64,000 nt of DNA, taken from Acidithiobacillus ferridurans (GTDB lineage Bacteria > Pseudomonadota > Gammaproteobacteria > Acidithiobacillales > Acidithiobacillaceae). The translations under genes were made by a program, and so were the position numbers. The stretch is from assembly GCF_003966655.1 (NCBI RefSeq), contig NZ_AP018795.1:2683501-2747500 (forward strand). The letters run 5' to 3'. The notes under the pieces are model-generated. The model had not been told where the DNA came from. It saw only the letters and a list, made by a program, of their open reading frames with translations, and made no database searches. This document shows positions 1 through 64,000 of this stretch, piece after piece. How positions within the stretch are numbered: the first letter of the stretch is position 1; the number at the start of each line of letters is the position of its first letter.

Positions 1-141
1 GATGGGTTCGATGATGCTCTGACTCTTGGCTTCGCAGGCGCCGCGCAATACATGCTCCTCGGCGGCATCCACTACCGCTACGGGGATGTCGTCCAGGGGC
101 GCGACATCGGCCAGCAACGCGTCAAAATGGGCATAGGGCAT
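1..141 (-). CDS. Phosphate acetyl/butyryltransferase family protein, N-terminal part (runs off the window)
   Basis: Only the first 47 codons are present. The start ATG at 141 follows an AGGAG ribosome site, and the frame is open to base 1. The peptide (DIPVAVVDAAEEHVLRGACE followed by SQSIIEPI) resembles the N-terminus of PTA/PTB-family enzymes, which transfer acetyl groups between CoA and phosphate. It lies 24 bases after the MFS gene and two genes after acetate kinase, so it would supply acetyl-phosphate for AckA. The assignment rests on a short stretch plus context; the catalytic region is outside the window. Confidence 0.7.
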   Translation of the reverse strand, partial: MPYAHFDALLADVAPLDDIPVAVVDAAEEHVLRGACEAKSQSIIEPI

Positions 142-165
142 GTCTGATCTCCTTCTCGCGATGCT

Positions 166-1590
166 TCATTGGGGCAGGGCCGGTCCGTGGTGTTCTTCCA
201 GCGTCAGGCCGCGGCCCTGCACCCGGAAGTGGTAAGTGAGCACCAGACCCAACAGGCTGACCGTGCCCATCAGCAGCAGGATCACGGTAACGCCCAGCGC
301 AGACTGAATCACCGGCAGCAGAAAGACGCTGATGGTGGCGCCGATCTTGGCTACGGCGGCAGCGAACCCGGCGCTGAAGGCGCGCACCTGGGTGGGATAC
401 ATTTCCGTTGGCAGGATGAAGGTCGTCGCGTTGGGACCCGCGGTCATGAACAGATTAAACACCATGAAGCCGCTCAGAATGAGCTGCGGATGCGCAGCGG
501 TGCCTCCTGCCAGCTCCGTCGCAACATAGAGCAGCCCCATCCCCAGCGTCATGCCGCCAAATCCGATCATCTGCATATGAATCCGTCCCAGCCAGGGTAC
601 CATCCAGAGGGAGAGTAGCGAACCGAGGAGGAGGAAGATATCCACCTTGCCGCTGTCCAAGGCATTGGCAAGGCCTCTGCCGACACCATTGATGATACCG
701 ACGTTTTCGCTATTGCGCATGGTGCCGAGCAGGATGGTGGTGAACAGGCCGACACCATAGGTGGCCACATCCATGAAAAACCAGGGCAAGGTTACCAGAA
801 GGGTGCGGCGCCGATATTCCGGCGAGAACAGGGTCCAAAAGCCCATGTGTCGGCCGGGACGGGTCTTGGCCACATGGTGGATTTTTTTACCCAGACGCTG
901 GGCCATGGCGGCGAGCATCGCTTTCTGTCGGGGCGCGATGCGTTCAAGGATGCGCGCGGCTTCGGCATTATGACCGCGTCCCATACACCAACGCGCGCTT
1001 TCGGGCAGGGTGAGGCGGCCCAGTAGGTAAGGGAGCACCAGCAGCGCTTCCGCGGCCAGCAACCAGCGCCAGGTGTTGTCCCCGGGATGAGCGCCTTGCA
1101 AAAGAACCAGAGCAAAACCGGCACCCGCCAGCATGCCGATGGATTGCACGGCAATGGAGGCCGCCATCATGCGTCCGCGCCGTCCCTGGGGCATGAACTC
1201 CGCCAGATAACTGCTGCCCACCGGGAAATCCATACCGATACCCACACCGACCAGTAATTCGGCACCGATGAGTATCCTGGCGTCCGGGGCGAGAGCGGTC
1301 AGCAGGGTGGCGATCATGAGCAGGATCATATCCATGATCATGATCGGCTTGCGCCCCAGGCGATCAGCCAGATGCCCACCGATCAGTGCGCCTACCACCG
1401 TGCCACCCATGAGCATGGCGGCCGCGAGGCCGATACTGGTGGCGGGCATGGCAAAAATGGGGATGATGAGTGGTAAGGTCACACCCAGCAGAAACATGGA
1501 GACGCCGCTGAGCAGGGTGCCGCCGGTGGATAATGCCCAGATGCGGTAATGAATGGGTAGCAGAGGACTTTCGTCGAGTATCCGGGTCAT
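166..1590 (-). CDS. MFS transporter (sugar/metabolite porter type)
   Basis: A 474-residue polytopic membrane protein with about twelve hydrophobic segments. It carries the MFS loop 2-3 signature GGHLADRLGRKP and a related PTEMYPTQVRAF motif in the second half, typical of the sugar/aromatic-acid porter branch. The start at 1590 (MTRILDESP) is preferred because a longer frame would run into ackA. No strong ribosome site is visible, so the start is uncertain. It sits 71 bases after ackA and just before the phosphotransacetylase gene. A role in moving acetate or another small organic acid is plausible from context only; the substrate is not readable from sequence. Confidence 0.8.
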   Translation of the reverse strand: MTRILDESPLLPIHYRIWALSTGGTLLSGVSMFLLGVTLPLIIPIFAMPATSIGLAAAMLMGGTVVGALIGGHLADRLGRKPIMIMDMILLMIATLLTALAPDARILIGAELLVGVGIGMDFPVGSSYLAEFMPQGRRGRMMAASIAVQSIGMLAGAGFALVLLQGAHPGDNTWRWLLAAEALLVLPYLLGRLTLPESARWCMGRGHNAEAARILERIAPRQKAMLAAMAQRLGKKIHHVAKTRPGRHMGFWTLFSPEYRRRTLLVTLPWFFMDVATYGVGLFTTILLGTMRNSENVGIINGVGRGLANALDSGKVDIFLLLGSLLSLWMVPWLGRIHMQMIGFGGMTLGMGLLYVATELAGGTAAHPQLILSGFMVFNLFMTAGPNATTFILPTEMYPTQVRAFSAGFAAAVAKIGATISVFLLPVIQSALGVTVILLLMGTVSLLGLVLTYHFRVQGRGLTLEEHHGPALPQ

Positions 1591-1661
1591 GCTGGCGTGG
1601 TCTGGGTGTACCGGGTGTGGAAGTGCATGCTGCGTCTGGCGGTGGCGCGTTTTGCCGGATT

Positions 1662-2852
1662 TCAACGATGCTGCTCCTGTGCGGGCAGAAGCCGGTGGCA
1701 ATGCCGGGCGATCATCAGGTCTTCATTGGTGGGTATGACGAGAATTTCCACTGGACTATGGGCCACTGATATGCGCGGTTCGGGGCCTTCGTTGGCGACC
1801 GGATCGATCTCCAGGCCAAGTCCCGTCAGGGGGCGGCAGATGGCCCAGCGGATCGCGGCGGCGTGTTCGCCGATGCCCCCCGTAAAGACGAGGCGGTCCA
1901 GTCCGCCCAGCACCGCCATCAGTCCCCCGATGGCCTTGCGCGCACTATAGGCGAAAATCTCGATGGCCTGCGCCGCGTGGGCATCGTCGTTGCGCAGCCC
2001 AAGCAGGGTCTGCATGTCGCCGCTGCAGGCCGAGATGCCCAGCAACCCGGACAAATGGTTGAGGAGCCGCTCCAGTTGTGCGGCATTATAGCCTTTTTCT
2101 TCAATGAGATAGAGCAGAACGCCGGGGTCGAGATCGCCGCTCCGCGTGCCCATCACCAGCCCCCCCGTGGGGGTGAGACCCATGGTGGTGTCGCGGCACT
2201 GGCCGTTATGCACCGCCGCCATGCTGGCGCCGTTGCCCAGGTGAGCGATGATGGTCTTGCCGGTGGCGTGATTGGGGAGTCGGCTGACGATATATTCGTA
2301 AGAGAGGCCGTGAAAGCCGTACTTACGGACACCTTCATGCCAGAGATTGCGCGGCAGAGGCAGGCGTGCGGCCACTTCCGGGATGCTCTGGTGAAAGGCC
2401 GTATCGAAGCAGGCGGCCTGCGGAATCCCGGGCCACACCGCCTGTACGGCCTCGATGGCGGCGATTTCTGCGGGCAGGTGCAGTGGGGCAAAGCGCAGAG
2501 AGGCGCGCAGGTCACCGAGCACCTGGGTATCCACCAGGCAGTGCGCCTGATGATGGGGTCCACCGGAGACGATGCGATGGCCAACACCGTCCGGCGTTGC
2601 GTATTGCGCCTCGGTCAGGGCTGCGAAAACCGCTTCCAGGGCATCCTGGTGATGGGAAAGGACCAGTTGCCGGTCGATGATCGGATCTTGTCCCCGTTGC
2701 AGCCACAAGCGTCCGATGCTCTGCCCGATGCGTTCCGCGGCGCCCTCCGCGAGCTTCTCTTCTCCTGCAGCGCCCAGCGCAAAAACGGCGAATTTGATGG
2801 AGGACGAACCGCTGTTGACGCAGAGAATATGGCGTATTGCCGCCACGCTCAC
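1662..2852 (-). CDS. ackA: Acetate kinase
   Basis: Interconverts acetyl-phosphate + ADP and acetate + ATP in the cytosol. The N-terminus carries the family phosphate-binding signature VNSGSSSIKF, followed later by HRIVSGG, FDTAFHQ, the second acetokinase motif AHLGNGASM, and GGIGEH near the C-terminus. The 396-residue length from the GTG at 2852 matches the family. That GTG overlaps the TGA stop of the E2 gene (GTGA), indicating translational coupling. A second GTG lies two codons further in. With the PDH genes upstream and the phosphotransacetylase downstream, it completes a pyruvate-to-acetate, ATP-yielding route. Confidence 0.95.
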   Translation of the reverse strand: MSVAAIRHILCVNSGSSSIKFAVFALGAAGEEKLAEGAAERIGQSIGRLWLQRGQDPIIDRQLVLSHHQDALEAVFAALTEAQYATPDGVGHRIVSGGPHHQAHCLVDTQVLGDLRASLRFAPLHLPAEIAAIEAVQAVWPGIPQAACFDTAFHQSIPEVAARLPLPRNLWHEGVRKYGFHGLSYEYIVSRLPNHATGKTIIAHLGNGASMAAVHNGQCRDTTMGLTPTGGLVMGTRSGDLDPGVLLYLIEEKGYNAAQLERLLNHLSGLLGISACSGDMQTLLGLRNDDAHAAQAIEIFAYSARKAIGGLMAVLGGLDRLVFTGGIGEHAAAIRWAICRPLTGLGLEIDPVANEGPEPRISVAHSPVEILVIPTNEDLMIARHCHRLLPAQEQHR

Positions 2853-4114
2853 GGTTGTCCCTCGCCACCGGCCAGCCAGGACGGATCCTCCATCCGCTTG
2901 CCCAGGCGTTGCAGGAAGCGCGCGGCATCCGCGCCGAAAATCACCCGGTGATCGCAACTCAGAGTGAAGTCGGTCAGTCCGTCACTACCCGCCGCCGCAA
3001 CGGCAAGGATGGCGGAGGCGCCCACCGGCACGATGGCATTGAATCGTTCTATTTGCGGGAAAACCCCAAGATTGGAGAGATAAAAACTCGCACCCTGGTA
3101 GTCTTCCGGATAAATCCTGCCTTTTTTGACTTTGCCCAGCAGAATACGCCAGTCCTCTGCGAGTTCCTTGAGCGGCCGTTTGGCCGCGTCGCGCAGCACG
3201 GGGGTAATCAGCCCGTTCCCGGTGTCTACGGCGACACCCATATCCACCCGACTACGCTTGGCCAGCCCCTCCTGGGTCCAGGCGTGGTTAAACCAGGGAT
3301 CTTCCGCGACGGTCAGGGCGCAGGCACGGCTCAGAGCAAGGGTCAGGCTCAGTCCGGCCGCCTTGGCGGCGGCATGCAGGGGCGCCAAGGCGAAGCGACT
3401 GCTGATGAGGAAAGCGGGCGTATTCAGCGTGGCTGACATGTTGCGAGCGACGGCGGCGCGCAGGATGTTGGGACGTTCGATGGTATAAGGCGGTCCCATA
3501 CGCAGATCGGCATCCTGAGGTGCGAGGGCTGCGGCCAGCACCTGGGCAGCGTGAATGGTGCCATCGGGGCCCGCTTTGACCTGGAGGATGTCGAGTTCTA
3601 GGTCCCGGGCCAGGGCGCGGGCATAGGGAGAAGCCGGTAAACCATGGACACTGGGGGTTTGCGCTGCAACGACGTGCGGCTGGGGGAGCGGAGCGGGCTT
3701 CTCCAGGAAACCGGAATCTGCTGGTGTTGCAGCGGCCGTAGAGATGGCTGGTGGCAGTTTATCCGGTGGTGTGGTCTTTTTCTCTGCAACCGCTCCGGGT
3801 GGAACCGAAGGCGGGGCGGGCGGTGTACCTGGAGTGGCGGTTTCGGCCGAGCCCGTATCCGTCTGTGCCGCTTCCGGCGCGTCGGCGATGTAACCGATCA
3901 CCTGCCGCACCGGGATATCCGTATCCACTGCGGCCAGAGGGCCGGTGAGATAGCCATCGGAAAAGGCTTCCACGTCCAGAATCGCCTTGTCGGTCTCGAC
4001 CTCGGCAACGGCCTCGCCTTTTTTTACCGCGTCACCCACCGACTTGTTCCAGCGCGTCAGGCGACCGGTCTGCATGGTGTCGGACAATACCGGCATGGTG
4101 ATTTCGGTTTTCAT
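2849..4114 (-). CDS. pdhC: Pyruvate dehydrogenase E2, dihydrolipoamide acetyltransferase
   Basis: E2 core subunit of a 2-oxo acid dehydrogenase complex that passes the acetyl group from lipoyl-lysine to CoA. Residues 1-75 form one lipoyl domain, with the modified lysine at about K43 in VETDKAILD. An Ala/Pro/Thr-rich linker and a peripheral-subunit-binding domain follow (SPYARALARDLELD, about residues 158-195). The C-terminal catalytic domain ends with the active-site histidine in SCDHRVIFG (about H389). The start ATG overlaps the E1beta stop by 4 bases. The length of 421 residues fits a single-lipoyl-domain E2. The E3 (lpd) gene is not in the window. Confidence 0.93.
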   Translation of the reverse strand: MKTEITMPVLSDTMQTGRLTRWNKSVGDAVKKGEAVAEVETDKAILDVEAFSDGYLTGPLAAVDTDIPVRQVIGYIADAPEAAQTDTGSAETATPGTPPAPPSVPPGAVAEKKTTPPDKLPPAISTAAATPADSGFLEKPAPLPQPHVVAAQTPSVHGLPASPYARALARDLELDILQVKAGPDGTIHAAQVLAAALAPQDADLRMGPPYTIERPNILRAAVARNMSATLNTPAFLISSRFALAPLHAAAKAAGLSLTLALSRACALTVAEDPWFNHAWTQEGLAKRSRVDMGVAVDTGNGLITPVLRDAAKRPLKELAEDWRILLGKVKKGRIYPEDYQGASFYLSNLGVFPQIERFNAIVPVGASAILAVAAAGSDGLTDFTLSCDHRVIFGADAARFLQRLGKRMEDPSWLAGGEGQP

Positions 4115-5103
4115 CGTACTGCTCCATTTCGTGCCATCATCTGCCGGGCCGCCTGTACTATGTCATCTGCCTGCGGGATACTAGCGGCCTCCAGTGTGCC
4201 ATTGAAGGGGGTGGGGATGTCCATCCCCGCCACCCGCCGGATGGGGGCATCCAGCAGATAAAAACAGTGCTCCTGCAGGGTGGCGGCGAGCTCCGCCCCG
4301 GCTCCGGCAAAGCGGCAGTCCTCCTCGACGATCAGGCAGCGGTGGGTTTGCTCCACTGCCGCGATGCAGGTATCCCAATCGATGGGTGAAAGGCTGCGCA
4401 GGTCGATCACTGTGAGTTCAATGCCTTCCGCGGCGAGCGCCTCCGCCGCCTGCAGGGCGAGGGGCAGCATCCGCGAGTAGGCGACACAGGTGATATCCCG
4501 CCCCTGTCGCCGTACCAGCGCCTGATGGATGGGCGGTGCCGATATCATTTCGTCTACTCCTCCCTTGCTGAAATAGAGCAACTCATGCTCCAGAACAATC
4601 ACGGGATCATCGCTGCGGATGGCTTGGCGCAACTGCCAGTAGGCATCCTGTGGAGTGGCGGGAACCGCCATGCGTAGGCCGGGCACGTTCATCAGCATAT
4701 GCTCCAGCCTTTGCGAATGCTGGGCACCTAACTGTTTGGCGACGCCGCCGGGCATGCGGATGGTCAGCGGCATGGGAAACTGGCCGCCGGACATGAAAGG
4801 AATCTTTGCCGCCATGTTGACGATGGCGTCCATGGCGAAGAGGGCGAAGTTGATGGTCATGATCTCCACCACCGGGCGCAAGCCCAGCATCGCCGCGCCC
4901 ACCCCGAGGCCGGTAAAGCTGTTCTCGGAAATGGGGGTGTCACGCACCCGCCATTCGCCGTATTTGGCCATGAGGCCCTCGGTCACCCGGTAGGTGCCCC
5001 CATAGAGGCCCACATCCTCGCCCAGGGTCAGCACGGTCTCATCGGCAGCCATCTCGGCATCCATGGCGCGGTTCAACGCCTGCCAGTAAAACATCTCGCT
5101 CAT
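4111..5103 (-). CDS. pdhB: Pyruvate dehydrogenase E1 component, beta subunit
   Basis: Beta chain of a heterotetrameric thiamine-diphosphate E1. The 330-residue protein starts at MSEMFYWQALN. It shows the family features TLGEDVGLYGG near residue 30, then ENSFTGLGVGAAMLGLRPV and AKIPFMSGGQF, and the C-terminal transketolase domain with DLRSLSPIDWD. The ATG at 5103 overlaps the E1alpha TGA (ATGA), which fixes the start; a longer open frame upstream lies inside the alpha gene. Its stop overlaps the E2 start in the same way, so the three subunits are translationally coupled in complex order. Confidence 0.93.
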   Translation of the reverse strand: MSEMFYWQALNRAMDAEMAADETVLTLGEDVGLYGGTYRVTEGLMAKYGEWRVRDTPISENSFTGLGVGAAMLGLRPVVEIMTINFALFAMDAIVNMAAKIPFMSGGQFPMPLTIRMPGGVAKQLGAQHSQRLEHMLMNVPGLRMAVPATPQDAYWQLRQAIRSDDPVIVLEHELLYFSKGGVDEMISAPPIHQALVRRQGRDITCVAYSRMLPLALQAAEALAAEGIELTVIDLRSLSPIDWDTCIAAVEQTHRCLIVEEDCRFAGAGAELAATLQEHCFYLLDAPIRRVAGMDIPTPFNGTLEAASIPQADDIVQAARQMMARNGAVR

Positions 5104-6164
5104 CGCGCGACCTCCATGAGGGTTTCGAAACGGCGGTTGGAACGGAAGGCCTTCCAGGCATCCTCCATATCCGGTGCGGCGCTCTGTTCGGCAAAAGTCA
5201 CCGCATCTGCCACCTCCTCCTGAACCTCTCGGCGCATACGCTCGACCGTCGCATCGTCGAGGTGCCCCTCCTGGCAGCAATGGTCGGCAAAGCGGGTTAC
5301 GCTATTTGCACTGGCTGCGGCAACGGCCTCGATACCGGGATACGGATACTCCGCCTCATGGACTGCCGCCGCGATGGGATCGTTGGCCTGATAGGCATTG
5401 AGCTCGACATTCGGGCGATAACTGCCGGAGTCCGCCATGGAGTGCCCCCGGTAACGGTAGGTTTCCAGTTCCAGGAACTGCGGCCCCTCTCCGGCGCGGA
5501 TACGCACCAGCGCCCTCGCTGCGGCTTCATGTACGGCGATGACGTCCATGCCATCCGCCTTTTCCGCGGGGATACCATAGGCGCAGGCGCGCTTGTAGAC
5601 CTCGGTGATGGCGGAGTGCCGGTGAATCTCGGTGCCGATCTGATAATGGTTGTTCTCGCAGATGAAGAAAATGGGCAGCTTCCACAGGGCGGCCATGTTC
5701 AGGGACTCATGAAAAGTGCCCTGGTTCACCGCGCCATCCCCGAAGAAGCAGAGCACTGCCTCGGGCAGTTTGCGGTAGGCCACGGCGTAGCCCGCGCCCA
5801 AGGCGATGGGAAAGGTTTCGCCGACGATGGCGTAACCACCCAGAAAGCGCCGGTCCTGATCGAAAAGATGCATGGACCCGCCCATACCGCCGCTGATCCC
5901 GGTTTTTTTGCCGTGCAGTTCGGCCATGATCTGCCGTGCCGGAATCCCGCGCACCAGGGCATGGACATGCTCGCGATAGGTGCTGACCACGTAATCGCCC
6001 GGCTCGGCCGCATGCAGCACACCCACGGCCACCGCCTCTTCACCCGGATACAGGTGCAGGAAACCAGCGATATGACCCTGCGCATAGGCCTGGGCCGCCG
6101 CCTCTTCAAAGGCCCTCGCGCGCAACATGTCGCGGAGCATGGCCGCCATTTGTGTCTTATCCAT
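5100..6164 (-). CDS. pdhA: Pyruvate dehydrogenase E1 component, alpha subunit
   Basis: Catalytic alpha chain that decarboxylates pyruvate with thiamine diphosphate and hands the acetyl unit to E2. The TPP/Mg binding motif is clear: GDGAVNQGTFHESLNMA followed by FICENNHYQIG. YRYRGHSMADSG matches the phosphorylation-loop region of the family. The start ATG at 6164 (MDKTQMAAML) gives 354 residues; nine upstream codons in frame lie inside the AhpD-like gene, which it overlaps by 8 bases. The two-chain E1 plus single-lipoyl E2 is the type also used for branched-chain or acetoin substrates. Pyruvate is inferred from the ackA/pta/ppsA neighbours. Confidence 0.92.
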   Translation of the reverse strand: MDKTQMAAMLRDMLRARAFEEAAAQAYAQGHIAGFLHLYPGEEAVAVGVLHAAEPGDYVVSTYREHVHALVRGIPARQIMAELHGKKTGISGGMGGSMHLFDQDRRFLGGYAIVGETFPIALGAGYAVAYRKLPEAVLCFFGDGAVNQGTFHESLNMAALWKLPIFFICENNHYQIGTEIHRHSAITEVYKRACAYGIPAEKADGMDVIAVHEAAARALVRIRAGEGPQFLELETYRYRGHSMADSGSYRPNVELNAYQANDPIAAAVHEAEYPYPGIEAVAAASANSVTRFADHCCQEGHLDDATVERMRREVQEEVADAVTFAEQSAAPDMEDAWKAFRSNRRFETLMEVAR

Positions 6165-6507
6165 GGCTTTCTTCCGGCAAAAACGCATCGACGGCCTCGG
6201 TCAGGCGCACCAGATACATGAGCGCCGGGCCACCATGCATGAGCACTGCCAAAAAACCTGCACTCATGATTTCATCGCGGGTGGCTCCGGCGGTTACGGC
6301 GCCTTTGACATGGAGCGCGATACACCATTCACATTGGGCGGCAACGGACAGTGCGACGTTGATCAGTTCCTTCTGCGCCTTGCCCAGGGCCGGATTACCC
6401 TCGGTCTTCCCCATAAAACCGAGGAACGCATCGATTTCGGCGGGATACTTGTCTTTGAGGCGTTCGGTGAGCTGAGCGATTTCGTTGACGCGATCGTTGG
6501 CACTCAT
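6157..6507 (-). CDS. Carboxymuconolactone decarboxylase / AhpD-like protein
   Basis: A 116-residue helical protein of the AhpD/CMD fold. The conserved redox-type motif CEWCIALHVKGAVTAGAT carries the CxxC pair with the histidine four residues on, as in AhpD, which reduces peroxiredoxins using the lipoyl-E2/Lpd system. It sits directly upstream of, and overlaps, the PDH E1alpha gene. A role in lipoyl- or disulfide-linked redox chemistry of the PDH complex is attractive, but that is inference. Many members of this family have no known substrate. Confidence 0.82.
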   Translation of the reverse strand: MSANDRVNEIAQLTERLKDKYPAEIDAFLGFMGKTEGNPALGKAQKELINVALSVAAQCEWCIALHVKGAVTAGATRDEIMSAGFLAVLMHGGPALMYLVRLTEAVDAFLPEESHG

Positions 6508-6544
6508 GACGTGTTCTTCTCCTTTTCCTGATAGGAAGGTGTTT

Positions 6545-8068
6545 TCAGACGGGCCGGTTTTTGAGGAGGATGCTATGTCCCGTCATTTCCTTGGGCTGCG
6601 GCAGGCCCATGAGCTCCAGGATGGTGGGGGCGATGTCGGCAGTGCCGCGGCCTATACCCAGATGTACGCCCGGTTCGCCAATCAGCAGCATGGGCACCGG
6701 ATACACCGTATGCTGGGTGTGTGGCTCGCCCGTCACCGGGTCCACCATTTCGTCGCAGTTACCATGATCGGCGGTGAGAATGACCTTGAAGCCTTGCCGC
6801 TGCGCCGTCTGCAGCACCCGGTGAAACTGCAGGTCGAGGGTTTCCACCGCGCGCAGGATGGCGGGAATTTTGGCGGTATGTCCGACCATGTCGCCATTGG
6901 CGAAGTTTACCAGTACAAAGGCATACCTACCGCTCTCCAGTGCCGCAATGATGCGGTCCGCCACCTGAGGGGCGCTCATTTCTGGCTTCAGGTCGTAGGT
7001 GGCCACCTGCGGCGAGGGGATGATCTCGCGATCCTCGCCGGGAAAGGGGTCTTCGCGTCCGCCGTTGAAAAAATAGGTCACATGGGCGTATTTCTCGGTC
7101 TCGGCACAGTGGAACTGTTGCTGTCCCGCGTCGCTAATCACTTCGGCCAGGACATTGACGGGGATTTCCGGGGGAAACAATACCGGAAACGGGTACTCGT
7201 CGTCGTAGGAAGCCATGCACAGGGCACGGCGGGCAGACTCGCCGCAGCGGTCGAAGTGGGTGAAGGCCGGCATGGCGATGGCGGCGCTGAGCTGGCGCAT
7301 GCGATCCGAACGGAAGTTAAAGAAGAAGACCGGCTCATCGGCGGCTATGCGGTTCTGCTGCGGATTGCCGATGACGGTGGGCGAAATGAACTCGTCTCCC
7401 TCACCGCGTTTCCAGGCGCCGTGAATGGCCGCCTCAGCACTGTCCGCAGTGAGTCCTTCGCCGCGCAGCAGGGCGGCCCAGGCCTTTTCCGTCCGATCCC
7501 AGTAGCCGGCACGGTCCATGGCCGTATAACGCCCGCAGACGGTGGCAATGCGGCCCTTGCCCAGCTTATGCAGGGTTTCTTCCACCTGACGGGCGTAGAG
7601 ATCGGCGCACTGCGGCGCCGTATCTCGGCCGTCCGTAATCATGTGGATCACCGGTTCCACACCCGCAGCCACGGTCAGCGGCAAAATGCCCAGCAGATGG
7701 TCGATATGGGAGTGCACGCCGCCATCGGAGACCATGCCCACCAGATGTAGGCGTTTGGCGTCCCTGAGCATATCCTGCCAAGCCGGAATCCGTGCAAAAC
7801 TGCCGTCCTCCAGACTATCGGAAATGCGCACCAGATCCTGCAGAAGAACCCGTCCCGAACCCAGGGTGAGGTGACCCACCTCCGAATTGCCGAATTGTCC
7901 GTCCGGCAGGCCCACCGCCCGCCCCGAAGCCTGCAGGGCGGTATGGGGAAAGCTGGCAAAGTAGTGATCGAGATGCGGCGTGTGCGCCAGTGCCCAGCCA
8001 CTGAAAGCGCGATTAGGGTTGAGGCCGAAGCCGTCAAAAATCACCAGTAATACCGGGTTGACCTTCAT
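6545..8068 (-). CDS. gpmI: 2,3-bisphosphoglycerate-independent phosphoglycerate mutase
   Basis: Interconverts 3- and 2-phosphoglycerate using two Mn ions and a phosphoserine intermediate. The 507-residue protein has the alkaline-phosphatase-superfamily start VLLVIFDGFGLNP, with a metal-binding Asp at about D12. The catalytic serine lies in GQFGNSEVGHLTLGSGR (about S62). Other family blocks present are GGVHSHIDHL, ITDGRDTAP, VCGRYTAMDR, NFRSDRMRQL and LTADHGNCDEM. Its ATG overlaps the ppsA stop (ATGA). Together with ppsA it serves gluconeogenic flow from pyruvate toward phosphoglycerate. Confidence 0.96.
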   Translation of the reverse strand: MKVNPVLLVIFDGFGLNPNRAFSGWALAHTPHLDHYFASFPHTALQASGRAVGLPDGQFGNSEVGHLTLGSGRVLLQDLVRISDSLEDGSFARIPAWQDMLRDAKRLHLVGMVSDGGVHSHIDHLLGILPLTVAAGVEPVIHMITDGRDTAPQCADLYARQVEETLHKLGKGRIATVCGRYTAMDRAGYWDRTEKAWAALLRGEGLTADSAEAAIHGAWKRGEGDEFISPTVIGNPQQNRIAADEPVFFFNFRSDRMRQLSAAIAMPAFTHFDRCGESARRALCMASYDDEYPFPVLFPPEIPVNVLAEVISDAGQQQFHCAETEKYAHVTYFFNGGREDPFPGEDREIIPSPQVATYDLKPEMSAPQVADRIIAALESGRYAFVLVNFANGDMVGHTAKIPAILRAVETLDLQFHRVLQTAQRQGFKVILTADHGNCDEMVDPVTGEPHTQHTVYPVPMLLIGEPGVHLGIGRGTADIAPTILELMGLPQPKEMTGHSILLKNRPV

Positions 8069-10476
8069 TCCCCTCCGCTCCGCTTTTTTTCCACGTCGAG
8101 CACATGCAAGGTCGTCGCCAGCACCGTATCCGGATTCAGGCTCATGGACTGAATGCCGATTTGCACCAGAAACTCAGCCATTTCCGGATAGTCCGAAGGG
8201 GCTTGTCCGCAAAGCCCGGAGTGGATGCCGTTACGGGCACAGCCCTCCACCGCGAGGCGGATCATCTCCTTGACGCCGTCGTCCCGTTCATCATAGTCGT
8301 AAGCAACGATGGCCGAGTCGCGGTCGACGCCCAGGGTGAGCTGGGTCAGGTCATTGCTGCCAATGGAAAAACCGTCAAAGCGTTGGGCGAACTGATCGAT
8401 CAGAATGATATTATTGGGAATTTCGCACATGGCATAGACCTGCAAGCCATTTTCGCCGCGGCGCAGGCCGAACTCCGCCATCTTCGCCAGCACGTCGTCC
8501 GCTTCCTTCACCCGGCGCACAAAGGGCAGCATGAGGATGACATTATCCAGCCCCATCTCTTCACGGACCCGCTTCATGGCCAGGCATTCCAGATGAAATC
8601 CCTCGGTATAGGCCGGATGCGCGTAGCGCGAGGCGCCGCGGAAGCCGAGCATCGGATTATCCTCCTCCGGCTCAAACCAGCGTCCTCCCAACAGTGCGGC
8701 ATATTCGTTGGTTTTGAAGTCGGACATACGCACGACCACCGGCTTTGGATAAAACGCGGCCGCGATGGTGCCGATGCCTTCCGACAAGCGTTCCACAAAG
8801 AAATCGGCGGGTTGGGCGTAGCCCTGGGTCAGCGTGGCCAAGGCAGTGCGTTCATGGGCATCCTCGACCTTCTCCGGATGCAGCAGCGCCATGGGATGCG
8901 CCTTGATGGCGCTGTTGATGATGAACTCCATGCGTGCCAGGCCGATACCGTCATTGGGCAGCATGCACGTCTGAAAAGCGATTTCCGGATTGCCGAGATT
9001 GATCATGATCTGCGTCTGCGGGCGGGGCAGGGTGGCGAGATCGGTATGGCGGACCGTGAAGGGCAGGGCGCCGGCATAGACGCTGCCTACATCGCCACCG
9101 GCACAGGATACGGTCACGCTGTCACCATCCTTGAGCGTGGTGGTCGCAAGATCGGTGCCGACGACAGCGGGAATGCCCAGTTCCCGGGCGATGATGGCGG
9201 CATGGCAGGTGCGTCCGCCGCGATTGGTGATGATGGCCGCCGCCTCTTTCATGATGGGCTCCCAGTCCGGGGTGGTGATGTCCGCCACCAGAATCTCACC
9301 GGGTCTGAAGTCCGCCAGATGTTTCACATCCCGGATGATGCGCACCGGGCCGGATGCGATTTTGCCGCCGATGGCGCGCCCCTGTACCAGGGCAGGGCCC
9401 TGACCATCCAGGATGTACTCTTCCAGTACCTGCCCCTTTTTCTGCGACGCGACGGTCTCCGGCCGCGCCTGGACCATGTAAAGCTGCCCGTCGATGCCAT
9501 CTTTTGCCCACTCCATGTCCATGGGCCGGCTTTCCTGCATCTTGCGGCTGTAATGCTGTTCGACCTTGATGGCGTAATCGGCGAGGGTCAGCACATCCGC
9601 GTCGCTGAGGCAGAATGTGTCCTGCTCACTGCGATGGGTGGCGATATTGCGGGTGCTGTGACGGGTATCTCCTTCCGTATAGATCATCTTGATTTTCTTG
9701 CTGCCCAATACCCGCCGCAGCACCGCCTTTTTACCGCGCAGAAACGCTGGCTTGAAGACGTAGAATTCGTCCGGGTCCACGGCGCCCTGCACCACGTTTT
9801 CACCCAGTCCCCAGGATGCGGTGATGAAGACCACATCACGGAAGCCCGTTTCGGTGTCCAGAGAAAACATCACCCCGCTGGTCGCTTTATCTGAACGCAC
9901 CATTTTCATGATGCCGATGGACAGGGCGACCTTGAAGTGATCGAAGCCCTGATCGATCCGATAGTGAATGGCACGATCGGTAAACAGGCTCGCAAAGCAG
10001 CGGCGGCAGGCGTCCAGCAGGGCGGCTTCGCCGGAAATATTGAGGTAGGTATCCTGCTGACCAGCGAAACTGGCGGTGGGCAAGTCTTCGGCGGTGGCAG
10101 AAGAACGAACGGCTACGGACAGCGCTTCGCCATATTCCCTGCGCAGTTCGGCGTAGCCCGCGAGCACCTCCGCCTGCAGATCTGCCGGCAGCGGCGCGCC
10201 GTAGACAATTTCGCGTGCCCGCGCGCCGCGCCGCGCCAGGTCGGTGACGTTGGCCGGGTCCAAGCCGTCCAGCGCATCATGGAGCGCCGGCCAGGCGCCA
10301 GCCTGATCCAGCAGGTAACGATAGGCTTCGCTGGTGATGGCGAAACCATTGGGAACCTTCACCCCCTGGGGACTCAGTTCCCGGTACATTTCCCCCAAAG
10401 AGGCATTTTTACCGCCTACCAGAGGCACGTCTTCTATGCGGATATCGTTGAAAAACCGAATATAACGATCAGACAT
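8065..10476 (-). CDS. ppsA: Phosphoenolpyruvate synthase
   Basis: Makes PEP, AMP and phosphate from pyruvate, ATP and water. The 803-residue protein starts at MSDRYIRFFND (10476), preceded by a CGGAGGAGA ribosome site. The N-terminal nucleotide-binding domain begins VPLVGGKNASLGEMY and contains VRSSATAEDLPTASFAGQQ. The central phosphohistidine domain has GGRTCHAAIIARELGIPAVV, with the catalytic His. The C-terminal PEP/pyruvate domain has GFRGASRY and SIGSNDLTQL, plus the GLCGQAPSDYPE motif. It is first in the minus-strand block, and the 95 bases upstream should hold the promoter. Length is normal for the family. Confidence 0.96.
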   Translation of the reverse strand: MSDRYIRFFNDIRIEDVPLVGGKNASLGEMYRELSPQGVKVPNGFAITSEAYRYLLDQAGAWPALHDALDGLDPANVTDLARRGARAREIVYGAPLPADLQAEVLAGYAELRREYGEALSVAVRSSATAEDLPTASFAGQQDTYLNISGEAALLDACRRCFASLFTDRAIHYRIDQGFDHFKVALSIGIMKMVRSDKATSGVMFSLDTETGFRDVVFITASWGLGENVVQGAVDPDEFYVFKPAFLRGKKAVLRRVLGSKKIKMIYTEGDTRHSTRNIATHRSEQDTFCLSDADVLTLADYAIKVEQHYSRKMQESRPMDMEWAKDGIDGQLYMVQARPETVASQKKGQVLEEYILDGQGPALVQGRAIGGKIASGPVRIIRDVKHLADFRPGEILVADITTPDWEPIMKEAAAIITNRGGRTCHAAIIARELGIPAVVGTDLATTTLKDGDSVTVSCAGGDVGSVYAGALPFTVRHTDLATLPRPQTQIMINLGNPEIAFQTCMLPNDGIGLARMEFIINSAIKAHPMALLHPEKVEDAHERTALATLTQGYAQPADFFVERLSEGIGTIAAAFYPKPVVVRMSDFKTNEYAALLGGRWFEPEEDNPMLGFRGASRYAHPAYTEGFHLECLAMKRVREEMGLDNVILMLPFVRRVKEADDVLAKMAEFGLRRGENGLQVYAMCEIPNNIILIDQFAQRFDGFSIGSNDLTQLTLGVDRDSAIVAYDYDERDDGVKEMIRLAVEGCARNGIHSGLCGQAPSDYPEMAEFLVQIGIQSMSLNPDTVLATTLHVLDVEKKRSGGE

Positions 10477-10571
10477 GACGCTCTCCTCCGCAGTAAAAAC
10501 CGATCTCCGACTCCAGACTAAAGATAGTAGAGGGGGGTGGTTCAGCAAGCGGGCGCGCTAGCGGACGGGTG

Positions 10572-11534
10572 TCAGCGGTTGGCGGAGGGCTTTGGAGACC
10601 GGGCGGTGGAGGGCGACTGACCCGCTGGCTCCGAAAATTTCCAGGATATCCGCAATTCCGGCAGCGGGCGGCCCAACAACTGCTCCAGGCGCTCTATTTC
10701 CGGGGTGTATATGGCCTGAAGAAAGCTGCGCGCTTCAGCATCCATGGGCGGCTTGCGCCCTTCGCGCAGGAAAACGTTGCGCCAGACGAATTCACCCCAG
10801 GTGCGCGGAAAAAGATGCTCGCCAATATACCGGCTGATGTGTCCGCTGGCCAGTTGCCGGGCCCAGTTTCCCCGCGGCAGGCGATGGACGTTATGGACGG
10901 TTTCCAGATCCATGTCGCGCAATGGTCCGCGGTCGATCTCCAGAAAATCGGCGATGTCCTCCAGCACGGCCAACGGGTTTTTCTTGAGGTCCTCGAGGAG
11001 ACAGACATGCACCTGGCCGGCACCGAATTGCTGCTGGTAACGCATGATCTGTGCGGTATAGTGCCCCAACTCCACATAAAGCTGGGAGATCCCCCAGCCC
11101 TTGTCGGGGCGCGTCCAGTCGCGTTGTAACGCCTCCACGAAGGGTAAGTCGAGTACTCCTTCGTTGAAGTCCATGAGGTACTGGGCATGGGCCCGCTGCA
11201 CTGGATCACGCAGGATGACGATGATCCGTGCAGCCGGTTGCACGGCGTGGATACGCGCCGGCGCTTCTTCGCACCAGAGATAGGAGGGACTGGCGTCGCC
11301 TATCCGCGGGAATCGCTCCGCGCCGCGATAAAGCTGCTGATACTGTTCGATATTGCCCACATATTGAATCCAATGCCTTTGTTCCGGAGACGGATGGGGC
11401 TGGGTAAAAAAGTGCGGTTCCTTCATCGCCGGCAAAAAAACCTGGGGATGTTGCCGCAGGTAGGCGTAAAGCGAAGTCGTGCCGCTTTTTACCGCACCGA
11501 TGATATAGAAGTTGGGCCACACCGGTTGGGACAT
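10572..11534 (-). CDS. Sulfotransferase family protein
   Basis: A 320-residue protein with the PAPS-binding 5'-phosphosulfate loop near the N-terminus (FYIIGAVKSGTTSLYAYL). A 3'-phosphate-binding region typical of heparan-type sulfotransferases follows (IIVILRDPVQRAHAQYLMDF). It should transfer sulfate from PAPS to a carbohydrate, lipid or surface polymer; the acceptor is unknown. It lies 11 bases after rlpA at the end of the dap operon, which suggests, without proving, a cell-envelope acceptor. No signal peptide is evident. Confidence 0.85.
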   Translation of the reverse strand: MSQPVWPNFYIIGAVKSGTTSLYAYLRQHPQVFLPAMKEPHFFTQPHPSPEQRHWIQYVGNIEQYQQLYRGAERFPRIGDASPSYLWCEEAPARIHAVQPAARIIVILRDPVQRAHAQYLMDFNEGVLDLPFVEALQRDWTRPDKGWGISQLYVELGHYTAQIMRYQQQFGAGQVHVCLLEDLKKNPLAVLEDIADFLEIDRGPLRDMDLETVHNVHRLPRGNWARQLASGHISRYIGEHLFPRTWGEFVWRNVFLREGRKPPMDAEARSFLQAIYTPEIERLEQLLGRPLPELRISWKFSEPAGQSPSTARSPKPSANR

Positions 11535-11545
11535 CTCGCGGTTCC

Positions 11546-12373
11546 TTACTGTTCTACGCTGTAAAAATCATGAAAGCCCATCTGCCTGAGTTCGGCGATG
11601 ACCTGGACCGCAGCGACACCACCCGGCAGCGGACCAATCTGCACCTTGTAGTATTGCTGCCCGTTCACCAGTCCGGGCACGATGAGCACGCCGCGAATGC
11701 CGGCATGGAGCAGACGGTTGCGTTCACGGGTGGCATTGTTGACCCGGCTGAACGCCCCGGTTTGCAGAAAGGTTTGGGGTGGCGCCGGTATTTCCGGGGC
11801 CATGGGCAATGCTGCCGCTGTAACCGTGCCCCTGGATGCGCCTGCCGGAGGCGCGGCTACCGGTGCCAGAGCCACGATCTCCACTGGGGCGATGCCTTGC
11901 CCCGCCATCCCCAGGGCGTTGGCCGCTCCGTAGGAGAGATCCATCGCGCGGCCATCCACAAAGGGGCCGCGATCATTGACCAGCACGATAACACTTCGGC
12001 CGTTGCTGAGGTTGGTGACCCGGGCGCAGGTCGGCAGCGGCAGATCCCGGCTGGCGGCACTGAAGGCGCGTGGCCGGAAAGGGGTGCCCATAGCGGTGGT
12101 GGAGCCGGACTCCCAGCCATACCAGGAGGCCATGCCGCGCACGGCGTACCCGGCGGAGCTGTTCAGCGGCGCATAGATACGGCCGTGAACCTGATAAGGA
12201 CGGTTATAAGCGGCGTGCAGATCAGGAGCGGGGGTGGCGCAGGCCGCAGAGGCGGACGGCGACGTATTGTTGGCAGTGGGTGATGTCGAGACTCCTGCAC
12301 AGCCGCTCAGTGCCAGCATCCACAATCCCAGCATGGTATAGAAGACAGTACGGCGTGCGCCACTAACGGTCAT
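11546..12373 (-). CDS. rlpA: RlpA-like septal-ring lipoprotein with SPOR domain
   Basis: A 275-residue lipoprotein. The signal peptide ends in a lipobox (LALSGC). The double-psi beta-barrel domain is recognisable from [11 protein letters not shown] and [20 protein letters not shown], and a C-terminal SPOR-like domain binds denuded septal glycan. RlpA proteins are lytic transglycosylases acting on such glycan. Compared with the usual pattern (TANGE...TAAH), this copy has MGTPF and SAASR, so the catalytic Glu and His appear replaced while the Asp of NDRGPF is kept. The start at 12373 overlaps the dapE stop by 11 bases; an ATG at 12334 is an alternative. Confidence 0.85.
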
Positions 12374-13511
12374 TCGCGGCCTCCAGCAGATACACCATGA
12401 TCTCCGTATAGATCTGCGCCAGATGTTCCAGATCGGCGACGGCGACGCATTCGTTGATCTTGTGGATGGTGGCATTGACGGGTCCGAGTTCTACGACTTG
12501 CCCACCCAACTGGGCGATGAAGCGCCCGTCCGAGGTACCGCCGCCGGTGGACAGTTGGGCCACGCGCCGTGCTACGGCTTGTAAGGCCTTTTGGGTAGCA
12601 GCTACCAAGGCACCCGGTGCCGTAAAGAAAGGCGGACCGGACAATTGCCAGTCGATGGCGTAGCGCATGGCGGCGGCGTCAAGGATTTTGTGGACCCCTG
12701 CCTGCAAAGATTCCGGCGTGGACTCCGTGGAAAAACGGAAATTAAAATCCGCCTGCAACTGGCCGGGGATGACGTTGTTGGCCCCGGTACCCGCGTGGAT
12801 ATTGGAGAATTGCAGGCGGGTAGGCGGGAAAAAATCATTCCCCGCATCCCAGGAGTGATCCACGAGATCCGCGAGTGGGCGGAAGGCGCGGTGGATGGGA
12901 TTATCGGCCTTGTCAGGGTAGGCCACATGGCCCTGTATGCCGTGTACCGTCAGGCGCCCGTTCAGCGAACCGCGCCGGCCATTTTTGATGACGTCCCCCA
13001 GTACCTTTTCGGAGGAGGGCTCGCCGACCACGCACCAGTCGATGGTCTCCCCATGCTCCCGCAGCCAGTCCACCACATGGCGGGTGCCGTGGGTGGCGAT
13101 GCCTTCTTCATCGGAAGTGATCAGAAAGGCCAGACGACCGGAATGCGCCGGATGCAGGGCGACAAAACGCTCTGCGGCGACCACCATGGCGGCGAGACTG
13201 CCCTTCATGTCGGCAGCACCACGCCCATAGAGCATGCCGTCGCGGATGACCGGCTGAAAGGGGTCGTTTTGCCATTCCGCGAGCGGGCCGCTGGGGACAA
13301 CATCCGTGTGCCCCGCAAAACAAAGTCGTGGACCGGCGCCACCCCGTTCCGCCCAGAAATTCTCCACCCCGTTGGCAGGCAGACGCGTCACCCGAAAACC
13401 CACAGCCTTCAGCCGGGCGATCATCAGATCCTGACAGCCTGCATCCTCAGGGGTCACCGAAGGGCGGGAAATCAGGTCTTCAGCCAGTTCCAGTACGGCG
13501 CTCTTGCCCAC
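12363..13511 (-). CDS. dapE: Succinyl-diaminopimelate desuccinylase
   Basis: Zn-dependent M20 amidohydrolase giving LL-diaminopimelate and succinate. Metal-binding blocks are clear: [13 protein letters not shown] near residue 70, [15 protein letters not shown] near residue 100, and [19 protein letters not shown] around residue 135 with the catalytic Glu. The dimerisation lid and the C-terminal [11 protein letters not shown] and [14 protein letters not shown] motifs match DapE. At 382 residues it is full length. It is the third gene of a dapC-dapD-dapE run with gaps of 11 to 21 bases, so all three are probably one transcript. Confidence 0.96.
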
Positions 13512-13522
13512 GGGGCGCTCCC

Positions 13523-14347
13523 TCAGATATCGCGGAGAATGGCGTTGATGCCCACTTTGCCAAGAGTCTTGGCATCCACCTGCTTGACGATGACCGCGCA
13601 GTAGAGGCTATAGCTGCCGTCCTTGGAGGGCAGGCTGCCGGACACCACCACCGAACCGGCGGGCACCCGTCCGTAGGTGATTTCACCGCTTGCGCGATCA
13701 TAAATGCGCGTGCTGGAGCCGATGAAGACGCCCATGGAGATGACCGAGCCCTCTTCAACGATCACGCCTTCCACCACTTCCGAGCGGGCACCGATGAAAC
13801 AGTTGTCCTCGATGATGGTGGGGTTGGCCTGTAAGGGCTCCAGCACGCCACCGATGCCGACACCGCCGGACAGATGCACATGTTTGCCGATCTGGGCGCA
13901 GGAGCCGACCGTCGCCCAGGTGTCCACCATGGTACCCTCATCCACATAGGCGCCGATATTGACAAAAGACGGCATCAGCACGCAGTTGCGACCGATAAAG
14001 GCCCCGCGCCGCGCCGTGGCCGGCGGCACCACCCGAAAACCGCCGGTGCGGAAATCGTTGCTGTTATAATCGGCAAACTTGCCCGGCACCTTGTCGTAAA
14101 AATTGGTCTCGCCCCCCGGAATCCGGGCATTATCCTGCAAACGGAAGGAGAGCAGCACCGCCTTCTTGATCCACTGATGGGTGATCCATTGGCCATCACG
14201 CTTTTCGGCGACCCGCAGGACGCCCTTGTCCAGTCCTTCGATGGTCTGATGCACGGCTTCCCGAAGCTCTGCGGGGGCCTGCTTGGGGGAAATCTCCGCA
14301 CGATTTTCCCACGCGGCGTCGATTATGGTGGCAAGATTCTGGCTCAC
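13523..14347 (-). CDS. dapD: Tetrahydrodipicolinate N-succinyltransferase
   Basis: Transfers succinyl from succinyl-CoA to tetrahydrodipicolinate. The 274-residue protein has the N-terminal helical region followed by the left-handed parallel beta-helix hexapeptide repeats, from about residue 105. Typical blocks are [60 protein letters not shown] and [14 protein letters not shown]. The start [14 protein letters not shown] and the total length match the family. It lies between dapC and dapE in the succinylase branch of lysine/diaminopimelate synthesis, needed for both protein and murein. Confidence 0.97.
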
Positions 14348-14368
14348 ACGAACTCCTTGATTAATGGT

Positions 14369-15571
14369 TTAGTTGTTAATAGTGGAAAGGGGATGCTGTT
14401 CCATAAAGCGACGTATGCGCTGCAGACCCTCGACGCAATCTTCCAGGCTGCCGACCAGCGCGATGCGGACCCTATCCTGGCCGGGGTGGACGCCGTGGGC
14501 ATTTCTTGCGAGATAAGCGCCAGGCAGGCAGCGCACATGTTCTGCTCCATAGAGGGCGCGCACGAAGGCTTCGCCATCGCCGACCCGCGGCCAGAGATAA
14601 AAGCCGCCGGCGGGTGTCTCGATGGGTAATAGCGCACCGAGAACGTCATGGGCGGCCGCGAATTTGCGGGCATAATCGGCGCGAGTAAGCTGCACGTGCT
14701 GCTCGTCCTGCCAGGCGGCGACGGCTGCGGCCTGGATGAAGGGTGGGGTGGCCGCACCCAGATAGGTGCGGTAACGAACAAAGGCCTTGAGAATATCGGC
14801 GTCACCCGCCACAAAGCCGCTGCGCGCACCGGGAATGCTGGAGCGCTTGGAGAGACTGTGAAAAGCCAGTACCTGCGCCAGGCTGCCCGTCGCTGCCGCC
14901 GCTTCCAGAATACCGGCGGGTGCCTGTCCTTCAGGATACAGTTCGCTATAGCACTCATCGGCGGCGAGCACGAAGCGATGTTGCCGGGCTTTGCGGATCA
15001 GCCAGCCCAGGGTTTCCAGTGACAGGGTCGCCCCCGTGGGATTATGGGGCGAGTTGATGTAGAGCAACGCGCAACGTGCCCAGACCGATTCCTCTATCGC
15101 GAGAAAGTTCGGCTGCCCGCTGGCATCGCAGTTCAGATAATAGGGTTCCGCCCCCGCCAGTAGGGCGGCTCCTTCATAGATCTGATAGAAGGGATTGGGT
15201 AACAGGACCAGGGGTTTGGAGGCCTGACAAGGCGGCAGCACCGCCTGTGCGATACTGAACAGGGCCTCGCGGCTGCCGTTGGCGGAGATGATGTGCCGCT
15301 CCGGATCCAGAAAACCAATGGGCAAGGCAAAGCGCCGGGTTGACCAATCCGCGATGGCCCGGCGTAAACGCAGGTCGCCCAGCACCTTGGGATACTCGGC
15401 GAGACCATGCAGGTGCTCGATGATCGCCTCACTGACTATGGCTGGCGCCGGGTGGCGTGGTTCACCGATGGAGAAGTCGATGGGCTCCTTTGCTGGCGGT
15501 GTTGTTCCTGTCAGCAGCGTGCGCAAGCGCTCGAAAGGATAGGCCTGCAAGGTCTCCAGCAGGGGATTCAT
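14369..15571 (-). CDS. dapC: Succinyldiaminopimelate transaminase (class I/II aminotransferase)
   Basis: PLP enzyme of fold type I. The PLP lysine is in LAFHSLSKRSSIPGARSGFV. SIGEPRHP near the start, INSPHNPTGA and the final arginine block DRVRIALVG match DapC-type aminotransferases found beside dapD and dapE. The ATG at 15571 (MNPLLETLQAYPFERLR) is chosen because DapC homologues typically begin this way; an ATG five codons upstream (15586) is equally open, and neither has a strong ribosome site. The operon position supports the DapC role over a generic alanine or aspartate aminotransferase. Confidence 0.88.
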   Translation of the reverse strand: MNPLLETLQAYPFERLRTLLTGTTPPAKEPIDFSIGEPRHPAPAIVSEAIIEHLHGLAEYPKVLGDLRLRRAIADWSTRRFALPIGFLDPERHIISANGSREALFSIAQAVLPPCQASKPLVLLPNPFYQIYEGAALLAGAEPYYLNCDASGQPNFLAIEESVWARCALLYINSPHNPTGATLSLETLGWLIRKARQHRFVLAADECYSELYPEGQAPAGILEAAAATGSLAQVLAFHSLSKRSSIPGARSGFVAGDADILKAFVRYRTYLGAATPPFIQAAAVAAWQDEQHVQLTRADYARKFAAAHDVLGALLPIETPAGGFYLWPRVGDGEAFVRALYGAEHVRCLPGAYLARNAHGVHPGQDRVRIALVGSLEDCVEGLQRIRRFMEQHPLSTINN

Positions 15572-15733
15572 GGAATCTGTCGTCATAGAATGCGATTCTG
15601 GGGCAAGGACGGCGGTGATGACAAGCCCCAAACTTTCCCGGGGCGACCGCCGGATTCCGCATGACGCTAAGGGGCTGGGATTTTGCCGGGTTATGCAGGA
15701 CAATGCGGCAGGATTGAAATAACCTTTTTCCAG

Positions 15734-16676
15734 ATGGGACCACCGATATTCACCAGCACCGCCAGCCAGCCTTTGCGCTCCGCCAGAGCCTTCCCGCCAT
15801 TGCCCTGCTGCTGGGTTCCAGCCTGTGGGGCGTGCTCTGGTGGCCGCTCCGCTATTTTCATGGAGCGGGCCTGCATGGCGCGTGGCTGATTTTTATCGTT
15901 TACCTATTGCTGGCGCTTCCAGCCGGATTGTGGTCCTGGCGCCGTCGTCATGAGCTGCAGCAGCACGGACGCACTCTGGTCGGGCTGCTCCTGCTTGGTG
16001 GCTGGACCAATGTGGCCTTCATGCTGGCGCTGGTGCATGGCGAGGTCATCCGTATTTTGCTGCTCTTTTATCTTTCACCGGTTTGGGCCATTTTTTCCGC
16101 ACGGATTTTTTTGAAGGAGGCGATCGGCTGGCGCGGCGTCCTTGCGGCGCTGCTGGCGGTAGGCGGATCGGCTCTGGTGGTCAGCAATGGCCGGGGGTTT
16201 CTTTTGCGGACCTCGATATGAATGACTTGCTTGCCATATCTTCGGGCCTCGCCTTCGCCCTGAGCAATGTCATTCTGCGTGCGGACACGGCACTCGGCGA
16301 TGTGCATCGTGCCACTGCAGTATGGTGGGGCTGTGTGCTGCTTGCCTTGCCTTTTGCGCTTTTTCAGCCGTTACCGGCCCTGTCCCTGCCGGACTATGGT
16401 TCTCTGCTGGCCTTTTCCTGGCTGTGGATTGCCGGGGCGACGGTGGCGGTGCAATTCGGTGTCGCGCGGATGCCGGTGAGCGTTTCCGCGGTGATCATGC
16501 CTTTTGAGGTCGTCGTAGGTGCACTATCGGCCTGGTGGCTGGCCGGGGAAGCACCGACGCTCCTCGAATCGTTCGGGGGTACCCTGATACTGACTGCGGC
16601 GCTTCTGCAGATTACCCGCAGCCAGGGGCATCCGGTTTTACTCGGGGGCGTCGAAATGGAGAAGGGCGAACTCTAG
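15734..16676 (+). pseudogene. EamA/DMT-family membrane transporter, two apparent frameshifts
   Basis: A ten-helix drug/metabolite transporter spread over three frames. The ATG at 15734 reads MGPPIF... in one frame, but the first membrane helix (LPAIALLLGSSLWGVLWW) is in the next frame. That frame ends at 16221, after helix 5. The second EamA half (DLLAISSGLAFALSNVILR, to 16676) is in a third frame. One extra G in the GGG near 15736, and one extra G in the GGGGG at 16193-16197, would give an open gene of about 314 codons. The second half also has its own ATG at 16218 that overlaps the first stop (ATGA), so two half-proteins are possible. The gene diverges from dapC; its 3' end overlaps gph. 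Confidence 0.75.
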
Positions 16677-17312
16677 CTGTTCACTGCGCTGGATGATTTG
16701 ATCGGCGCCCCAGTGCTGCGGGTCATTACCGGCCTCGAAGTAGCCCCAGGCCGCTGCCCAGCAGCGGGTTCCCGCGCCCCTGCCTGCTGCCATGTCGCGC
16801 GGATCGTCGCCGATCATGAGGCTGCGGGCCGCGCTGGCCCCCATCTCGGCGAGGGCGCGGGTGACCGGTAGCGGATCAGGCTTGGCGTGCGTCGTTGTAT
16901 CGCCGCTGACGATGGCGGCGGGGGCAACGGGCAGTTTGAGCGCGCTCAGCAAAGGCAGGGTCAGAAACCCCGGTTTATTGGTCACGACACCCCATGCCAT
17001 GCCGCGCTCCGACAGGGTCATCAGTGCTTTTGCCATACCCGGGAAAAGGGTGCTTCGTTCGCAGATATGGGCGGCATAAATCTCCAGAAACTCCGCTCGC
17101 AGGGACGCAAAATCCGGGTCCTCCGGCTGCACCTGAAAAGCCACCCGCAAAAGGCCGCGGGCGCCCTGGGAAGCGACCGGGCGGAGCATTTCCAGGGGCA
17201 TGGCCGGCAACCCGCGTTCGATACGCATCCGATTGGCTGTGGCTCCGAGATCGGGAGCCGTATCCACCAGGGTGCCATCGAGATCGAAAAGTACGGCCGC
17301 CTGTTCAGACAT
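16638..17312 (-). CDS. gph: HAD hydrolase, phosphoglycolate phosphatase-like
   Basis: A 224-residue HAD-superfamily phosphatase. Motif I is LFDLDGTLVDTAPD with the nucleophile Asp, motif II is VVTNKPG, the conserved Lys lies in THAKPDPLP, and motif IV is MIGDDPRDMAAGRGAG. It overlaps ubiG by 8 bases. A gph-type phosphatase directly after ubiG is a known proteobacterial arrangement. Hydrolysis of 2-phosphoglycolate would suit an autotroph, where RuBisCO makes this by-product, but HAD substrates cannot be fixed from sequence; MupP-like N-acetylmuramate phosphate phosphatases have the same neighbourhood. Confidence 0.87.
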   Translation of the reverse strand: MSEQAAVLFDLDGTLVDTAPDLGATANRMRIERGLPAMPLEMLRPVASQGARGLLRVAFQVQPEDPDFASLRAEFLEIYAAHICERSTLFPGMAKALMTLSERGMAWGVVTNKPGFLTLPLLSALKLPVAPAAIVSGDTTTHAKPDPLPVTRALAEMGASAARSLMIGDDPRDMAAGRGAGTRCWAAAWGYFEAGNDPQHWGADQIIQRSEQLEFALLHFDAPE

Positions 17313-18012
17313 CCGGGACTGCTTTGCGCGCCTGACTCAGGTAGTTGACGCTGACATCATCGCTCAGACGCGCGCGGTGGCGGATCGGATCAAAGTGCAT
17401 GCCCTTGAGGGCCATGGTCTGCAGATGACTTTGGCGGGTCATGGCCAGTAACTCGCTGGGCCGGATGAACTTCCGATAGTCGTGGGTTCCGCGCGGGAGC
17501 AGCCCAAGCAGGTATTCGGCACCGACTATGGCCATCAGATAGCTTTGGGGGCCGCGATTGAGCGTGGCAAAAAAGGCATCTCCGCCGGGACGCAGCATGC
17601 GGGCGCAGGCATCCACGACGGCGGCAGGATCCGGCACATGCTCCAGCATTTCCATGCAGGTCACCACGTCGTAATACTCCGGTTTTTCCGTGGCCAGATC
17701 TTCGACGGCGATCTGCCGGTAGTCGATGTGGAGATGGTTGGCTTCCGCATGGGCGCGCGCCATGTCCAGGCCGTCCCCAGCAAGATCGATCCCGGTAACC
17801 TCCGCCCCCTGACGCGCCATGGCTTCGGCGAGGAGCCCGCCCCCGGTACCCACGTCCAGCACCTTTTTGGCCGCCAGCCCGCCACAGCCTCTGGCGATAA
17901 AATCCAGGCGCAACGGGTTGATTTCATGCAGAGTACGAAATGGCCCATCGGTATCCCACCACTGACCGGAGAGGGCGTCGAATTTGTTGACTTCAGCCTG
18001 ATCACTATTCAT
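17305..18012 (-). CDS. ubiG: Ubiquinone biosynthesis O-methyltransferase
   Basis: SAM-dependent enzyme performing both O-methylations of ubiquinone synthesis. The 235-residue protein starts MNSDQAEVNKFDALSGQWWD, as is usual for UbiG. It contains the SAM-binding motif VLDVGTGGGLLAEAMARQGA, then VTGIDLAGDGLDMA, CMEMLEHVPDPAAVV and TLNRGPQSYL. The start overlaps the mtaD stop (ATGA) and the stop overlaps gph. Quinone synthesis would serve the respiratory chain of a lithotroph. Confidence 0.95.
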   Translation of the reverse strand: MNSDQAEVNKFDALSGQWWDTDGPFRTLHEINPLRLDFIARGCGGLAAKKVLDVGTGGGLLAEAMARQGAEVTGIDLAGDGLDMARAHAEANHLHIDYRQIAVEDLATEKPEYYDVVTCMEMLEHVPDPAAVVDACARMLRPGGDAFFATLNRGPQSYLMAIVGAEYLLGLLPRGTHDYRKFIRPSELLAMTRQSHLQTMALKGMHFDPIRHRARLSDDVSVNYLSQARKAVPDV

Positions 18013-19334
18013 CTGTCACTATCCTTTTCACGAATGCGCTCTACCCAGCCCCGGACGCGTGCGAACAGTTCCTGCGTGTCCCAATCCACGGCTCGGCCTT
18101 CGACGACACGCGGATTACCGTTTACCCAGACATGGCTGACCTGATCGCGGCCCGCACAATACACCACCTGCGAGACCGGGTCGTACACTGGATAAGTCGC
18201 CGGGTGATCCAGGTCAATGGCGATGCAGTCGGCGGCTTTGCCAGGTTCCAGACTGCCCGTTTCCCCGCCCCAGCCGATGGCTTCCGCGCCCCCCAGGGTT
18301 GCAGCCTCCAATGCCTCCCAGGCGGGGAAAGCGGTGGGGTCCCCGCTCACGCCTTTCGCCAACAAGGCTGCGGTGCGCAATTCACCCAGCATGTCGAGGT
18401 CGTTGTTGCTGGCCGCGCCATCGGTGCCGATCGCCAACGGGGTGCCCTGTTTGCGCAGGGTGGCCACCGGTGCCATTCCCGAGGCCAGCTTCAGATTGGA
18501 TTCGGGGCAGTGGGCTATCCGCAGGCCGCTATTCCGGCTGATCGCCAGGTCCTCTTCATTCAACTGGGTCATGTGAACGGCAAGAAAGTGCTGATTCAAT
18601 AGCCCCAGTCGGGCCAGCCGCGCCAGCGGTCGCATGCCGTCTCGGGCGATGGCCTCATCGATTTCATGCGCTGTCTCGTGGACGTGCATATGCAGGGGCA
18701 GTTTTTCGCTGGCGGCCAGATCGCGCGCGCCGCAGAGCCCCGCATCGCCCACCGTGTACGGCGCGTGCGGCGCAATGCTCTGGTGGATGAGCGGCATCCG
18801 GCGCAGGCGCGGCAACAAGTCTGCGGCCAATTGCAGACAGGCGTCGGCGTTCGCCGCGTAAGCCGTGGGGAAGTCGATGACGACATGTCCGATGGTGGCC
18901 CGCATGCCCATGCGCTGGGCGACTTCCGCCGCGGCTTTCGGGAAGAAATACATGTCATTGAAGGTGGTGGTGCCGCCGCGCAGCATCTCTGCGACAGCCA
19001 GTTCGGTGCCTATGGCCACAAATTCGGGGCTGACAAAACGACCTTCCACAGGCCAGATATGTGCGTTCAGCCACGTCATCAGCGGAAGGTCATCCGCGAG
19101 TCCGCGCATCAGGGTCATGGCCGCATGAGTATGGGCATTGACCAGTCCGGGCATCAGGACATGTTGGTCGAGGTGAGTCGTGCTGGCCGCGGTGTAGCGC
19201 GTGAGTATGTCTGCGGCGGGACCGATGGCGATGATACGCCCATCCTGCACCGCCAGCGCGTGATCGTGAAGCACGATGCACGGGCGAACCGGTACTACCC
19301 AACGCGCGCGAATGACCTGATCAACCGACTGCAT
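18009..19334 (-). CDS. mtaD: 5-methylthioadenosine/S-adenosylhomocysteine deaminase (amidohydrolase)
   Basis: Metal-dependent amidohydrolase of the TrzA/MtaD group, 441 residues from the ATG at 19334, which has an upstream GGAG. Metal ligands are visible in MPGLVNAHTHAAMTLMRG, HMHVHETAHEIDEA, LAVHMTQLNEED and AIGTDGAASNNDLDM. An upstream in-frame extension lacks family similarity. It overlaps ubiG: deaminating S-adenosylhomocysteine or methylthioadenosine would clear the by-product of the UbiG methylation, a sensible functional link. The exact substrate is inferred. Confidence 0.88.
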   Translation of the reverse strand: MQSVDQVIRARWVVPVRPCIVLHDHALAVQDGRIIAIGPAADILTRYTAASTTHLDQHVLMPGLVNAHTHAAMTLMRGLADDLPLMTWLNAHIWPVEGRFVSPEFVAIGTELAVAEMLRGGTTTFNDMYFFPKAAAEVAQRMGMRATIGHVVIDFPTAYAANADACLQLAADLLPRLRRMPLIHQSIAPHAPYTVGDAGLCGARDLAASEKLPLHMHVHETAHEIDEAIARDGMRPLARLARLGLLNQHFLAVHMTQLNEEDLAISRNSGLRIAHCPESNLKLASGMAPVATLRKQGTPLAIGTDGAASNNDLDMLGELRTAALLAKGVSGDPTAFPAWEALEAATLGGAEAIGWGGETGSLEPGKAADCIAIDLDHPATYPVYDPVSQVVYCAGRDQVSHVWVNGNPRVVEGRAVDWDTQELFARVRGWVERIREKDSDR

Positions 19335-19414
19335 TCCCGATTTCTCCAAACCCACACCGGACCTCTGCCTACTGGAAACGGAAGGCATTATATTAGCACA
19401 GGGGTGGCCCCGGA

Positions 19415-20584
19415 TCAGCCGTTGATAATCCGCCTGATCGCCTCGGCATAGGCCCATACCGTTGCCGAGTAATAGGTATTCGGGTTGTAGCCCATGATGG
19501 CGTAGAAATTCGGGTAGGCGATGAACAGGGTCGGACCATGCTCAGTCTGCAGACGCAGCAGGCCTACGGGCGTGGATCCCGGCAGTCCGGAAGGCAGCTC
19601 CGGACGGATGTCGGCGGCGCGTAGTTGCGCCAGCGGATGCCTGCCTTGCAGAAATGGCGCTACATTCGTTCCCCGATTGCCGGATACTTGGCTCAGCACC
19701 GGCTGCCCCGGCTGCCAGCCGTGGCCACGGAAGAAGTTGGCAGTGGAAGCGAGGACGTCGGCCGGTGAACGCCACAGGTTGGGCATCGGCCCGCCGGGAG
19801 GATCATTCCAGGTGACCCCGTAGCGCAGGTAACTGCTGGCGAGAAACTGGGACATGCCCATGGCACCCGCCGGTGAACCCTGGAGTGTCCCCGGAGGGAC
19901 GCCCAACCGCTGCGCGAGCTTCAGAGTTTCCGCGGTTTGATGCAGAAAAAACCGGCGCCGCCCCGGTAATGCCAATGCCAGGCTCAAATTGCTGTTGAGC
20001 ACGGAAAAATTGCCCAAAAAAGTCCCGAAACCGGTTTCGATATTCAGGATACCCATCAGAATCGGTCCGGGGACCCCGTATTTTTGACTGACGGCTTGCA
20101 GTAATGCGGCGTGACCGCGCCAGAACTGTACTCCCCGGTCCAGACGGTCCTGCTGCACAAAACGATCCCGATAACGCCACCATGGATAAGGTATCGCGGG
20201 AGCGGCAGAAGGAGGTGAGGGCGTCATTATTTCCACTGCGCGGGCATTGAAACGGGCGTTTTGCAGGGCAGAAATCACATAGCCGGCGGGCAGGCCATCC
20301 CGCTCCTGCAGGTGGCAGGCGATTTCCTGCATGCGTTGCTGATAGCGGAGCGGGAAATTCTGGAATGCCACATTGCTGACACAGGTGCTGCCGGCCTTCT
20401 GGGCGGGCGTGGCGCTGGGCTGCTCGGGCACGGGTGCCGCAGGCAGCGGCAGCGGGGCTGGTGCCATGACTGCTGGTGCAGCCGGTGGATTCACCGGGCC
20501 GACGTTGGTCGCGCAGGCCGACGAGGCTGCGGCTATACAGGTCGCCAGTATCGTCATCGGAAGTAAAGCCCATTTTTTATGCAT
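19415..20584 (-). CDS. mltB: Lytic murein transglycosylase, MltB family
   Basis: A 389-residue exported enzyme that cleaves the MurNAc-GlcNAc bond of peptidoglycan. Residues 1-25 form a signal peptide; a cysteine in AASSACAT could be a lipobox, though a weak one. A Pro/Ala-rich linker follows. The catalytic domain shows VSQKYGVPGPILMGILNIET, with the catalytic Glu in NIETGFG, then SPAGAMGMSQFLASSYLRYG and the C-terminal YYSATVWAYAEAIRR. The start at 20584 (MHKKWALLP) is chosen because it begins the signal peptide. Confidence 0.88.
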   Translation of the reverse strand: MHKKWALLPMTILATCIAAASSACATNVGPVNPPAAPAVMAPAPLPLPAAPVPEQPSATPAQKAGSTCVSNVAFQNFPLRYQQRMQEIACHLQERDGLPAGYVISALQNARFNARAVEIMTPSPPSAAPAIPYPWWRYRDRFVQQDRLDRGVQFWRGHAALLQAVSQKYGVPGPILMGILNIETGFGTFLGNFSVLNSNLSLALALPGRRRFFLHQTAETLKLAQRLGVPPGTLQGSPAGAMGMSQFLASSYLRYGVTWNDPPGGPMPNLWRSPADVLASTANFFRGHGWQPGQPVLSQVSGNRGTNVAPFLQGRHPLAQLRAADIRPELPSGLPGSTPVGLLRLQTEHGPTLFIAYPNFYAIMGYNPNTYYSATVWAYAEAIRRIING

Positions 20585-20634
20585 GATATTTTCACCAACG
20601 AAGATTCCGGAAATATTCGATGGCAATCGCCGGG

Positions 20635-21201
20635 TCAAGGGGCCCGCATCGCCAACAGTTCAGGGGGCATGGGACGCCGCACACCATCCAGACGCTCCGC
20701 CCAGTAAGGAATTCGCAAGCTTTGTACCGCCACCCCCTGACGGGGGTTCAGAGCGCTGACGAACTGATCTCCGCCGATATAGATGCCGACGTGGGAAAAG
20801 GGTTGGCCCATGGTGTTGAAAAATACCAGATCACCTGGACGAATGCGCCTGGGGTTTACCGCAGGCAGGGCGGCAGCCTGGGAAAAAGAGGTTCGGGGAA
20901 TGTCAATGCCGGCGCGGCGCAATACATACTGAATGAATCCGCTGCAATCGAACCCCGTCCGAGGACTGTCTCCACCCCATTGATAAGGTTTGCCAATTTC
21001 TGCGATCGTATGCACGAGCACGGCATCGAGTATGGTGGTTTCCGCGCGATTGTGGTAAGCGGATGATGCGTTATCGGAAGATCGGTCTGCGGGCGGCGGC
21101 GTCATGGTGGCACAGCCGCTGAGGGTCATGGTCAGCAACAGCAGAAGTCCGCCCCCACGCTTCACGGAGCCCCCAGGTGACATAACGCGTTGCTTTCGCA
21201 T
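20635..21201 (-). CDS. NlpC/P60-family lipoprotein peptidase
   Basis: A 188-residue lipoprotein. The signal sequence ends at a lipobox (MTLSGC). The NlpC/P60 cysteine-peptidase domain has the catalytic Cys in TGFDCSGFIQYVLRRAG and the catalytic His in QPFSHVGIYIGGDQF, preceded by GKPYQWGGDSP. Such enzymes cut gamma-D-Glu-DAP bonds of murein stem peptides. The start at 21201 has a GGAAGAGGA ribosome site. It lies 50 bases upstream of the MltB-type gene, so both wall hydrolases may be co-transcribed. Confidence 0.9.
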   Translation of the reverse strand: MRKQRVMSPGGSVKRGGGLLLLLTMTLSGCATMTPPPADRSSDNASSAYHNRAETTILDAVLVHTIAEIGKPYQWGGDSPRTGFDCSGFIQYVLRRAGIDIPRTSFSQAAALPAVNPRRIRPGDLVFFNTMGQPFSHVGIYIGGDQFVSALNPRQGVAVQSLRIPYWAERLDGVRRPMPPELLAMRAP

Positions 21202-21330
21202 CGTCCTCTTCCCCCTTCTTTTCTCTATGAAAAGTAGATAGCCCAAATGTGCCAGTTTGGCAAGGGGAAGTTCCGATTCTGCAGTGGTTCTTGACGCACG
21301 TTGCACAGAAGACTAGGATACGCGCACTTT

Positions 21331-21406
21331 TCCCCGGTAGCTCAGTCGGTAGAGCGGGTGACTGTTAATCACTAGGTCGGCAGTTCGAGCCTGTCCCGGG
21401 GAGCCA
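21331..21406 (+). tRNA. tRNA-Asn (GTT)
   Basis: A 76-nt cloverleaf with encoded CCA. The acceptor stem TCCCCGG pairs with CCGGGGA, the discriminator is G, and the anticodon GTT is at 21364-21366 in a CTGTTAA loop. The T-stem GGCAG/CTGTC carries the TTCGAGC loop. A terminator follows 14 bases later. It stands at the boundary between core-like and accessory DNA. Confidence 0.96.
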
Positions 21407-21419
21407 AGTAAAAACAAAT

Positions 21420-21448
21420 GGTTGCGACGAAAAATCGCAACCCTTTTT
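21420..21448 (+). terminator. Rho-independent terminator of tRNA-Asn
   Basis: Perfect 8-bp stem GGTTGCGA / TCGCAACC with an A-rich loop, followed by CTTTTT. It directly follows the tRNA. Confidence 0.9.
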
Positions 21449-21573
21449 GTTTCCTCCGGGAACATTCCTGGAACATTCAGATTATTTTGAGGGCAGCGGA
21501 CTCCCTGCGAAGCTCCGGGCGAAGTCGGAATGTCCCCTTGTGCCGGTCAACGACTCCGCCCAAAAGGGGGAGC

Positions 21574-22321
21574 TTAGTGGGGTTGGGCTGAAGCGGCGAA
21601 GCTGCGGATGGGGTGCCTTGTAATTCCGAAGCAGGGCACAGGCAGCGTATCCGGCGGAAAGCATCCGCCAAGCGCACGGGTATGCCCGGGAGTGGGGCGC
21701 TCGCGGGTAGTGCCCCCGGCGTTCCGTTTACAGGGGCCGCTGCCTGTGCGGTGGTTCCACCGGGTGCAGGGCGGGGACTTCGTGCCTTCAACCCAGGCGG
21801 GAAATGCTGCCCGGGTCCAGGTGCAGATGCTCCCCAAAACGCAGCCCCAGCCCCAGCCCGAGCAACGGGTGGCCAGCGCCCGCAAAATATCGCCTGGGCA
21901 AAGCACAGCACATGCCTGTGGCTCTTTTCGTCCCATTCCCGGAGCAGTTCATCGCAACGCGCGCTGACGGCTTCCGGGCTTTCGCCACCTGGGGCGCCAC
22001 ACCGGAAAACGCTCCATGTCGGAATTCTTCGGCGAATCTCCGCCGTCGTCAGCCCCTCATAGCGGCCATAGCCCCACTCACCGAGTCCGGGGCTCAGTTC
22101 AGGAACGGCGTAACCCGCAAGAAGGGCGGTGCGGAGGGCGCGCAGCATCGGGCTGGAATAAACCCCGTCGAAAGGACCCATCTCCATAAGGGGGTTCGGA
22201 GCGCCTGCGCGTCTTTTCGCCCCTCCGCCGTCAACTCCACGTCGGTTACGGACGTGTGCCTGCCGCTACTCGCCCACTCGGTCATGCCGTGCCGCACCAG
22301 GGTGATGGATTCCAGGTTCAT
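21574..22321 (-). pseudogene. Histidine phosphatase (phosphoglycerate-mutase-like) gene, several frameshifts
   Basis: The gene starts at 22321 with a GGAGG ribosome site and the hallmark ITLVRHGMTEW (phosphoaccepting His). After LRTPL the frame changes to GPFDGVYSSPMLRALRTALL (near 22187-22195), continuing through GEWGYGRYEGLTTAEI and a typical GGESPEAVSARCDELL block. The conserved second-His region then breaks again: HVLCFAQ, GDILRALATR and LHLDPGSISRLG are each in different frames between about 21890 and 21780. Each break is repaired by adding one base; the first lies in a C run. The start overlaps the membrane gene upstream (ATGA). The 3' limit is approximate. Confidence 0.75.
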
Positions 22322-22680
22322 GCGCACCTCCTCGATTCCGCGCAGAATGCTGGATGTGGCGGTTTCGTACAAGGTGCTCCGTCTTGAGCGCTGCCCACGA
22401 ATACTCCTCGCACCCACCACCGGGTATCCAGAAGAACTCCGGAGGCGAGGACCATAATCCCCGGCCAGAATCCAAGCCCCATTCTCGTGTATGCGGTGAC
22501 TACCGCGGGCGTCGCGGCGGTAGCGTGTAGCGCCCGCAGCCCTTGCTGTGCCGCCATCAACGTGAGCGCGGCCACGAGCACCCACGCGGTGAGACTATGC
22601 CGGCGGCCGTTCAGAAGAAACAGGGACAGCCCGGCAGTCACGCTAAACAGGAAGCTGAGGAAAAATGACCAGAAAATCAT
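22318..22680 (-). CDS. Small membrane protein, unknown
   Basis: A 120-residue protein with about three hydrophobic segments: residues 1-24 (IFWSFFLSFLFSVTAGLSLF), 30-45, and 65-85 (GFWPGIMVLASGVLL). A hydrophilic Cys-containing tail follows. I do not recognise a family. It is probably real because its TGA overlaps the ATG of the histidine-phosphatase gene (ATGA), which implies a two-gene unit. Confidence 0.55.
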   Translation of the reverse strand: MIFWSFFLSFLFSVTAGLSLFLLNGRRHSLTAWVLVAALTLMAAQQGLRALHATAATPAVVTAYTRMGLGFWPGIMVLASGVLLDTRWWVRGVFVGSAQDGAPCTKPPHPAFCAESRRCA

Positions 22681-22719
22681 GGTTACAACATTTCTGCAAT
22701 CTTTGCGGCTGGGGAATCC

Positions 22720-23097
22720 TCACTGCGTCTTTTCCCGCGCGTATTGAGCCAAAGCGCCATCCGGGGTTTTCGCCTCGACGGTGGCGACGCTCACGTATCC
22801 CCGATTTCGGAGATTGGATTCACGCCAGCCGTTGCCATAGGCGCCGACGATGATTCCCAACACCAGCCCCACCAAGGCGAAACCCAGGTTCGCTGCCGAG
22901 GCGGGAGGCTGTCCGTGGGTGATGGACATCTGAAAAAGCCCTCGCACGATGTCGATGGCTAGAAAGAGCAGCGCCCATCCCCACATTTTCTTTACCAGCA
23001 TCCAAAAGAAACCGAAAAAGAATCCCGGCCAGGAGACGCCCACCTTAACCGCTTCCAGTCCGCGCGTGGGATGTTCGAACACGTGATATGTTTTCAT
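22720..23097 (-). CDS. DUF2628-type membrane protein
   Basis: A 125-residue protein. The N-terminus MKTYHVFEHPTRGLEAVKVG, followed by FFFGFFWMLVKKMWGWALLF, is the pattern of the DUF2628 family. A second hydrophobic segment (LGFALVGLVLGIIVGAYGNG) precedes ESNLRNRGYVSVATVEA, another family hallmark. The function is unknown. It lies 40 bases before the small membrane gene, probably in the same operon. The first codons follow a 260-base divergent intergenic region shared with the next plus-strand gene. Confidence 0.75.
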   Translation of the reverse strand: MKTYHVFEHPTRGLEAVKVGVSWPGFFFGFFWMLVKKMWGWALLFLAIDIVRGLFQMSITHGQPPASAANLGFALVGLVLGIIVGAYGNGWRESNLRNRGYVSVATVEAKTPDGALAQYAREKTQ

Positions 23098-23358
23098 GCG
23101 GGGATTCCTTATGGTGGGGCGGCTTCAGGAACAAGTTAGCCCATCGCCCCGTATTTGCAAGGCCGGAGCTTCCCCAGGCCTTCAGGCATGGTCCGCTACT
23201 GGAATGTTTTGGAAAAGCCGTCGCTTCGCTTATAGTTTCAGCAATTGCTCTGGCCTGGTGTCTGTACATTCCGCTTCGGGATGGGCTCCAGTTTGTGTTA
23301 AATGGGGTTTTCCGTGTCGGCTTGGCCGACAACCCGGAGGTTATACGGAGTTTGGGGA

Positions 23359-24156
23359 ATGGTAACGATTACCGCAATGAAAATAGGGCTATTTTCCGCA
23401 ACTCTGTTTGTTCTTCTCATTGTTTTCGTCTTTTTTGGTTATCATCTCGGCCGACGACAGAGAAGACGGCGCGCCGGCGCCCAGGGCGACAACGATAATG
23501 GCGGGGGCAGCCATGTCGGCGGAACCGTATTTACCCTGATTGGGCTGCTTTTGGGATTTACGCTTTCCGCTGCCGCCACAGGCTTCCAGCAGCGGCAGGT
23601 CCTGATTGCTCAAGAAGCCAACGCCATTGGCACCGCCTATCTGCGCCTGGACCTGCTGCCCAAGCCTGACCAAGCGCCGTTGCGGTCCTTATTCCGGGAG
23701 TATTTACAGGCACGGCTGGATACCTATAAGGCCGCCGTGGGGTCCCCAGCCGCACATACGGCTTATCTGCGGAGCCTCAAACTGCAGGCCGCCCTTTGGC
23801 AACAGGGCACTACCGCCGCCCTTACCACGAATAACACGGCCATCATCAGTCTGACGGCATCGGCGCTCAATGCGACATTCGACATCACCACAACGCGACT
23901 GGTCGCCGCGCGTACCCACCCGCCCCTGGTCCTTTTTATCCTGTTATTCGGCGTGGCGCTGATGGCCGCCCTACTTGTGGGCTACGGCATGGCCTCCAGC
24001 CCCAGGATATCCTGGCTGCAGACCATTCTCTTTGCTGCGGCGCTCTCCATCACCCTGTTTACCATCATAGATATGGAATATCCACGGCTGGGTTTTGTTC
24101 GTGTGGATTTGGCGGATAGGGTCCTCATGGATACTCTGCAGGGGATGCGGCAATGA
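23359..24156 (+). CDS. DUF4239-like (bestrophin-like) membrane protein
   Basis: A 265-residue protein with an N-terminal helix (IGLFSATLFVLLIVFVFFGY), a basic stretch, a second helix (FTLIGLLLGFTLSAAATGFQ), a long soluble loop, and two C-terminal helices. The order 'LIGLLLGFTLS...A..R...L..EANAIGTAYLR' is typical of the DUF4239 group. The start at 23359 has an upstream GGAG; MKIGLF at 23377 is an alternative. The last codon overlaps the next ATG (ATGA), so the two membrane genes are coupled. No function is known. Confidence 0.7.
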   Translation: MVTITAMKIGLFSATLFVLLIVFVFFGYHLGRRQRRRRAGAQGDNDNGGGSHVGGTVFTLIGLLLGFTLSAAATGFQQRQVLIAQEANAIGTAYLRLDLLPKPDQAPLRSLFREYLQARLDTYKAAVGSPAAHTAYLRSLKLQAALWQQGTTAALTTNNTAIISLTASALNATFDITTTRLVAARTHPPLVLFILLFGVALMAALLVGYGMASSPRISWLQTILFAAALSITLFTIIDMEYPRLGFVRVDLADRVLMDTLQGMRQ

Positions 24157-24902
24157 ACGGGTCCCCTTTGCAAGCGGGCGTGACACGAGGGCACCGCTTC
24201 AAACCGCTCGTGGCCACATCCGCAGCTCTCGGCTGGATGGCCCTCGCGCTGCAGTTCGCCCTGTCCCTGCAATTGTCCATCGCGCACGGTAAGGGCGTGC
24301 TTGGCGGGCTGGTCATCTATTTCAGCTTCTTCACCATCCTGACGAACTTGCTGGTGGCGTTGGCGCTGACCGCCTCTCTGTTGCCGGTACGGTCCGGCGT
24401 TATCGAATTCTTGACGCGGCCGGGGGTGAATACAGGTATTGCGGCAAGCATCGCCCTGGTGGGTATCGCCTACGCCCTGCTTCTGCAACATCTATGGCAT
24501 CCGGAAGGGCTCCAACTCGTGGCCGATATGCTGCTCCATTATGTCATGCCGTCGCTCTTCCTGGTCTACTGGTGGGTTGCCGTCCCGAGAGGGGATGTGC
24601 GCTGGACGAGTGTTTTCGCCTGGATGCTCTACCCGGTCCTCTATTTTTTGTACGCCATGACGCGCGGCGCCCTGTCCGGTGTTTACCCCTATCCATTCAT
24701 CAATGCGGCGGAACTGGGCTACGAGCAAGCCCTGGCGAACGCTTTTGGGGTTTTGGCAGGTTTTATCGTGCTCGCGCTGCTTCTGGTTGTCATGGGGCGC
24801 TTCAAGGGACGTGCTGCATCCAGTCTTGCGGTGCGGAAGCCCCTTCCTTCCCTCGTCCCGGAACGGCGGTCGCGGACTGATGGCGAGAGTGATGTCCAGT
24901 GA
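24153..24902 (+). CDS. Pr6Pr-family integral membrane protein
   Basis: A 249-residue protein with six predicted membrane helices. The blocks YFSFFTILTNLLVALALTAS, GIAYALLLQHLWHPEGLQLV, ADMLLHYVMPSLFLVYWW and YPFINAAELGY are characteristic of the Pr6Pr / FAR-17a/AIG1-like family. The function in bacteria is unknown. It starts inside the previous gene's stop. It is the last gene before the type I restriction locus, and the 79-base gap to hsdM may hold that operon's promoter. Confidence 0.78.
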   Translation: MNGSPLQAGVTRGHRFKPLVATSAALGWMALALQFALSLQLSIAHGKGVLGGLVIYFSFFTILTNLLVALALTASLLPVRSGVIEFLTRPGVNTGIAASIALVGIAYALLLQHLWHPEGLQLVADMLLHYVMPSLFLVYWWVAVPRGDVRWTSVFAWMLYPVLYFLYAMTRGALSGVYPYPFINAAELGYEQALANAFGVLAGFIVLALLLVVMGRFKGRAASSLAVRKPLPSLVPERRSRTDGESDVQ

Positions 24903-24981
24903 CACGGCATAACTGGCCCATAAACGTCCGCTCCGCTAGACTCGGGCCGAGCATTGCCGCCGAAAACGAGAAGAAATAACC

Positions 24982-27135
24982 GTGAACCAGCAAAACATCT
25001 CCGCACTCATCTGGGCCGTGGCCGACTTGCTCCGGGGCGACTTCAAGCAATCCGAATATGGGCGGGTGATTCTGCCCTTCACCGTCCTGCGGCGACTGGA
25101 TTGCGTGCTCGCCCCCACGCGGGCGGCGGCCCTCGCCGAATACCGCGCAAAATCCGCAGCCAAGCTGCCCTTCGTGGAATTCGTCCGGCGTGCGGCCGGG
25201 CAGTCCTTTTTCAATCTCTTCCCCAGGACCTGCCGGGACTACTGGGTGACGCCGACAATCTGCGCAATAACCTGCAAGCCTATGTGCGGGCCTTTTCCAC
25301 GGACGTGCAAGACATCTTCACCCGCTTCGATTTTCCCGCCACCATCGAGCGGCTGCACAAGGCGGGGCTGCTGTATCTCGTCACCGAGAAATTCACCAGC
25401 CTCAACCTGCATCCCGACGCCCTCAGCAATTACCAGATGGGCCTGCTGTTCGAGGAACTCCTGCGGCGTTTCGCGGAGATGTCCAACGAAACGGCCGGAG
25501 AGCACTTTACGCCGCGGGAAGTCATTCACCTGATGGTGGAACTCCTGTTTACGGAAGATGACGCGGCGCTGGCCCGGGGTGGCATCGTCCGCACCTTGTA
25601 CGACCCGGCGGCAGGCACCGGCGGGATGCTTTCGGTGGCGGCGGAGCATCTGCACAGTCTCAATCCCGACGCCCGCCTGACCATGTTCGGCCAGGAACTC
25701 AATGACGAATCCTACGCCACCTGCAAAGCGGATATGCTCATTCGCGGCCAGGATGTGGCCAATATCGTTCCGGGGAACACCCTGTCCGACGACGGCCATC
25801 GCGGCAAGCACTTCGATTACATGCTGTCCAACCCGCCCTTCGGCGTCGAGTGGAAGAAAGTCGAGGCCACTGTCCGCGAAGAACACGAGGACATGGGCTA
25901 CCGGGGACGCTTCGGCCCCGGACTGCCGCGCATCTCCGATGGCTCCCTGCTGTTTCTCCTGCACCTGCTATCCAAAATGCGCCCAGAGAAGGAGGGCGGC
26001 AGCCGTATCGGCATCGTCCTCAACGGCTCGCCGCTGTTCACCGGCAGCGCCGGCAGCGGGGAGTCGGAGATTCGCCGCTACGTGCTGGAACAGGATTATG
26101 TGGAAGCCATCGTGGCGTTACCCACGGATATGTTCTTCAACACCGGTATCGCCACTTATGTGTGGATACTCACCAACCGCAAGCCGGAGGAGAAACGCGG
26201 GAAAGTACAACTCAATCGACGGTTCCGGTTTCTGGCGCAAGATGCGCAAGAGTCTGGGCTCCAAGCGCCGGGAACTCGCCCCGGAACACATCAAGGCGAT
26301 TTCGCAAATGCTGGGCGTCGGGGAGGCACTGGACCAGGCGGTACTCCTCGATGCCGAGGGCAAGGAGCGCACGCGGGTGGTGCTGTTCGAGGGCACTCCG
26401 GTACCGGAACCCGTAGACGGGGGTACCGTGAAAGTCCGTCCCGTCTCCAGGATATTTCGCATGACGGACTTCGGTTATCGCACCGTCACCGTGGAAAGGC
26501 CCCTGCGGCTGCGATTCCAGATGACTCCGGAACGTCTGCAGGAATACGAAGGAAAACTGCGGGAGAAACTGGACGGGAATGGGCGTGGACCGAGACGGGT
26601 CCGCAGCGTCGAGGCCCAGGCACAGGCCCTCCGTGAGATGGATGGGTTACTGGATGACGCCGAAGCCGTGTTCCAGGCGTTTGGAGACACCCCTGATGAC
26701 AACTGGAACACCCTGTGGCCGCGCATCGAGGGGATTCTGGAAGCCCGAGGCAGCCGCTATACCCCGGCAAGCCGCAAGGCGTTCCGGGACGCGTTCACGG
26801 AATCCTGCCCGGATGCGGCACCCGTGGAAAGCGGGAAGCGTAACGGCCCGAAGTATGAGCCGGATTCCGGGCTGCGGGACACGGAGAACGTGCCCCTGGG
26901 CGAGGACGTGTACGCGTATTTCCAGCGGGAAGTCCTGCCCCATGTCCCGGATGCGTGGATTGACGAATCCAAACGGGACGCAAAGGACGGCAAAGTGGGC
27001 GTAGTCGGGTATGAGATACCCTTCAACCGGCATTTCTACGTGTTCGAGCCGCCCCGGAGTCTGGCGGAGATTGATGCGGATTTGAAGGCGTGCACCGGGC
27101 GGATACTCCGAATGCTGGGGGAGATGTCGGCATAA
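24982..27135 (+). pseudogene. hsdM: Type I restriction-modification DNA methyltransferase HsdM, two frameshifts
   Basis: Adenine-N6 methyltransferase subunit, readable across three frames. It starts [20 protein letters not shown]. The frame shifts at the CCCC of 25221-25224 (one C short) into [13 protein letters not shown] and the catalytic domain, with SAM motif [16 protein letters not shown] and motif [10 protein letters not shown]. It shifts back at 26214-26215 (one extra A) into [17 protein letters not shown] and a long C-terminal helical region. Repaired, the product is about 718 residues, normal for large HsdM proteins. Stops in both broken frames would give inactive fragments unless the breaks are sequencing errors. 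Downstream a VapBC pair separates it from hsdS. Confidence 0.88.
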
Positions 27136-27224
27136 ACGATGAGGGCAACTTGCCGCCACCCAGCAAAATGGTAAGCTGGTTTCATGGATGGCGTTGGCTA
27201 GTACCCCACGAGCAAGGAGGCATC

Positions 27225-27530
27225 ATGAAAACCACCCTGGACTTACCGGATGAACTCATTCGCGAAGCGAAATTGCGGGCCGTCCTGCAAGGGCGCACGC
27301 TGCGCGATTTGGTGGCCGAGTACCTGCGACAGGGGATGGGAATGGCGGCGCCGAAACTGCCGACGTCACCCCCACGGGGTTCCGTGGTGGAGCTGGATGA
27401 GGGCGGTTTACCGTTCATCCGCGGACATGCCGACGCACCGGCGCTCCATATGAGCCTTGCTGAGTTGATTGCACTGGAACAAACCGCTCAAGCTGAGGAG
27501 GATGCGCGTCGTGCCGGGTTCCCTGTTTGA
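27225..27530 (+). CDS. VapB-type antitoxin
   Basis: A 101-residue protein starting MKTTLDLPDELIREAKLRAV, a ribbon-helix-helix N-terminus (residues 1-45) that binds operator DNA as a dimer. The C-terminal tail (LHMSLAELIALEQTAQAEED) should wrap the toxin. An AAGGAGG ribosome site precedes it. The PIN toxin frame begins before its stop, a standard antitoxin-toxin arrangement with autoregulation by the complex. The pair sits between hsdM and hsdS. Confidence 0.82.
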   Translation: MKTTLDLPDELIREAKLRAVLQGRTLRDLVAEYLRQGMGMAAPKLPTSPPRGSVVELDEGGLPFIRGHADAPALHMSLAELIALEQTAQAEEDARRAGFPV

Positions 27531-27960
27531 TACCAGCGTGTGGCTGGCGGTGGTATTCACCCGACATCCTTTCCACGAAAGCGCTCGGAAAGCGCTGCAG
27601 GAGGCGACGGCATCCTACCCTGCCGTATTTTGTCGGGCAACCCAGCAAAGTTTTCTGCGGCTGGCTTCTACGCCGACGCTGTTCAAAGCCTATGGAGTAG
27701 ACAGCATGAGCAACAGGGATGCTTTAGTCGCGTTGGATGCCCTGCAGTCTTCTCCGCGTGTTTGCGTTCGCGAAGAGGCTCCTGACGTTTTCTCCCTCTG
27801 GCGGATACTGGCCACCCGCGACACCGCCTCTCCCAAGGTGTGGATGGACGCCTATCTTGCCGCCTTCGCACTGGCCGGAGGGTTACGCCTCGCCACTCTG
27901 GACGGTGATTTCAAGAACTTCACCGCACACGGCCTGGATTGGGTTTTGGTGAACGCGTGA
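27502..27960 (+). CDS. VapC-type PIN-domain toxin
   Basis: A 152-residue PIN-domain ribonuclease. Acidic active-site residues are visible in SLFDTSVWLAVVF (residues 7-19), around NRDALVALDAL, in VWMDAYLAAFALAGG and in LATLDGDFKNF. VapC toxins cut tRNA or rRNA when VapB is degraded. The ATG at 27502 touches the AGGAGG inside vapB; the GTG at 27511 has better ribosome-site spacing, so the true N-terminus may be three residues shorter. It overlaps the antitoxin gene by 29 bases. Confidence 0.85.
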   Translation: MRVVPGSLFDTSVWLAVVFTRHPFHESARKALQEATASYPAVFCRATQQSFLRLASTPTLFKAYGVDSMSNRDALVALDALQSSPRVCVREEAPDVFSLWRILATRDTASPKVWMDAYLAAFALAGGLRLATLDGDFKNFTAHGLDWVLVNA

Positions 27961-27986
27961 GGCTACGGTTACGGGTCCTCGACAGA

Positions 27987-28100
27987 TGGAAAGACGTAAC
28001 CAAGGGCAGCAAGGTGGGCATCATGGGGTGTGAGATATCGGGTATCCGGCCTTTCTACGTGTTCGAGCCGCCCGGGAGTCTGGCGGAGGTGGCGATATGA
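27987..28100 (+). pseudogene. Duplicated hsdM 3'-end remnant in front of hsdS
   Basis: The 37 codons ending at TGA 28098-28100 translate to GSKVGIMGCEISGIRPFYVF followed by EPPGSLAEVAI. This matches the C-terminus of the upstream HsdM (GKVGVVGYEIPFNRHFYVF, EPPRSLAEIDADL). The DNA shares the exact run TTTCTACGTGTTCGAGCCGC. The TGA overlaps the hsdS ATG (ATGA), so this piece appears to keep the original hsdM-hsdS junction, with the VapBC pair lying between the two hsdM tails. Confidence 0.8.
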
Positions 28101-29422
28101 CATATCCACGTTATCCAAAATACAGGGAATCGGGTGTCGAGTGGTTGGGGGATGTGCCTGAGGGGTGGGGAGTAGTCAGAACAAGGTGGCTGTTTTCCAT
28201 AAAGAAGAATATCTCTGGAGAGTTGGGTTATGACATTCTATCTGTAACGCAACAAGGAATTCGAATAAAAGACATTGAAGGAAATAATGGTCAGTTTTCT
28301 ATGGATTACGCTAAATACCAGATAGTTGACGTTGGTGATTTTGTAATGAATCATATGGATTTATTGACAGGATACGTCGATATATCCAAATTTCTCGGGG
28401 TTACGAGCCCAGACTACAGAGTATTTACGATAAGAAAGCCAACAGACTGTCACTATAAGTATTTCCTATATGTATTTCAAATGGGTTACAAAAATAAGAT
28501 TTTCTATGCGTTTGGTCAGGGCAGTTCTCATTTAGGAAGGTGGAGGCTTCCCGCGGAGCAATTTAATAATCTTTCCTTGCCATTTCCTCCTCTCTCTGAA
28601 CAAAAAACTATCGCCGCATTCCTCGATGCCGAAACCGCCCGCATAGATACCCTCATTACTGAATACGAAACCCTCATCGACTTGCTGAAAGAGAAACGGC
28701 AGGCCCTCATCAGCCAAGCGGTGACGAAGGGGCTGAACCCAGATGCTCCGATGAAGGATTCCGGGGTGGAGTGGCTGGGGGATGTACCGGAGCATTGGAG
28801 CGTGAGGCAGCTTCGCTTTATCGCAAATCTGAATCCATCCAAAAGCGAATGCTCAAACATTGGTGAAGATGAGGAGGTCTCATTTTTACCAATGGAGGCT
28901 ATTGGGGATGACGGCTCGCTAAATCTTGAGCATGTGAAACCAATCAACGAGGTTAATTCTGGTTACACATATTTCCGCAATGGAGATGTGACTATCGCTA
29001 AGATTACGCCCTGCTTTGAGAATGGAAAAGGCGCAGTAATGAGTGGACTTAAAGGGCACATAGGGTTTGGCACAACTGAGTTAATTGTTGTGAGGCCGGA
29101 GCAGAATATATCCATTAGCGAATATATCCACTTGATTTTTGTTTCTGCATATTTTCGTAAATTAGGTGAATCATGGATGTATGGTGCTGGCGGGCAAAAA
29201 AGAGTACCCGACGAATTCGTGCGTAATTTCAAGATAGGGGTTCCACCTGTCGATGAACAACACGCCATCGCCGCATTTCTCGATACAGAAACTTCCCGCA
29301 TGGACATCCTCGTTCAGGAAGCGGAAAACGGCATCAATCTACTCCGGGAGCGCCGGATGACGCTCATTTCAGATGCGGTGACAGGAAAAATTGATGTGCG
29401 TGACTGGAAAGGAGTTGCGTAA
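28097..29422 (+). CDS. hsdS: Type I restriction-modification specificity subunit HsdS
   Basis: A 441-residue subunit that reads the two halves of the DNA target. Its two halves are built alike: each starts with SGVEWLGDVPE (about residues 11 and 222), continues with a variable target-recognition domain, and ends in a conserved spacer helix (SEQKTIAAFLDAETARIDTL and DEQHAIAAFLDTETSRMDIL). The recognition domains are clearly more AT-rich than hsdM and hsdR, as expected for horizontally exchanged specificity modules. It is the only fully open hsd gene here. It starts in an ATGA overlap with the hsdM-tail remnant, and its TAA overlaps the next ATG. Confidence 0.93.
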   Translation: MTYPRYPKYRESGVEWLGDVPEGWGVVRTRWLFSIKKNISGELGYDILSVTQQGIRIKDIEGNNGQFSMDYAKYQIVDVGDFVMNHMDLLTGYVDISKFLGVTSPDYRVFTIRKPTDCHYKYFLYVFQMGYKNKIFYAFGQGSSHLGRWRLPAEQFNNLSLPFPPLSEQKTIAAFLDAETARIDTLITEYETLIDLLKEKRQALISQAVTKGLNPDAPMKDSGVEWLGDVPEHWSVRQLRFIANLNPSKSECSNIGEDEEVSFLPMEAIGDDGSLNLEHVKPINEVNSGYTYFRNGDVTIAKITPCFENGKGAVMSGLKGHIGFGTTELIVVRPEQNISISEYIHLIFVSAYFRKLGESWMYGAGGQKRVPDEFVRNFKIGVPPVDEQHAIAAFLDTETSRMDILVQEAENGINLLRERRMTLISDAVTGKIDVRDWKGVA

Positions 29423-30226
29423 TGGAATATTTGGCAAAAAAGCACGGCTTGTGGCTGGAAGGGGCGTATTCTCACTTACGCCTCATAACTCCACCGCCTG
29501 TTGTGCTCCCTTTTAGCTTGAATAGTGGCGTGAACGGTAATGTTTATGTTTTCTGTGAGGACTATTTTGATTCTGCGACTCGTGTTCGTAGAGGTCGGCT
29601 TTACCAATCTTCTGGTAGAGATGGAGACCGCTTCGAAAATGTGAGCCTTTTCCCATATCCCAGTCCATCCAAAGGTTGTCCAATAGATGAAATATATGAG
29701 ACTGCAAACCTGAATATCAAAGCAGGACAAGAAGTAATTCTCGGCGACAATCTGGCGCAAACATGTTGGACCGTTGTTCTGGCTGAACGCAGAGGGCGTG
29801 ACGCCTATTACATCACACTTAAGTCGAAAACCTTCCTTGGCGTATTACCGGAATTATTATCCGAAGAGATTCCACCAAACAACCGCGAGGATATCCACAG
29901 AGCCATGAATGCCGTCGTGGAGGCCGCATCCGTGCAAGCCCCCCAGCCAGTTATCGATGCCTGCCGGGTTGCCGCTACACATATGCTGCTTGCTATGTAT
30001 CCGCAAATCACTAAAAAACGAGCTGGGGCAAATAGTCGGGAAGCTGGACAATGGGTCGTGTATCCAGTCTGCCGCTAATCTCATTAACAAGCTGCACTCT
30101 CGCGCAAAGCCATCGGGAGCCGCTAATAACGATACCCGCCCCGTGTCGCAGCGCGACGCCGATTTGGCCGTGAGCGCAATCGCGTTTCTCTTGCAAGACT
30201 TCGGATGGGCGGAGCAAGCATTATGA
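29422..30226 (+). pseudogene. Unknown protein coupled to hsdS, frameshift in an A6 run
   Basis: An unrecognised soluble protein starting MEYLAKKHGLWLEGAYSHLR, with its ATG inside the hsdS stop (TAATG). The frame ends at 30078. The continuation NELGQIVGKLDNGSCIQSAA, running to a stop at 30226, is in the next frame. Removing one A from the AAAAAA at 30013-30018 joins both into about 267 codons. The joined frame then overlaps the following gene by 4 bases (ATGA), which argues that the longer protein is the original. An A6 run can also slip in transcription. Alternatively this is sequencing error or decay. Function is unknown; position suggests an accessory role in the restriction locus. Confidence 0.6.
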
Positions 30227-30957
30227 AGCCGCTAGCTACAACATGGTGTACCTATTATGCAGGATTTGCCGAGCAGCCTCCCGATGAACTGCTAGACATC
30301 GGTTTTCTCAACGAAAAATACCGTTCTCGACCATTTTACTACCCCATGGCGAAAGGGAATATTCGGGAGTTTCCCACCGTTGAACAGTGGTATAACTATG
30401 TACAAAGTCTCCGCATTCCACCCCATCAGATACCCCTTCCTTATCTTGATGCCTTCGATGAGGCCTTAAGGGCATTATTCATGACCTACCTTCTCCCGGA
30501 GTTTTGTAAAATGGCGGAGATGAAGGCGTTATCGACCCTGGAAGCCGCCCTGAAAGACGCGTATCATCATCAAATGTGTAAGCAAACGGCCCGGAAAACG
30601 AAGCCCAAAGCCGGCGAAAGTTCTACAGGGTCCGTACACCGATGTGCCGCGTTGGCAGATTGTTTGGAGTGGGCTGAACAACACGACGGTCTAGAGCCAA
30701 ACCTGTTTGATAAGTCAATTGGCCAGAGAAGGCCAGAAGCATTGAATGTCATCCGGGATAAACAGATGCATGGTAAACTTGAGGAGATGTTTCCGTGGGG
30801 TGGGTTATTTGAAGTTATCAAAAGTACCGTTGGCTACGCCTTCCGAAATTGGACCATCTATGACATTCATCAGTTGAGGGCCGTAAATATGGCCACCCGT
30901 GCGGGATTCCCCGACTCTTCCTTTGGGCAGTGGCAAGATTTTCCTATAACAGCGTGA
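30223..30957 (+). CDS. Unknown protein, last gene of the hsdS operon
   Basis: A 244-residue soluble protein starting MKPLATTWCTYYAGFAEQPP at an ATGA overlap with the gene before. A longer upstream start (30205) is less likely. I recognise no family. It is predicted helical, rich in aromatic residues, with a charged patch (ARKTKPKAGESS) near residue 125 and Cys-containing segments (HQMCKQT, VHRCAALADCLEW). The coupled order hsdS - unknown - unknown suggests joint expression with the specificity subunit. Confidence 0.6.
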   Translation: MKPLATTWCTYYAGFAEQPPDELLDIGFLNEKYRSRPFYYPMAKGNIREFPTVEQWYNYVQSLRIPPHQIPLPYLDAFDEALRALFMTYLLPEFCKMAEMKALSTLEAALKDAYHHQMCKQTARKTKPKAGESSTGSVHRCAALADCLEWAEQHDGLEPNLFDKSIGQRRPEALNVIRDKQMHGKLEEMFPWGGLFEVIKSTVGYAFRNWTIYDIHQLRAVNMATRAGFPDSSFGQWQDFPITA

Positions 30958-31057
30958 GCGTTCGTTTATATGGAATCGTCCGTGGTAGACGCAAGCGGCT
31001 TACACAGTCCGGCCTGCTTGACGCCTAAATTATGTGACCTCATGACAGGGGCATGCG

Positions 31058-31897
31058 ATGAATGAAAAGTTCTCTAAGAGACACGGATACCAGCAAGCGC
31101 ACGAAACAGAGATTATTGTGCGGCAAGACGCTCCGCATGAACTGCGTGGAATTGTTGTTCAGCTTGCTTACGATTGCGGATTTCAACCGAAAAGCCTTCG
31201 CTCACTTGTATGCCGCATACTAAGAAAACGGTCGGATTCAAACAATTGGTCTGAGTACCCAAACATGGACGATGAAGTACATGACCTCGTTGATGGCTGT
31301 GACTGGTATCGGGTCTACGACATCATAGAGGATATCTCCGGTGCCATGCGCGAGACCCCTTACTCTTATGAACCCCAAAAGTTCGAGAACGAAATAAACG
31401 ACTACTTCCTCGAAAATGGTATTGGCTGGAAATTATCGAACGGCAAGGTTAAGATGCGCGGCCCCGAAGTATTCGAGGGAATTATAGACACTGCGGAGTG
31501 GCAGCTTGAAGCAAAAAACTTCAGTAACGCCAGGAATGAACTCCATGAGGCGCGCCGTGATTTGTCTCGGCGTCCTGCCCCTGATATCACTGGTGGAATT
31601 CAGCATTCAATGGCGGCGCTCGAATGTGTGGCTCGTGAGGCTTGTGGTGACGCCAAGGCCACTCTCGGCGATATCATGAAACGTTACCCGGATATCGTTC
31701 CTCGGCCTCTTGATGAGGCCATCGCAAAAGCCTGGGGTTACGCTTCGGAAAATGCACGCCATATCCGCGAAGGGAGGGAGCCAACATTCGAGGAAGCGGA
31801 GTTGGCTGTCGGCATGGTTGCTGCCCTCGCAACATATTTGGGCGAAAACATGGGGTATAACTATGCGCTCAGGCATGACAAACCAAAAGCGGCGTGA
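31058..31897 (+). CDS. AbiJ-NTD4-like abortive-infection-type protein
   Basis: A 279-residue protein. The N-terminal 110 residues (FSKRHGYQQAHETEIIVRQD, then WYRVYDIIEDISGA) resemble the AbiJ N-terminal domain 4. The C-terminal part (IQHSMAALECVAREACGDAK, ATLGDIMKRYP) resembles the helical C-terminal domain found with AbiJ/abortive-infection proteins. A phage-defence role is inferred from those domains and from its place beside a restriction system. The attC-like site begins inside the last 14 codons, so the final residues are encoded by recombination-site DNA. Confidence 0.7.
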   Translation: MNEKFSKRHGYQQAHETEIIVRQDAPHELRGIVVQLAYDCGFQPKSLRSLVCRILRKRSDSNNWSEYPNMDDEVHDLVDGCDWYRVYDIIEDISGAMRETPYSYEPQKFENEINDYFLENGIGWKLSNGKVKMRGPEVFEGIIDTAEWQLEAKNFSNARNELHEARRDLSRRPAPDITGGIQHSMAALECVAREACGDAKATLGDIMKRYPDIVPRPLDEAIAKAWGYASENARHIREGREPTFEEAELAVGMVAALATYLGENMGYNYALRHDKPKAA

Positions 31898-31917
31898 CCA
31901 TTAGCTTTATGTTAGTT
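31855..31917 (+). repeat. attC-like recombination site 1
   Basis: R''-like GTATAAC at 31855, TGCGCTCA core, terminal TTAGCTTTATGTTAG with R' at 31911. It is 63 bp and overlaps the 3' end of the AbiJ-like gene. Confidence 0.75.
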
Positions 31918-31936
31918 TTATCAAAGAGGGAACGCC

Positions 31937-32353
31937 ATGCAATTTGAAGAACAAGTCGTAATCGCAGCCTCTGTTGAAAAGGTCTTTTCCCTGTACGCAG
32001 ACGTAAAAGGTTGGTCTTTCTGGGACTCTGACGTAAAGACTTCCTCCATTGATGGGGAATTCGTTTCCGGAGCCGGTGGCACCCTTCAACCGTCAAGCGG
32101 TCCAAAGGCTAAAATTGCTTTCACAGAAGTTGTTCCCAATCGTTCGTTCACGGTTGAAAGCAAGCTGCCTTTGTGTGTCATGCGCTTTGAACATGAGTTG
32201 TCAAGTCATTTGGGCGAAACCATAGCAGTGCATCGGATAGCCTTCGAGGGGATGCTTTCGCCGTTGTTTGGTCGACTTATCGGGTCGCAAATTAAAAAGG
32301 GCTTGCCTCATACGCTCCAAGGATTGAAACGTGCTGCTGAACACCAAAGTTGA
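31937..32353 (+). CDS. SRPBCC-family protein
   Basis: A 138-residue protein starting MQFEEQVVIAASVEKVFSLY with an AGAGGGA ribosome site. The N-terminal strand-helix pattern, DVKGWSFWDSDVK, and the C-terminal helix (FGRLIGSQIKKGLPHTLQGL) fit the START-like SRPBCC fold, a hydrophobic-ligand-binding helix-grip. The ligand is unknown. It fills one cassette between attC sites 1 and 2. Confidence 0.78.
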   Translation: MQFEEQVVIAASVEKVFSLYADVKGWSFWDSDVKTSSIDGEFVSGAGGTLQPSSGPKAKIAFTEVVPNRSFTVESKLPLCVMRFEHELSSHLGETIAVHRIAFEGMLSPLFGRLIGSQIKKGLPHTLQGLKRAAEHQS

Positions 32354-32410
32354 TATGGCGGTCAAGCGGAACGCTCCGCTTTTGACGCGTCACGTACCCT
32401 TACGCTAGGT
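32349..32410 (+). repeat. attC-like recombination site 2 (degenerate)
   Basis: The hairpin AAGCGGAACGCTCCGCTT is followed by CCCTTACGCTAGG; the R' box reads GCTAGGT instead of GTTRRRY. The left R'' box is poorly conserved. Confidence 0.55.
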
Positions 32411-32423
32411 AGGCAGGCAACCT

Positions 32424-32540
32424 ATGGGATTTACGCTGGATAAAGTTGTACCGTGGGGACGTTCGTATGACGAAACGGGCGCAAAAAAACAGCGCGCCGC
32501 TTATCGTTACGTTAGGGATACATCGGATGTTACTTGCTGA
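32424..32540 (+). pseudogene. Cassette with truncated methyltransferase-like start
   Basis: A 38-codon ORF. The first 17 residues (MGFTLDKVVPWGRSYDE) resemble the N-terminus of a class I SAM-dependent methyltransferase family often carried in cassettes. The remaining codons run through attC site 3 and stop at 32540. The body of the enzyme is missing, so this is read as a deletion remnant that left the gene start joined to the recombination site. The methyltransferase identification is from memory of the family's N-terminal pattern. Confidence 0.45.
32461..32517 (+). repeat. attC-like recombination site 3
   Basis: It contains GGGCGCAAAAAAACAGCGCGCC and the terminal TTATCGTTACGTTAGGG, with R' at 32511. 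The R'' box is degenerate. Confidence 0.6.
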
Positions 32541-32578
32541 CGTGCCAGAACACCTGATTTGAAGGAGGGCTATACGAG

Positions 32579-33058
32579 ATGACCGTGAACATAACCATAC
32601 AGAGAGCAACCATAAACGATGCACCTGAAGTGGCCGTCATGGTTGGCGAGTTGCTAAATGAAATTATGAGCACTATTGGAATACATGCCTTCAAGTTCAG
32701 TCTTGATGAAACAATGGCCAGGCTCAAAGATTTCATCTACCGAGAGAAATATTTCGTTTTTGTTGCCCAAAGCGAGAATCAGTCTTTGGTTGGCTTCATT
32801 GCGCTTTATGAAAGCTACGCGTTATATGCCGAAGGCGCCTTCGGCACCATCCCAGAGCTCTTTGTTCGTCCGGGGTATCGTTCACAAAACGTGGGGCAGC
32901 GCCTTATGGAACAGGCAAAGAAATTCGGCAATTCGCGTGGCTGGAAGCGCCTAGAAGTTACCACCACTCCACTCCCACAGTTCGATAAAACAATAGCATT
33001 TTACGAGCGGGAGGGGTTCGCAATTACAGGTGGTCGCAAGTTGAAGGTGGCACTATGA
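32579..33058 (+). CDS. GNAT-family N-acetyltransferase
   Basis: A 159-residue acetyl-CoA-dependent acetyltransferase. The acetyl-CoA loop motif is ELFVRPGYRSQNVGQRLMEQ (about residues 96-115), followed by KRLEVTTTPLPQFDKTIAFY and FYEREGFAITGG at the C-terminus. A GAAGGAGG ribosome site precedes the ATG. Its TGA overlaps the cupin ATG (ATGA) with no attC between, so both belong to one two-gene cassette. The substrate is unknown. Confidence 0.88.
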   Translation: MTVNITIQRATINDAPEVAVMVGELLNEIMSTIGIHAFKFSLDETMARLKDFIYREKYFVFVAQSENQSLVGFIALYESYALYAEGAFGTIPELFVRPGYRSQNVGQRLMEQAKKFGNSRGWKRLEVTTTPLPQFDKTIAFYEREGFAITGGRKLKVAL

Positions 33059-33465
33059 GCAACCAGTCTGACATTGCTGTCGAGAGGGGTGCGCCAAAAA
33101 AACGACGTGCCGCTGACCTCGAGCGCTATGTTGCATCCATAGTGATTAACCTGGAAGGTGTGATTTCGGCGAATTGGCGAGACCTTCCCACGAAGGAAAT
33201 CTTTCCGGGGATTCGTGCGCGTATCCTCTGGCAAGGCACGAACGGCGCCAAGGCCCAAATTCTTGAAATCGACCCTGGTGCCAAGTTCACAAAGCTCGAT
33301 ACGCATTTCCCGGGTCCTGAAGAAGTATTCGTGGTATCTGGCGTATTTAACGACGGTGTCCACGATTATCCGGCAGGTACTTTCATCCACAATCCGGCTG
33401 GCTCGGCGCACGTTCCTCAGTCAAAGCAGGGGTGCGTAATCTTCGTGTTCTTCCCCCGGGGTTGA
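33055..33465 (+). CDS. Cupin-domain protein (ChrR-like)
   Basis: A 136-residue single-cupin protein. Cupin motif 1 is visible in THFPGPEEVFVVSGVFND, where the usual His/Glu metal ligands lie, and motif 2 in YPAGTFIHNPAGSAHVPQSK. The pattern resembles the C-terminal cupin of ChrR anti-sigma factors, but the zinc-binding anti-sigma N-terminus is absent. It is translated coupled to the GNAT gene. The biochemical role is unknown. Confidence 0.78.
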   Translation: MSNQSDIAVERGAPKKRRAADLERYVASIVINLEGVISANWRDLPTKEIFPGIRARILWQGTNGAKAQILEIDPGAKFTKLDTHFPGPEEVFVVSGVFNDGVHDYPAGTFIHNPAGSAHVPQSKQGCVIFVFFPRG

Positions 33466-33474
33466 GCTCATGCA

Positions 33475-33537
33475 ACATAACACTGCGCTCAGTCATGGCG
33501 AGCAAAAATCGCACAAACCCTTAGCTACACGTTGGTC
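33475..33537 (+). repeat. attC-like recombination site 4
   Basis: R''-like ACATAAC, then CTGCGCTCAGTCATGGCGAG, and the terminal CCCTTAGCTACACGTTGGTC with R' at 33531. Very similar to sites 1 and 6. Confidence 0.8.
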
Positions 33538-33575
33538 AGATTAGGATTAGTAGTAACACTCGCGAGGAAAAGGGG

Positions 33576-34355
33576 ATGACCCATACACGCATGACAAGAA
33601 GTCAATTTCACCACGACGACCTGATGTTGTCATACCTCGATACGGGTGGGGAGGGCCAGACACTGATTGCCCTCCACGCGCTTTGGATGGAGGCCGCCAC
33701 CTATGCCCGTCTTGCAGATGCACTATCACCCGAGTGGCGCGTCATCGCCATGGACCAGCGCGGACACGGTTATTCTGACCATGCGCTCAGTTATACACGC
33801 AAAGACTATATAGGCGATGTGGCCGCGCTGGTTGAACATCTTGAGGTGGACAAAGTCGTCCTGCTTGGTAACTCGCTGGGCGGCGTAAACGCCTACCAGT
33901 TCGCTGCGTGGCATCCCGAGCGTGTAAAGGCCGTCGTCATTGAAGACATCGGCGCCGCTCCGGATGCTAATGCGTCGTTTGTGTTAGCCTGGGAGGGTAT
34001 CTTTCCAAGCCGTGAAACGCTCGAAGAACGCATCGGGCAACGGCTGGCGCCCTACCTCCTGGATTCCTTTCGCTCTACCCCAAACGGCTGGCGGCTTGCG
34101 TTCGAGCCTCGTGAGATGCTTGAATCGCAGCTTCAGCTCAATAGCGACCACTGGGCCGACTGGCTCGCGACTAGATGCCCGGCTCTCTTGGTCCGGGGTA
34201 AGGAGAGCCGGATTACGACGCAAGACCACTGCGAGCAAATGGCGGCGCGACGGCCCAATACTCGTCTCGTTACGCTTGATGGAGGGCACGTAGTCCATCA
34301 GGACAATCCGAATGGCTTTGCGGAGATTGTGCGGGAGTTCTTGCATGACCTTTGA
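33576..34355 (+). CDS. Alpha/beta-fold hydrolase
   Basis: A 259-residue hydrolase. The oxyanion-hole region is ALHALWMEA, then MDQRGHGYSDH. The nucleophile elbow is LLGNSLGGVNA (Ser about residue 99). The catalytic His is in LDGGHVVHQDNPNGFAEIV near the C-terminus, and an acid likely lies in the preceding strand. A GAGGAAAAGGGG ribosome site precedes the ATG. The substrate is unknown. It is the sole gene of its cassette. Confidence 0.88.
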   Translation: MTHTRMTRSQFHHDDLMLSYLDTGGEGQTLIALHALWMEAATYARLADALSPEWRVIAMDQRGHGYSDHALSYTRKDYIGDVAALVEHLEVDKVVLLGNSLGGVNAYQFAAWHPERVKAVVIEDIGAAPDANASFVLAWEGIFPSRETLEERIGQRLAPYLLDSFRSTPNGWRLAFEPREMLESQLQLNSDHWADWLATRCPALLVRGKESRITTQDHCEQMAARRPNTRLVTLDGGHVVHQDNPNGFAEIVREFLHDL

Positions 34356-34390
34356 GTTTATACGTTTGTTCACTAATCGTGCGCGGCTTC

Positions 34391-34456
34391 GCCCAACATT
34401 TCCATCGAGAGGGACGCGTAAAAAACGGCACGCTCCTTATCCTTACGGAGTTAACT
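34391..34456 (+). repeat. attC-like recombination site 5
   Basis: R'' GCCCAAC (exact RYYYAAC) at 34391, the imperfect palindrome GGGACGCGTAAAAAACGGCA, and R'-like GTTAACT at 34450. Confidence 0.65.
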
Positions 34457-34462
34457 AGAAAT

Positions 34463-34780
34463 ATGCACTGGTTATATCTGGCAATAGCAATCGTGTCCGA
34501 GGTTGTTGCAACTTCTGCACTCAAGGCAGCAAATGGCTTTACTCGCTGGGAGCCATCGCTTCTTGTTGTGGCCGGATATGCGTCAGCGTTCTATTTTCTT
34601 TCGCTTGCGCTACGCACCATCCAGCTTGGTGTGGCCTACGCTATCTGGTCTGGTGTCGGTGTTGCCTTGATTATACTGGTTGGTTGGGTTGTTTACCGTC
34701 AGCCTCTTAATGTGGCCTCATTCGTCGGTATCGCGCTCATTGTCGCTGGCGTGATAGTGCTCCACATTTTTTCCAAATAG
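34463..34780 (+). CDS. Small multidrug resistance (SMR) transporter
   Basis: A 105-residue, four-helix proton-coupled drug exporter of the EmrE/Qac/SugE family. It starts MHWLYLAIAIVSEVVATSAL, with the essential membrane Glu at about E13. It continues with GYASAFYFLSLALRTIQLGV and AYAIWSGVGVALI, the SMR signature. A long upstream extension in frame covers attC DNA and is rejected. SMR genes (qac) are classic integron cargo. It likely exports quaternary cations; it shares its cassette with the next gene, 5 bases away. Confidence 0.93.
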   Translation: MHWLYLAIAIVSEVVATSALKAANGFTRWEPSLLVVAGYASAFYFLSLALRTIQLGVAYAIWSGVGVALIILVGWVVYRQPLNVASFVGIALIVAGVIVLHIFSK

Positions 34781-34785
34781 GTTAT

Positions 34786-35154
34786 ATGCCCTCAGAAAAC
34801 GCGCTTGCTATTTATCTCCAGGAGATGGAGGAGTCCTTGCTCCAGTCCAGTGTTCGCAAGTCCGAGCGCGTTTCGCAATTGCTGGCCGAGAGGTTCTTCG
34901 AGTTCGGTAGCTCTGGGCGTACGCTCAGCAAGGAGCAAATTATTGCCTCGCTGCATGCCGAGTCGCCAGTCAACTGCACTGCTACAGAGTTCAAGGTCCA
35001 ACTTCTGGACCCACAAACCGCGCTCGTCACATATCGTGCGTGTCGCCACAGCGAGCCACCGGTGTTCACGGTACGTAGTTTCATCTGGCAACAACGGGAA
35101 GGGCTGTGGCAAATGGTCTTTCATCAAGGTACCATTACGACTGCGCCCACATGA
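34786..35154 (+). CDS. NTF2-like (DUF4440/SnoaL-like) protein
   Basis: A 122-residue protein with the cone-shaped NTF2 pattern: N-terminal helices (LQEMEESLLQSSVRKSERVS, then LLAERFFEFGSSGRTLSKEQ) and C-terminal strands (LVTYRACRHSEPPVFTVRSF, WQQREGLWQMVFHQGT). It is close to the DUF4440 group of small unknown enzymes or ligand-binding proteins. It lies 5 bases after the SMR gene with no attC between, making a second two-gene cassette. Confidence 0.78.
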   Translation: MPSENALAIYLQEMEESLLQSSVRKSERVSQLLAERFFEFGSSGRTLSKEQIIASLHAESPVNCTATEFKVQLLDPQTALVTYRACRHSEPPVFTVRSFIWQQREGLWQMVFHQGTITTAPT

Positions 35155-35162
35155 GAACAATC

Positions 35163-35224
35163 ATCCACCCTGCGCTCAAGCGTGACAGCGCAAAAGCACG
35201 CGGCCCCTTAGCTACACGTTGGGC
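35163..35224 (+). repeat. attC-like recombination site 6
   Basis: CCTGCGCTCAAGCGTGACAG, then CCCCTTAGCTACACGTTGGG. R' GTTGGGC at 35218 is a perfect GTTRRRY. R'' reads ATCCACC. Confidence 0.85.
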
Positions 35225-35250
35225 GTCAATACAACATTATTGACTTGGTT

Positions 35251-35676
35251 ATGGAATTCAATCTCTCAACTGATATTGAAAGCATTTCATGGAAAGAGCT
35301 AGCTTGTCTTTTCGAGCAGGCACCTTTGGGTAAAAGGCGTGAGCCTGAAATACTAGAAGTCGCTTTCCGTAACAGCCTGCTAAGAGTTTTTGCCTTTCAC
35401 GGTGCAAAGCTCGTCGGTGCGGGTCGCGCGCTATCTGACGGTGTGTGGCGCGCGGCAATTTATGATGTGGCGGTCTTGCCGGAGTATCAGGGCAAAGGAA
35501 TCGGACATAAGATTGTTCGCCATCTCATTGATGCTGCGAAAGTTGATGTCATCATGCTGTATGCGGTGCCGGGCAAGTCTAAATATTACGAGCGCTTTGG
35601 GTTCCGAAAAATGGCCACTGCCATGGCAATCATGCCCAATGAAGAAGAAGCAAGAAAACGGGGCCTACTCGAATGA
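35251..35676 (+). CDS. GNAT-family N-acetyltransferase (second)
   Basis: A 141-residue GNAT. It has VLPEYQGKGIGHKIVRHLID as the acetyl-CoA binding motif (about residues 75-94), IYDVAVLPEY before it, and YYERFGFRKMATAM at the C-terminus. The ATG at 35251 is used rather than the TTG two codons upstream. The substrate is unknown. It is the single gene of its cassette, and the stop is immediately followed by a shortened attC. Confidence 0.88.
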   Translation: MEFNLSTDIESISWKELACLFEQAPLGKRREPEILEVAFRNSLLRVFAFHGAKLVGAGRALSDGVWRAAIYDVAVLPEYQGKGIGHKIVRHLIDAAKVDVIMLYAVPGKSKYYERFGFRKMATAMAIMPNEEEARKRGLLE

Positions 35677-35677
35677 T

Positions 35678-35696
35678 GCCCAACAACACGTTAGGT
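35678..35696 (+). repeat. Shortened attC-like site 7
   Basis: R'' GCCCAAC and R' GTTAGGT are only 5 bases apart (19 bp total), so the internal hairpin is missing. Both end boxes fit the consensus, suggesting an internal deletion of a once complete site. Confidence 0.55.
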
Positions 35697-35915
35697 ATCC
35701 TGCGATTTCTCTTTGAGCCCGAGCGCCTGCCCGCGGATGTCGTCGAGCGAATAGCCGACGGCAGAAATCGGGTATGGTTCCGCATCCTGAGCCTCTGGGA
35801 AATCGCCATCAAACAGGCCCTTCGGCGCGATGCGTTCGATTTCGCTCGTGAAAACGTCAATGGCCTAAAGACGCACGTTGAACAGAAGACCTTTGCTGCG
35901 GGTACCAAGAAATGA
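35691..35915 (+). pseudogene. PIN-domain toxin remnant
   Basis: The region downstream of attC-like site 7 encodes PERLPADVVERIADGRNRVW and LSLWEIAIKQALRRDAFDFA. This matches the middle of Sll0205-type PIN (VapC) toxins. The N-terminal DTHxLLW segment that carries the first catalytic Asp is absent, as though cut away at the recombination point, and the C-terminus diverges into unrelated residues ending at 35915. It is not expected to be active. Confidence 0.65.
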
Positions 35916-36021
35916 TATTGGTTTGACAGCATGTTACCATAATGGTTTGCAAGGTGAATATTGGGCAGTATCCATGTGAACCTCCCGACAACAACTCCTC
36001 TCTACGGACGGAAACACTTTT

Positions 36022-36318
36022 TTGGCTGAAATAATTATTCCTATAGATACTGCTTGCCCTATTTGCGGGGAAGGAACTCTTATTCTTCACATCGAGGGTG
36101 ACACGATGGAATATAAGGGAATAACTCGAACTATACCGTCCCAATATAAGGTCTGTACCGCATGCGGCAGTGAGCAGGCGGACATTGATGACCTGCGAGT
36201 CAACAAAAGAGCCATGCAAGCATTCAAGAAAAAAGTGGATGAGTTATTGACGGGGCAAGAAGTAAAAACTCTTCGCGAAAATTCGCATAAAAAACCTAGT
36301 GATGAGTCCCTGCTCTAG
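36022..36318 (+). pseudogene. MqsA-type zinc-finger antitoxin, truncated
   Basis: A 98-residue frame from a TTG. It has two CxxC zinc ligand pairs (DTACPICGEG and YKVCTACGSEQAD) and the linker NKRAMQAFKKKVDELLTGQE, as in MqsA/YgiT-type antitoxins. After about residue 84 the usual helix-turn-helix DNA-binding domain is missing and the sequence ends in unrelated codons. No adjacent MqsR toxin is visible. It is a likely relic, although the zinc domain alone could fold. Confidence 0.65.
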
Positions 36319-36353
36319 CTATGAAATTGGGTCTTTAGATCAGGAACGTACTC

Positions 36354-36583
36354 ATGATTACGGTGATCTCCTTAGAAGCCCAGAACAAGTTTGGACAGTT
36401 GTTGAAAAGGTACAACGGGAACCGGTGGTTATCACTCGTCACGGACGGGCGACTGCCTACATGGTGTCGCCACAAAACATGCCGGGACATCAGAATTTGC
36501 AGGCTGCACGGCGCAAGCACAGTCAAGCGGTTGCCGAATTCGCGTGCACGGGTAGAAAACATGGCCACGAATCCCCATTCTAG
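36354..36583 (+). pseudogene. Broken first copy of Phd/YefM antitoxin
   Basis: The start (MITVISLEAQNKFGQLL) is in one frame. The rest (KVQREPVVITRHGRATAYMV, ARRKHSQAVAEFA) is in another; the break lies near 36401-36410, where one base is missing compared with the intact copy. Base for base it parallels the gene at 36625, so the two are a diverged tandem duplication. The 3' third diverges and the toxin-binding tail is lost. Confidence 0.8.
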
Positions 36584-36624
36584 CTATAATAGCCAGAATG
36601 GATGTTTGTATTAGGAGAGAACCC

Positions 36625-36909
36625 ATGATTACGGTGACTTCGGTTGAAGCCCAGAACAAGTTCGGACAGTTGCTGGATACCGTGCAGCGCGAGCCGGTGG
36701 TCATCACCCGGCACGGGCGTGCCACGGCGTTTATGGTGTCCCCGCAGGACATGCAGGACCTCCAGGACTTGCAGGCTGCTCGGCGCAAGCGCAGTGAAGC
36801 GGTTGCCGAATTCGAGGCACACTTCGCCAGAACCGATGCCCATCTTACACCGGCTGCGCGGGAGCTGACGGATGAGGATGTGGTGCGCCTGGTGAAAGAA
36901 TCCCGTTGA
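36625..36909 (+). CDS. Phd/YefM-family antitoxin
   Basis: A 94-residue antitoxin starting MITVTSVEAQNKFGQLLDTV, with REPVVITRHGRATAFMVSP, the Phd/YefM DNA-binding fold (residues 1-55). A helical acidic tail follows (LTDEDVVRLVKESR) that would block the toxin. The AGGAGAG ribosome site is well placed. The stop overlaps the toxin's TTG start. Phd-type antitoxins usually repress their own promoter together with the toxin. Confidence 0.88.
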   Translation: MITVTSVEAQNKFGQLLDTVQREPVVITRHGRATAFMVSPQDMQDLQDLQAARRKRSEAVAEFEAHFARTDAHLTPAARELTDEDVVRLVKESR

Positions 36910-37340
36910 GTCGGCCGCAACGGATTGTCATAGATACCAGCACCCTGGTGGGGGCGATGTTACATCCAGATTCCGTGCCGCGCCGCGCTTTCCTGACCGC
37001 AGTCCGGATAGGTGAGCTCTGTGTCACTGAAGCCACCTTGCAGGAAGTGCAGGAAGTGCTACAGAGGCCGAAATTCGACCGATTTATTCCGCTACAAGAC
37101 CGGCTGGATTTTCTCACCTTGGTATCCGGCCACGTCAGCATGTGGGAGATTCACGTCTCCAGCGAGCAGGCTGCGACAGGCGTATGCCGGGATGAGAAAG
37201 ATACGAAATTCCTCTCTCTGGCGTTGTCTTGCCGGGCGGACGTTCTCATTTCCAGCGATGGGGATTTGCTGGTCCTGCACCCTTGGCAAGGTGTGCCCAT
37301 TCTGACGCCATCAGCATTTCTGGAAAAAGTGAACTCATGA
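36906..37340 (+). CDS. PIN-family toxin paired with Phd antitoxin
   Basis: A 144-residue PIN-domain protein of the 'putative toxin component, PIN family' group. It has IVIDTSTLVGAMLHPDSVPR (first acidic residue about D10), VTEATLQEVQEVLQRPKFDR, CRDEKDTKFLSLALSCRADV and ISSDGDLLVL, giving the acidic RNase site. A TTG start overlaps the antitoxin stop (TTGA). Its own TGA overlaps the hsdR ATG (ATGA), so the toxin and the restriction subunit are translationally coupled. Confidence 0.88.
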   Translation: MSRPQRIVIDTSTLVGAMLHPDSVPRRAFLTAVRIGELCVTEATLQEVQEVLQRPKFDRFIPLQDRLDFLTLVSGHVSMWEIHVSSEQAATGVCRDEKDTKFLSLALSCRADVLISSDGDLLVLHPWQGVPILTPSAFLEKVNS

Positions 37341-40300
37341 GTCTGCACCAGGAAATCCACTTCGAGTCCGAAATCTGCGCCGACATGGCGGCTTCCGGCT
37401 GGCTCTACACGCCACCTGAAGGCACCACCCTGAGCCCGGATGCCTCGGGCTACAACGCCGAATTCGCCATTTTTCCCGATGACTTGCGCGACTGGATGGC
37501 CGCTTCTCAACCGGAAACCTGGGAGAAGCTGGTTCAGGGGCACGGCGACAGGGCACTTACCGAAGTGATGGCCCGCCTGCGCAAGGCGCTGGACACCCCA
37601 GGGCACTCTTTACGTCCTGCGCCACGGCATCGAAATGCTGGGCTTGCGGCATCCCATTGCGCTGGCCCAGTTCAAACCCGCCTCGGGCATGAACCAGGAA
37701 CTTGCGGCCCGCTACCAGGCCAACCGGCTCAGGGTGGTGCGGCAAGTCCATTACTCGGCGCACGACACGGGCCGCAGCCTGGACCTCGTACTGTTCCTGA
37801 ACGGTCTGCCCGTCGCCACGGCGGAACTCAAGACGGATTACACCCAGGCGGTAGAGAACGCGGTCTATCAATACAAGCGGGACAGGCATCCCCGGCCGCC
37901 GGAGCGGAACACGCCCGAGCCCCTGCTGAGCTTTCCCGGTGGCGCGCTGGTACATTTTGCCGTCAGCAACTCCGAAGTGCGGATGACCACGAAGCTCGCG
38001 GGCATGGACACCCGTTTCCTGCCCTTCAACCAGGGGAATCAGGGCGGTGCCGGGAATCCCGCCAATCCGAGCGGCATCGCCACCGACTATCTCTGGAAAT
38101 CCGTCTGGGCACCGACGTCCTGGCTGCAGATTCTGGGCCGCTATCTGGTACCAGTGCGGGACAAGAAGAAGCAACTGAAAGGCGTCGTTTTTCCCCGCTA
38201 CCACCAACTGGATTCCACGCGGAAAATCGTTTCCGCCGTACTCCGGGACGGGGCGGGCGACAAATACCTCATCCAACACTCGGCGGGCTCCGGCAAAACC
38301 CACAGCATTGCCTGGACCGCGCACATGCTGGCGGAATTGCATGACGAGACGGACCGCAAGATATTCGACAGCGTGATTGTCGTCTCGGACCGGACGGTAC
38401 TCGATGAACAGCTCCAGGAAGCCCTCATGGCCCATCAGCGGACGGCGGGCGTCGTGGCCGTCGTCAAAGGGGAGGGGGCTTCCAAAAGCCGGGAACTCTC
38501 CGAAGCCCTGGCCGCCAACAAGCAGATTATTGCCTGTACCCTGCAAACCTTCCCATTCACGCTGCAATACATCCAGGAACTCGCCGCCACGCGGGGGAAG
38601 CGTTTCGCCGTAGTGGCCGATGAGGCCCATTCCTCCCAGACGAACGAAACCGCGGCACGTCTCAAAGTTATACTCTCCGGAAGCATTCCCTTGCAGGGCG
38701 CCGCCACCGCCAGAGACGGGGCCGCACTCGAGATGGACGAGGTGGAGGACGTCTCCGTCGAAGACATGCTCGCCGCCGAGATGGAAGCCCGGGCCGCCGG
38801 TAAGGAAACCGGGATTACCTATGTGGCGTTCACCGCCACCCCCAAGGACAAGACCCTGCAACTGTTCGGCACCCGGCCATACCCGGAACGGTCGCCCAGT
38901 GACGAAGACAACAAGCCGGAACCTTTTCATGTGTATTCCATGCGCCAGGCCATCGAAGAGGAATTTATCCTCGACGTGCTGAAAAACTACACGCCTTACC
39001 AGTTGGCCTTCCAGTTGGCCCACGAGACCAGTGGTCAGCAGGAGGGCAAAAAACCCCCCGTCGTGGATGCCGGTACCGCCACGGCGGGCATCATGGGCTG
39101 GGTGCAGCTGCACAGCTATAACATCGCCCAGCACGTCCAGATTGTGGTGGAGCACTTTCGCAAATTCGTGATGCCGCTCTTAGATGGACAAGCCAAGGCC
39201 ATGGTGGTGACCAGCTCCCGCCTGGAAGCGGTACGCTGGCATCTGGCCATGCGCAAGTACATCGCCTCCCGTGGCTACGCCCTCAATACCCTTGTCGCCT
39301 TCTCCGGGGAGGTGGAAGATACGGAATCCTTCGACAAGCCGGTATCGGAAACCAGCCGGGACCTGAACCCCGGCCTGAAAGCACGCAGCATCCGCAAGGC
39401 GTTCAGTTCCGAAAATGGTCATCGCGGCGAGTACGCCATTCTCCTCGTCGCCAACAAGTTCCAGACGGGCTTTGATGAACCCCTGCTCTGCGGGATGTAC
39501 GTCCACAAACGCCTGGATGGCATTCAGGCGGTGCAGACCCTCTCCCGCCTGAACCGGGCTTATCCCGGCAAGGACACCACCTATGTCGTGGATTTTGTGA
39601 ACAAGGGAGAGGACATCCTCAAGGCGTTCCAGCCCTACTATGAAACGGCGGAACTGGCCGGCGTCAGCAATCCGGACAGCATTTATGATTTGCGCGCCAA
39701 ACTCGACGCCCAGGAGTTTTATACCGCAGAGGACGTGGAGGCCGTGGTAAGCGCGGTGCTCCAGGGTGGCAAGCAGGCCCGCGTGGATGCGGTGTTGCGC
39801 CCCGTGGCGGATGCCCTCCTGCAGCGCTTTGCCAAGGCTCGCGTCCTCTGGCAGCAGCATCAGCCCGATGACGGGGACAGCGCTCCGGCACAGGCCGCCA
39901 AAGCCGAAATGGACGCCCTGTGGCTATTCAAGAAGGACATCGGCACCTATGTCCGCAGTTACAGCTTTCTCTCGCAGATTTTCGACTACGGCAACACCGA
40001 CATCGAAAAACGGGCGATTTTCTTCAAGCTCCTGCAGCGCTTGCTGACCTTTGGTCGGGATATCGAGGAGGTGGACCTCTCCGAACTGGCCCTGACTCAC
40101 CACACCCTGAAGGAGCTGGCGACGGAGAAGCTCTACCTCATCGGCGGAGAAAAGCTGACCCCTTCGGAGGCCGGGGCGGCATGGTGCGGGACAAGCACCG
40201 GGAGAGCCTCGACGCCATCATTCAGCGCGTCAACGAGATTTTTGTGGGACACATCAGCGATAATGACAAGCTGGTGTATGTGAATGACGTCATCATGGGC

Positions 40301-40540
40301 AAGCTCATAGACTGCGAACTCCTCATCGAACAGGCCGCCAACAACACCAAGGAACAGTTCGCCAATTCCCCGGACCTGGACCGGCTGATTCTTGACGCCA
40401 TCATGGAGGCCATGGCCTCGTTTACGTCCATGAGCACCCAGGCCCTCGAATCCGCCCGCATCCGGGCCGAGTTGAAGGATATCCTGCTGGGGCCGGCAGG
40501 ATTGTATGAAAGGTTGCGGGAGGGGAGGGAGGGGCGGTAG
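37337..40540 (+). pseudogene. hsdR: Type I restriction endonuclease HsdR, two frameshifts
   Basis: ATP-dependent motor/nuclease subunit. It starts MSLHQEIHFESEICADMAAS. The frame changes at GGG 37601-37603 (one extra base) into YVLRHGIEMLGLRHPIALAQF-type sequence with the nuclease ExK motif (VATAELKTDYTQAVENAVYQ). Helicase motif I is IQHSAGSGKTHSIAW, motif II VVADEAHSS, motif III YVAFTATP, and motif VI QTLSRLNRAYPGKD. A second break at about 40173-40176 (one base short) leads into GMVRDKHRESLDAIIQRVNE and the end at 40540. Repaired, it is about 1068 residues, normal for this family. As written, the nuclease N-terminus and the C-terminal tail are cut off. Confidence 0.88.
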
Positions 40541-40605
40541 TGCTTTATTAGGGTGCGAAATATCTTTGAGCTAAACGGTTTAACTCTACAAGAGGAAACA
40601 GCGGT

Positions 40606-41628
40606 TCATTTTTGAGGAGCGGAGGTATTGGGTAGTATTGCTACGTCGCGAGCGTTTTGCAATTGCTCTTGTATCTTGCCGTCAGCCGCGAGTTGACAAG
40701 CAATTTCTAGTACCCCGTGATTGGCTTTGAGGCTTTCTGCCCGAGTGGTTTTCTTTTCACCATATCGTCCATTTGTCGGCCAATAAACGGAGGTTAGGAG
40801 AGATTCTTCGATGGTATTTTCCATGTACTGGGAAAGCTTTTCCGCTGGGGTTGATAATTTATGAGTCTTTTCAAATTTCCCTGAGACGACATTCAGCAAG
40901 CCCTTAATCAGCTTTTCTACAGCTTGGGTGGAATCCCATCGAGATTGAGAGTATCGCCCCTGAAGCAGGTTAGCGCAAGAGGATTGATAATCGCCAAAAG
41001 CCGTATAGAACAATTGCTCGTCATTATAACTCACTCGCCAGAACAAATCTACAAACCAGGATAGTCCGATTATGGTAATGCGACACCATTCGAGGAAAGC
41101 ATTCAGCTGCGCATCGCTCAGCCTGTTCGCCATCCCTTGCGTAAGCCCGTCTATACATGCAAGACAGTTTATCTTTGGCGGGATTTCTATTGAATAAATC
41201 ATATCCCCCTTTTTAATTGGATTACCGTCACTATCAACTCCGCAGTTCTCCAGATTCCTGTCCAGCATGTACTCACATTTGCCGCCGTAGGTTTGCGGTA
41301 CAGAAAAGCGCCAAATACTATTACCCAGCTCCACGGGTGCAAAACCCAACTCATATGGGTGATTGAGCCGGTTTCCATAGACGTCCCGATACCAGCGATG
41401 CCCTCTGGCCACGAGCTGATTGCCACTGAATCCTGGTTCATCGGCAAGAGCATCGTCAGGGTATATATGCGTCACGTCTCCGAAGGCTTCGCCGAATCGT
41501 AGAGGAAAAATATGCGGCCTTTGAGCGGGTATGAAACCCGATTCATTGAGATGTGCGTCCACGTATTCCATCTCACATTCGAATTCATCTTCGCTTTCCG
41601 GTCGCTTTCGTGGCCAGGTGTAAGTCAT
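40606..41628 (-). CDS. Unknown protein with possible HEPN-like C-terminal segment
   Basis: A 340-residue soluble protein starting MTYTWPRKRPESEDEFECEM at 41628, with a GAGGAATT ribosome site. I recognise no family for the first 190 residues, which contain Cys residues in ENCGVDSD and INCLACIDGL. Residues about 215-260 (SRWDSTQAVEKLIKGLLNVV, then FEKTHKLSTPAEKLSQYM) resemble the helix pair of HEPN-type domains, common in RNA-targeting defence proteins. The similarity is weak. It lies convergent to hsdR at the edge of the restriction region, on the opposite strand. Confidence 0.5.
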   Translation of the reverse strand: MTYTWPRKRPESEDEFECEMEYVDAHLNESGFIPAQRPHIFPLRFGEAFGDVTHIYPDDALADEPGFSGNQLVARGHRWYRDVYGNRLNHPYELGFAPVELGNSIWRFSVPQTYGGKCEYMLDRNLENCGVDSDGNPIKKGDMIYSIEIPPKINCLACIDGLTQGMANRLSDAQLNAFLEWCRITIIGLSWFVDLFWRVSYNDEQLFYTAFGDYQSSCANLLQGRYSQSRWDSTQAVEKLIKGLLNVVSGKFEKTHKLSTPAEKLSQYMENTIEESLLTSVYWPTNGRYGEKKTTRAESLKANHGVLEIACQLAADGKIQEQLQNARDVAILPNTSAPQK

Positions 41629-42023
41629 ATAGGTAATTCCTCGGGTGAGCGGACAGTGTAACCTTCTGAAAGAATAGTGCAAGAATGACGAATGCTCGTT
41701 ATCCAGGACCCTTGGGGAAACGTGTTTATTGCTATTACAGCGTTGGCGCGAGAGGGCCGGATGATGCCTTGCCTGCTGGATGGGGGGATGATGCCAATTC
41801 CCGGAAGTACCCCACCGGGGGCCGCCATCTCGTTAACCGGGAAACCCTGAGCCCCGCTTTCAGGCGGGGGTGGTATCGATGCACGTTGGTGCAGCTACGA
41901 AGGGAAGCGCTCGCAGATCTGTCAGTGCGGGGGCATCGTGAAAAAAACCGCTCGACGAGGGCAACGGCAGCGCTGGCGAGGGCACTTCTGTTCAGTTGCA
42001 GCAACCAACTGCCTATGGGCAAT
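41629..42023. other. Non-coding stretch, no supported gene
   Basis: About 395 bases between the unknown minus-strand gene and the OMP terminator. A GC-rich hairpin (AGCCCCGCTTTCAGGCGGGG) lies near 41850-41870. Open frames here show no family resemblance. It may be debris of earlier insertions. Confidence 0.5.
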
Positions 42024-42047
42024 AAAAAAGCGCCCCGAAGGACGCTT
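42024..42047 (-). terminator. Terminator of the outer-membrane protein gene
   Basis: On the minus strand, AGCGTCC-TTCG-GGGCGCT is followed by TTTTTT. It lies 22 bases after the OMP stop. Confidence 0.88.
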
Positions 42048-42069
42048 GTGTGCTGAAAGATGCTGACAG

Positions 42070-42627
42070 TCAGAAGTGGTAAGCCATCCCCACGATGCCA
42101 CGAATATCGTTGATCGTGGTGCTCGCATTCAGGGCATAGGGTGTGTAGCTGTACCGCATTGTTCTGGTACCGGGCCGTGATGCCATCCAGACCCAGCTTA
42201 AAATCGGCATACTGATAGGCCAGATATGGGCCAACCGCTGCGTCTTCACCAATGGCAAACAGCTTACCGATGCGCGCATTAAAAGCCATCGAGTGACCAG
42301 ACACGTGGGCGGAGCCGGTACCACTACCACCAGCTAATGTCCCCGTAATACCACCCCCATTGATCGGCGAACCAAATGCGTAATCCGCGCTCAAATGGGT
42401 GTACCACAATTCCTGATTGACGCCGGTCATGGTAATGCCGACGCCGCCGTTCGTGTTGCCGCCATTCGCAGACACACTGCCAGACGGGACGCTTGCGCTC
42501 GCGCTGGATGGAGTGGCGGCGACTTCGCCATAGACCCCAATCGTATCCAAGGCCTGACTAAGGGTATCGGCTGCGGCAACTGGCGCAATGGCGCAATGGC
42601 CAGCGCTGTCATAATTCTGAGATTCAT
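42070..42627 (-). pseudogene. Outer-membrane beta-barrel protein, two frameshifts
   Basis: A start at 42627 (MNLRIMTALAIAPL) begins a signal peptide. An 8-bp tandem duplication (GGCGCAAT twice, 42582-42597) throws it out of frame. Without it the peptide would read ALAIAPVAAADTLSQALDTI and run into the barrel sequence GVYGEVAATPSS, SADYAFGSPINGGG, IGKLFAIGEDAAVGPYLAYQ. A second break near 42141-42155 separates the last strands, INDIRGIVGMAYHF, which end in the C-terminal aromatic typical of barrels. The product would be a porin-like protein of about 185 residues. Confidence 0.75.
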
Positions 42628-42933
42628 CACTTCTTCCTCTGATGGTTGGTAACCATCAGGTTAGGCGGATTTCTGGGAAAGGCAACCCGGCTCCCGGCCC
42701 TCTACTTACCTGCGTCGCGGCCCAGCGCCTCCAGATCCTCCAAGGACCATCTGGATGATCCGCGCGAGAAAGGCCATCCCTAAAAACGATGAAGGCGCCC
42801 AAGAATATTTCATCCGCCGTGTTGCACACCCGATCATTCCCAGTTCATGAGCCTTCATGCGTAAGCGTCTAAGCAACCCACCTTCCCAAATTTCCTGACC
42901 TGACCGATCCTGATCTGCATTCAGCGCGGAGGG

Positions 42934-43272
42934 ATGGTGATGAAGAAAGAAGAGAAAGTCGCTTATTGGCGGCAGCAGGTAGAGGGATTTCAGGCGAGCG
43001 GACAGTCGGTCAAGAATTATTGTGCGCAGGCGGGGATCGCCGTAGCCACGCTGCATTACTGGCGCAAACGCTTTGCCGATTCTGTACAAACGCCGTTGCT
43101 GTCCGCCGTGCCCGAAGGGTTTTTGCCGGTAACTCTGGCCGCGCCGGTCAGGACGCCTGTTTCACCGGTGGAAATTCACCTGTTATCCGGTCGTAGCCTG
43201 AAGCTTGCGGCGCCGGTAGATACCAGCTGGCTCCAGACCTTGGTGCAGATTCTGGAAAGACCATGTGGCTAA
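42934..43272 (+). CDS. tnpA: IS66 accessory protein TnpA
   Basis: A 112-residue protein with an N-terminal helix-turn-helix: EEKVAYWRQQVEGFQASGQS followed by VKNYCAQAGIAVATLHYWRK. This is the usual TnpA pattern of IS66 elements, required for transposition by an unclear mechanism. The ATG at 42940 has better spacing to GGAGGG and may be the true start. Its stop overlaps tnpB by 10 bases. Confidence 0.9.
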   Translation: MVMKKEEKVAYWRQQVEGFQASGQSVKNYCAQAGIAVATLHYWRKRFADSVQTPLLSAVPEGFLPVTLAAPVRTPVSPVEIHLLSGRSLKLAAPVDTSWLQTLVQILERPCG

Positions 43273-43610
43273 ATTCGAGCAGCCGGATCTGGCTCGCGGC
43301 AGCGCCCGTAGATATGCGGTTAGGCTTTGATGGCCTGGCGGCCAAGGTACAGGGGGTATTGGCTGCCGATCCTTTTTGCGGTCATGCTTTTGTCTTTCGC
43401 AACCGCCGAGGGGATCGTCTGAAATTGTTACTGTGGGATGGACTGGGCTTCTGGCTGGTGTATCGCCGTCTGGATCAGGGACGACTCCATTGGCCCCGCG
43501 CCGATGCCGGTGCCATAGAACTCTCCGCTGCGCAGTGGGCGATGCTGGTAGAGGGGCGCCCGTGGACGCCGTTACCGAGCCTGGAAAAATGCACACCAAC
43601 ACTGCTGTAA
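43263..43610 (+). CDS. tnpB: IS66 accessory protein TnpB (Orf2)
   Basis: A 115-residue protein with the IS66 Orf2 pattern: IWLAAAPVDMRLGFDGLAAK near the N-terminus, then FCGHAFVFRNRRGDRLKLLL and WDGLGFWLVYRRLDQGR. It overlaps tnpA, which implies coupled translation, and is needed with TnpA and TnpC for IS66 movement. Confidence 0.95.
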   Translation: MWLNSSSRIWLAAAPVDMRLGFDGLAAKVQGVLAADPFCGHAFVFRNRRGDRLKLLLWDGLGFWLVYRRLDQGRLHWPRADAGAIELSAAQWAMLVEGRPWTPLPSLEKCTPTLL

Positions 43611-43659
43611 CTAGCGGGAATTTCTTGTATAAATAGCCCAGTTCCGATACTATTTTCTG

Positions 43660-45297
43660 ATGATTTCAGCGCCGCAAACGCCTCTTCCCACCAGCCCGGA
43701 CGCCCTGCGCGATCTGGTGCTGAGCCTGCTGCAACAGCAGGAGGAACAGGAAGCGGAACGCACCCGGATCATCGCCCAACAGCAAGCGGCCATTGCCCTG
43801 CGCGATGAAACCATCGCCCGCCTGGAAAGCACCATCGCCAAACTGCAGCGCTGGCGATTCGGACGCCGTTCGGAAAAGCTCTCTCCCGACCAGATCAGTC
43901 TTTGGGAAGAAGCGCTGGATACCGAAATCGCGGCGATGGAAAGCCTCCTCGAAACCGTTCTGGAAGACAGTGCGGCCGTGACCGCTGGCCGTGCAGAGGG
44001 AGCAGCCGCCGACGCGCAGACCGTAGCGGTCCCCGCCCGTCCCGTACGCCGGCACCCCGGCCGCATGGCGATCCCCGCCCATCTGCCCCGGGTAGAAGTA
44101 CGTCACGATCCCAAGACTTGCACTTGCGCGCAATGTGGGGGTCCACTCGAAACGGTCGGGGAAGAGATCAGCGAAAAACTGGATTATATCCCCGGACGCT
44201 TCCAGGTGATTCGCCATATCCGCCCCAAACTGGTCTGCCGCCCCTGCGGTACCCTCGAAAGTCCGGCATTACCGGCACAGGTGATTGACAAGGGCTTGCC
44301 CACGGCGCGCCTGGTGGCCCATGTGATGACGGCGAAACACGTGGATCACCTGCCTTTGTACCGGCAGGAAACCCAGTACCAGCGAGCGGGCGTACCGATC
44401 TCTCGCGCCACCCTCTGCAGCTGGCTGGGTCAGGGCGAATACTGGATCAGCCTGCTCGCCGAAGCCTGCAAAAGGGCCTTGCTGGAAGGAAAGATTCTGC
44501 ACGCCGACGAGACGCCCTTGCCCGTCCTCAACCCCGGCAGCGGCAAGACGGACAAAGCCTATCTCTGGGTGTATCGCAGCCAGGCGGATGCCCCGCATCC
44601 CGTCGTGGTCTTTGATTATGCCCCGGACCGTAAGGGGATCCACGCGCAACACTTCCTGGGCGACTGGAAAGGCATTCTCCAGACCGATGACTATGGGGGG
44701 TATGATGCCCTCTACCGCAAGGAACAGATCATCGAAGCGGGATGCTGGGCGCATGTCCGCCGCCACTTCTATGACGTGGAACAGCGGGGTCCCAGTCCGG
44801 TAGCCCAGAAGGCCCTGGCCTGGATCGTCAAACTCTACGCCATCGAAGCGGAGATCAAGGAATCTCTACCAGATCAGAAAGTCGCCGCCCGGCAGCAGCG
44901 TGCCGGTCCCCTGCTGGAAGCCTTCCATGCCTGGCTCACGGAAACCCAGATGCAGGTGGCGCCGAAAAGTGGCATCGCTAAAGCCATCGGCTATGCCCTC
45001 AACCGTTGGAAAGCACTGACGCTCTACCTCGAAGAAGGACAACTCAGCATCGATAATAATCCGGTGGAGCGAGCGCTGCGGGGCGTGGCCATTGGTCGCA
45101 AGAATTTTTTATTTGTTGGAAATGATGCCGGTGGCGAGCGTGCCGCGTCCTTCTACAGCATCATCGAAACGTGCAAACTCAACGGCATCGAGCCCTTCGC
45201 GTACCTCTGTGACGTGCTCGAAAAGCTCCCGACCTGGCCCAACAAAAAACTCCACGAACTCTTGCCGTGGAACTGGAAAAAATCTGCATTAGCCTGA
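43660..45297 (+). CDS. tnpC: IS66-family transposase TnpC
   Basis: A 545-residue transposase. The N-terminal coiled coil (leucine/glutamine-rich, residues 15-75) is followed by a zinc-finger-like CTCAQCGG...CRPCG region. The DDE catalytic domain has Asp in LHADETPLPVL, Asp in LQTDDYGGYDALY, and Glu in the C-terminal NNPVERALRGVAIGRKNFLF block. The IS66 C-terminal tail KLNGIEPFAYLCDVLEKLP is present. It is full length and open. Confidence 0.96.
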   Translation: MISAPQTPLPTSPDALRDLVLSLLQQQEEQEAERTRIIAQQQAAIALRDETIARLESTIAKLQRWRFGRRSEKLSPDQISLWEEALDTEIAAMESLLETVLEDSAAVTAGRAEGAAADAQTVAVPARPVRRHPGRMAIPAHLPRVEVRHDPKTCTCAQCGGPLETVGEEISEKLDYIPGRFQVIRHIRPKLVCRPCGTLESPALPAQVIDKGLPTARLVAHVMTAKHVDHLPLYRQETQYQRAGVPISRATLCSWLGQGEYWISLLAEACKRALLEGKILHADETPLPVLNPGSGKTDKAYLWVYRSQADAPHPVVVFDYAPDRKGIHAQHFLGDWKGILQTDDYGGYDALYRKEQIIEAGCWAHVRRHFYDVEQRGPSPVAQKALAWIVKLYAIEAEIKESLPDQKVAARQQRAGPLLEAFHAWLTETQMQVAPKSGIAKAIGYALNRWKALTLYLEEGQLSIDNNPVERALRGVAIGRKNFLFVGNDAGGERAASFYSIIETCKLNGIEPFAYLCDVLEKLPTWPNKKLHELLPWNWKKSALA

Positions 45298-45436
45298 TTG
45301 GCGCCAACCCGCAAGGGTGGGTTGGCTGAACGTTTACCTTCATGCGGAGCCTGCGCCAAATACCGCGCAAGGTCGCCAGCTACTTTCGGCATCCCGCTGC
45401 TCGCTACGCCATGTCGGATATTTAAGGGTCGGATGA

Positions 45437-45691
45437 ATATTACTGGCAGACGCTTTTGAGGCTGCCAGCCAGGCATCGTTTGGTCCGAAGAGCAAAGTGC
45501 TAGTCAACGTCAAAGCATCGTTCAAAACCGGCAGCTTTGGTGTAGACTTTACTTTGGCATCCGGGATGCTCCAGTCAACAATGCACCGGATCCATAGGTT
45601 CCCCATCGTGACATTGGTCCGTGACGGAGGGAAGGGGGTGTTCATCCGATTACCTGAAAATCGAAACCACCATTATTTGTTGCTAACTTGA
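45437..45691 (+). pseudogene. Possible remnant of an unknown beta-rich protein
   Basis: The open frame after a stop at 45434-45436 reads ADAFEAASQASFGPKSKVLV then NVKASFKTGSFGVDFTLASG. This alternates like a genuine beta-strand domain and not like a shadow frame. No start codon with a ribosome site precedes it and the end drifts. It may be part of the gene interrupted by IS66. The family is not identified, and the minus-strand frame here is no better. Confidence 0.25.
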
Positions 45692-45712
45692 TCAACCATA
45701 AGGAGAAACGCA

Positions 45713-46129
45713 ATGCATAGTAAAAATAATCCTATTGTTTGGTTTGAAATTTACGTTCAAGACATGGAGCGTGCCAAAAGCTTCTACGAAGCAGTTCTCG
45801 CAATCAAGCTGTGTGAAATGCCCGCTCCGACAGCGGAAATGACTATGGAAATGTGGTCTTTCCCCATGGACAGAGAAGCCGGGATGAACACCTACGGTGC
45901 TGGCGGCATGCTAGTAAAAATGGAAGGCAAATCCTCTGGGGTTGGTGGCACCCTAGTATATTTTGGTTGCGAAGACTGTGCTGTTGAAGCGGCACGTGCC
46001 GTTGCGCATGGCGGTATTTTGATCAAAGAAAAAACATCTATCGGTGAACATGGTTTCATCGCTCTTGTTCAGGATACGGAAGGCAATATGATTGGCTTTC
46101 ATTCAATGGTATGTAAACCTAGCGAATAA
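45713..46129 (+). CDS. VOC-family (glyoxalase/bleomycin-resistance-like) protein
   Basis: A 138-residue VOC-fold protein. The first half is NPIVWFEIYVQDMERAKSFY, EAVLAIKLCEMP; the second half contains LVYFGCEDCAVEAARAVAHG, GILIKEKTSIGEHGFIALVQ and DTEGNMIGFHS, the usual last metal-ligand strand. An AAGGAGAA ribosome site precedes the ATG. Members bind metal and small molecules or antibiotics; the substrate is unknown. Its lower GC suggests it belongs to the transferred region. Confidence 0.88.
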   Translation: MHSKNNPIVWFEIYVQDMERAKSFYEAVLAIKLCEMPAPTAEMTMEMWSFPMDREAGMNTYGAGGMLVKMEGKSSGVGGTLVYFGCEDCAVEAARAVAHGGILIKEKTSIGEHGFIALVQDTEGNMIGFHSMVCKPSE

Positions 46130-46153
46130 GGTCAGATTATGCTTAGCTCCGGT

Positions 46154-46189
46154 GTCAGGATTTGAACCGTTTGTTGGTCAAATTCTGAC
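46154..46189. repeat. Imperfect inverted repeat downstream of the VOC gene
   Basis: GTCAGGATTTGAACC and GGTCAAATTCTGAC pair around a GTTTGTT loop. There is no T-run, so it is a weak terminator candidate. The rest of 46130-46428 shows no gene. Confidence 0.5.
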
Positions 46190-46428
46190 CGCCCCCCGGT
46201 CTCGAAACTGGTCTGCTCTATAATGGGTACGGGGCATGGGCTCTTGACATTACACCAAGCTTCAATGTTTACCATGGTCCAGTGGTGGGCTATACGCAGA
46301 GTATCAGTGATTATCCGTGGCCGAGGTTCCACTCCGGCACATGGCTGATGCCCTGTGCAATCGAATGTCAGTTCATACGGGCGGTTTTATTCATTCCTTT
46401 ACACCTAATTTTCAACAGGAGAGAACCC

Positions 46429-46653
46429 ATGAGCGATATCAGGCTGAAGATCACCGGCATGACCTGCGGACACTGCGTGCGGGCCGTGACCAAGGCGCTG
46501 GAAGGCGTACCTGGTGTAGAAAAAGCGGACGTTACGTTGGAGCCGGGAGAAGCCGTGGTGCATGGCCTAGCGGATACCGCCACGCTGATCGCCGTGGTCA
46601 GGGAGGAGGGCTATGAGGCGGAAGAGTGCAAAAAGTCACAGAGCGGATCGTAG
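46429..46653 (+). CDS. Heavy-metal-associated (HMA) domain protein, copper-chaperone-like
   Basis: A 74-residue ferredoxin-like HMA domain starting MSDIRLKITGMTCGHCVRAV, with the metal-binding GMTCGHC loop (Cys about 13 and 16). The end reads VVREEGYEAEECKK. The length fits CopZ/MerP-like metallochaperones that carry Cu(I) or Hg(II). The AGGAGAG ribosome site fixes the start; the longer upstream frame is rejected. No P-type ATPase is next to it. Metal handling suits an organism from metal-rich acid habitats. Confidence 0.9.
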   Translation: MSDIRLKITGMTCGHCVRAVTKALEGVPGVEKADVTLEPGEAVVHGLADTATLIAVVREEGYEAEECKKSQSGS

Positions 46654-46899
46654 CTGCAAATGGCTTGGGACAAGCCGGCGCACCGGAAACAGGCGTATGG
46701 CGGATCCGCGACAAGGCAACTATATGATTTTCCATTATTATAAGAGGGATGGACAGTTTTCTGTCGCTGACACCGGACACTTTTATGGCAGAAAATGTCA
46801 CCAGAATTCCGCAAAACTCATATAAAAACAAGGGGTATTTCAATTGGCATGAATATTGATATTGCTGGTTCGCAGTTTCAACCTTGAGGAGTAAGTAAC

Positions 46900-47091
46900 A
46901 TGTCCATGAAAACTTCTGCTATTGCTATTGTCATGATGTCTGCCTTCGCAGTTTCCACCGCCTTTGCGGCGACGCCAGCCAAGGCTCCGGCGAAACACCC
47001 AGCCAAAGTGGCCACGCACAAGGCCGTCGCGCATAAGGCCGTTGCGCACAAGGCTCCTGTGAAAAAAGCCACAGCCAAGAAAGGTTACTAA
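46900..47091 (+). CDS. Small basic exported peptide, acid-shock (Asr)-like
   Basis: A 63-residue protein. Residues 1-23 are a signal peptide (SAIAIVMMSAFAVSTAFA). The mature part is almost only Ala, Lys, Pro, His, Val and Thr, with repeated KAVAHKAVAHKAPVKKA units. This composition resembles the Asr acid-shock periplasmic protein, though length and sequence differ. A GAGGAG ribosome site and a following strong terminator show a real single-gene unit. A role in the periplasm under acid stress is inference. Confidence 0.75.
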   Translation: MSMKTSAIAIVMMSAFAVSTAFAATPAKAPAKHPAKVATHKAVAHKAVAHKAPVKKATAKKGY

Positions 47092-47114
47092 GGGGAACTT
47101 CCCTAAGTAGGAAA

Positions 47115-47139
47115 AAGGGGCCTTCTGGCCCCCTTTTTT
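47115..47139 (+). terminator. Terminator of the Asr-like gene
   Basis: Stem GGGGCC-TTCT-GGCCCC with flanking A and T runs (AAAAA...TTTTTT). It lies about 25 bases after the stop. Confidence 0.93.
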
Positions 47140-47229
47140 ATTTGGGGGAGCGGGTATCGGGCCCATTCCAGGGGTGCCAATCTGCTCAAATTCGCTATAT
47201 GATTGGTGCGTAAACGGAAAGGAACCCCC

Positions 47230-47496
47230 ATGTTGCACTGGATCACCGACAGCCGCGCCGGTTTTGTGGCGTTACTGATGGTCGCCTTCATCGTGGCGAT
47301 AGGCGTGTATGTGTTACCTGCTCTGATGGCCTGGAGCATGGATAGCCCGCACCGGATACCCATCACCCTGCTGGATCTATTGCTCGGCTGGACCGTCCTC
47401 GGCTGGGTTGCCGCGCTGATCTGGGCAGTCATGAGTGGCAATGGCGATAATTTTGACGACGACCGTCCACCCCGCCGCCAGGAGCCCTGGATGTGA
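47230..47496 (+). CDS. Superinfection-immunity-like membrane protein
   Basis: An 88-residue protein with two membrane helices (GFVALLMVAFIVAIGVYVLP and LDLLLGWTVLGWVAALIWAV). The second carries the N/D-LLLGWT-xx-GW-xxALIWA pattern of the superinfection-immunity (Imm) family known from T4. Bacterial homologues are common, often without a known immunity role. The start at 47230 follows GGAACCCCC. The acidic/arginine-rich tail is cytoplasmic. Confidence 0.75.
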   Translation: MLHWITDSRAGFVALLMVAFIVAIGVYVLPALMAWSMDSPHRIPITLLDLLLGWTVLGWVAALIWAVMSGNGDNFDDDRPPRRQEPWM

Positions 47497-47657
47497 TAGA
47501 GTCTAGGTCGGAACGGCGATGCTTGCGGCATGGATGCTCTGCACACTCATCCCGGAATCATCAGCGACAGGAAATGATATGAACACCGCAGTAACTATGG
47601 GCCTTACCGCAACCGGGCGGATTTTTGGGCAGTCCGGACCATTCCGGATTTGGGTGG

Positions 47658-48155
47658 ATGCCTGATTTGAAAACATCTCCATTGGTCATTTTCACCGTGG
47701 GCACCGCGGCCTCTGGTAAAAGCACCTGGGCTCGATCGGTGCAGTCCCGTTATACGGGGTTGCGTATCGCTATTATCGAAAGAGACGGGATTCGGGTTTC
47801 CCTGCACGAGGGGAAGATCGAGGGGGTGTTTTCCTGGTCGGCGTGGAACCCTGCCCTGGAAGGTAAGGTCCAGCAGCTTTGGGAACGGCAGGTGCGGAGT
47901 GCCATCGGTACGCACGATGTCCTTGTCCTTGCCGACACCCATCTGGATGTCGACGATCTGGCAAAAAAAGCACAATGGTTGCGGGATCAGGGGGTCACGG
48001 AGATGTCTGTGCATTACTTCCCGGCCTTGCCGCTGATGGAGCTCATCCGCCGCGATCGGGGAAGGGGCCACCCGGTAGGTGGCGAAGTGCTCAGGGAGCA
48101 CATCAAAAAGCTGGAGCCGGAGGACCGCTACTGGGAGGCTGTGGAGGGCCTTTAA
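47658..48155 (+). CDS. P-loop kinase-like ATPase (AAA_33 type)
   Basis: A 165-residue P-loop protein. Walker A is FTVGTAASGKSTWARSV (about residues 13-29), followed by AIIERDGIRVSLHEG, where an Asp is typical of the polynucleotide-kinase-like group, and VLVLADTHLDVDD as a Walker B-like strand. ELIRRDRGRGHPVGGEVL forms the lid arginines, as in T4 Pnk-type kinases. The substrate could be a nucleic acid end or a small molecule. The start at 47658 is chosen over upstream codons without homology. Confidence 0.75.
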   Translation: MPDLKTSPLVIFTVGTAASGKSTWARSVQSRYTGLRIAIIERDGIRVSLHEGKIEGVFSWSAWNPALEGKVQQLWERQVRSAIGTHDVLVLADTHLDVDDLAKKAQWLRDQGVTEMSVHYFPALPLMELIRRDRGRGHPVGGEVLREHIKKLEPEDRYWEAVEGL

Positions 48156-48574
48156 CTACCGCGATTCAGATGGAACCTTGGTCCAGATGGTATTGCCGCC
48201 GAGCCACGAAAAGCCGACATAACCGTACACCTTGAGTTTGCGGGAATCCAGAGTCGTCAGTGTGCCATGATAGTAGGTTTTGCTGTTGGGGTCGTAAATG
48301 CGGCCCTTTGCCCATTCCCCCGGACGTCTGGGCACGAAGTCCGCCAGAATTTGCGGCTGCCCCTTGGCGCGGGCCTGCTGCACAGTGTCCTGCATATGTC
48401 TCACGCTCTGTCCGAAAATCATACCATTTTTTGCGTAAATGCGGATGTATCCATTGCCCCCGCAGTTTGCCACAAGCCGGTAATGCTCTCGCGCCCTGAG
48501 CCTGCAAAAGCGATACCGATACTCCCCAAAAGTAGCCCGGTGAGGACGAGACAACGAGCTAAAAGATGTTTCAT
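48156..48574 (-). pseudogene. DUF2147-type exported protein, one frameshift
   Basis: The start at 48574 begins a signal peptide (LLARCLVLTGLLLGSIGIAF) and reads ESITGLWQTAG. The frame is lost at the five C of 48457-48461. One more base would join it to NGYIRIYAKNGMIFGQSVRH, EWAKGRIYDPNSKTYYHGTL and LKVYGYVGFSWLGGNTIWTK, the classical DUF2147 strand pattern. Repaired, the protein is about 139 residues and periplasmic. It is divergent from lexA. The function of the family is unknown. Confidence 0.78.
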
Positions 48575-48707
48575 TCCTTGACCTTCCCAGCCTTGTGTCC
48601 CTACATACACAAATTTATGTTGCAAAATTTTAACAATATGAGCAACGGCTGGCAACTGCGGCCGGATGGCGGCGCTGTCCTGTATCGGGCCTTGCATTCT
48701 GCAGTGA

Positions 48708-48727
48708 TACTGTATAAAAATATAGCC
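48708..48727. promoter_or_regulatory. Putative LexA (SOS) box upstream of lexA
   Basis: TACTGTATAAAAATATAG resembles the gammaproteobacterial SOS box (CTG-N10-CAG): CTGTATAAAA on the left, a degenerate TATAG on the right. It lies about 45 bases before the lexA start, in promoter position. Confidence 0.65.
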
Positions 48728-48768
48728 ATCGCCAGCAGGTGGATCCGCTGGCCCTCAGGAGATATTGC

Positions 48769-49386
48769 ATGGATGAACTTACCCCCCGGCAGTCCGAAAT
48801 TCTCGGCTGGATTCGTACCCGTATGGCGGAAGACAGTCTGCCGCCTACCCGTGCGGAGTTGATGCGGGCCTTTGGCTTCCGTTCACCCAATGCTGCCGAA
48901 AGTCACCTGCGGGTACTGGCGCGCAAGGGCTATATCCTGCTGCAGAATGGTACGGCCAGGGGCATCCGCCTCTGTGCAAGCGAAGAAGAAACCGGTTTGC
49001 CGCTGATCGGGCGCGTGGCCGCCGGGCAACCCATGCTGGCCGAAGAGTTCCGGGAAGGGCAGTTGCCCGTCGACCCAAAGCTCTTTTCGCCAGGCGCCGA
49101 TTACCTGTTGCGCGTGCAGGGCATGAGTATGCGTGATGCCGGCATTCTCGATGGCGATATTCTCGCCGTCCGTCACGATGCCTCGCTCACTCCCCAGGAT
49201 GGTCAAATGGTAGTGGCCCGGGTCAACGGTGAGGTGACGGTCAAACGCTGGAAGCGGGATGGCAAGCAGGTCTGGCTGCTGCCGGAAAACCCGGATTTCT
49301 CCCCTATTTCTGTGGATTTGCAACGCGACAGTCTGACAATCGAAGGCGTGGTGGTCGGACTGCTGCGTATCGGAGGCAACTTATGA
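48769..49386 (+). CDS. lexA: LexA repressor
   Basis: A 205-residue SOS repressor/autoprotease. The N-terminal winged helix reads LTPRQSEILGWIRTRM, then SLPPTRAELMRAFGFRSPNA. The self-cleavage site is Ala85-Gly86 in GRVAAGQPML, the catalytic Ser is about S120 (VQGMSMRDAG) and Lys about K159 (VTVKRWK). All three are intact, so RecA-induced cleavage should work. The start at 48769 has a CAGGAGA ribosome site. It heads a four-gene mutagenesis operon; the stop overlaps imuA (ATGA). Confidence 0.95.
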   Translation: MDELTPRQSEILGWIRTRMAEDSLPPTRAELMRAFGFRSPNAAESHLRVLARKGYILLQNGTARGIRLCASEEETGLPLIGRVAAGQPMLAEEFREGQLPVDPKLFSPGADYLLRVQGMSMRDAGILDGDILAVRHDASLTPQDGQMVVARVNGEVTVKRWKRDGKQVWLLPENPDFSPISVDLQRDSLTIEGVVVGLLRIGGNL

Positions 49387-50027
49387 ATCCATCCGCACAT
49401 AAAACCGCCGTCGACACCCTGTTGAGCAACCATCCCCAGCACTTGTGGCGGGGTCTGAATAATCAGCGGACGCCGGGCGTGGCGGCGCACTGGCCGGATC
49501 TGGAGCGGTTGGTAGGTGACTGGCCACGTGGCGCCATCACTGAAGTGGTCAGCGCTCTGGACGGTATCGGAGAACTGCGTCTGGTGCTGCCCGCCGTGGC
49601 GGAACTGAGTCAGCGCGAGGCGCGCTGGATACTCTGGGTCGCGCCTCCACATATCCCCTATCCGGCAGCACTGGCGGCTGCCGGTGTCGATCTTGCACGG
49701 ATGCTGGTGCTGCATCCACGCAAGGGCCAGAATACGCTCTGGGCGCTGGAACTGGCTCTGCGTTCCGGCAGTTGCAGCGCGGTGCTGGCCTGGCCGCCGA
49801 CTCTACAAGATATCCAGTGGCGTCGCCTGCAATTGGCGGCCGAGGCGGGCAACAGTCTGGCCTTCTTCTTTTTCCGCCAAAGCAACGTCGCTACGGTGCC
49901 CGTTGCCTTGCGTCTGGGTCTGCACCCTGCCCCACAAGGAATCGACGTGAACGTCCGTAAACGTCGTGGTGCCATGCCGACGCGGGGTATGGTGGCGCTC
50001 AGCGACCAACTGGCGCTGGCGTTCTGA
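49383..50027 (+). CDS. imuA: ImuA, translesion synthesis associated RecA/SulA-like protein
   Basis: A 214-residue protein with a degenerate RecA-like core: HLWRGLNNQR..., then GAITEVVSALDGIGELRLVL, ARWILWVAPPHIPYPAALAA, AGVDLARMLVLHP and SCSAVLAWPPTLQDIQWRRL. This is the pattern of ImuA in lexA-imuA-imuB-dnaE2 cassettes. A Walker A lysine is not evident. It supports ImuB/DnaE2 in mutagenic bypass of DNA damage. It is coupled to lexA by ATGA and lies 6 bases before imuB. Confidence 0.9.
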   Translation: MNPSAHKTAVDTLLSNHPQHLWRGLNNQRTPGVAAHWPDLERLVGDWPRGAITEVVSALDGIGELRLVLPAVAELSQREARWILWVAPPHIPYPAALAAAGVDLARMLVLHPRKGQNTLWALELALRSGSCSAVLAWPPTLQDIQWRRLQLAAEAGNSLAFFFFRQSNVATVPVALRLGLHPAPQGIDVNVRKRRGAMPTRGMVALSDQLALAF

Positions 50028-50033
50028 AACCCA

Positions 50034-51452
50034 ATGTACTGGCTGGCGATACAGTTTCCGCGTTTGGGCGTGGAGCTTCGGGAACGGGTGCAGGCAGAAG
50101 CGGCCGCGCTGGCGCTGGTGGACGCGCAGGGCAGTGCTGGAACCTTGTTGCAGGTCAACGCGACAGCGTTTCAGGCGGGACTACGAACGGGCATGACGAC
50201 GGCGCGGGCTTTGGCTATGCTCCCGGAACTGCAACTCTGTACTCGCGACCCGGCTGCCGAAGTGCAGGCGCTCAGCCACTGGGCCAGGCTGCTTTATAGT
50301 CTGGCACCACGGGTAGTGCTGCTGGAGGAGATGTCCCCCGCCCTGGCGGTGGATATCTCCGGTAACACCCGCCTGCAGCAGGACGACACATTGTTGCAGG
50401 TCGTGGCGGCATGGGCTGCTGCGACGCGACTGAGTGTGCATGCCGGGGTGGCTCCGACACCCCTGGGTGCCGCCTTACTGGCGCAATGGCAAGGAACCAG
50501 TTCCGGTCCTGGCTCCAGCTTTTGCCCAGGGGCCGTCGACTGGGCGCTGCTCTGGCCGCGAATCCCCATAACTCTGCTGCCTTGTGCCGCCACCACCCGT
50601 GCGGCCCTGCTGGCCTTGGGGGTTCGTCATTGCGCCCAGCTTCAGGCCCTGGACCGTGCCGATCTGGTCAGGCGCCTTGGTCCCGAATCCTTGCATGTGC
50701 TGGATCGTCTGAGCGGTAGGATAGATGATCCGCGTCCCGCATTGTCTTTCCCGATGAATCCGGAAGTTTCCATCCCGCTGTACAGTGAAATCCGCCACTG
50801 GGAAGGCCTGCGCTTTGCCCTGCACCGTGCTTTACAGGATCTTCAGCTTCTTCTCCGGACGCAGGCGCAGGCCAGCCGCTCCTGGCTGCTGCAGTTGCAG
50901 GGTCGTGAGCGGCAATGGTCTTCCACGCTGGAGGTACGCGATCCTTCCACGAAGGTGGAAACATTGTTGACGCTCTGGCAATGGCGGTTACAACAACAGC
51001 CTCTGGATTTTGCCGTGCATACCCTGCACCTGCAGGCACTGGCGCCGCATCACTGGTCCGGGCGTCAGGCCACCTGGTGGCAGGACGAGGCGGAGGAGGC
51101 GCGCTGGCAGTTGGTGGAGCAATTGCGTCAGCGTCTGGGTGACGTTGCGGTATATGCCGTCGCCGGGGTGGCGGATCATCGCCCGGATTATGCCTGGCAG
51201 AGGGTACCGCCGGGAGCTGGGCAGGGAGAGGCCAATGCCGCTCGTCCCCTCTGGTTGCTGGCGCAGGCACTGCCGCTCCATGCCCCACCGCTCCTTCCGC
51301 CGGCGCAGGTAGAACGTATCGAAGGCGGCTGGTGGGATGGCCGCGATCAGAGCCGGGATTACTTCCGCTGGCGACATCCTGGCGGGGCTCTGTGCTGGGT
51401 GTATCGGGACCGGCGTCAGGGGCGTTTCTATGTGCAGGGCTATTTTGCCTGA
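50034..51452 (+). CDS. imuB: ImuB, Y-family polymerase-like mutasome protein
   Basis: A 472-residue protein related to Y-family polymerases. It begins MYWLAIQFPRLGVELRERVQ. The region where active polymerases carry catalytic acidic residues reads SPALAVDISGNTRLQQDD, and the N-terminal acidic pair is absent, as in other ImuB proteins, which act as a clamp-binding hub rather than a polymerase. The C-terminus (DYFRWRHPGGALCWVYRDRR) is typical. Its end overlaps dnaE2 by 23 bases. Confidence 0.92.
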   Translation: MYWLAIQFPRLGVELRERVQAEAAALALVDAQGSAGTLLQVNATAFQAGLRTGMTTARALAMLPELQLCTRDPAAEVQALSHWARLLYSLAPRVVLLEEMSPALAVDISGNTRLQQDDTLLQVVAAWAAATRLSVHAGVAPTPLGAALLAQWQGTSSGPGSSFCPGAVDWALLWPRIPITLLPCAATTRAALLALGVRHCAQLQALDRADLVRRLGPESLHVLDRLSGRIDDPRPALSFPMNPEVSIPLYSEIRHWEGLRFALHRALQDLQLLLRTQAQASRSWLLQLQGRERQWSSTLEVRDPSTKVETLLTLWQWRLQQQPLDFAVHTLHLQALAPHHWSGRQATWWQDEAEEARWQLVEQLRQRLGDVAVYAVAGVADHRPDYAWQRVPPGAGQGEANAARPLWLLAQALPLHAPPLLPPAQVERIEGGWWDGRDQSRDYFRWRHPGGALCWVYRDRRQGRFYVQGYFA

Positions 51453-54400
51453 GTATGCCGAGCTTCACTGTCTCAGCGCACTGAGTTTTTTACGGGGTGC
51501 CAGTGCCGTGGAAGACCTGCTGGACCGTGCCCAGGCTCTGGGATACCGCGCCCTCGCCATTACCGAGGAGTGTTCCCTGGGCAGCGCGGCGCGAGCCCAC
51601 AGCCATGCCCACAATATCGGTTTTCCGCTGATACTGGGCAGTGAAATCGCCCTGACCGATGGTCCGCGCATCGTCCTGCTGGTGCAGGAGCGTGACGGTT
51701 ATGTCGCGCTATCCCGCTTCATCACCCGCGCCCGGGGACGAGCGGAAAAAGGCAGGTATCAGGCCCTGCTGGCGGACTTGCAAGGACTTGCGGGTTGTCT
51801 GGCCATCATTCTACCCGATTCACAAAGCCTACGCTTTGATGCTGCCGACGCCATCGCCGTAAGGGATTGTCTTGGCGCCGAAAATGTCTGGCTTGGCGCG
51901 GAGCTCCTGCGTGGCTGCGACGACGCGGCGCAACTTCGGGAGGTGTTGGAGCAGGGCAGGGCGTTGAAGATTCCTTGTCTGGCTTGCGGGGATGTCCACA
52001 TGGACCGGCGCAGCCGTCGTTTTTTGCAGGATGTGCTCACTGCCATCCGCCTGCGGCGTCCGCTGGCGGATCTGGGCTGGGCACTGGCCCGTAATGGCGA
52101 GCGCCACCTGCGCCCGCGCCCCGTACTGGCGGAACTCTATCCTCCGGAGCTGCTGGCCGAAACCCTGCGGGTGGCAGAGCGCTGTCAATTTTCTCTAGAT
52201 AGTCTCGTTTATCGCTACCCCGATGGAGCCTGTCCCGCAGGCCAGCAGCGGAATGATTATCTCGCCGAACTGGCCAGGCAAGGCCTGCAACGGCGTTATC
52301 CCCAAGGTGTCGCCACGGTGGTAACCACGCAACTGGAGGCGGAACTGGCACTGGTGCGGGAACTGGATTACGCCGGCTATTTCCTGACCGTCCACGATAT
52401 CGTCCGATTCGCCAAGGGGCGCGGTATCCTCTGCCAGGGCCGGGGCTCGGCGGCCAATTCAGTCATTTGCTATGCCCTCGGCATTACGGAAGTAGACCCT
52501 AACCGAATGCAACTGCTTTTCGCGCGATTCATTTCTCGCGATCGCCGGGAGCCGCCGGATATTGACGTGGATTTCGAGCATGAGCGCCGCGAAGAAGTCA
52601 TTCAGTACGTGTTTCAGCATTACGGGCGGGACCACGCCGCACTGACCGCTACCATCATCCATTATCGGCCGCGCAGTGCCATGCGCGATGCCGCCCGTGC
52701 CCTTGGTTTTGCGCCGGCCGAGATTCAGCGCCTCACCCAGGGCCTGGCCTGGTGGGATGGCCGCCAGATTCGCCCGGAGCGTTTGCAGGAGCAGGGCTTC
52801 GACCCCACCAGCCCGACCATCCAACGCCTGATCACCGTAGTCAATGCACTGGTCGGTTTCCCGCGTCATCTCTCCCAGCATGTCGGTGGCATGGTGCTTT
52901 CTGCGACCCCCCTCGATGCCCTGGTTCCCATCGAACCCGCCGCCATGGCGGAGCGCACGGTGATTCAGTGGGACAAGGACGATCTCGACGTCCTTGGTAT
53001 TCTCAAGGTCGATATACTCGCGCTGGGGATGCTGAGCGTGTTGCGCCGTGCCCTCGATGATCTGGGCATGACCCTCGCCGACATCCCTGCCGAAGACTCC
53101 ACCACCTACGCCATGCTCCAGCGAGGTGAGAGCTTGGGCGTCTTTCAGGTGGAGTCGCGGGCGCAGATGGGCATGTTGCCGCGCCTCAAACCCCGTTGTT
53201 TTTACGACCTGGTGATCGAAGTGGCCATCATCCGCCCAGGTCCCATTCAAGGGGATATGGTGCATCCCTATCTGCGTCGCCGCCAGGGGCTGGAGCCGGT
53301 GCGCTATCCTGGACCGGAAGTCAAAAAGGTGCTGGAACGGACCCTGGGTGTGCCGATTTTTCAGGAGCAGGTGATGCAGATTGCCATCGATGCCGCCGGT
53401 TTCAGTGGTGACGAGGCGGATGGTCTGCGCCGGGCCATGGCCGCCTGGCGGCGCAAGGGGCATCTCGGCCCTTACACCGACCGCCTCATCCGCGGTCTCC
53501 GTCTGCGTGGCTATTCCGAAGCATTCGCCCAGCGCCTTTGCCAGCAGATTCAGGGCTTCGCCGAATATGGTTTTCCCGAATCCCATGCCGCCAGTTTCGC
53601 CCTGCTGGTTTATGCCTCCGCCTGGATCAAGTGCCACCATCCGGCCATATTCACTGCCGCGCTACTGAATAGTCAGCCCATGGGTTTTTATGCCCCCGCC
53701 CAGATCGTGCAGGAGGCCTACCGCTGTGGCGTTGAGGTATTGTCCGTGGACATCTGCCATAGTGACTGGGATTGTAAAGTACAGGATAGGGTGCTGCGTC
53801 TGGGGCTTTGCCTGATCAAGGGCCTGTCACCCAAAGAGGCGGAAAGGCTTCTGCACTGGCGGGCGCAGGGCGGTGCGCTGCACAGCGAGGCGCTTCGCCA
53901 CGGCCTTGGTCTGTCCGCTGCCGCACTGCACCAACTGGCATATGCAGGGGCTCTATCCAGCCTGCACGGGGACCGACATCAGGCCCTGTGGGCGGTGCAG
54001 GGCAGTCTGCCCCTGCCCACCGCATTGCCCATGCCGGTGGTACCGGAGCAGGCTCCCGCCCTTCCTGCCGAAACGCCCGCTGCCGCCTGTATTGCCGATT
54101 ATCAGCAACTGGGCCTGAGCCTTGGTCCCCATCCCCTGCATTTTCTGCGCAAGCGGATCGCCCAAAGTGGCTATCGCCGTATCGCCGAGGTGCGCATGCA
54201 GCACCACGGCCGCCCGGATCGTCTCGCCGGTCTGGTCACCCACCGGCAGCGTCCCGGTACAGCTCATGGTACGGTATTCCTGACACTGGAAGATGAGTCC
54301 GGCATGATCAATGTCATCGTCTGGCCGCAAAGGGTCGAAGGCTGGCGCCGGGCACTGCTGCAGGGCCGCCTGCTGGGTATCGGCGGTCGGCTGGAGCGTC

Positions 54401-54492
54401 AGGGCGCCAGTCTTCATTTTATCGCCGACGCCATGGAGGATCTCAGCCCCTGGCTGGGTACACTGAGTACACGCTCCCGGGATTTTCATTAG
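51430..54492 (+). CDS. dnaE2: Error-prone DNA polymerase DnaE2
   Basis: A C-family polymerase of about 1020 residues that copies damaged DNA with ImuA/ImuB. The PHP domain is YAELHCLSALSFLRGAS, then ALAITEECSLGSAARAHSHA. The polymerase catalytic aspartates lie in PPDIDVDFEHERREEVIQYV. The finger region has LGILKVDILALGMLSVLRRA, and further blocks are GVFQVESRAQMGMLPRLKPR and QEQVMQIAIDAAGFSGDEAD. The C-terminal OB domain reads TVFLTLEDESGMINVIVWP. ATG 51430 follows AGGGG at good spacing; TTG 51442 is the alternative. It lies under the lexA promoter. Confidence 0.95.
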   Translation: MCRAILPEYAELHCLSALSFLRGASAVEDLLDRAQALGYRALAITEECSLGSAARAHSHAHNIGFPLILGSEIALTDGPRIVLLVQERDGYVALSRFITRARGRAEKGRYQALLADLQGLAGCLAIILPDSQSLRFDAADAIAVRDCLGAENVWLGAELLRGCDDAAQLREVLEQGRALKIPCLACGDVHMDRRSRRFLQDVLTAIRLRRPLADLGWALARNGERHLRPRPVLAELYPPELLAETLRVAERCQFSLDSLVYRYPDGACPAGQQRNDYLAELARQGLQRRYPQGVATVVTTQLEAELALVRELDYAGYFLTVHDIVRFAKGRGILCQGRGSAANSVICYALGITEVDPNRMQLLFARFISRDRREPPDIDVDFEHERREEVIQYVFQHYGRDHAALTATIIHYRPRSAMRDAARALGFAPAEIQRLTQGLAWWDGRQIRPERLQEQGFDPTSPTIQRLITVVNALVGFPRHLSQHVGGMVLSATPLDALVPIEPAAMAERTVIQWDKDDLDVLGILKVDILALGMLSVLRRALDDLGMTLADIPAEDSTTYAMLQRGESLGVFQVESRAQMGMLPRLKPRCFYDLVIEVAIIRPGPIQGDMVHPYLRRRQGLEPVRYPGPEVKKVLERTLGVPIFQEQVMQIAIDAAGFSGDEADGLRRAMAAWRRKGHLGPYTDRLIRGLRLRGYSEAFAQRLCQQIQGFAEYGFPESHAASFALLVYASAWIKCHHPAIFTAALLNSQPMGFYAPAQIVQEAYRCGVEVLSVDICHSDWDCKVQDRVLRLGLCLIKGLSPKEAERLLHWRAQGGALHSEALRHGLGLSAAALHQLAYAGALSSLHGDRHQALWAVQGSLPLPTALPMPVVPEQAPALPAETPAAACIADYQQLGLSLGPHPLHFLRKRIAQSGYRRIAEVRMQHHGRPDRLAGLVTHRQRPGTAHGTVFLTLEDESGMINVIVWPQRVEGWRRALLQGRLLGIGGRLERQGASLHFIADAMEDLSPWLGTLSTRSRDFH

Positions 54493-54648
54493 TCCCGCTA
54501 CCGAGGAAGTCCCTGCCCAGACAGCGGGCTCCTCTGGTCCGTCCCGCCTTACCTGGATGGGGCCGTCTGGCTTTTACCACGGCCACAGGTTTAGAATCAA
54601 AGCGCATCTTCGTTACCTCTCGCAAAAACATAAGGACCGTATTCACTC

Positions 54649-55500
54649 ATGGAGAAAAAATCCATCGCGTTGGCCGTAGGCCTTTTCATTATCGGGGGAC
54701 TCACCGGCGCCGTCGTGGAACGTTTTGCGGTAATGCCCGGCACAGGATCGGGAGTCAGTCTCGGCACAGCGGCTAGCTTGCTGGAATCCGTGACCCATGG
54801 AGAAGCCAAGGCCGAGAAGGTGTTTCCCGGTCCCGGCGGATTGACCGGAATCGAGGTGACTTTGCAGGGCCATCCAACGGTCGCCTTTGCCACTGCGGAT
54901 GGCCGATACCTGATTGCCGGTCCGGTCCTGAACAAGCAGGGTGAGGATGAAGCGCACACGGCGATGGTAAAACTTGGCCTGATTCCCAAACCGGCGAGCG
55001 CAGGGACTTTGGCAGCGAAGGCGGTTGGTGCCGATAGCTTTGTGCTGGGTACAGGCGGACCGGAAATCACTGCTTTCGTCGATCCAAACTGCATTTTCTG
55101 CCACAAGTTTTATGAAGAGGCCAAACCGCTGATCGAGGCCGGCAAACTCAGGGTGCGTTATGTGGTGGTGGCTTTTCTCAAGCCGAACAGCATGCCGAAG
55201 GCCGCAGCCATTCTTGGTGCCGCAGACCCCGCTGCCGCCATGGCGAAGAACGAAAAGGGCTTTGATACGGTGACGGAAGAGGGGGGGATTGCACCGGCGC
55301 AAAATCCTGCCGCCGCCACCCTCAGTGCGGTAGAAAACAATACCAAGCTACTGAGCGAAAGTGGTGAAATGGCTACCCCCACCCTGATTTACTGTAATTC
55401 AAAGGGTGAGCCGACCCTGGTACACGGCTTGGGCAAAGAAAGCTTCATGGATTTTGCTGCGCATATCGGTAATCTGCAAAATGGGGTGTGCCAGAAGTGA
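54649..55500 (+). CDS. DsbC/DsbG-like thiol:disulfide interchange protein
   Basis: A 283-residue exported or membrane-anchored protein. Residues 6-25 form one hydrophobic signal segment (IALAVGLFIIGGLTGAVVE) without a clear cleavage site. A DsbC/G-like N-terminal dimerisation region (residues 40-110) is followed by a thioredoxin-fold domain with the CxxC site in FVDPNCIFCHKF (Cys 148 and 151). The C-terminal TPTLIYCNSKGEPTLVHGL contains the cis-Pro strand. It should isomerise or reduce disulfides in the periplasm. Its TGA overlaps the pepN GTG. Confidence 0.85.
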   Translation: MEKKSIALAVGLFIIGGLTGAVVERFAVMPGTGSGVSLGTAASLLESVTHGEAKAEKVFPGPGGLTGIEVTLQGHPTVAFATADGRYLIAGPVLNKQGEDEAHTAMVKLGLIPKPASAGTLAAKAVGADSFVLGTGGPEITAFVDPNCIFCHKFYEEAKPLIEAGKLRVRYVVVAFLKPNSMPKAAAILGAADPAAAMAKNEKGFDTVTEEGGIAPAQNPAAATLSAVENNTKLLSESGEMATPTLIYCNSKGEPTLVHGLGKESFMDFAAHIGNLQNGVCQK

Positions 55501-58130
55501 ATATCTCAGGATCGACAGCGGCGGTAATCCGGCGTGGAGACTACCAGGTTCCCAGCTATCAAGTTTCTGAAATCGCCTTGGATGTGCGCCTGGATCCAGA
55601 CAATACCGAAGTACATACCCGCCTTCAGTTGCATCGCATCGCACCGGAGCCGGTCGCGGAATTGTATCTGGATGGCGAGTCCTTGGAACTGTTGGATATC
55701 CAGCGGGACGGCCAGGCGCTGGCAGAAAGCGCATATCGGCTGACCGAGGGTGGTTTGCTGTTGCTGAATCCCCCGGAAGCCTTCATTCTGGAAAGCAGGG
55801 TACGTATCCATCCTCGGGCCAACACCGCGCTTTCCGGTCTCTATCATGCGGGCGGGCAGTTCCTGACCCAATGCGAAGCGGAGGGATTCCGGCGTATTAC
55901 CTATTACCTGGATCGCCCCGACTGCCTCGCCCGCTTCACGGTGACCCTGCACGCCCCGCAGGACGGTTGCCCGGTATTGCTTGCCAATGGCAACTGTATG
56001 GCCACGGGTGTTGAAGAGGGTGGCTGGCACTGGGCGCGCTGGGAAGACCCCTATCCCAAGCCGGCCTACCTCTTCGCCATGGTGGCCGGTGATCTGGCGG
56101 TCGTCCGCGACCGGTACCGTACCGCTTCCGGCCGGGAAGTAGCCCTGGAAATCTATGTGGCCGAACGCGATACCGGTGCCTGCGCCCAGGCCATGGACAG
56201 CCTCAAACACGCCATGCGCTGGGACGAAGAGGTTTATGGCCGGGAATACGACCTAAACCGCTATATGATCGTCGCTACCGACAGCTTCAATATGGGCGCG
56301 ATGGAGAATAAAGGCCTCAATATTTTTAATGCCAAGTATGTGCTCGCTAGCCCGGAAACGGCTACGGACAGCGATTATCAGGGTATCGAGTCGGTTATCG
56401 CCCACGAATACTTCCACAACTGGACCGGCAATCGGGTGACCTTGCGCGACTGGTTCCAGCTCAGTCTCAAAGAAGGCCTGACGGTGTTTCGCGATCAGGA
56501 ATTCAGCGCCGATCAAAATTCCCGCGGCGTCCAGCGCATCGGCGATGTACGCCGTCTGCGTGCCGCCCAGTTCCCGGAAGACGCAGGCCCGCTCGCCCAT
56601 CCGGTGCGGCCCGATGCCTACTCCGAGATCAATAATTTCTACACCGCCACGGTCTATGAAAAAGGCGCCGAATTGGTGCGGATGATGCACACCCTGCTCG
56701 GCAAGGTGCCATTTCGGAAGGGTATGGATCTGTATTTCGAGCGTCACGACGGCCATGCGGTAACCATCGAGGACTTTATCGCCGCCATGGAAGACGCCAA
56801 CCAGCGTGACCTCTCCGGGTTTCGGCGTTGGTATGGCCAGGCGGGAACACCCGTTTTGCGGGCCACCGGCAGCTACGATCCTGCCCGGCACAGCTATACC
56901 CTTACCCTGCATCAGGAAACCCCGGCAACCCCCGGTCAACCCGTTAAAGAGGCGGTGCCGATCCCGGTTCGTATGGCGCTGCTCAACACCCAAGGGCAAC
57001 GTGTGCCTCTGGAGCTTGCCGGGGGTGCCTCCGAAACGGTATTGCTGCTGGAGCAATCGGAGCAGTCCTGGAACTTTGCGAACTTGCCGGGTCCGGTGAT
57101 TCCTTCCCTTCTGCGCGGCTTTTCCGCCCCGGTGCGGCTGCAGGACCCACTGGATGACGACGCCCATGGTTTTCTGGCACGCCACGATGATGATCCCTTC
57201 AATCGCTGGGAAAGCATGCAGGACCTTGCTGTAAAGGCCTTGCTCGCCGCTGTGGCGGATTCGTCGGTCGCGCCGTTGCCCGTCACATTGCGGAACGCCG
57301 TTGCAGCGACGCTGGCGGACCGTCAGGTGGATCCTGCCTTCTGTGCCGAACTGTTGACGCTCCCCGGCGAGGATTATATTGGCGAACAGATGCCTGTAGT
57401 CGCCGTCGAGGCCATCCACCGTGCCCGGGAGGGGATGATGCGCGCCATCGGCAGCCATTTCGCAAAGGAATGGACCGATCTGTATCACGATCTTGCTGCC
57501 GCCTATCAGCGCGACGGTCTGTCCATCGGTCGCCGGCGTCTACGCAACCTCGCTCTGGGTTATCTCATCGCCGGTGAGGGCAGCAGGCGCGAAGGGACGA
57601 TCCTGTACGCCCGTCAGCAATATATGCAGGCCGACAACATGACGGACCGGCTGGCGGCTTTCCAGTTGCTGGTGCAACATCAGCATCACGATGCCGAAGA
57701 CGTCATCCTCGACTTTTACCAAAGGTGGCACGACTACCCGCTGGTGATCGACAAATGGTTTGCCATACAGGCGGCTGCGCCACATCCGAAAACCTTGCGG
57801 CAGGTGGAACATCTGCTGGTGCATCCAGCCTTTGACTGGCGGGTGCCCAATCGGGTGCGTGCGGTACTCGGCGCATTTGCCGCCAATCCCACGGTTTTCC
57901 ATGCGGCGGATGGTTCCGGTTATACTTTTTTTGCCGAGCAGATCCGCCGTCTGGATGACATCAATCCGCAGACGGCGGCGCGCCTGGCGACACCCCTCAG
58001 TCGCTGGCAGCGCTACGATGCCCCGCGTCAGCAAGCGATGGTGGCAGCCTTGAAAATGTTGGCCGGTAAGCCTGGGCTTTCCCGCGATCTGGCAGAAGTC
58101 ATACAGCGTTCTCATCCAGATAAAAAGTAG
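55497..58130 (+). CDS. pepN: Aminopeptidase N (M1 family)
   Basis: An 877-residue zinc aminopeptidase. The GAMEN exopeptidase motif is in SFNMGAMENKGLNIFNAKYV. The zinc site HExxH(18)E is VIAHEYFHNWTGNRVTLRDW followed by LKEGLTVFRDQEF. The C-terminal helical PepN domain contains RREGTILYARQQYMQADNMT and NPKTLRQVEH-type repeats. A GTG at 55497 overlapping the previous TGA (GTGA) is taken as the start; a GTG at 55488 is in the same frame. It ends 41 bases from the convergent CYTH-CHAD gene. Confidence 0.95.
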   Translation: MNISGSTAAVIRRGDYQVPSYQVSEIALDVRLDPDNTEVHTRLQLHRIAPEPVAELYLDGESLELLDIQRDGQALAESAYRLTEGGLLLLNPPEAFILESRVRIHPRANTALSGLYHAGGQFLTQCEAEGFRRITYYLDRPDCLARFTVTLHAPQDGCPVLLANGNCMATGVEEGGWHWARWEDPYPKPAYLFAMVAGDLAVVRDRYRTASGREVALEIYVAERDTGACAQAMDSLKHAMRWDEEVYGREYDLNRYMIVATDSFNMGAMENKGLNIFNAKYVLASPETATDSDYQGIESVIAHEYFHNWTGNRVTLRDWFQLSLKEGLTVFRDQEFSADQNSRGVQRIGDVRRLRAAQFPEDAGPLAHPVRPDAYSEINNFYTATVYEKGAELVRMMHTLLGKVPFRKGMDLYFERHDGHAVTIEDFIAAMEDANQRDLSGFRRWYGQAGTPVLRATGSYDPARHSYTLTLHQETPATPGQPVKEAVPIPVRMALLNTQGQRVPLELAGGASETVLLLEQSEQSWNFANLPGPVIPSLLRGFSAPVRLQDPLDDDAHGFLARHDDDPFNRWESMQDLAVKALLAAVADSSVAPLPVTLRNAVAATLADRQVDPAFCAELLTLPGEDYIGEQMPVVAVEAIHRAREGMMRAIGSHFAKEWTDLYHDLAAAYQRDGLSIGRRRLRNLALGYLIAGEGSRREGTILYARQQYMQADNMTDRLAAFQLLVQHQHHDAEDVILDFYQRWHDYPLVIDKWFAIQAAAPHPKTLRQVEHLLVHPAFDWRVPNRVRAVLGAFAANPTVFHAADGSGYTFFAEQIRRLDDINPQTAARLATPLSRWQRYDAPRQQAMVAALKMLAGKPGLSRDLAEVIQRSHPDKK

Positions 58131-58171
58131 ACAGCGGCGTCATGCAAAGAGCTTGAAGGGGTGTCGAAGCA

Positions 58172-59641
58172 TCAGCTCCACGGCCGGGAGATACTCTCCA
58201 GCCGTTTCCAGTGCCGGGAGAATTTTTTGTGTTGCCGGACCTCCCGGGCATGGAGATAGCCCATCAGCATCCCCGCATGGAAGGCGAGCCCGTGCCTGCG
58301 GCTTGTAGCCAGTCCTGCAAGATGCTGTCCTGCCATATCTGCGTCATGCATTGCGCCGGAGATTTTTTGCAGAGCGGAGAGGGTCTTGAGCAGCGCCTTG
58401 CTATCTTTGCTGGGCCACATATCTCCTAGTGCGAGAATAACATAGCGCCAATTCTTGATGTGAATGCGCAGAGCATGAAACTCGATGGGGGTTTGGGCCG
58501 CAGCACCCGCCGCCGTCAATTTGCGGTCCTGACGCCGCAAATGCATTTCCGCGTAGTGCTGGAGGTCTTCGTCACTGTGCAACGCTGCACGCAGCAGTAG
58601 CGCCCAGAACTGCAGTATCGTAGCGGCGAGGTGACCCAGTCCGGCAGCGGTGGCCTCGGCCTCCGCGCTCAACCATGTGTACAGGGGCGCGGCCTCTGTG
58701 CCTGTCTCGGCAGCCAAAGTTGCCCAGTATGTGGCCAGGACTTCATGATCACGCCGTATACTTTGCTGGTGAAACCAGTCCGCCAATTCCTGACGGACAC
58801 CCTCCAGACGCTTGTCGGTATCCAGCGTCCGGCAGAATCGCAGCAATGCGCGCAGGCTGCGGACGGCTTTGCGCAAGTGATGAAAGGTCTCCGGGCTGTT
58901 ACCGGTCGCATGCTGCCTAGCTGCGGTGAGAGACTGCTGACATTGCTCGATCAACAGGCGGCTGAGTGCCTTTCCGGCATTTTCGTGTCGGCGTAGCGGT
59001 GCTGCTTTGTCCCCCAGTGCAACGGCATCGGCGGGTATCAGTCCGGCCAGACGCAACCCCCGGAACATCTTACTCTCCCCATCAGGCAGCAACGGCAGAT
59101 GGGCGCATAGCTCCGCGCCCATCTCCAATATCGCAGCAGGCCCCCCGGTTGCCAACTCCAACTCCATTTCGAGAATCGGTTCGCATAGGCCGCTGGCAAG
59201 GATTTCTCCACGATCCAGGGCGACCACTATCTGGCTGCCATCGGCACAATCCACCCGGCTTTCCAGCCGCTCAAAACGGGTTTCGAGGATGGCCTGCAGA
59301 GCCAAATCCAGAAACGGTGCCAACAATGCCGCAGCGTCCGGGTCGGTAAACACCCGGAGGTCCGCTGCGGAGGAGGAAACGGTGACATTCCATTCGGGGC
59401 GCTGATGTAATCCGCCCATGGACTGTCCATCGGCCTTGAGGGTGGCGACCCACTCCTTACCTTCTCGACGCACCCGATACGCGAGTTTCGCGCGCCGTAA
59501 GGCGCCGTCCCGGCTGTCATAATAGACCGCATGCAGTTTCAGGGCGGGGGCTTCCCCCAGCGCGAGCAAAGGGAACTTGCAAATCTTTTCCCAGGTGACA
59601 GGGGAGGGGTCCAGTATTTGCAGTTTAAGCTCCTGTTCCAT
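58172..59641 (-). CDS. CYTH and CHAD domain protein (triphosphate/polyphosphate-binding)
   Basis: A 489-residue protein. The N-terminal CYTH domain (residues 1-205) starts MEQELKLQILD, the ExExK signature, with YYDSRDGALRRAKLAYRVRR and EWVATLKADG as tunnel strands that bind triphosphate. The C-terminal CHAD domain (about 225-480) is helical with conserved His/Arg/Lys, e.g. ETFHHLRKAVRSLRALLRFC and ALRIHIKNWRYVILALGDMW. CHAD domains bind polyphosphate. With ppk two genes upstream, a role in polyphosphate or tripolyphosphate metabolism is likely. Confidence 0.92.
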   Translation of the reverse strand: MEQELKLQILDPSPVTWEKICKFPLLALGEAPALKLHAVYYDSRDGALRRAKLAYRVRREGKEWVATLKADGQSMGGLHQRPEWNVTVSSSAADLRVFTDPDAAALLAPFLDLALQAILETRFERLESRVDCADGSQIVVALDRGEILASGLCEPILEMELELATGGPAAILEMGAELCAHLPLLPDGESKMFRGLRLAGLIPADAVALGDKAAPLRRHENAGKALSRLLIEQCQQSLTAARQHATGNSPETFHHLRKAVRSLRALLRFCRTLDTDKRLEGVRQELADWFHQQSIRRDHEVLATYWATLAAETGTEAAPLYTWLSAEAEATAAGLGHLAATILQFWALLLRAALHSDEDLQHYAEMHLRRQDRKLTAAGAAAQTPIEFHALRIHIKNWRYVILALGDMWPSKDSKALLKTLSALQKISGAMHDADMAGQHLAGLATSRRHGLAFHAGMLMGYLHAREVRQHKKFSRHWKRLESISRPWS

Positions 59642-60263
59642 ATTTCCCTTCCATCACGAAACGCAGAATCTGCGCCCATTGCGGCAGATCGGCCCGGGTT
59701 TCGGCGGCGCGCAGGTCTGCCACTCCCGCGCCCAGTTGTGCCGCTCGCACGTAAAGTTCGCTGTCGCGCAGGGTGGCCACTACCGGCAATTGCAAATCCG
59801 CAAGAAAGGTCTGCAAATGCTGTCCGCCCCTGGTACGCGCATTCACCCGGTTGGCGATCACGCCCATGCGCACTTTTCCCTTACGAAAGCGTTTTATTTC
59901 CTTTAGTTGTTCCAGGAAGACGCGGCTGGCGTCCATATCGAAGGAAGATGGTCCGATGGGCACCAGCAGTGCTTCCACCTCGCCCAGCATGTCTTCCAGA
60001 CGCCCTTTCTTAAGGCCGGCAGGGGCGTCAAAGACCACGAAATCCGTGGGTGGATAATCGCGGAAATCCCGGTCTGCATCTGTAATGACGGACAGCTTGG
60101 GCAGGTGTTCCGATCGCCGCCCAGCCCAGGTACTGGACGAACGCTGTGGGTCCAGGTCGGCGAGGAGCACCGAACCACGCAGTGCCAGCAGGCTGGCGAG
60201 GTTGGTAGCGACGGTTGTTTTTCCGGCGCCTCCTTTACTGTTGAGCACCAGCACCCGGATCAA
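59625..60263 (-). CDS. ParA-family ATPase, orphan
   Basis: A 212-residue MinD/ParA ATPase. The deviant Walker A is LNSKGGAGKTTVATNLASLL (residues 7-26) with the signature lysine. Walker A' is VLLADLDPQRSSSTW and Walker B FVVFDAPAGLKKGRLEDML. It starts at a TTG with an upstream GAGAGG. No parB or parS lies nearby, so chromosome partition is unlikely. It sits between ppk and the CYTH/CHAD gene, overlapping the latter by 17 bases. Positioning of a cell body such as a polyphosphate granule is a hypothesis. Confidence 0.9.
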   Translation of the reverse strand: MIRVLVLNSKGGAGKTTVATNLASLLALRGSVLLADLDPQRSSSTWAGRRSEHLPKLSVITDADRDFRDYPPTDFVVFDAPAGLKKGRLEDMLGEVEALLVPIGPSSFDMDASRVFLEQLKEIKRFRKGKVRMGVIANRVNARTRGGQHLQTFLADLQLPVVATLRDSELYVRAAQLGAGVADLRAAETRADLPQWAQILRFVMEGKYGTGA

Positions 60264-60275
60264 TGCTCGCGCCTC

Positions 60276-62381
60276 TCACCCATAATGACTGCTCCTGTTG
60301 TAGTGTTCCAGCAGGCGGTCCTGTGCGGATTTACAGTTGGCATCCAGGGGATTGCGCAAAAAATCATAATCACCATCCGCACGCATCGCCCAAGCGTTAC
60401 AATCGTCTTCCAAGTATAGCTGAAGGGTTTCCGTGAGTATGCGGGCGCGCAAGTCGGGGTCGGTAATGGGTACCGCGACTTCCAGACGGCGGAAAAGATT
60501 GCGCCCCATCCAGTCGGCACTTGATATCCAGAGGCGGGGATCCCCGTTGTTTCCGAAGTAATAGACGCGACTGTGTTCGAGGAAACGGCCGACAATGGAA
60601 CGTACCCGGATATGATCGGAGACACCTGGTATGCCAGGGCGCAGGGCACAGGCGCCGCGCACCACCAGGTCGACTTCCACCCCGGCCTGGGAGGCCCGGT
60701 ACAGGGCGCGAATCAGATCGGGGTCGACCAGCGCGTTCACCCGTACGATGATGCGGCCTTTGCTTCCATGCCGGATCTCCGTATCGATGGCTTCCTGTAT
60801 TCCCTGGAACATCGTAAAAGGACTCTGCAGCAGACAGCGCAATTGCGGCGCCTTGCCCATGCCGGTGATATGCATGAACAGGTCATTCATATCCGCCGTG
60901 ATATCAGGATTTGCGGTGAGCAGGCTGAGATCGGTGTAAATCCGCGCATTGCGGGGATGATAATTGCCCGTACCCAGGTGCCCGTAGAGGCGGATCCCGT
61001 CCTCCTCCCGGCGCAGGATGAGAATCATCTTGGCATGCACCTTGTGATTGACCACGCCGTATACCACTTGCACACCCACTTCTTCCAGACGCTCGGCCAT
61101 CCGGATGTTATTGGCTTCGTCAAAGCGAGCCTTGAGTTCGACCACTGCCGTGACCTGTTTCCCGGCCATGGCCGCTTCTATCAACGCGTCGATGATCGGG
61201 GAGTCAGGGGTGGTGCGGTACAGCGTCTGCTTGATGCCGATGACTTTTGGATCGCTGACCGCCTGGCGGAGGAAATCCAGAACCGGGTTGAAGCTCTGGT
61301 AGGGGTGGTGCAGCAGGATGGGCGCCTCCCGCAGTTGCGCGAATATGTTCTCGGGGTGTGAACAAACCGGTGGCAGCCCCGGTACGAAGGGTGGATAAAG
61401 CAAGTCGGGACGGCGGACCATTTCAATGATGGCCGCCAGGCGTGACAGATTCACGGGACCCTGCAATGAATACAGGTTGCTCTCACTTAGTTCAAAATGT
61501 TTCAGAAGATATTCCACCACTTCCCGCGGACAGTTGTTAGCGACCTCCAGCCGTACTGCCTCGCCAAAGGGGCGTAGTGGTAATTCATCGGCCAGCGCGT
61601 CGAGGAGATTGTCCACCTCCTCCTCATCCACAAAGAGTTCACTGTTGCGCGTCACCCGAAACTGATAAAAACCCTGGATGGTCAGGCCCGGAAAGAGCGC
61701 CTGCACATGTTCGTGGATGACGGAGGAGAGAAACACGAAATCATTCGGACCCGCGAGATGTTCCGGAATCTGGATGATGCGGGGGAGAATGCGTGGCGCC
61801 TGTACGATGGCGATGGGGCTGTGTCGCCCGTAAGCATCCTGGCCTTCCAGAACGATAGCGAAATTCAGCCCTTTGTTCTGTACCTTGGGAAAGGGGTGGG
61901 CGGGGTCGAGACTCAGGGGAGTGAGTAGAGGTAGCACATCGGTTTGGAAATAATTGCCGATCCAGCGCTTCTGCGCCGCCCGCCATTCGCGGCGGCGCAG
62001 CAAGCGAATACCTTCTCTAGCCAAAGCGGGCAGCAGGCGCTGATTCAGGCATCGGTATTGTTCGGAAATGATTTCATGGGCCTTTTTCGCGACCGCCTCG
62101 ATTTCACGATGGGGCCCAAGCATATCCGGCCCCAAGGGGCCGGCGCCGAATTTAAGCCGCTGCAACAGTCCGGCCATGCGCACTTCAAAAAATTCGTCCA
62201 GATTGATGGAAACGATGGTCAGGTAACGTAAACGTTCCAGCAGCGGTACGCGCTGGTCGTCGGCTAGAGCCAGCACCCGCTGGTTGAAAGCGAGGATGCT
62301 GAGGTCTCGGTTGAAGTACAGCTCAGGGCTGTCGAGAGGCGGCGCGGAACGGGCGTTTTCCGGCGCAGGCACCTCAGACAT
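60276..62381 (-). CDS. ppk: Polyphosphate kinase 1
   Basis: A 701-residue enzyme that polymerises the gamma-phosphate of ATP into polyphosphate. It starts [20 protein letters not shown]. The autophosphorylated histidines lie in [20 protein letters not shown] and in the C-terminal phospholipase-D-like half, with [40 protein letters not shown] and [20 protein letters not shown]. The length is typical. It overlaps folD by 8 bases upstream and is 12 bases from parA downstream. Polyphosphate serves phosphate storage and metal/acid tolerance. Confidence 0.96.
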
Positions 62382-63239
62382 GCGGTGCCCCCATGCGATG
62401 CTCCGCAGCGATCAGGGTGTTCTGCAGAAGGGTGGCCACAGTCATGGGTCCGACCCCGCCGGGGACCGGGGTGATCCACGCTGCACGCTGCTCCGCGCCG
62501 GCAAAGTCCACGTCGCCGGTCACACGCCCATCCGGAAGACGGTTGATTCCTACGTCGATCACCACCGCGCCCTCACGAATCCACGCACCAGGGATCAATC
62601 CCGGTTTGCCGGCCGCCGCAACCAGCAGTTCGGCGCGCCTTACATGAGCCGCCAGGTCCCGGGTAAAGCGATGACAGACGGTCACCGTTGCGCCGGCGAG
62701 GAGGAGTTCCAACGCCATAGGGCGCCCGACGATGTTGGAGGCACCAACGATTACCGCCTCTTTTCCCTTGATATCGATGCCCGATTCCTGAAGGAGAGTC
62801 ATGATGCCCGCAGGTGTGCAGGAGCGAAGCAATGGCGCGCGCAAGGCGAGACGGCCGATATTGTAAGGGTGGAAACCATCCACGTCTTTCTCCACCGCGA
62901 TGGCTTCGATGATCTCTTCCGGGTCAAAAGGGGGGGAAGTGGCAGTTGCACCAGGATGCCGTCGACCGCGTCATTGGCATTCAGCTCCGCAATGTGGGCC
63001 AGAAGCTGTTGTGGATTAGTGTCTGCTGGCAAGTTGGCGGAGAATGAGGCAATTCCCACGGAAGCACAGGTCTCCCGTTTTTTCTGTACATAAATCCGGG
63101 AGGCCGGATCAGCGCCGACCAGCACTACCGCAAGGCCGGGGGAGCGCCCCCATTGGCGGAGAAAGGCATGGCTGCGAAGGGAAATATCGGCATGTATTTT
63201 TTTCGCGATGGCTTTGCCATCAATGCGTCGCGCAGTCAC
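62374..63239 (-). pseudogene. folD: Methylenetetrahydrofolate dehydrogenase/cyclohydrolase FolD, frameshift in a G/C run
   Basis: Bifunctional C1 enzyme. The N-terminal part (MTARRIDGKAIAKKIHADIS, ASRIYVQKKRETCASVGI with the catalytic Lys, [11 protein letters not shown]) runs from 63239. The C-terminal part ([59 protein letters not shown]) runs to 62374 in another frame. The break is in the seven G (plus strand) at 62930-62936. One more base gives [20 protein letters not shown] and a normal protein of about 288 residues. FolD is usually essential, so a sequencing undercall is the likelier reading. Confidence 0.9.
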
Positions 63240-63473
63240 TTGGGCCTCTTTGGCGAGGTCTCGCTACTCAGGAAAAAATGCTCACCCATGAAAAAGTTAC
63301 CTATGTGAAAAGCGGGCGCGTCAACCGGAGAGGTGGCGGCAAAACGGAGCATCCCCGGAAACGAGAGCTATGTTCGCCGGTTATTCTTCTGGCAGCCCCT
63401 TCTTTTGTCAAGCGAAAACGGGGCACTGAAGGGTACCCCGATCCATGATGTCCAACAAGATGAAACCGTCTTA

Positions 63474-64000
63474 TCAAGCTTCCCGGGAATTTTGAGGTTC
63501 CCGTAAATCCTTGGCGAGTATCATATACATGGCAGGCACAACGAAAAGCGAGAAAAAAGAGCCGATCGCCAGCCCGGTAAAGATGACCAGACCCATGTCG
63601 AAGCGGCTGACCGCCCCGGCTCCACTCGCCAGCAAGAGGGGCAATACGCCCAGCACCATCGCACCGGTGGTCATGAGAATGGGCCGCAGACGGATGCTGG
63701 AGGCTTTTTCCACGGCGGAACGCTTGTCCAGCCCTTCGTGTCGCTGGATCTGGTTGGCGAACTGGACGATGAGGATGCCTTGCTTGGCGATCAGACCGAT
63801 GAGGGTGATCAGGCCCACCTCGGTGTAGATGTTGATGGTGGCCAGCCCCAGACTGATGAAGATCAACGCCCCGCTGATGGACATAGGCACCGTGATGAGC
63901 ACGATGAGCGGATCGCGAAAGCTCTCGAACTGCGCCGCCAAGAGCAGATAAATGAGGAGGACGGCCAAGGCAAAGGTGACCAGCAGCCCGCTTTTCTCCT
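63474..64000 (-). CDS. RND-family efflux transporter, C-terminal part (runs off the window)
   Basis: The last 175 codons of an AcrB/MexB-type inner-membrane pump. The membrane helices read LLVTFALAVLLIYLLLAAQF, EVGLITLIGLIAKQGILIVQ and MVLGVLPLLLASGAGAVSRF. ESFRDPLIVLITVPMSISGA and SSIRLRPILMTTGAM are signature blocks of the hydrophobe/amphiphile efflux group, and GLAIGSFFSLFVVPAMYM is the last helix. The substrate (drug, solvent or metal) cannot be read from this part. The partner adaptor would lie outside the window. Confidence 0.93.
   Translation of the reverse strand, partial: EKSGLLVTFALAVLLIYLLLAAQFESFRDPLIVLITVPMSISGALIFISLGLATINIYTEVGLITLIGLIAKQGILIVQFANQIQRHEGLDKRSAVEKASSIRLRPILMTTGAMVLGVLPLLLASGAGAVSRFDMGLVIFTGLAIGSFFSLFVVPAMYMILAKDLREPQNSREA

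Follow-up and report, generated by a model that had tools for sequence, protein, structure and literature searches.

Two genes directly downstream of hsdS in Acidithiobacillus ferridurans JCM 18981, here referred to as X and Y, are on balance probably accessory genes of a decaying type I RM operon, and by analogy with PrrC they would contribute a HEPN-type RNase that is released when restriction fails. In the best reading, the X family is new and the arrangement is of a known kind. The stretch of DNA analyzed (the window) is 64,000 nt long, and all parts of the operon are on its plus strand (Table 1). The original prediction described hsdS, X and Y as joined by TAATG and ATGA overlaps – with X needing read-through of an A6 run – and this organization is confirmed.

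Table 1. Features of the hsd operon and its surroundings within the window
Feature	Coordinates	Strand	Description	Evidence
hsdM	24982..27135	+	two frame changes, near 25223 and 26216	tblastn; frameshift HMM; PADLOC MTase_I
vapB-like antitoxin	27222-27530	+	part of a vapBC pair between hsdM and hsdS	
vapC PIN toxin	27469-27960 (ORF; start uncertain)	+		Pfam PIN 2.9e-11; NCBIfam TIGR00028 1.2e-30
Older hsdM 3′-end remnant	28003..28100	+	ATGA overlap with hsdS start	direct sequence reading
hsdS	28097..29422	+	441 aa, intact	Pfam Methylase_S 1e-18; PADLOC Specificity_I 7.7e-120
TAATG stop/start overlap, hsdS-X	29420..29424	+	hsdS TAA shares bases with X ATG	
X	29422..30226	+	unnamed RM-associated family; 267 aa read through, 218 aa as written	
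A6 run	30013..30018	+	X frame-change site	
ATGA overlap, X-Y	30223..30226	+	TGA of X +1 frame overlaps Y ATG	
Y	30223..30957	+	244 aa, putative HEPN-type, with Rx4H	motif common to homologues
Z	31058..31897	+	AbiJ_NTD4 protein; PADLOC PDC-S32	Pfam PF18863 6.5e-25; PADLOC 1.9e-25
hsdR	37337..40501 (ends approximate)	+	frame changes near 37599 and 40162	homology; frameshift HMM

X as written stops at 30078, and when read across the A6 run it is open over 267 codons. An original protein of about 267 residues, as had been proposed, is borne out by intact full-length homologues, e.g. that of locus L004 (on a GTDB contig), an uninterrupted 275-aa protein with 52% identity across the whole joined length (residues 1-267). 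Chance does not account for the joined reading, as this homologue is collinear across the break and other intact ones are known. Additional homologues are found on six plasmids and in five other genomes, and from these relatives we conclude that joined X is a member of a conserved, unnamed protein family. The family is rare, with a few matches when approximately 1,000 genomes were searched with X sequences, and a search of viral contigs and phages yielded no relatives. The homologue in genome G460 (L044, 9124-10058) is also split in two frames, at a different position from X of the window. The gene had been called unknown, and it is indeed uncharacterized, with no model in Pfam, NCBIfam or PADLOC covering the family.

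The invariant residues of X comprise an RRG motif near the N-terminus and, in the C-terminal third, a D, an R, the motif LHxRxK (L224, H225, R227 and K229 of joined X), and a second D. Secondary structure prediction gives, at low confidence, beta strands to about residue 135 followed by helices. The Rx4-6H motif of HEPN proteins was sought in X and is absent, with LHxRxK standing instead; one of 11 X members (that of L042) touches a Pfam HEPN model, PF05168, at E=0.0025, which is below the cut-off. Alignment of the X C-terminus with the C-terminus of AbiJ_NTD4 proteins by hhalign has a probability of 83% (P 9e-6), and this part of X, predicted to be all-helical, resembles the HEPN/AbiJ C-terminal domain and may adopt a HEPN fold. 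Comparison of the X profile with that of Y revealed no similarity, comparison with all PDB chains returned chance matches only, and Pfam searches found no AAA match in either protein. The AlphaFold2 model of X, built from a two-row alignment, has a mean pLDDT of 39. X may be a non-catalytic partner.

Y contains an Rx4H motif, R178-DKQM-H183 (RDKQMHG), near its C-terminal helix. R178 and H183 are invariant in the alignment, in which the homologues read RNxLAHG or similar. These homologues come from plasmids and genomes of alphaproteobacteria; they have in common the C-terminal RNxLAHG of HEPN RNases and sit in other short overlapping operons. Y matches nothing in Pfam, NCBIfam or PADLOC, its homologues have no Pfam match, and no relatives were found in viral contigs, plasmids or GTDB contigs with Y itself as the query. 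An AlphaFold2 model of Y from the single sequence is all-helical, with a mean pLDDT of 36. The conserved motif points to Y being a HEPN-type protein, with a predicted RNase activity.

Some Y homologues have neighbors with motifs of a similar kind. On two plasmids (L103, 3896-6515; L104, 3944-5856) the Y homologue is followed by a conserved protein of approximately 437 aa with a HEPN-like RSTFVHG motif, and the two genes on these alphaproteobacterial plasmids form a possible two-HEPN module, judged by their motifs. At L017 (9079-9951), the gene upstream of the Y homologue bears RNKMLHHG and is possibly a further HEPN protein.

RM operons frequently contain HEPN genes, which form at least 16 RM-associated clades and have been proposed to act as suicide effectors in the manner of PrrC, the worked example, being kept silent by the RM complex until a phage defeats it (Anantharaman et al. 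2013, PMC3710099). By analogy, X and Y fit the PrrC arrangement by position, and Y also fits it by motif. As with PrrC and the type Ic system EcoprrI, a HEPN RNase – putative here – is located inside the hsd operon and would serve as a second line when restriction fails. There are also clear differences, in that PrrC has an N-terminal ABC ATPase, whereas the N-terminal domain of X is small and beta-rich and Y lacks both kinds of domain; moreover, PrrC is an anticodon nuclease that the RM complex silences, and neither X nor Y is known to have tRNase activity. X and Y resemble the RM-associated HEPN clades in being HEPN-type genes embedded in an RM operon, but differ from them in matching no Pfam, NCBIfam or PADLOC model and, for X, in having LHxRxK rather than Rx4-6H. 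Z is itself a member of the AbiJ/AbiJ_NTD4 proteins, and the C-terminus of X aligns with their C-terminal domain, but the N-terminal domain of X is a different one, with no AbiJ_NTD match. An hsd operon of the same genus (L046) similarly carries toxin-like genes, Abi_2 and Fic, in the slots between hsdM, hsdS and hsdR, although these belong to other protein families than X and Y.

The association of X with RM genes extends beyond A. ferridurans. X is located directly 3′ of an RM gene in four of 12 other loci – hsdS twice, hsdM, and an MmeI-type gene – from which we conclude that its link to hsdS is real. At L042, X lies between hsdS and a GmrSD-type gene, with hsdM ahead of hsdS and, beyond the GmrSD-type gene, two further genes and then hsdR; the hsdM of this locus is a relative of that in the window (62% identity in the central part). 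At L043, hsdR, hsdM, hsdS and X are followed by a HipA-like gene, and at L014 hsdM immediately precedes X, in an RM operon with an AAA_13 gene as well; together with the window, these three loci represent the type I RM linkage. At L004, X follows the MmeI-type gene. Elsewhere, genes of BREX (L007), of Zorya together with a GmrSD-type gene (L009), or encoding an MmeI C-terminal part (L013) are present within a few kb of X. Y was searched for at the 12 X loci outside the window and is present at none of them. Beside other hsdS genes, X is found without Y (L042 and L043, in unrelated genomes), and the pair was seen in the window only. The proposal of X and Y as one module is therefore not supported, since X loci elsewhere have no Y and Y relatives occur in other contexts; the conserved unit is X with RM genes, not X with Y.

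Z starts 100 nt after Y, with the AbiJ_NTD4 domain covering residues 4-149, and it may belong to the cassette array that follows, as an attC-like repeat is present at its 3′ end. Attachment-site-like repeats are found at gene 3′ ends at 31857-31916, 33477-33536 and 35164-35223, with a weak one at 32501-32516, and suggest that the stretch from Z to hsdR is an integron-type cassette array. Its genes are polyketide cyclase-like, GNAT, cupin, hydrolase, SMR, DUF4440, GNAT, and toxin-antitoxin genes. Scanning with a strict attC motif gave no match.

These contexts bear on a possible but doubtful alternative, that X and Y came to lie behind hsdS as unrelated passengers of a defence island, with fortuitous overlaps of one and four bases and no functional RM link. 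Some X homologues stand alone, most of those on plasmids do not adjoin RM genes, Y relatives occur in other short operons, and Z and the later genes resemble an independent cassette array, all of which are as this alternative would have it. It accounts poorly, however, for the four independent loci in distant genomes at which X lies directly 3′ of RM genes.

The interpretation of X as an accessory gene has to take into account the state of the operon around it. By tblastn with an intact hsdM, the hsdM gene falls into three pieces in frames 1/3/1, and homology shows hsdR to be split also, with each gene having two frameshifts. A coding-frame HMM was used at a strict setting, as looser ones produced numerous false calls; further candidate frame changes, on the minus strand at 16682 and 62929, come from the looser settings. 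At the strict setting four frameshifts are called in the window, all of them in hsdM and hsdR (approximately 5.2 kb). The genome consists of one contig of 2,921,399 bases, and a 400-kb sample taken elsewhere in it (335 kb coding) has four calls, or 1.2 per 100 kb coding, compared to one call in 400 kb, or 0.3 per 100 kb coding, in comparison genome G014. The expected number in hsdM and hsdR is 0.06 versus four observed (Poisson P about 6e-7). The HMM does not call the break in X, which rests on homology. The simplest account is that the whole RM operon has decayed and that the break in X is one more null mutation, decay being inferred over a local sequencing fault.

There are also signs of rearrangement in this region. 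The remnant at 28003-28100 reads ...YVFEPPGSLAEV, resembling the end of the present hsdM, ...YVFEPPRSLAEI, by direct sequence reading. This degenerate second hsdM 3′ end adjoins hsdS, and vapBC separates it from the present hsdM. With a second hsdM 3′ end and vapBC in between, the hsd operon has probably been rebuilt by recombination. In genome G006 of the same genus (L045, 9743-10975) only the C-terminal part of hsdM is present beside vapB-like sequence, with 94% DNA identity.

It is improbable, in our judgment, that the frame changes are sequencing errors and that the living strain has an undamaged operon, X included. The assembly does derive from a single technology (PacBio RS II only; PMC6256440), the changes are of single bases and mostly within short homopolymer runs, and the remainder of X has no in-frame stops. 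Nonetheless, the reported coverage is 283x (PMC6256440), errors are not expected to cluster in one operon, the rest of the genome is clean at the strict setting, and the G006 relative retains just the hsdM fragment. Genome-wide PacBio error as the sole cause of the breaks was rejected, because the coding-frame HMM finds the rest of the genome clean.

It had also been suggested that the A6 run could permit transcriptional slippage giving both short and long forms of X, and this does not survive comparison with the homologues. At the position of the break an A-run is absent in all ten homologues inspected, which have no frame break there either, and the L004 homologue reads GGCAAGAAGGAC at the matching place. 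A -1 ribosomal slip at A6 leads into a frame with only six codons before its stop (KTSWGK), and the shift needed to restore the X frame is +1 or -2. Homopolymers of at least six A or T occur 53 times in the window, three of them in frame within unbroken parts of hsdS and X (28602, 29196 and 29436), and thus an A6 run is unremarkable; it is also shorter than the runs usually required for strong transcriptional slippage. Although the frame after A6 is open up to the ATGA overlap with Y, programmed slippage that deliberately yields both a 218-aa and a 267-aa product is very unlikely, given these observations and the frameshifts in the neighboring hsdM and hsdR. The break deletes the end of the X helical domain and parts the X stop codon from the Y start, which argues for a null mutation and not a regulatory slip site, and since the neighboring restriction genes are broken likewise, it is most likely ordinary decay.

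Of the two roles suggested for an accessory module, a second defence layer is the best reading, and anti-restriction control finds no support in sequence or context. In the PrrC-like scheme that we favor, X and Y would be RM accessory genes in an operon of the order hsdM-hsdS-X-Y ... hsdR, with Y a HEPN-type RNase as predicted from its motif, and X a protein that joins a beta-rich N-terminal domain to a helical, HEPN/AbiJ-like C-terminal one. Encoded on one mRNA with the RNase and linked to it by translational coupling, the RM complex would keep the RNase silent, and a phage that blocks or overwhelms the RM enzyme would release the RNase, leading to a shutdown of translation. In JCM 18981 such a system would be in decay, with hsdM, hsdR and X frameshifted. 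Cells that lose hsdM would then be under selection to lose the RNase too, and an intact Y would have to be unexpressed or harmless; this hypothesis would fit the broken X, although decay can also be ordered differently. An unlikely extension is that X represents a new family of RNases gated by RM, in which LHxRxK replaces Rx4-6H and the beta-rich N-terminus senses HsdMS, its loss being a suppressor that permits survival of hsdM loss.

The X family joins the candidate second-line genes that travel in type I and MmeI-type restriction operons. A further lesson is that a frame break at a homopolymer is to be judged alongside the state of the entire operon. If the RM enzyme does silence the RNase, the RNase must go with or before hsdM, which would provide a testable order of events.

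What the first reader, a model, noticed from the sequence alone, without database searches (positions are those of the whole stretch)
31058..35696. Integron-type cassette array embedded inside a type I restriction-modification locus
Seven attC-like sites with recurring cores (TGCGCTCA, TTAGCTACACGTTGG) delimit small plus-strand genes of typical cassette classes. The array lies between hsdS and hsdR, and no IntI is visible. Seen: the sites and gene order. Known: arrays lacking an integrase (CALINs) occur in chromosomes. Inferred: cassettes were inserted into, or the R-M genes rearranged around, a shared defence locus, so the cassettes may be expressed by read-through from the hsd operon.
Basis: partly seen in the sequence, partly recalled or inferred. 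Interest (0 to 1): 0.8.

Follow-up and report, generated by a model that had tools for sequence, protein, structure and literature searches.

The report
Decayed integron cassettes inside restriction-modification locus
In what appears to be the acid-loving bacterium Acidithiobacillus ferridurans, a worn-out row of integron gene cassettes lies inside a broken type I restriction-modification operon, about a million bases from an intact integron integrase; such detached arrays are known, but this location is unusual.

Summary
An attC covariance model that contains no window site puts its six best hits in the 64-kb window (both strands) all inside 31,855-35,696, on the expected strand, at gene ends. 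A model from other genera finds one clear site, 35,163-35,224, E 2.4e-7. DNA of the row recurs piecewise, in other orders, in other Acidithiobacillus genomes; 7 of 28 homology edges lie within 5 nt of a G^TT crossover point, 0.5 expected. It has an intact integron integrase with seven attC sites 1.05 Mb away: the row is a CALIN in a cell that still has intI. Five of its seven folded sites fold like shuffled sequence, unlike integrase-linked ones, so I infer it is mostly immobile. Two related R-M loci have one gene between hsdS and hsdR and no attC hit. hsdM and hsdR are frameshifted. A second two-attC array sits just downstream of another type I hsdR of this genome; whether the link is general is statistically weak. 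Acidithiobacillia CALINs are already published. Read-through expression was not testable.

The parts
24954..27135 (+). hsdM (type I methyltransferase), two changes of reading frame by my reading
   Evidence: PADLOC MTase_I in two overlapping frames; three-frame translation
27090..27960 (+). small ORF 27090-27530 (weak DUF6364 match, presumed antitoxin) and PIN toxin gene 27469-27960; in genus-mate G006 the PIN gene breaks at about 27,647 into an attC
   Evidence: Pfam DUF6364 1.2e-4, below cut-off; Pfam PIN; BLAST, sequence
28097..29422 (+). hsdS (specificity subunit)
   Evidence: PADLOC Specificity_I 7.7e-120
29422..30957 (+). two accessory ORFs (29422-30078, 30205-30957), no family found
31058..31897 (+). 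cassette 1: AbiJ_NTD4 / PDC-S32 candidate defence gene; its last residues, from about 266, are encoded by the attC
   Evidence: Pfam 6.5e-25; PADLOC PDC-S32 1.9e-25, match ends at residue 265
31855..31917 (-). attC S1 (folding strand given)
   Evidence: R2 E 1.1e-4 in the window
31937..32353 (+). cassette 2: SRPBCC / polyketide cyclase-like
   Evidence: Pfam 3.2e-9
32345..32410 (-). attC remnant S2, crossover GTT changed to GCT
   Evidence: R1 partial hit E 0.32 over the 4-kb region; same 3' half precedes the methyltransferase-like gene in G006
32397..32474 (+). relic of a methyltransferase-like cassette: attC end, leader and first codons, 96% identical to the longer gene of G006
   Evidence: BLAST to L149; gene L149:5968-6651 has only a weak Methyltransf_11 match, 8.3e-4, just under cut-off
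32455..32517 (-). attC remnant S3
   Evidence: R2 partial E 1.1
32579..33058 (+). cassette 3: GNAT; 79% identical relative in the intI-linked region of the same genome; homologues in G005 and G001 begin 4 nt after an attC
   Evidence: Pfam; G000:C1:1672548-1673031; L155 and L158
33066..33136 (-). attC S4, read through as N-terminus of the next ORF
   Evidence: R2 33066-33131 E 0.0054
33055..33465 (+). cassette 4: cupin; domain starts at residue 40, after the attC-encoded part
   Evidence: Pfam Cupin_7 5e-14
33475..33537 (-). attC S5
   Evidence: R2 E 0.017
33576..34355 (+). cassette 5: alpha/beta hydrolase; 92% identical stretch in G006
   Evidence: Pfam
34391..34456 (-). attC S6
   Evidence: R2 E 0.03
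34463..34780 (+). cassette 6: Qac-like SMR transporter, no attC of its own seen; followed by crossover heptamer GTTATAT (34781)
   Evidence: Pfam 1.8e-31, match from residue 38 of the longer ORF; homology edges 34777-34781
34786..35154 (+). cassette 7: DUF4440; 94% identical stretch in G006, edges 34783-35220
   Evidence: Pfam
35163..35224 (-). attC S7, the best by score
   Evidence: R1 E 2.4e-7, R2 E 5.4e-10; but folds like shuffles, z +0.7
35245..35676 (+). cassette 8: GNAT
   Evidence: Pfam
35678..35696 (-). attC remnant S8, 19 nt (outer boxes only)
   Evidence: R1 E 0.05, R2 E 0.12
35697..35915 (+). fragment that the array abuts, VapC-like by my reading only; homologous copy in G006 contig C31 runs further upstream
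   Evidence: frame reading; 94.6% to L150:10718-10883; no Pfam, NCBIfam or PDB match
36022..37340 (+). toxin-antitoxin genes: MqsA-like antitoxin, degraded copy of the phd gene, phd, PIN (PIN stop overlaps hsdR start)
   Evidence: 79% DNA repeat; the degraded copy itself has no family match
37337..40540 (+). hsdR, two changes of reading frame by my reading
   Evidence: PADLOC REase_I, HSDR_N, translations

Best explanation
A decayed chromosomal cassette array (CALIN) of about eight integron cassettes lies in the variable slot between hsdS and hsdR of a type I R-M operon. Integron integrase, acting in trans from the intact integron 1.05 Mb away or from an ancestor's, inserted or shuffled the cassettes through attC x attC or attC x non-attI recombination (inferred). 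Afterwards point changes and deletions eroded the attC sites, so the row is now largely fixed; by score site 35163-35224 is the likeliest remaining substrate (inferred, its fold does not support it). Cassettes being plus-strand and downstream of hsdM-hsdS could ride on the operon transcript (untested). Shown: the sites, the genes, homology edges at crossover points, other cassette orders in relatives, the intI elsewhere, related R-M loci without an attC hit.
For: Covariance model hits and their clustering. Control: the model from other genera finds seven sites beside intI in the own genome at 36-52 bits, six of which I had picked beforehand by pattern and fold. DNA of the row matches 7 of the 16 other genus genomes searched; in one of the seven (G011) only attC-like pieces of 54-65 nt. 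GNAT homologues in G005 and G001 start 4 nt after an attC. 7 of 28 homology edges lie within 5 nt of a crossover point against 0.5 expected; 0.1% of shifted placements reach it. In G006, whose DNA left of and including the hsdM 3' end matches the window at 93-95%, a row hydrolase-attC-methyltransferase-like-attC-SMR abuts the PIN gene, so array and R-M locus were together before the two lineages parted, moved together, or met twice. Intact intI, alignable with IntI4 of known structure. G007 and G016 have hsdS, one ORF, hsdR, and no attC hit.
Against: Most window sites are weak one by one: the model from other genera is clear for one of eight. Of seven window sites folded as single DNA strands, five give z -1.0 to +0.7 and the two partial ones -1.8, against -2.1 to -3.6 for four of the seven intI-linked sites. 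No attC or attI was seen at the left end, so AbiJ is a cassette only by its 3' attC; the locus of its best homologue (56%, another genus) has no attC hit. 21 of 28 homology edges are not within 5 nt of a crossover point. No orthologous empty site at the nucleotide level was found: the array-free loci G007 and G016 have HsdR only 44-45% identical.
Confidence: 0.87

Rival explanations
1. The row is the broken-off distal part of an integron whose integrase was lost in place: an ancestral integron stood next to this R-M operon and was dismantled.
For: [quoted passage not shown] An intI fragment occurs elsewhere in the genome, C1:2036236-2036385 with an in-frame stop, with an attC hit 0.8 kb away (R1 7.3e-6, R2 2.3e-4).
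Against: None of the eight intI-model matches of the own genome lies in the window. For G006, 5 of its 13 matches are listed, none on contig C24 (list cut off).
Confidence: 0.3
2. The cassettes are functionally coupled to the R-M operon: integron cassettes are repeatedly recruited into or beside type I R-M operons, which supply transcription, as a cargo site for defence and stress genes.
For: A second two-attC array lies just downstream of another, uninterrupted hsdR in the same genome, same direction, followed by a HigB-like gene; nine related loci have no attC hit. AbiJ is a candidate defence gene. 3 of 11 attC loci away from intI in three complete genomes lie within 10 kb of an N6_Mtase gene, 0.49 expected, 1.1% of random placements reach it.
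Against: Without the window locus 2 of 10, 7% reach it; at 5 kb and 20 kb the excess is not significant. The attC list behind the count is incomplete: 150 of 1,632-2,111 first-look candidates per genome were scored, and a 24.8-bit site known is missing from it. The third case (G004) is not co-oriented. PADLOC hits 1 of the 5 cassette proteins given, of 8. hsdM and hsdR here are frameshifted.
Confidence: 0.15
3. Not cassettes but ordinary genes with chance palindromes between them.
For: Weak single-site scores with the model from other genera; poor folding.
Against: Clustering of the best hits, best site E 2.4e-7, piecewise recurrence elsewhere and edges at crossover points.
Confidence: 0.02

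Closest known systems
[quoted passage not shown]
   Same: Two or more attC sites with cassettes and no adjacent intI; IntegronFinder 2.0 reports 8 CALINs and 2 complete integrons in 11 Acidithiobacillia genomes (PMC9024848, passages), so this or a like element may have been counted (inference).
   Different: Sites so eroded that a model from other genera is clear for only one; seated between hsdS and hsdR.
Xanthomonas CALINs away from the ilvD integron
   Same: Genomes that keep an intI can hold small arrays at distant loci; CALINs can be mobilised in trans (PMC12444791, passages).
   Different: Loci named in the passages I saw are near lamG, secF, recD, an oxidoreductase gene and others, not a type I R-M operon.
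Integron cassette insertion at genomic attG sites (Loot et al. 2024; seen only as a citation in PMC12444791)
   Same: A possible way for intI to seed arrays away from attI.
   Different: No attG junction was identified here.
Integron cassettes that carry anti-phage genes (Darracq 2025, Getz 2025, Kieffer 2025; seen only as references in PMC12444791)
   Same: An AbiJ-type candidate defence gene next to an attC.
   Different: Here the array also sits inside a defence operon; activity untested.

Membership tests
[quoted passage not shown]
   R2: two sites below E 0.01 in the whole-genome search (2718663 and 2715355), five below 0.05 in the window; with model R1 only one clear
CALIN | no integron integrase nearby | tested here: met
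   none of the eight TIGR02249 matches lies in the window; the full-length intI is 1.05 Mb off
CALIN | detected by IntegronFinder's own covariance model | not testable with these tools
   that model is not in the tool set; own models built instead
complete integron (other locus, C1:1662-1673 kb) | intI plus attC array | tested here: met
   TIGR02249 469.6 bits; seven attC
mobile gene cassette | single gene plus attC, moves as a unit with edges at G^TT | tested here: met
   shown best for the SMR and DUF4440 genes, not shown for AbiJ, SRPBCC, cupin and the second GNAT, which have no DNA match
functional attC site | stable hairpin of the bottom strand | tested here: not met
   seven window sites folded, z -1.8 to +0.7; four intI-linked controls -2.1 to -3.6
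functional type I R-M system | intact hsdM, hsdS, hsdR | tested here: not met
   two frame changes each in hsdM and hsdR by reading; if the strain is JCM 18981 the assembly is PacBio only, so sequencing error is not excluded

The most novel reading that the evidence does not exclude
In Acidithiobacillus, type I R-M operons are a recurrent landing place for integron cassettes delivered in trans by a distant integrase, so that restriction operons act as a second, promoter-bearing cassette platform that also gathers toxin-antitoxin and abortive-infection genes.
Probability: 0.13. Interest if true: 0.65.

Novelty: new member of a known kind. Interest (0 to 1): 0.42.

Why it matters
It shows cassettes settling outside their integron and inside or beside defence operons: at this locus in two lineages, and at two R-M operons of one genome. 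If the link is general it would give cassettes an expression site far from the integron promoter and join two defence-gene reservoirs; if not, it is a clear case of how an array decays away from its integrase.

Tried and rejected
Strict attC consensus scan: no true site in the row. Rfam: only a tRNA in the window. Relatives of AbiJ in genome contigs: none (own genome may be left out there); in 321 class genomes: 5 with a match, own included. Empty-site search in G002 and G008: only R-M remnants. Recent exchange between this row and the intI array: not supported, the shared GNAT is only 79% identical. The IS66 element shared by both loci (99.8%) as carrier of the array: not supported, one copy in the window, 7 kb right of the row, none to its left in that comparison. 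Functional association with R-M: statistics weak. The accessory ORFs between hsdS and hsdR: four comparisons of window against G007 and G016, no relation. Database support for the VapC-like fragment at 35697: none. PDB relatives of the methyltransferase-like gene of G006: none.
Full report
What was checked. The window is 2,683,501-2,747,500 of a single-contig genome of 2,921,399 bases, exactly the size published for Acidithiobacillus ferridurans JCM 18981 (PMC6256440, whole text); the closest named integrase relatives are also Acidithiobacillus. The identification rests on these two facts.

Sites. I built two attC covariance models on the bottom strand. R1 has 34 sites from integrase-bearing loci of records not named Acidithiobacillus; R2 has 38 sites, 24 of them from Acidithiobacillus, none from the window. 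As a control, R1 finds seven sites beside the intI of the same genome at 36-52 bits; six of them I had picked beforehand by pattern and fold, one is new. In the window R1 finds 35163-35224 at E 2.4e-7, the 19-nt remnant 35678-35696 at 0.05 and nothing else below 0.7. R2 ranks 35163-35224, 31855-31917, 33066-33131, 33475-33537, 34391-34456 and 35678-35696 as the six best of the whole window; outside 31058-35696 the first hit has E 2.1. Restricted to 31.8-35.75 kb, the eight best distinct places for R1 are these six plus 32363-32381 and 32469-32505. Random placement of the six best hits in this stretch and on one strand has a chance of about 2e-8 (rough, the stretch being defined by the hits).

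Genes and edges. The eight ORFs between the sites match AbiJ_NTD4, SRPBCC, GNAT, cupin, alpha/beta hydrolase, SMR, DUF4440 and GNAT. The AbiJ match to PADLOC PDC-S32 stops at residue 265, where the attC begins, and the cupin domain starts after an attC-encoded stretch: attC sequence has become coding at both. DNA of the row was sought in 17 genus genomes: 8 have a match, own included; in G011 only attC-like pieces of 54-65 nt. The matches cover single genes or parts, in other orders: in G006 contig C24 hydrolase, methyltransferase-like gene, SMR; in C31 EthD, DUF4440, flavodoxin-like and GNAT genes. GNAT homologues of G005 and G001 begin 4 nt after an attC (L155:7696-7762, L158:736-793). Of 28 edges of homology blocks of 100 nt or more, 7 lie within 5 nt of a crossover point (0.54 expected; 0.1% of shifted placements reach it), 10 within 12 nt and 11 within 20 nt; the other 17 lie further off, many inside genes. 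AbiJ, SRPBCC, cupin and the last GNAT have no DNA match in that comparison. Window 32397-32474 is what is left of the methyltransferase-like cassette that is longer in G006; its name rests on a Pfam match just under the cut-off.

The integrase. The genome has a 327-residue IntI (TIGR02249, 469.6 bits, cut-off 265) alignable over 15-326 with IntI4 of known structure (4e-85); the catalytic residues (recalled: R, K, H, R, H, Y) stand in conserved blocks of that alignment. It faces seven canonical attC. The window array is 1.05 Mb away. The GNAT at 32579-33058 has a 79% identical relative near that array, so exchange between the two loci is not recent.

State of the row. As single DNA strands, five of seven window sites fold no better than shuffles (z -1.0 to +0.7; the best-scoring 35163-35224 has +0.7) and the two partial ones give -1.8, while the four intI-linked sites tried (of seven) give -2.1 to -3.6. 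This speaks against present mobility of most cassettes, and also against my suggestion that 35163-35224 may still work, which rests on its covariance score alone.

The R-M locus. Order: hsdM, a small ORF (weak DUF6364 match, presumed antitoxin) and PIN, hsdS, two unknown ORFs, the row, a fragment that looks VapC-like to me but has no database match, MqsA-like antitoxin, degraded phd copy, phd, PIN, hsdR. Frame changes by reading: two in hsdM, two in hsdR; if the strain is JCM 18981, the assembly is PacBio only. HsdR was sought in the genus: the nearest long relatives are in G016 (44%) and G007 (45%). There one ORF each lies between hsdS and hsdR, unrelated to the two ORFs of the window, and neither locus has an attC hit. 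In G006, DNA left of hsdM and the hsdM 3' end match the window at 93-95%; then the PIN gene breaks at 27,647 into an attC (R2 E 0.0054) and the hydrolase cassette. Hence array and R-M locus were associated before these lineages separated, travelled together, or met twice. The right end of the row abuts the VapC-like fragment, whose homologue in G006 contig C31 runs further upstream.

A second case. R2 over the whole genome lists 14 hits: seven at intI, two in the window, and others at 912303, 1463753, 1502564, 1502992 and 2508286. The list is a lower bound: 150 of 1,998 first-look candidates were scored, and a 24.8-bit site near 2.037 Mb known is not in it. The pair at 1.5026-1.5031 Mb lies directly downstream of an uninterrupted hsdR of 1022 residues, in the same direction, with a carbon-nitrogen hydrolase gene, an ORF of YTGVGGG-type repeats and a HigB-like gene. 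Nine related loci in nine genus-mates (L206-L212, L215, L216) show no attC hit. In L215 the blocks on either side are 19 bp apart and in L208 and L216 393 bp, against 5.7 kb here and about 1-4 kb in L206, L207, L209, L210 and L212; L211 has no second block (hsdR is partial in L215 and L216). Across three complete genomes, 3 of 11 attC loci without a nearby intI lie within 10 kb of an N6_Mtase gene (1.1% by chance), 2 of 10 without the window locus (7%), and the excess is not significant at 5 or 20 kb. I counted intI fragments as 'nearby intI' too, which removed clusters in G004 and G014 before the count. This is a lead only.

Literature. CALINs are described in PMC9024848, which reports 8 of them in 11 Acidithiobacillia genomes (passages). 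PMC12444791 reports CALINs at loci away from the usual one in about half of Xanthomonas genomes (passages). One A. ferrooxidans genome paper mentions integron integrases in its genome overview (PMC6736930, passage). In PMC4226512, PMC10561277 and PMC10322971 the word integron occurs only in references, only in a general sentence, or not at all (find results). Searches with Acidithiobacillus and integron, with CALIN and restriction-modification, with hsd terms and gene cassette, and with Acidithiobacillus and defence terms (titles and abstract starts of the rows listed, which were 20 of 33, 5 of 5, 12 of 14 and 10 of 49) showed no report of an array between hsdS and hsdR; that is not proof of absence.

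Verdict. The thing is a decayed CALIN of a group already known for CALINs, in an unusual seat. What is new here, as far as I could see, is the seat, its presence in two lineages, and a second array beside another type I R-M operon of the same genome.

Noticed in passing
G000:C1:1502564-1503072 (L205:7565-8073): Second two-attC cassette array directly downstream of an uninterrupted type I hsdR; no attC hit at nine related loci.
   Followed up: partly
42861-45337: IS66-family element, 99.8% identical to one inside the intI-linked array (L010:5278-7754).
   Followed up: partly
28002-28087: 82% repeat of the hsdM 3' end (26983-27069) just before hsdS, flanking the small ORF-PIN pair, as if that pair had been inserted with a duplication.
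   Followed up: no
36328-36814: Tandem duplicate of a phd antitoxin gene (79% identical), one copy degraded.
   Followed up: no
L012:6237-7294 (G000:C1:2036236-2037294): intI fragment with an in-frame stop and an attC hit (R2 2.3e-4) 0.8 kb away: likely remnant of another integron.
   Followed up: no
L213:2733-2790 and L214:4001-4058: Single attC hits 1.2 and 0.8 kb from an N6_Mtase gene in two other Acidithiobacillus genomes, divergent orientation.
   Followed up: no
L205, minus strand, about 7966-7640: Cassette ORF encodes a glycine-rich YTGVGGG-type repeat protein.
   Followed up: no
L152:2270-2317 and window 32519-32567: The 49-nt leader before the GNAT gene stands before the SMR gene in G013; it may be a shared expression signal.
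   Followed up: no
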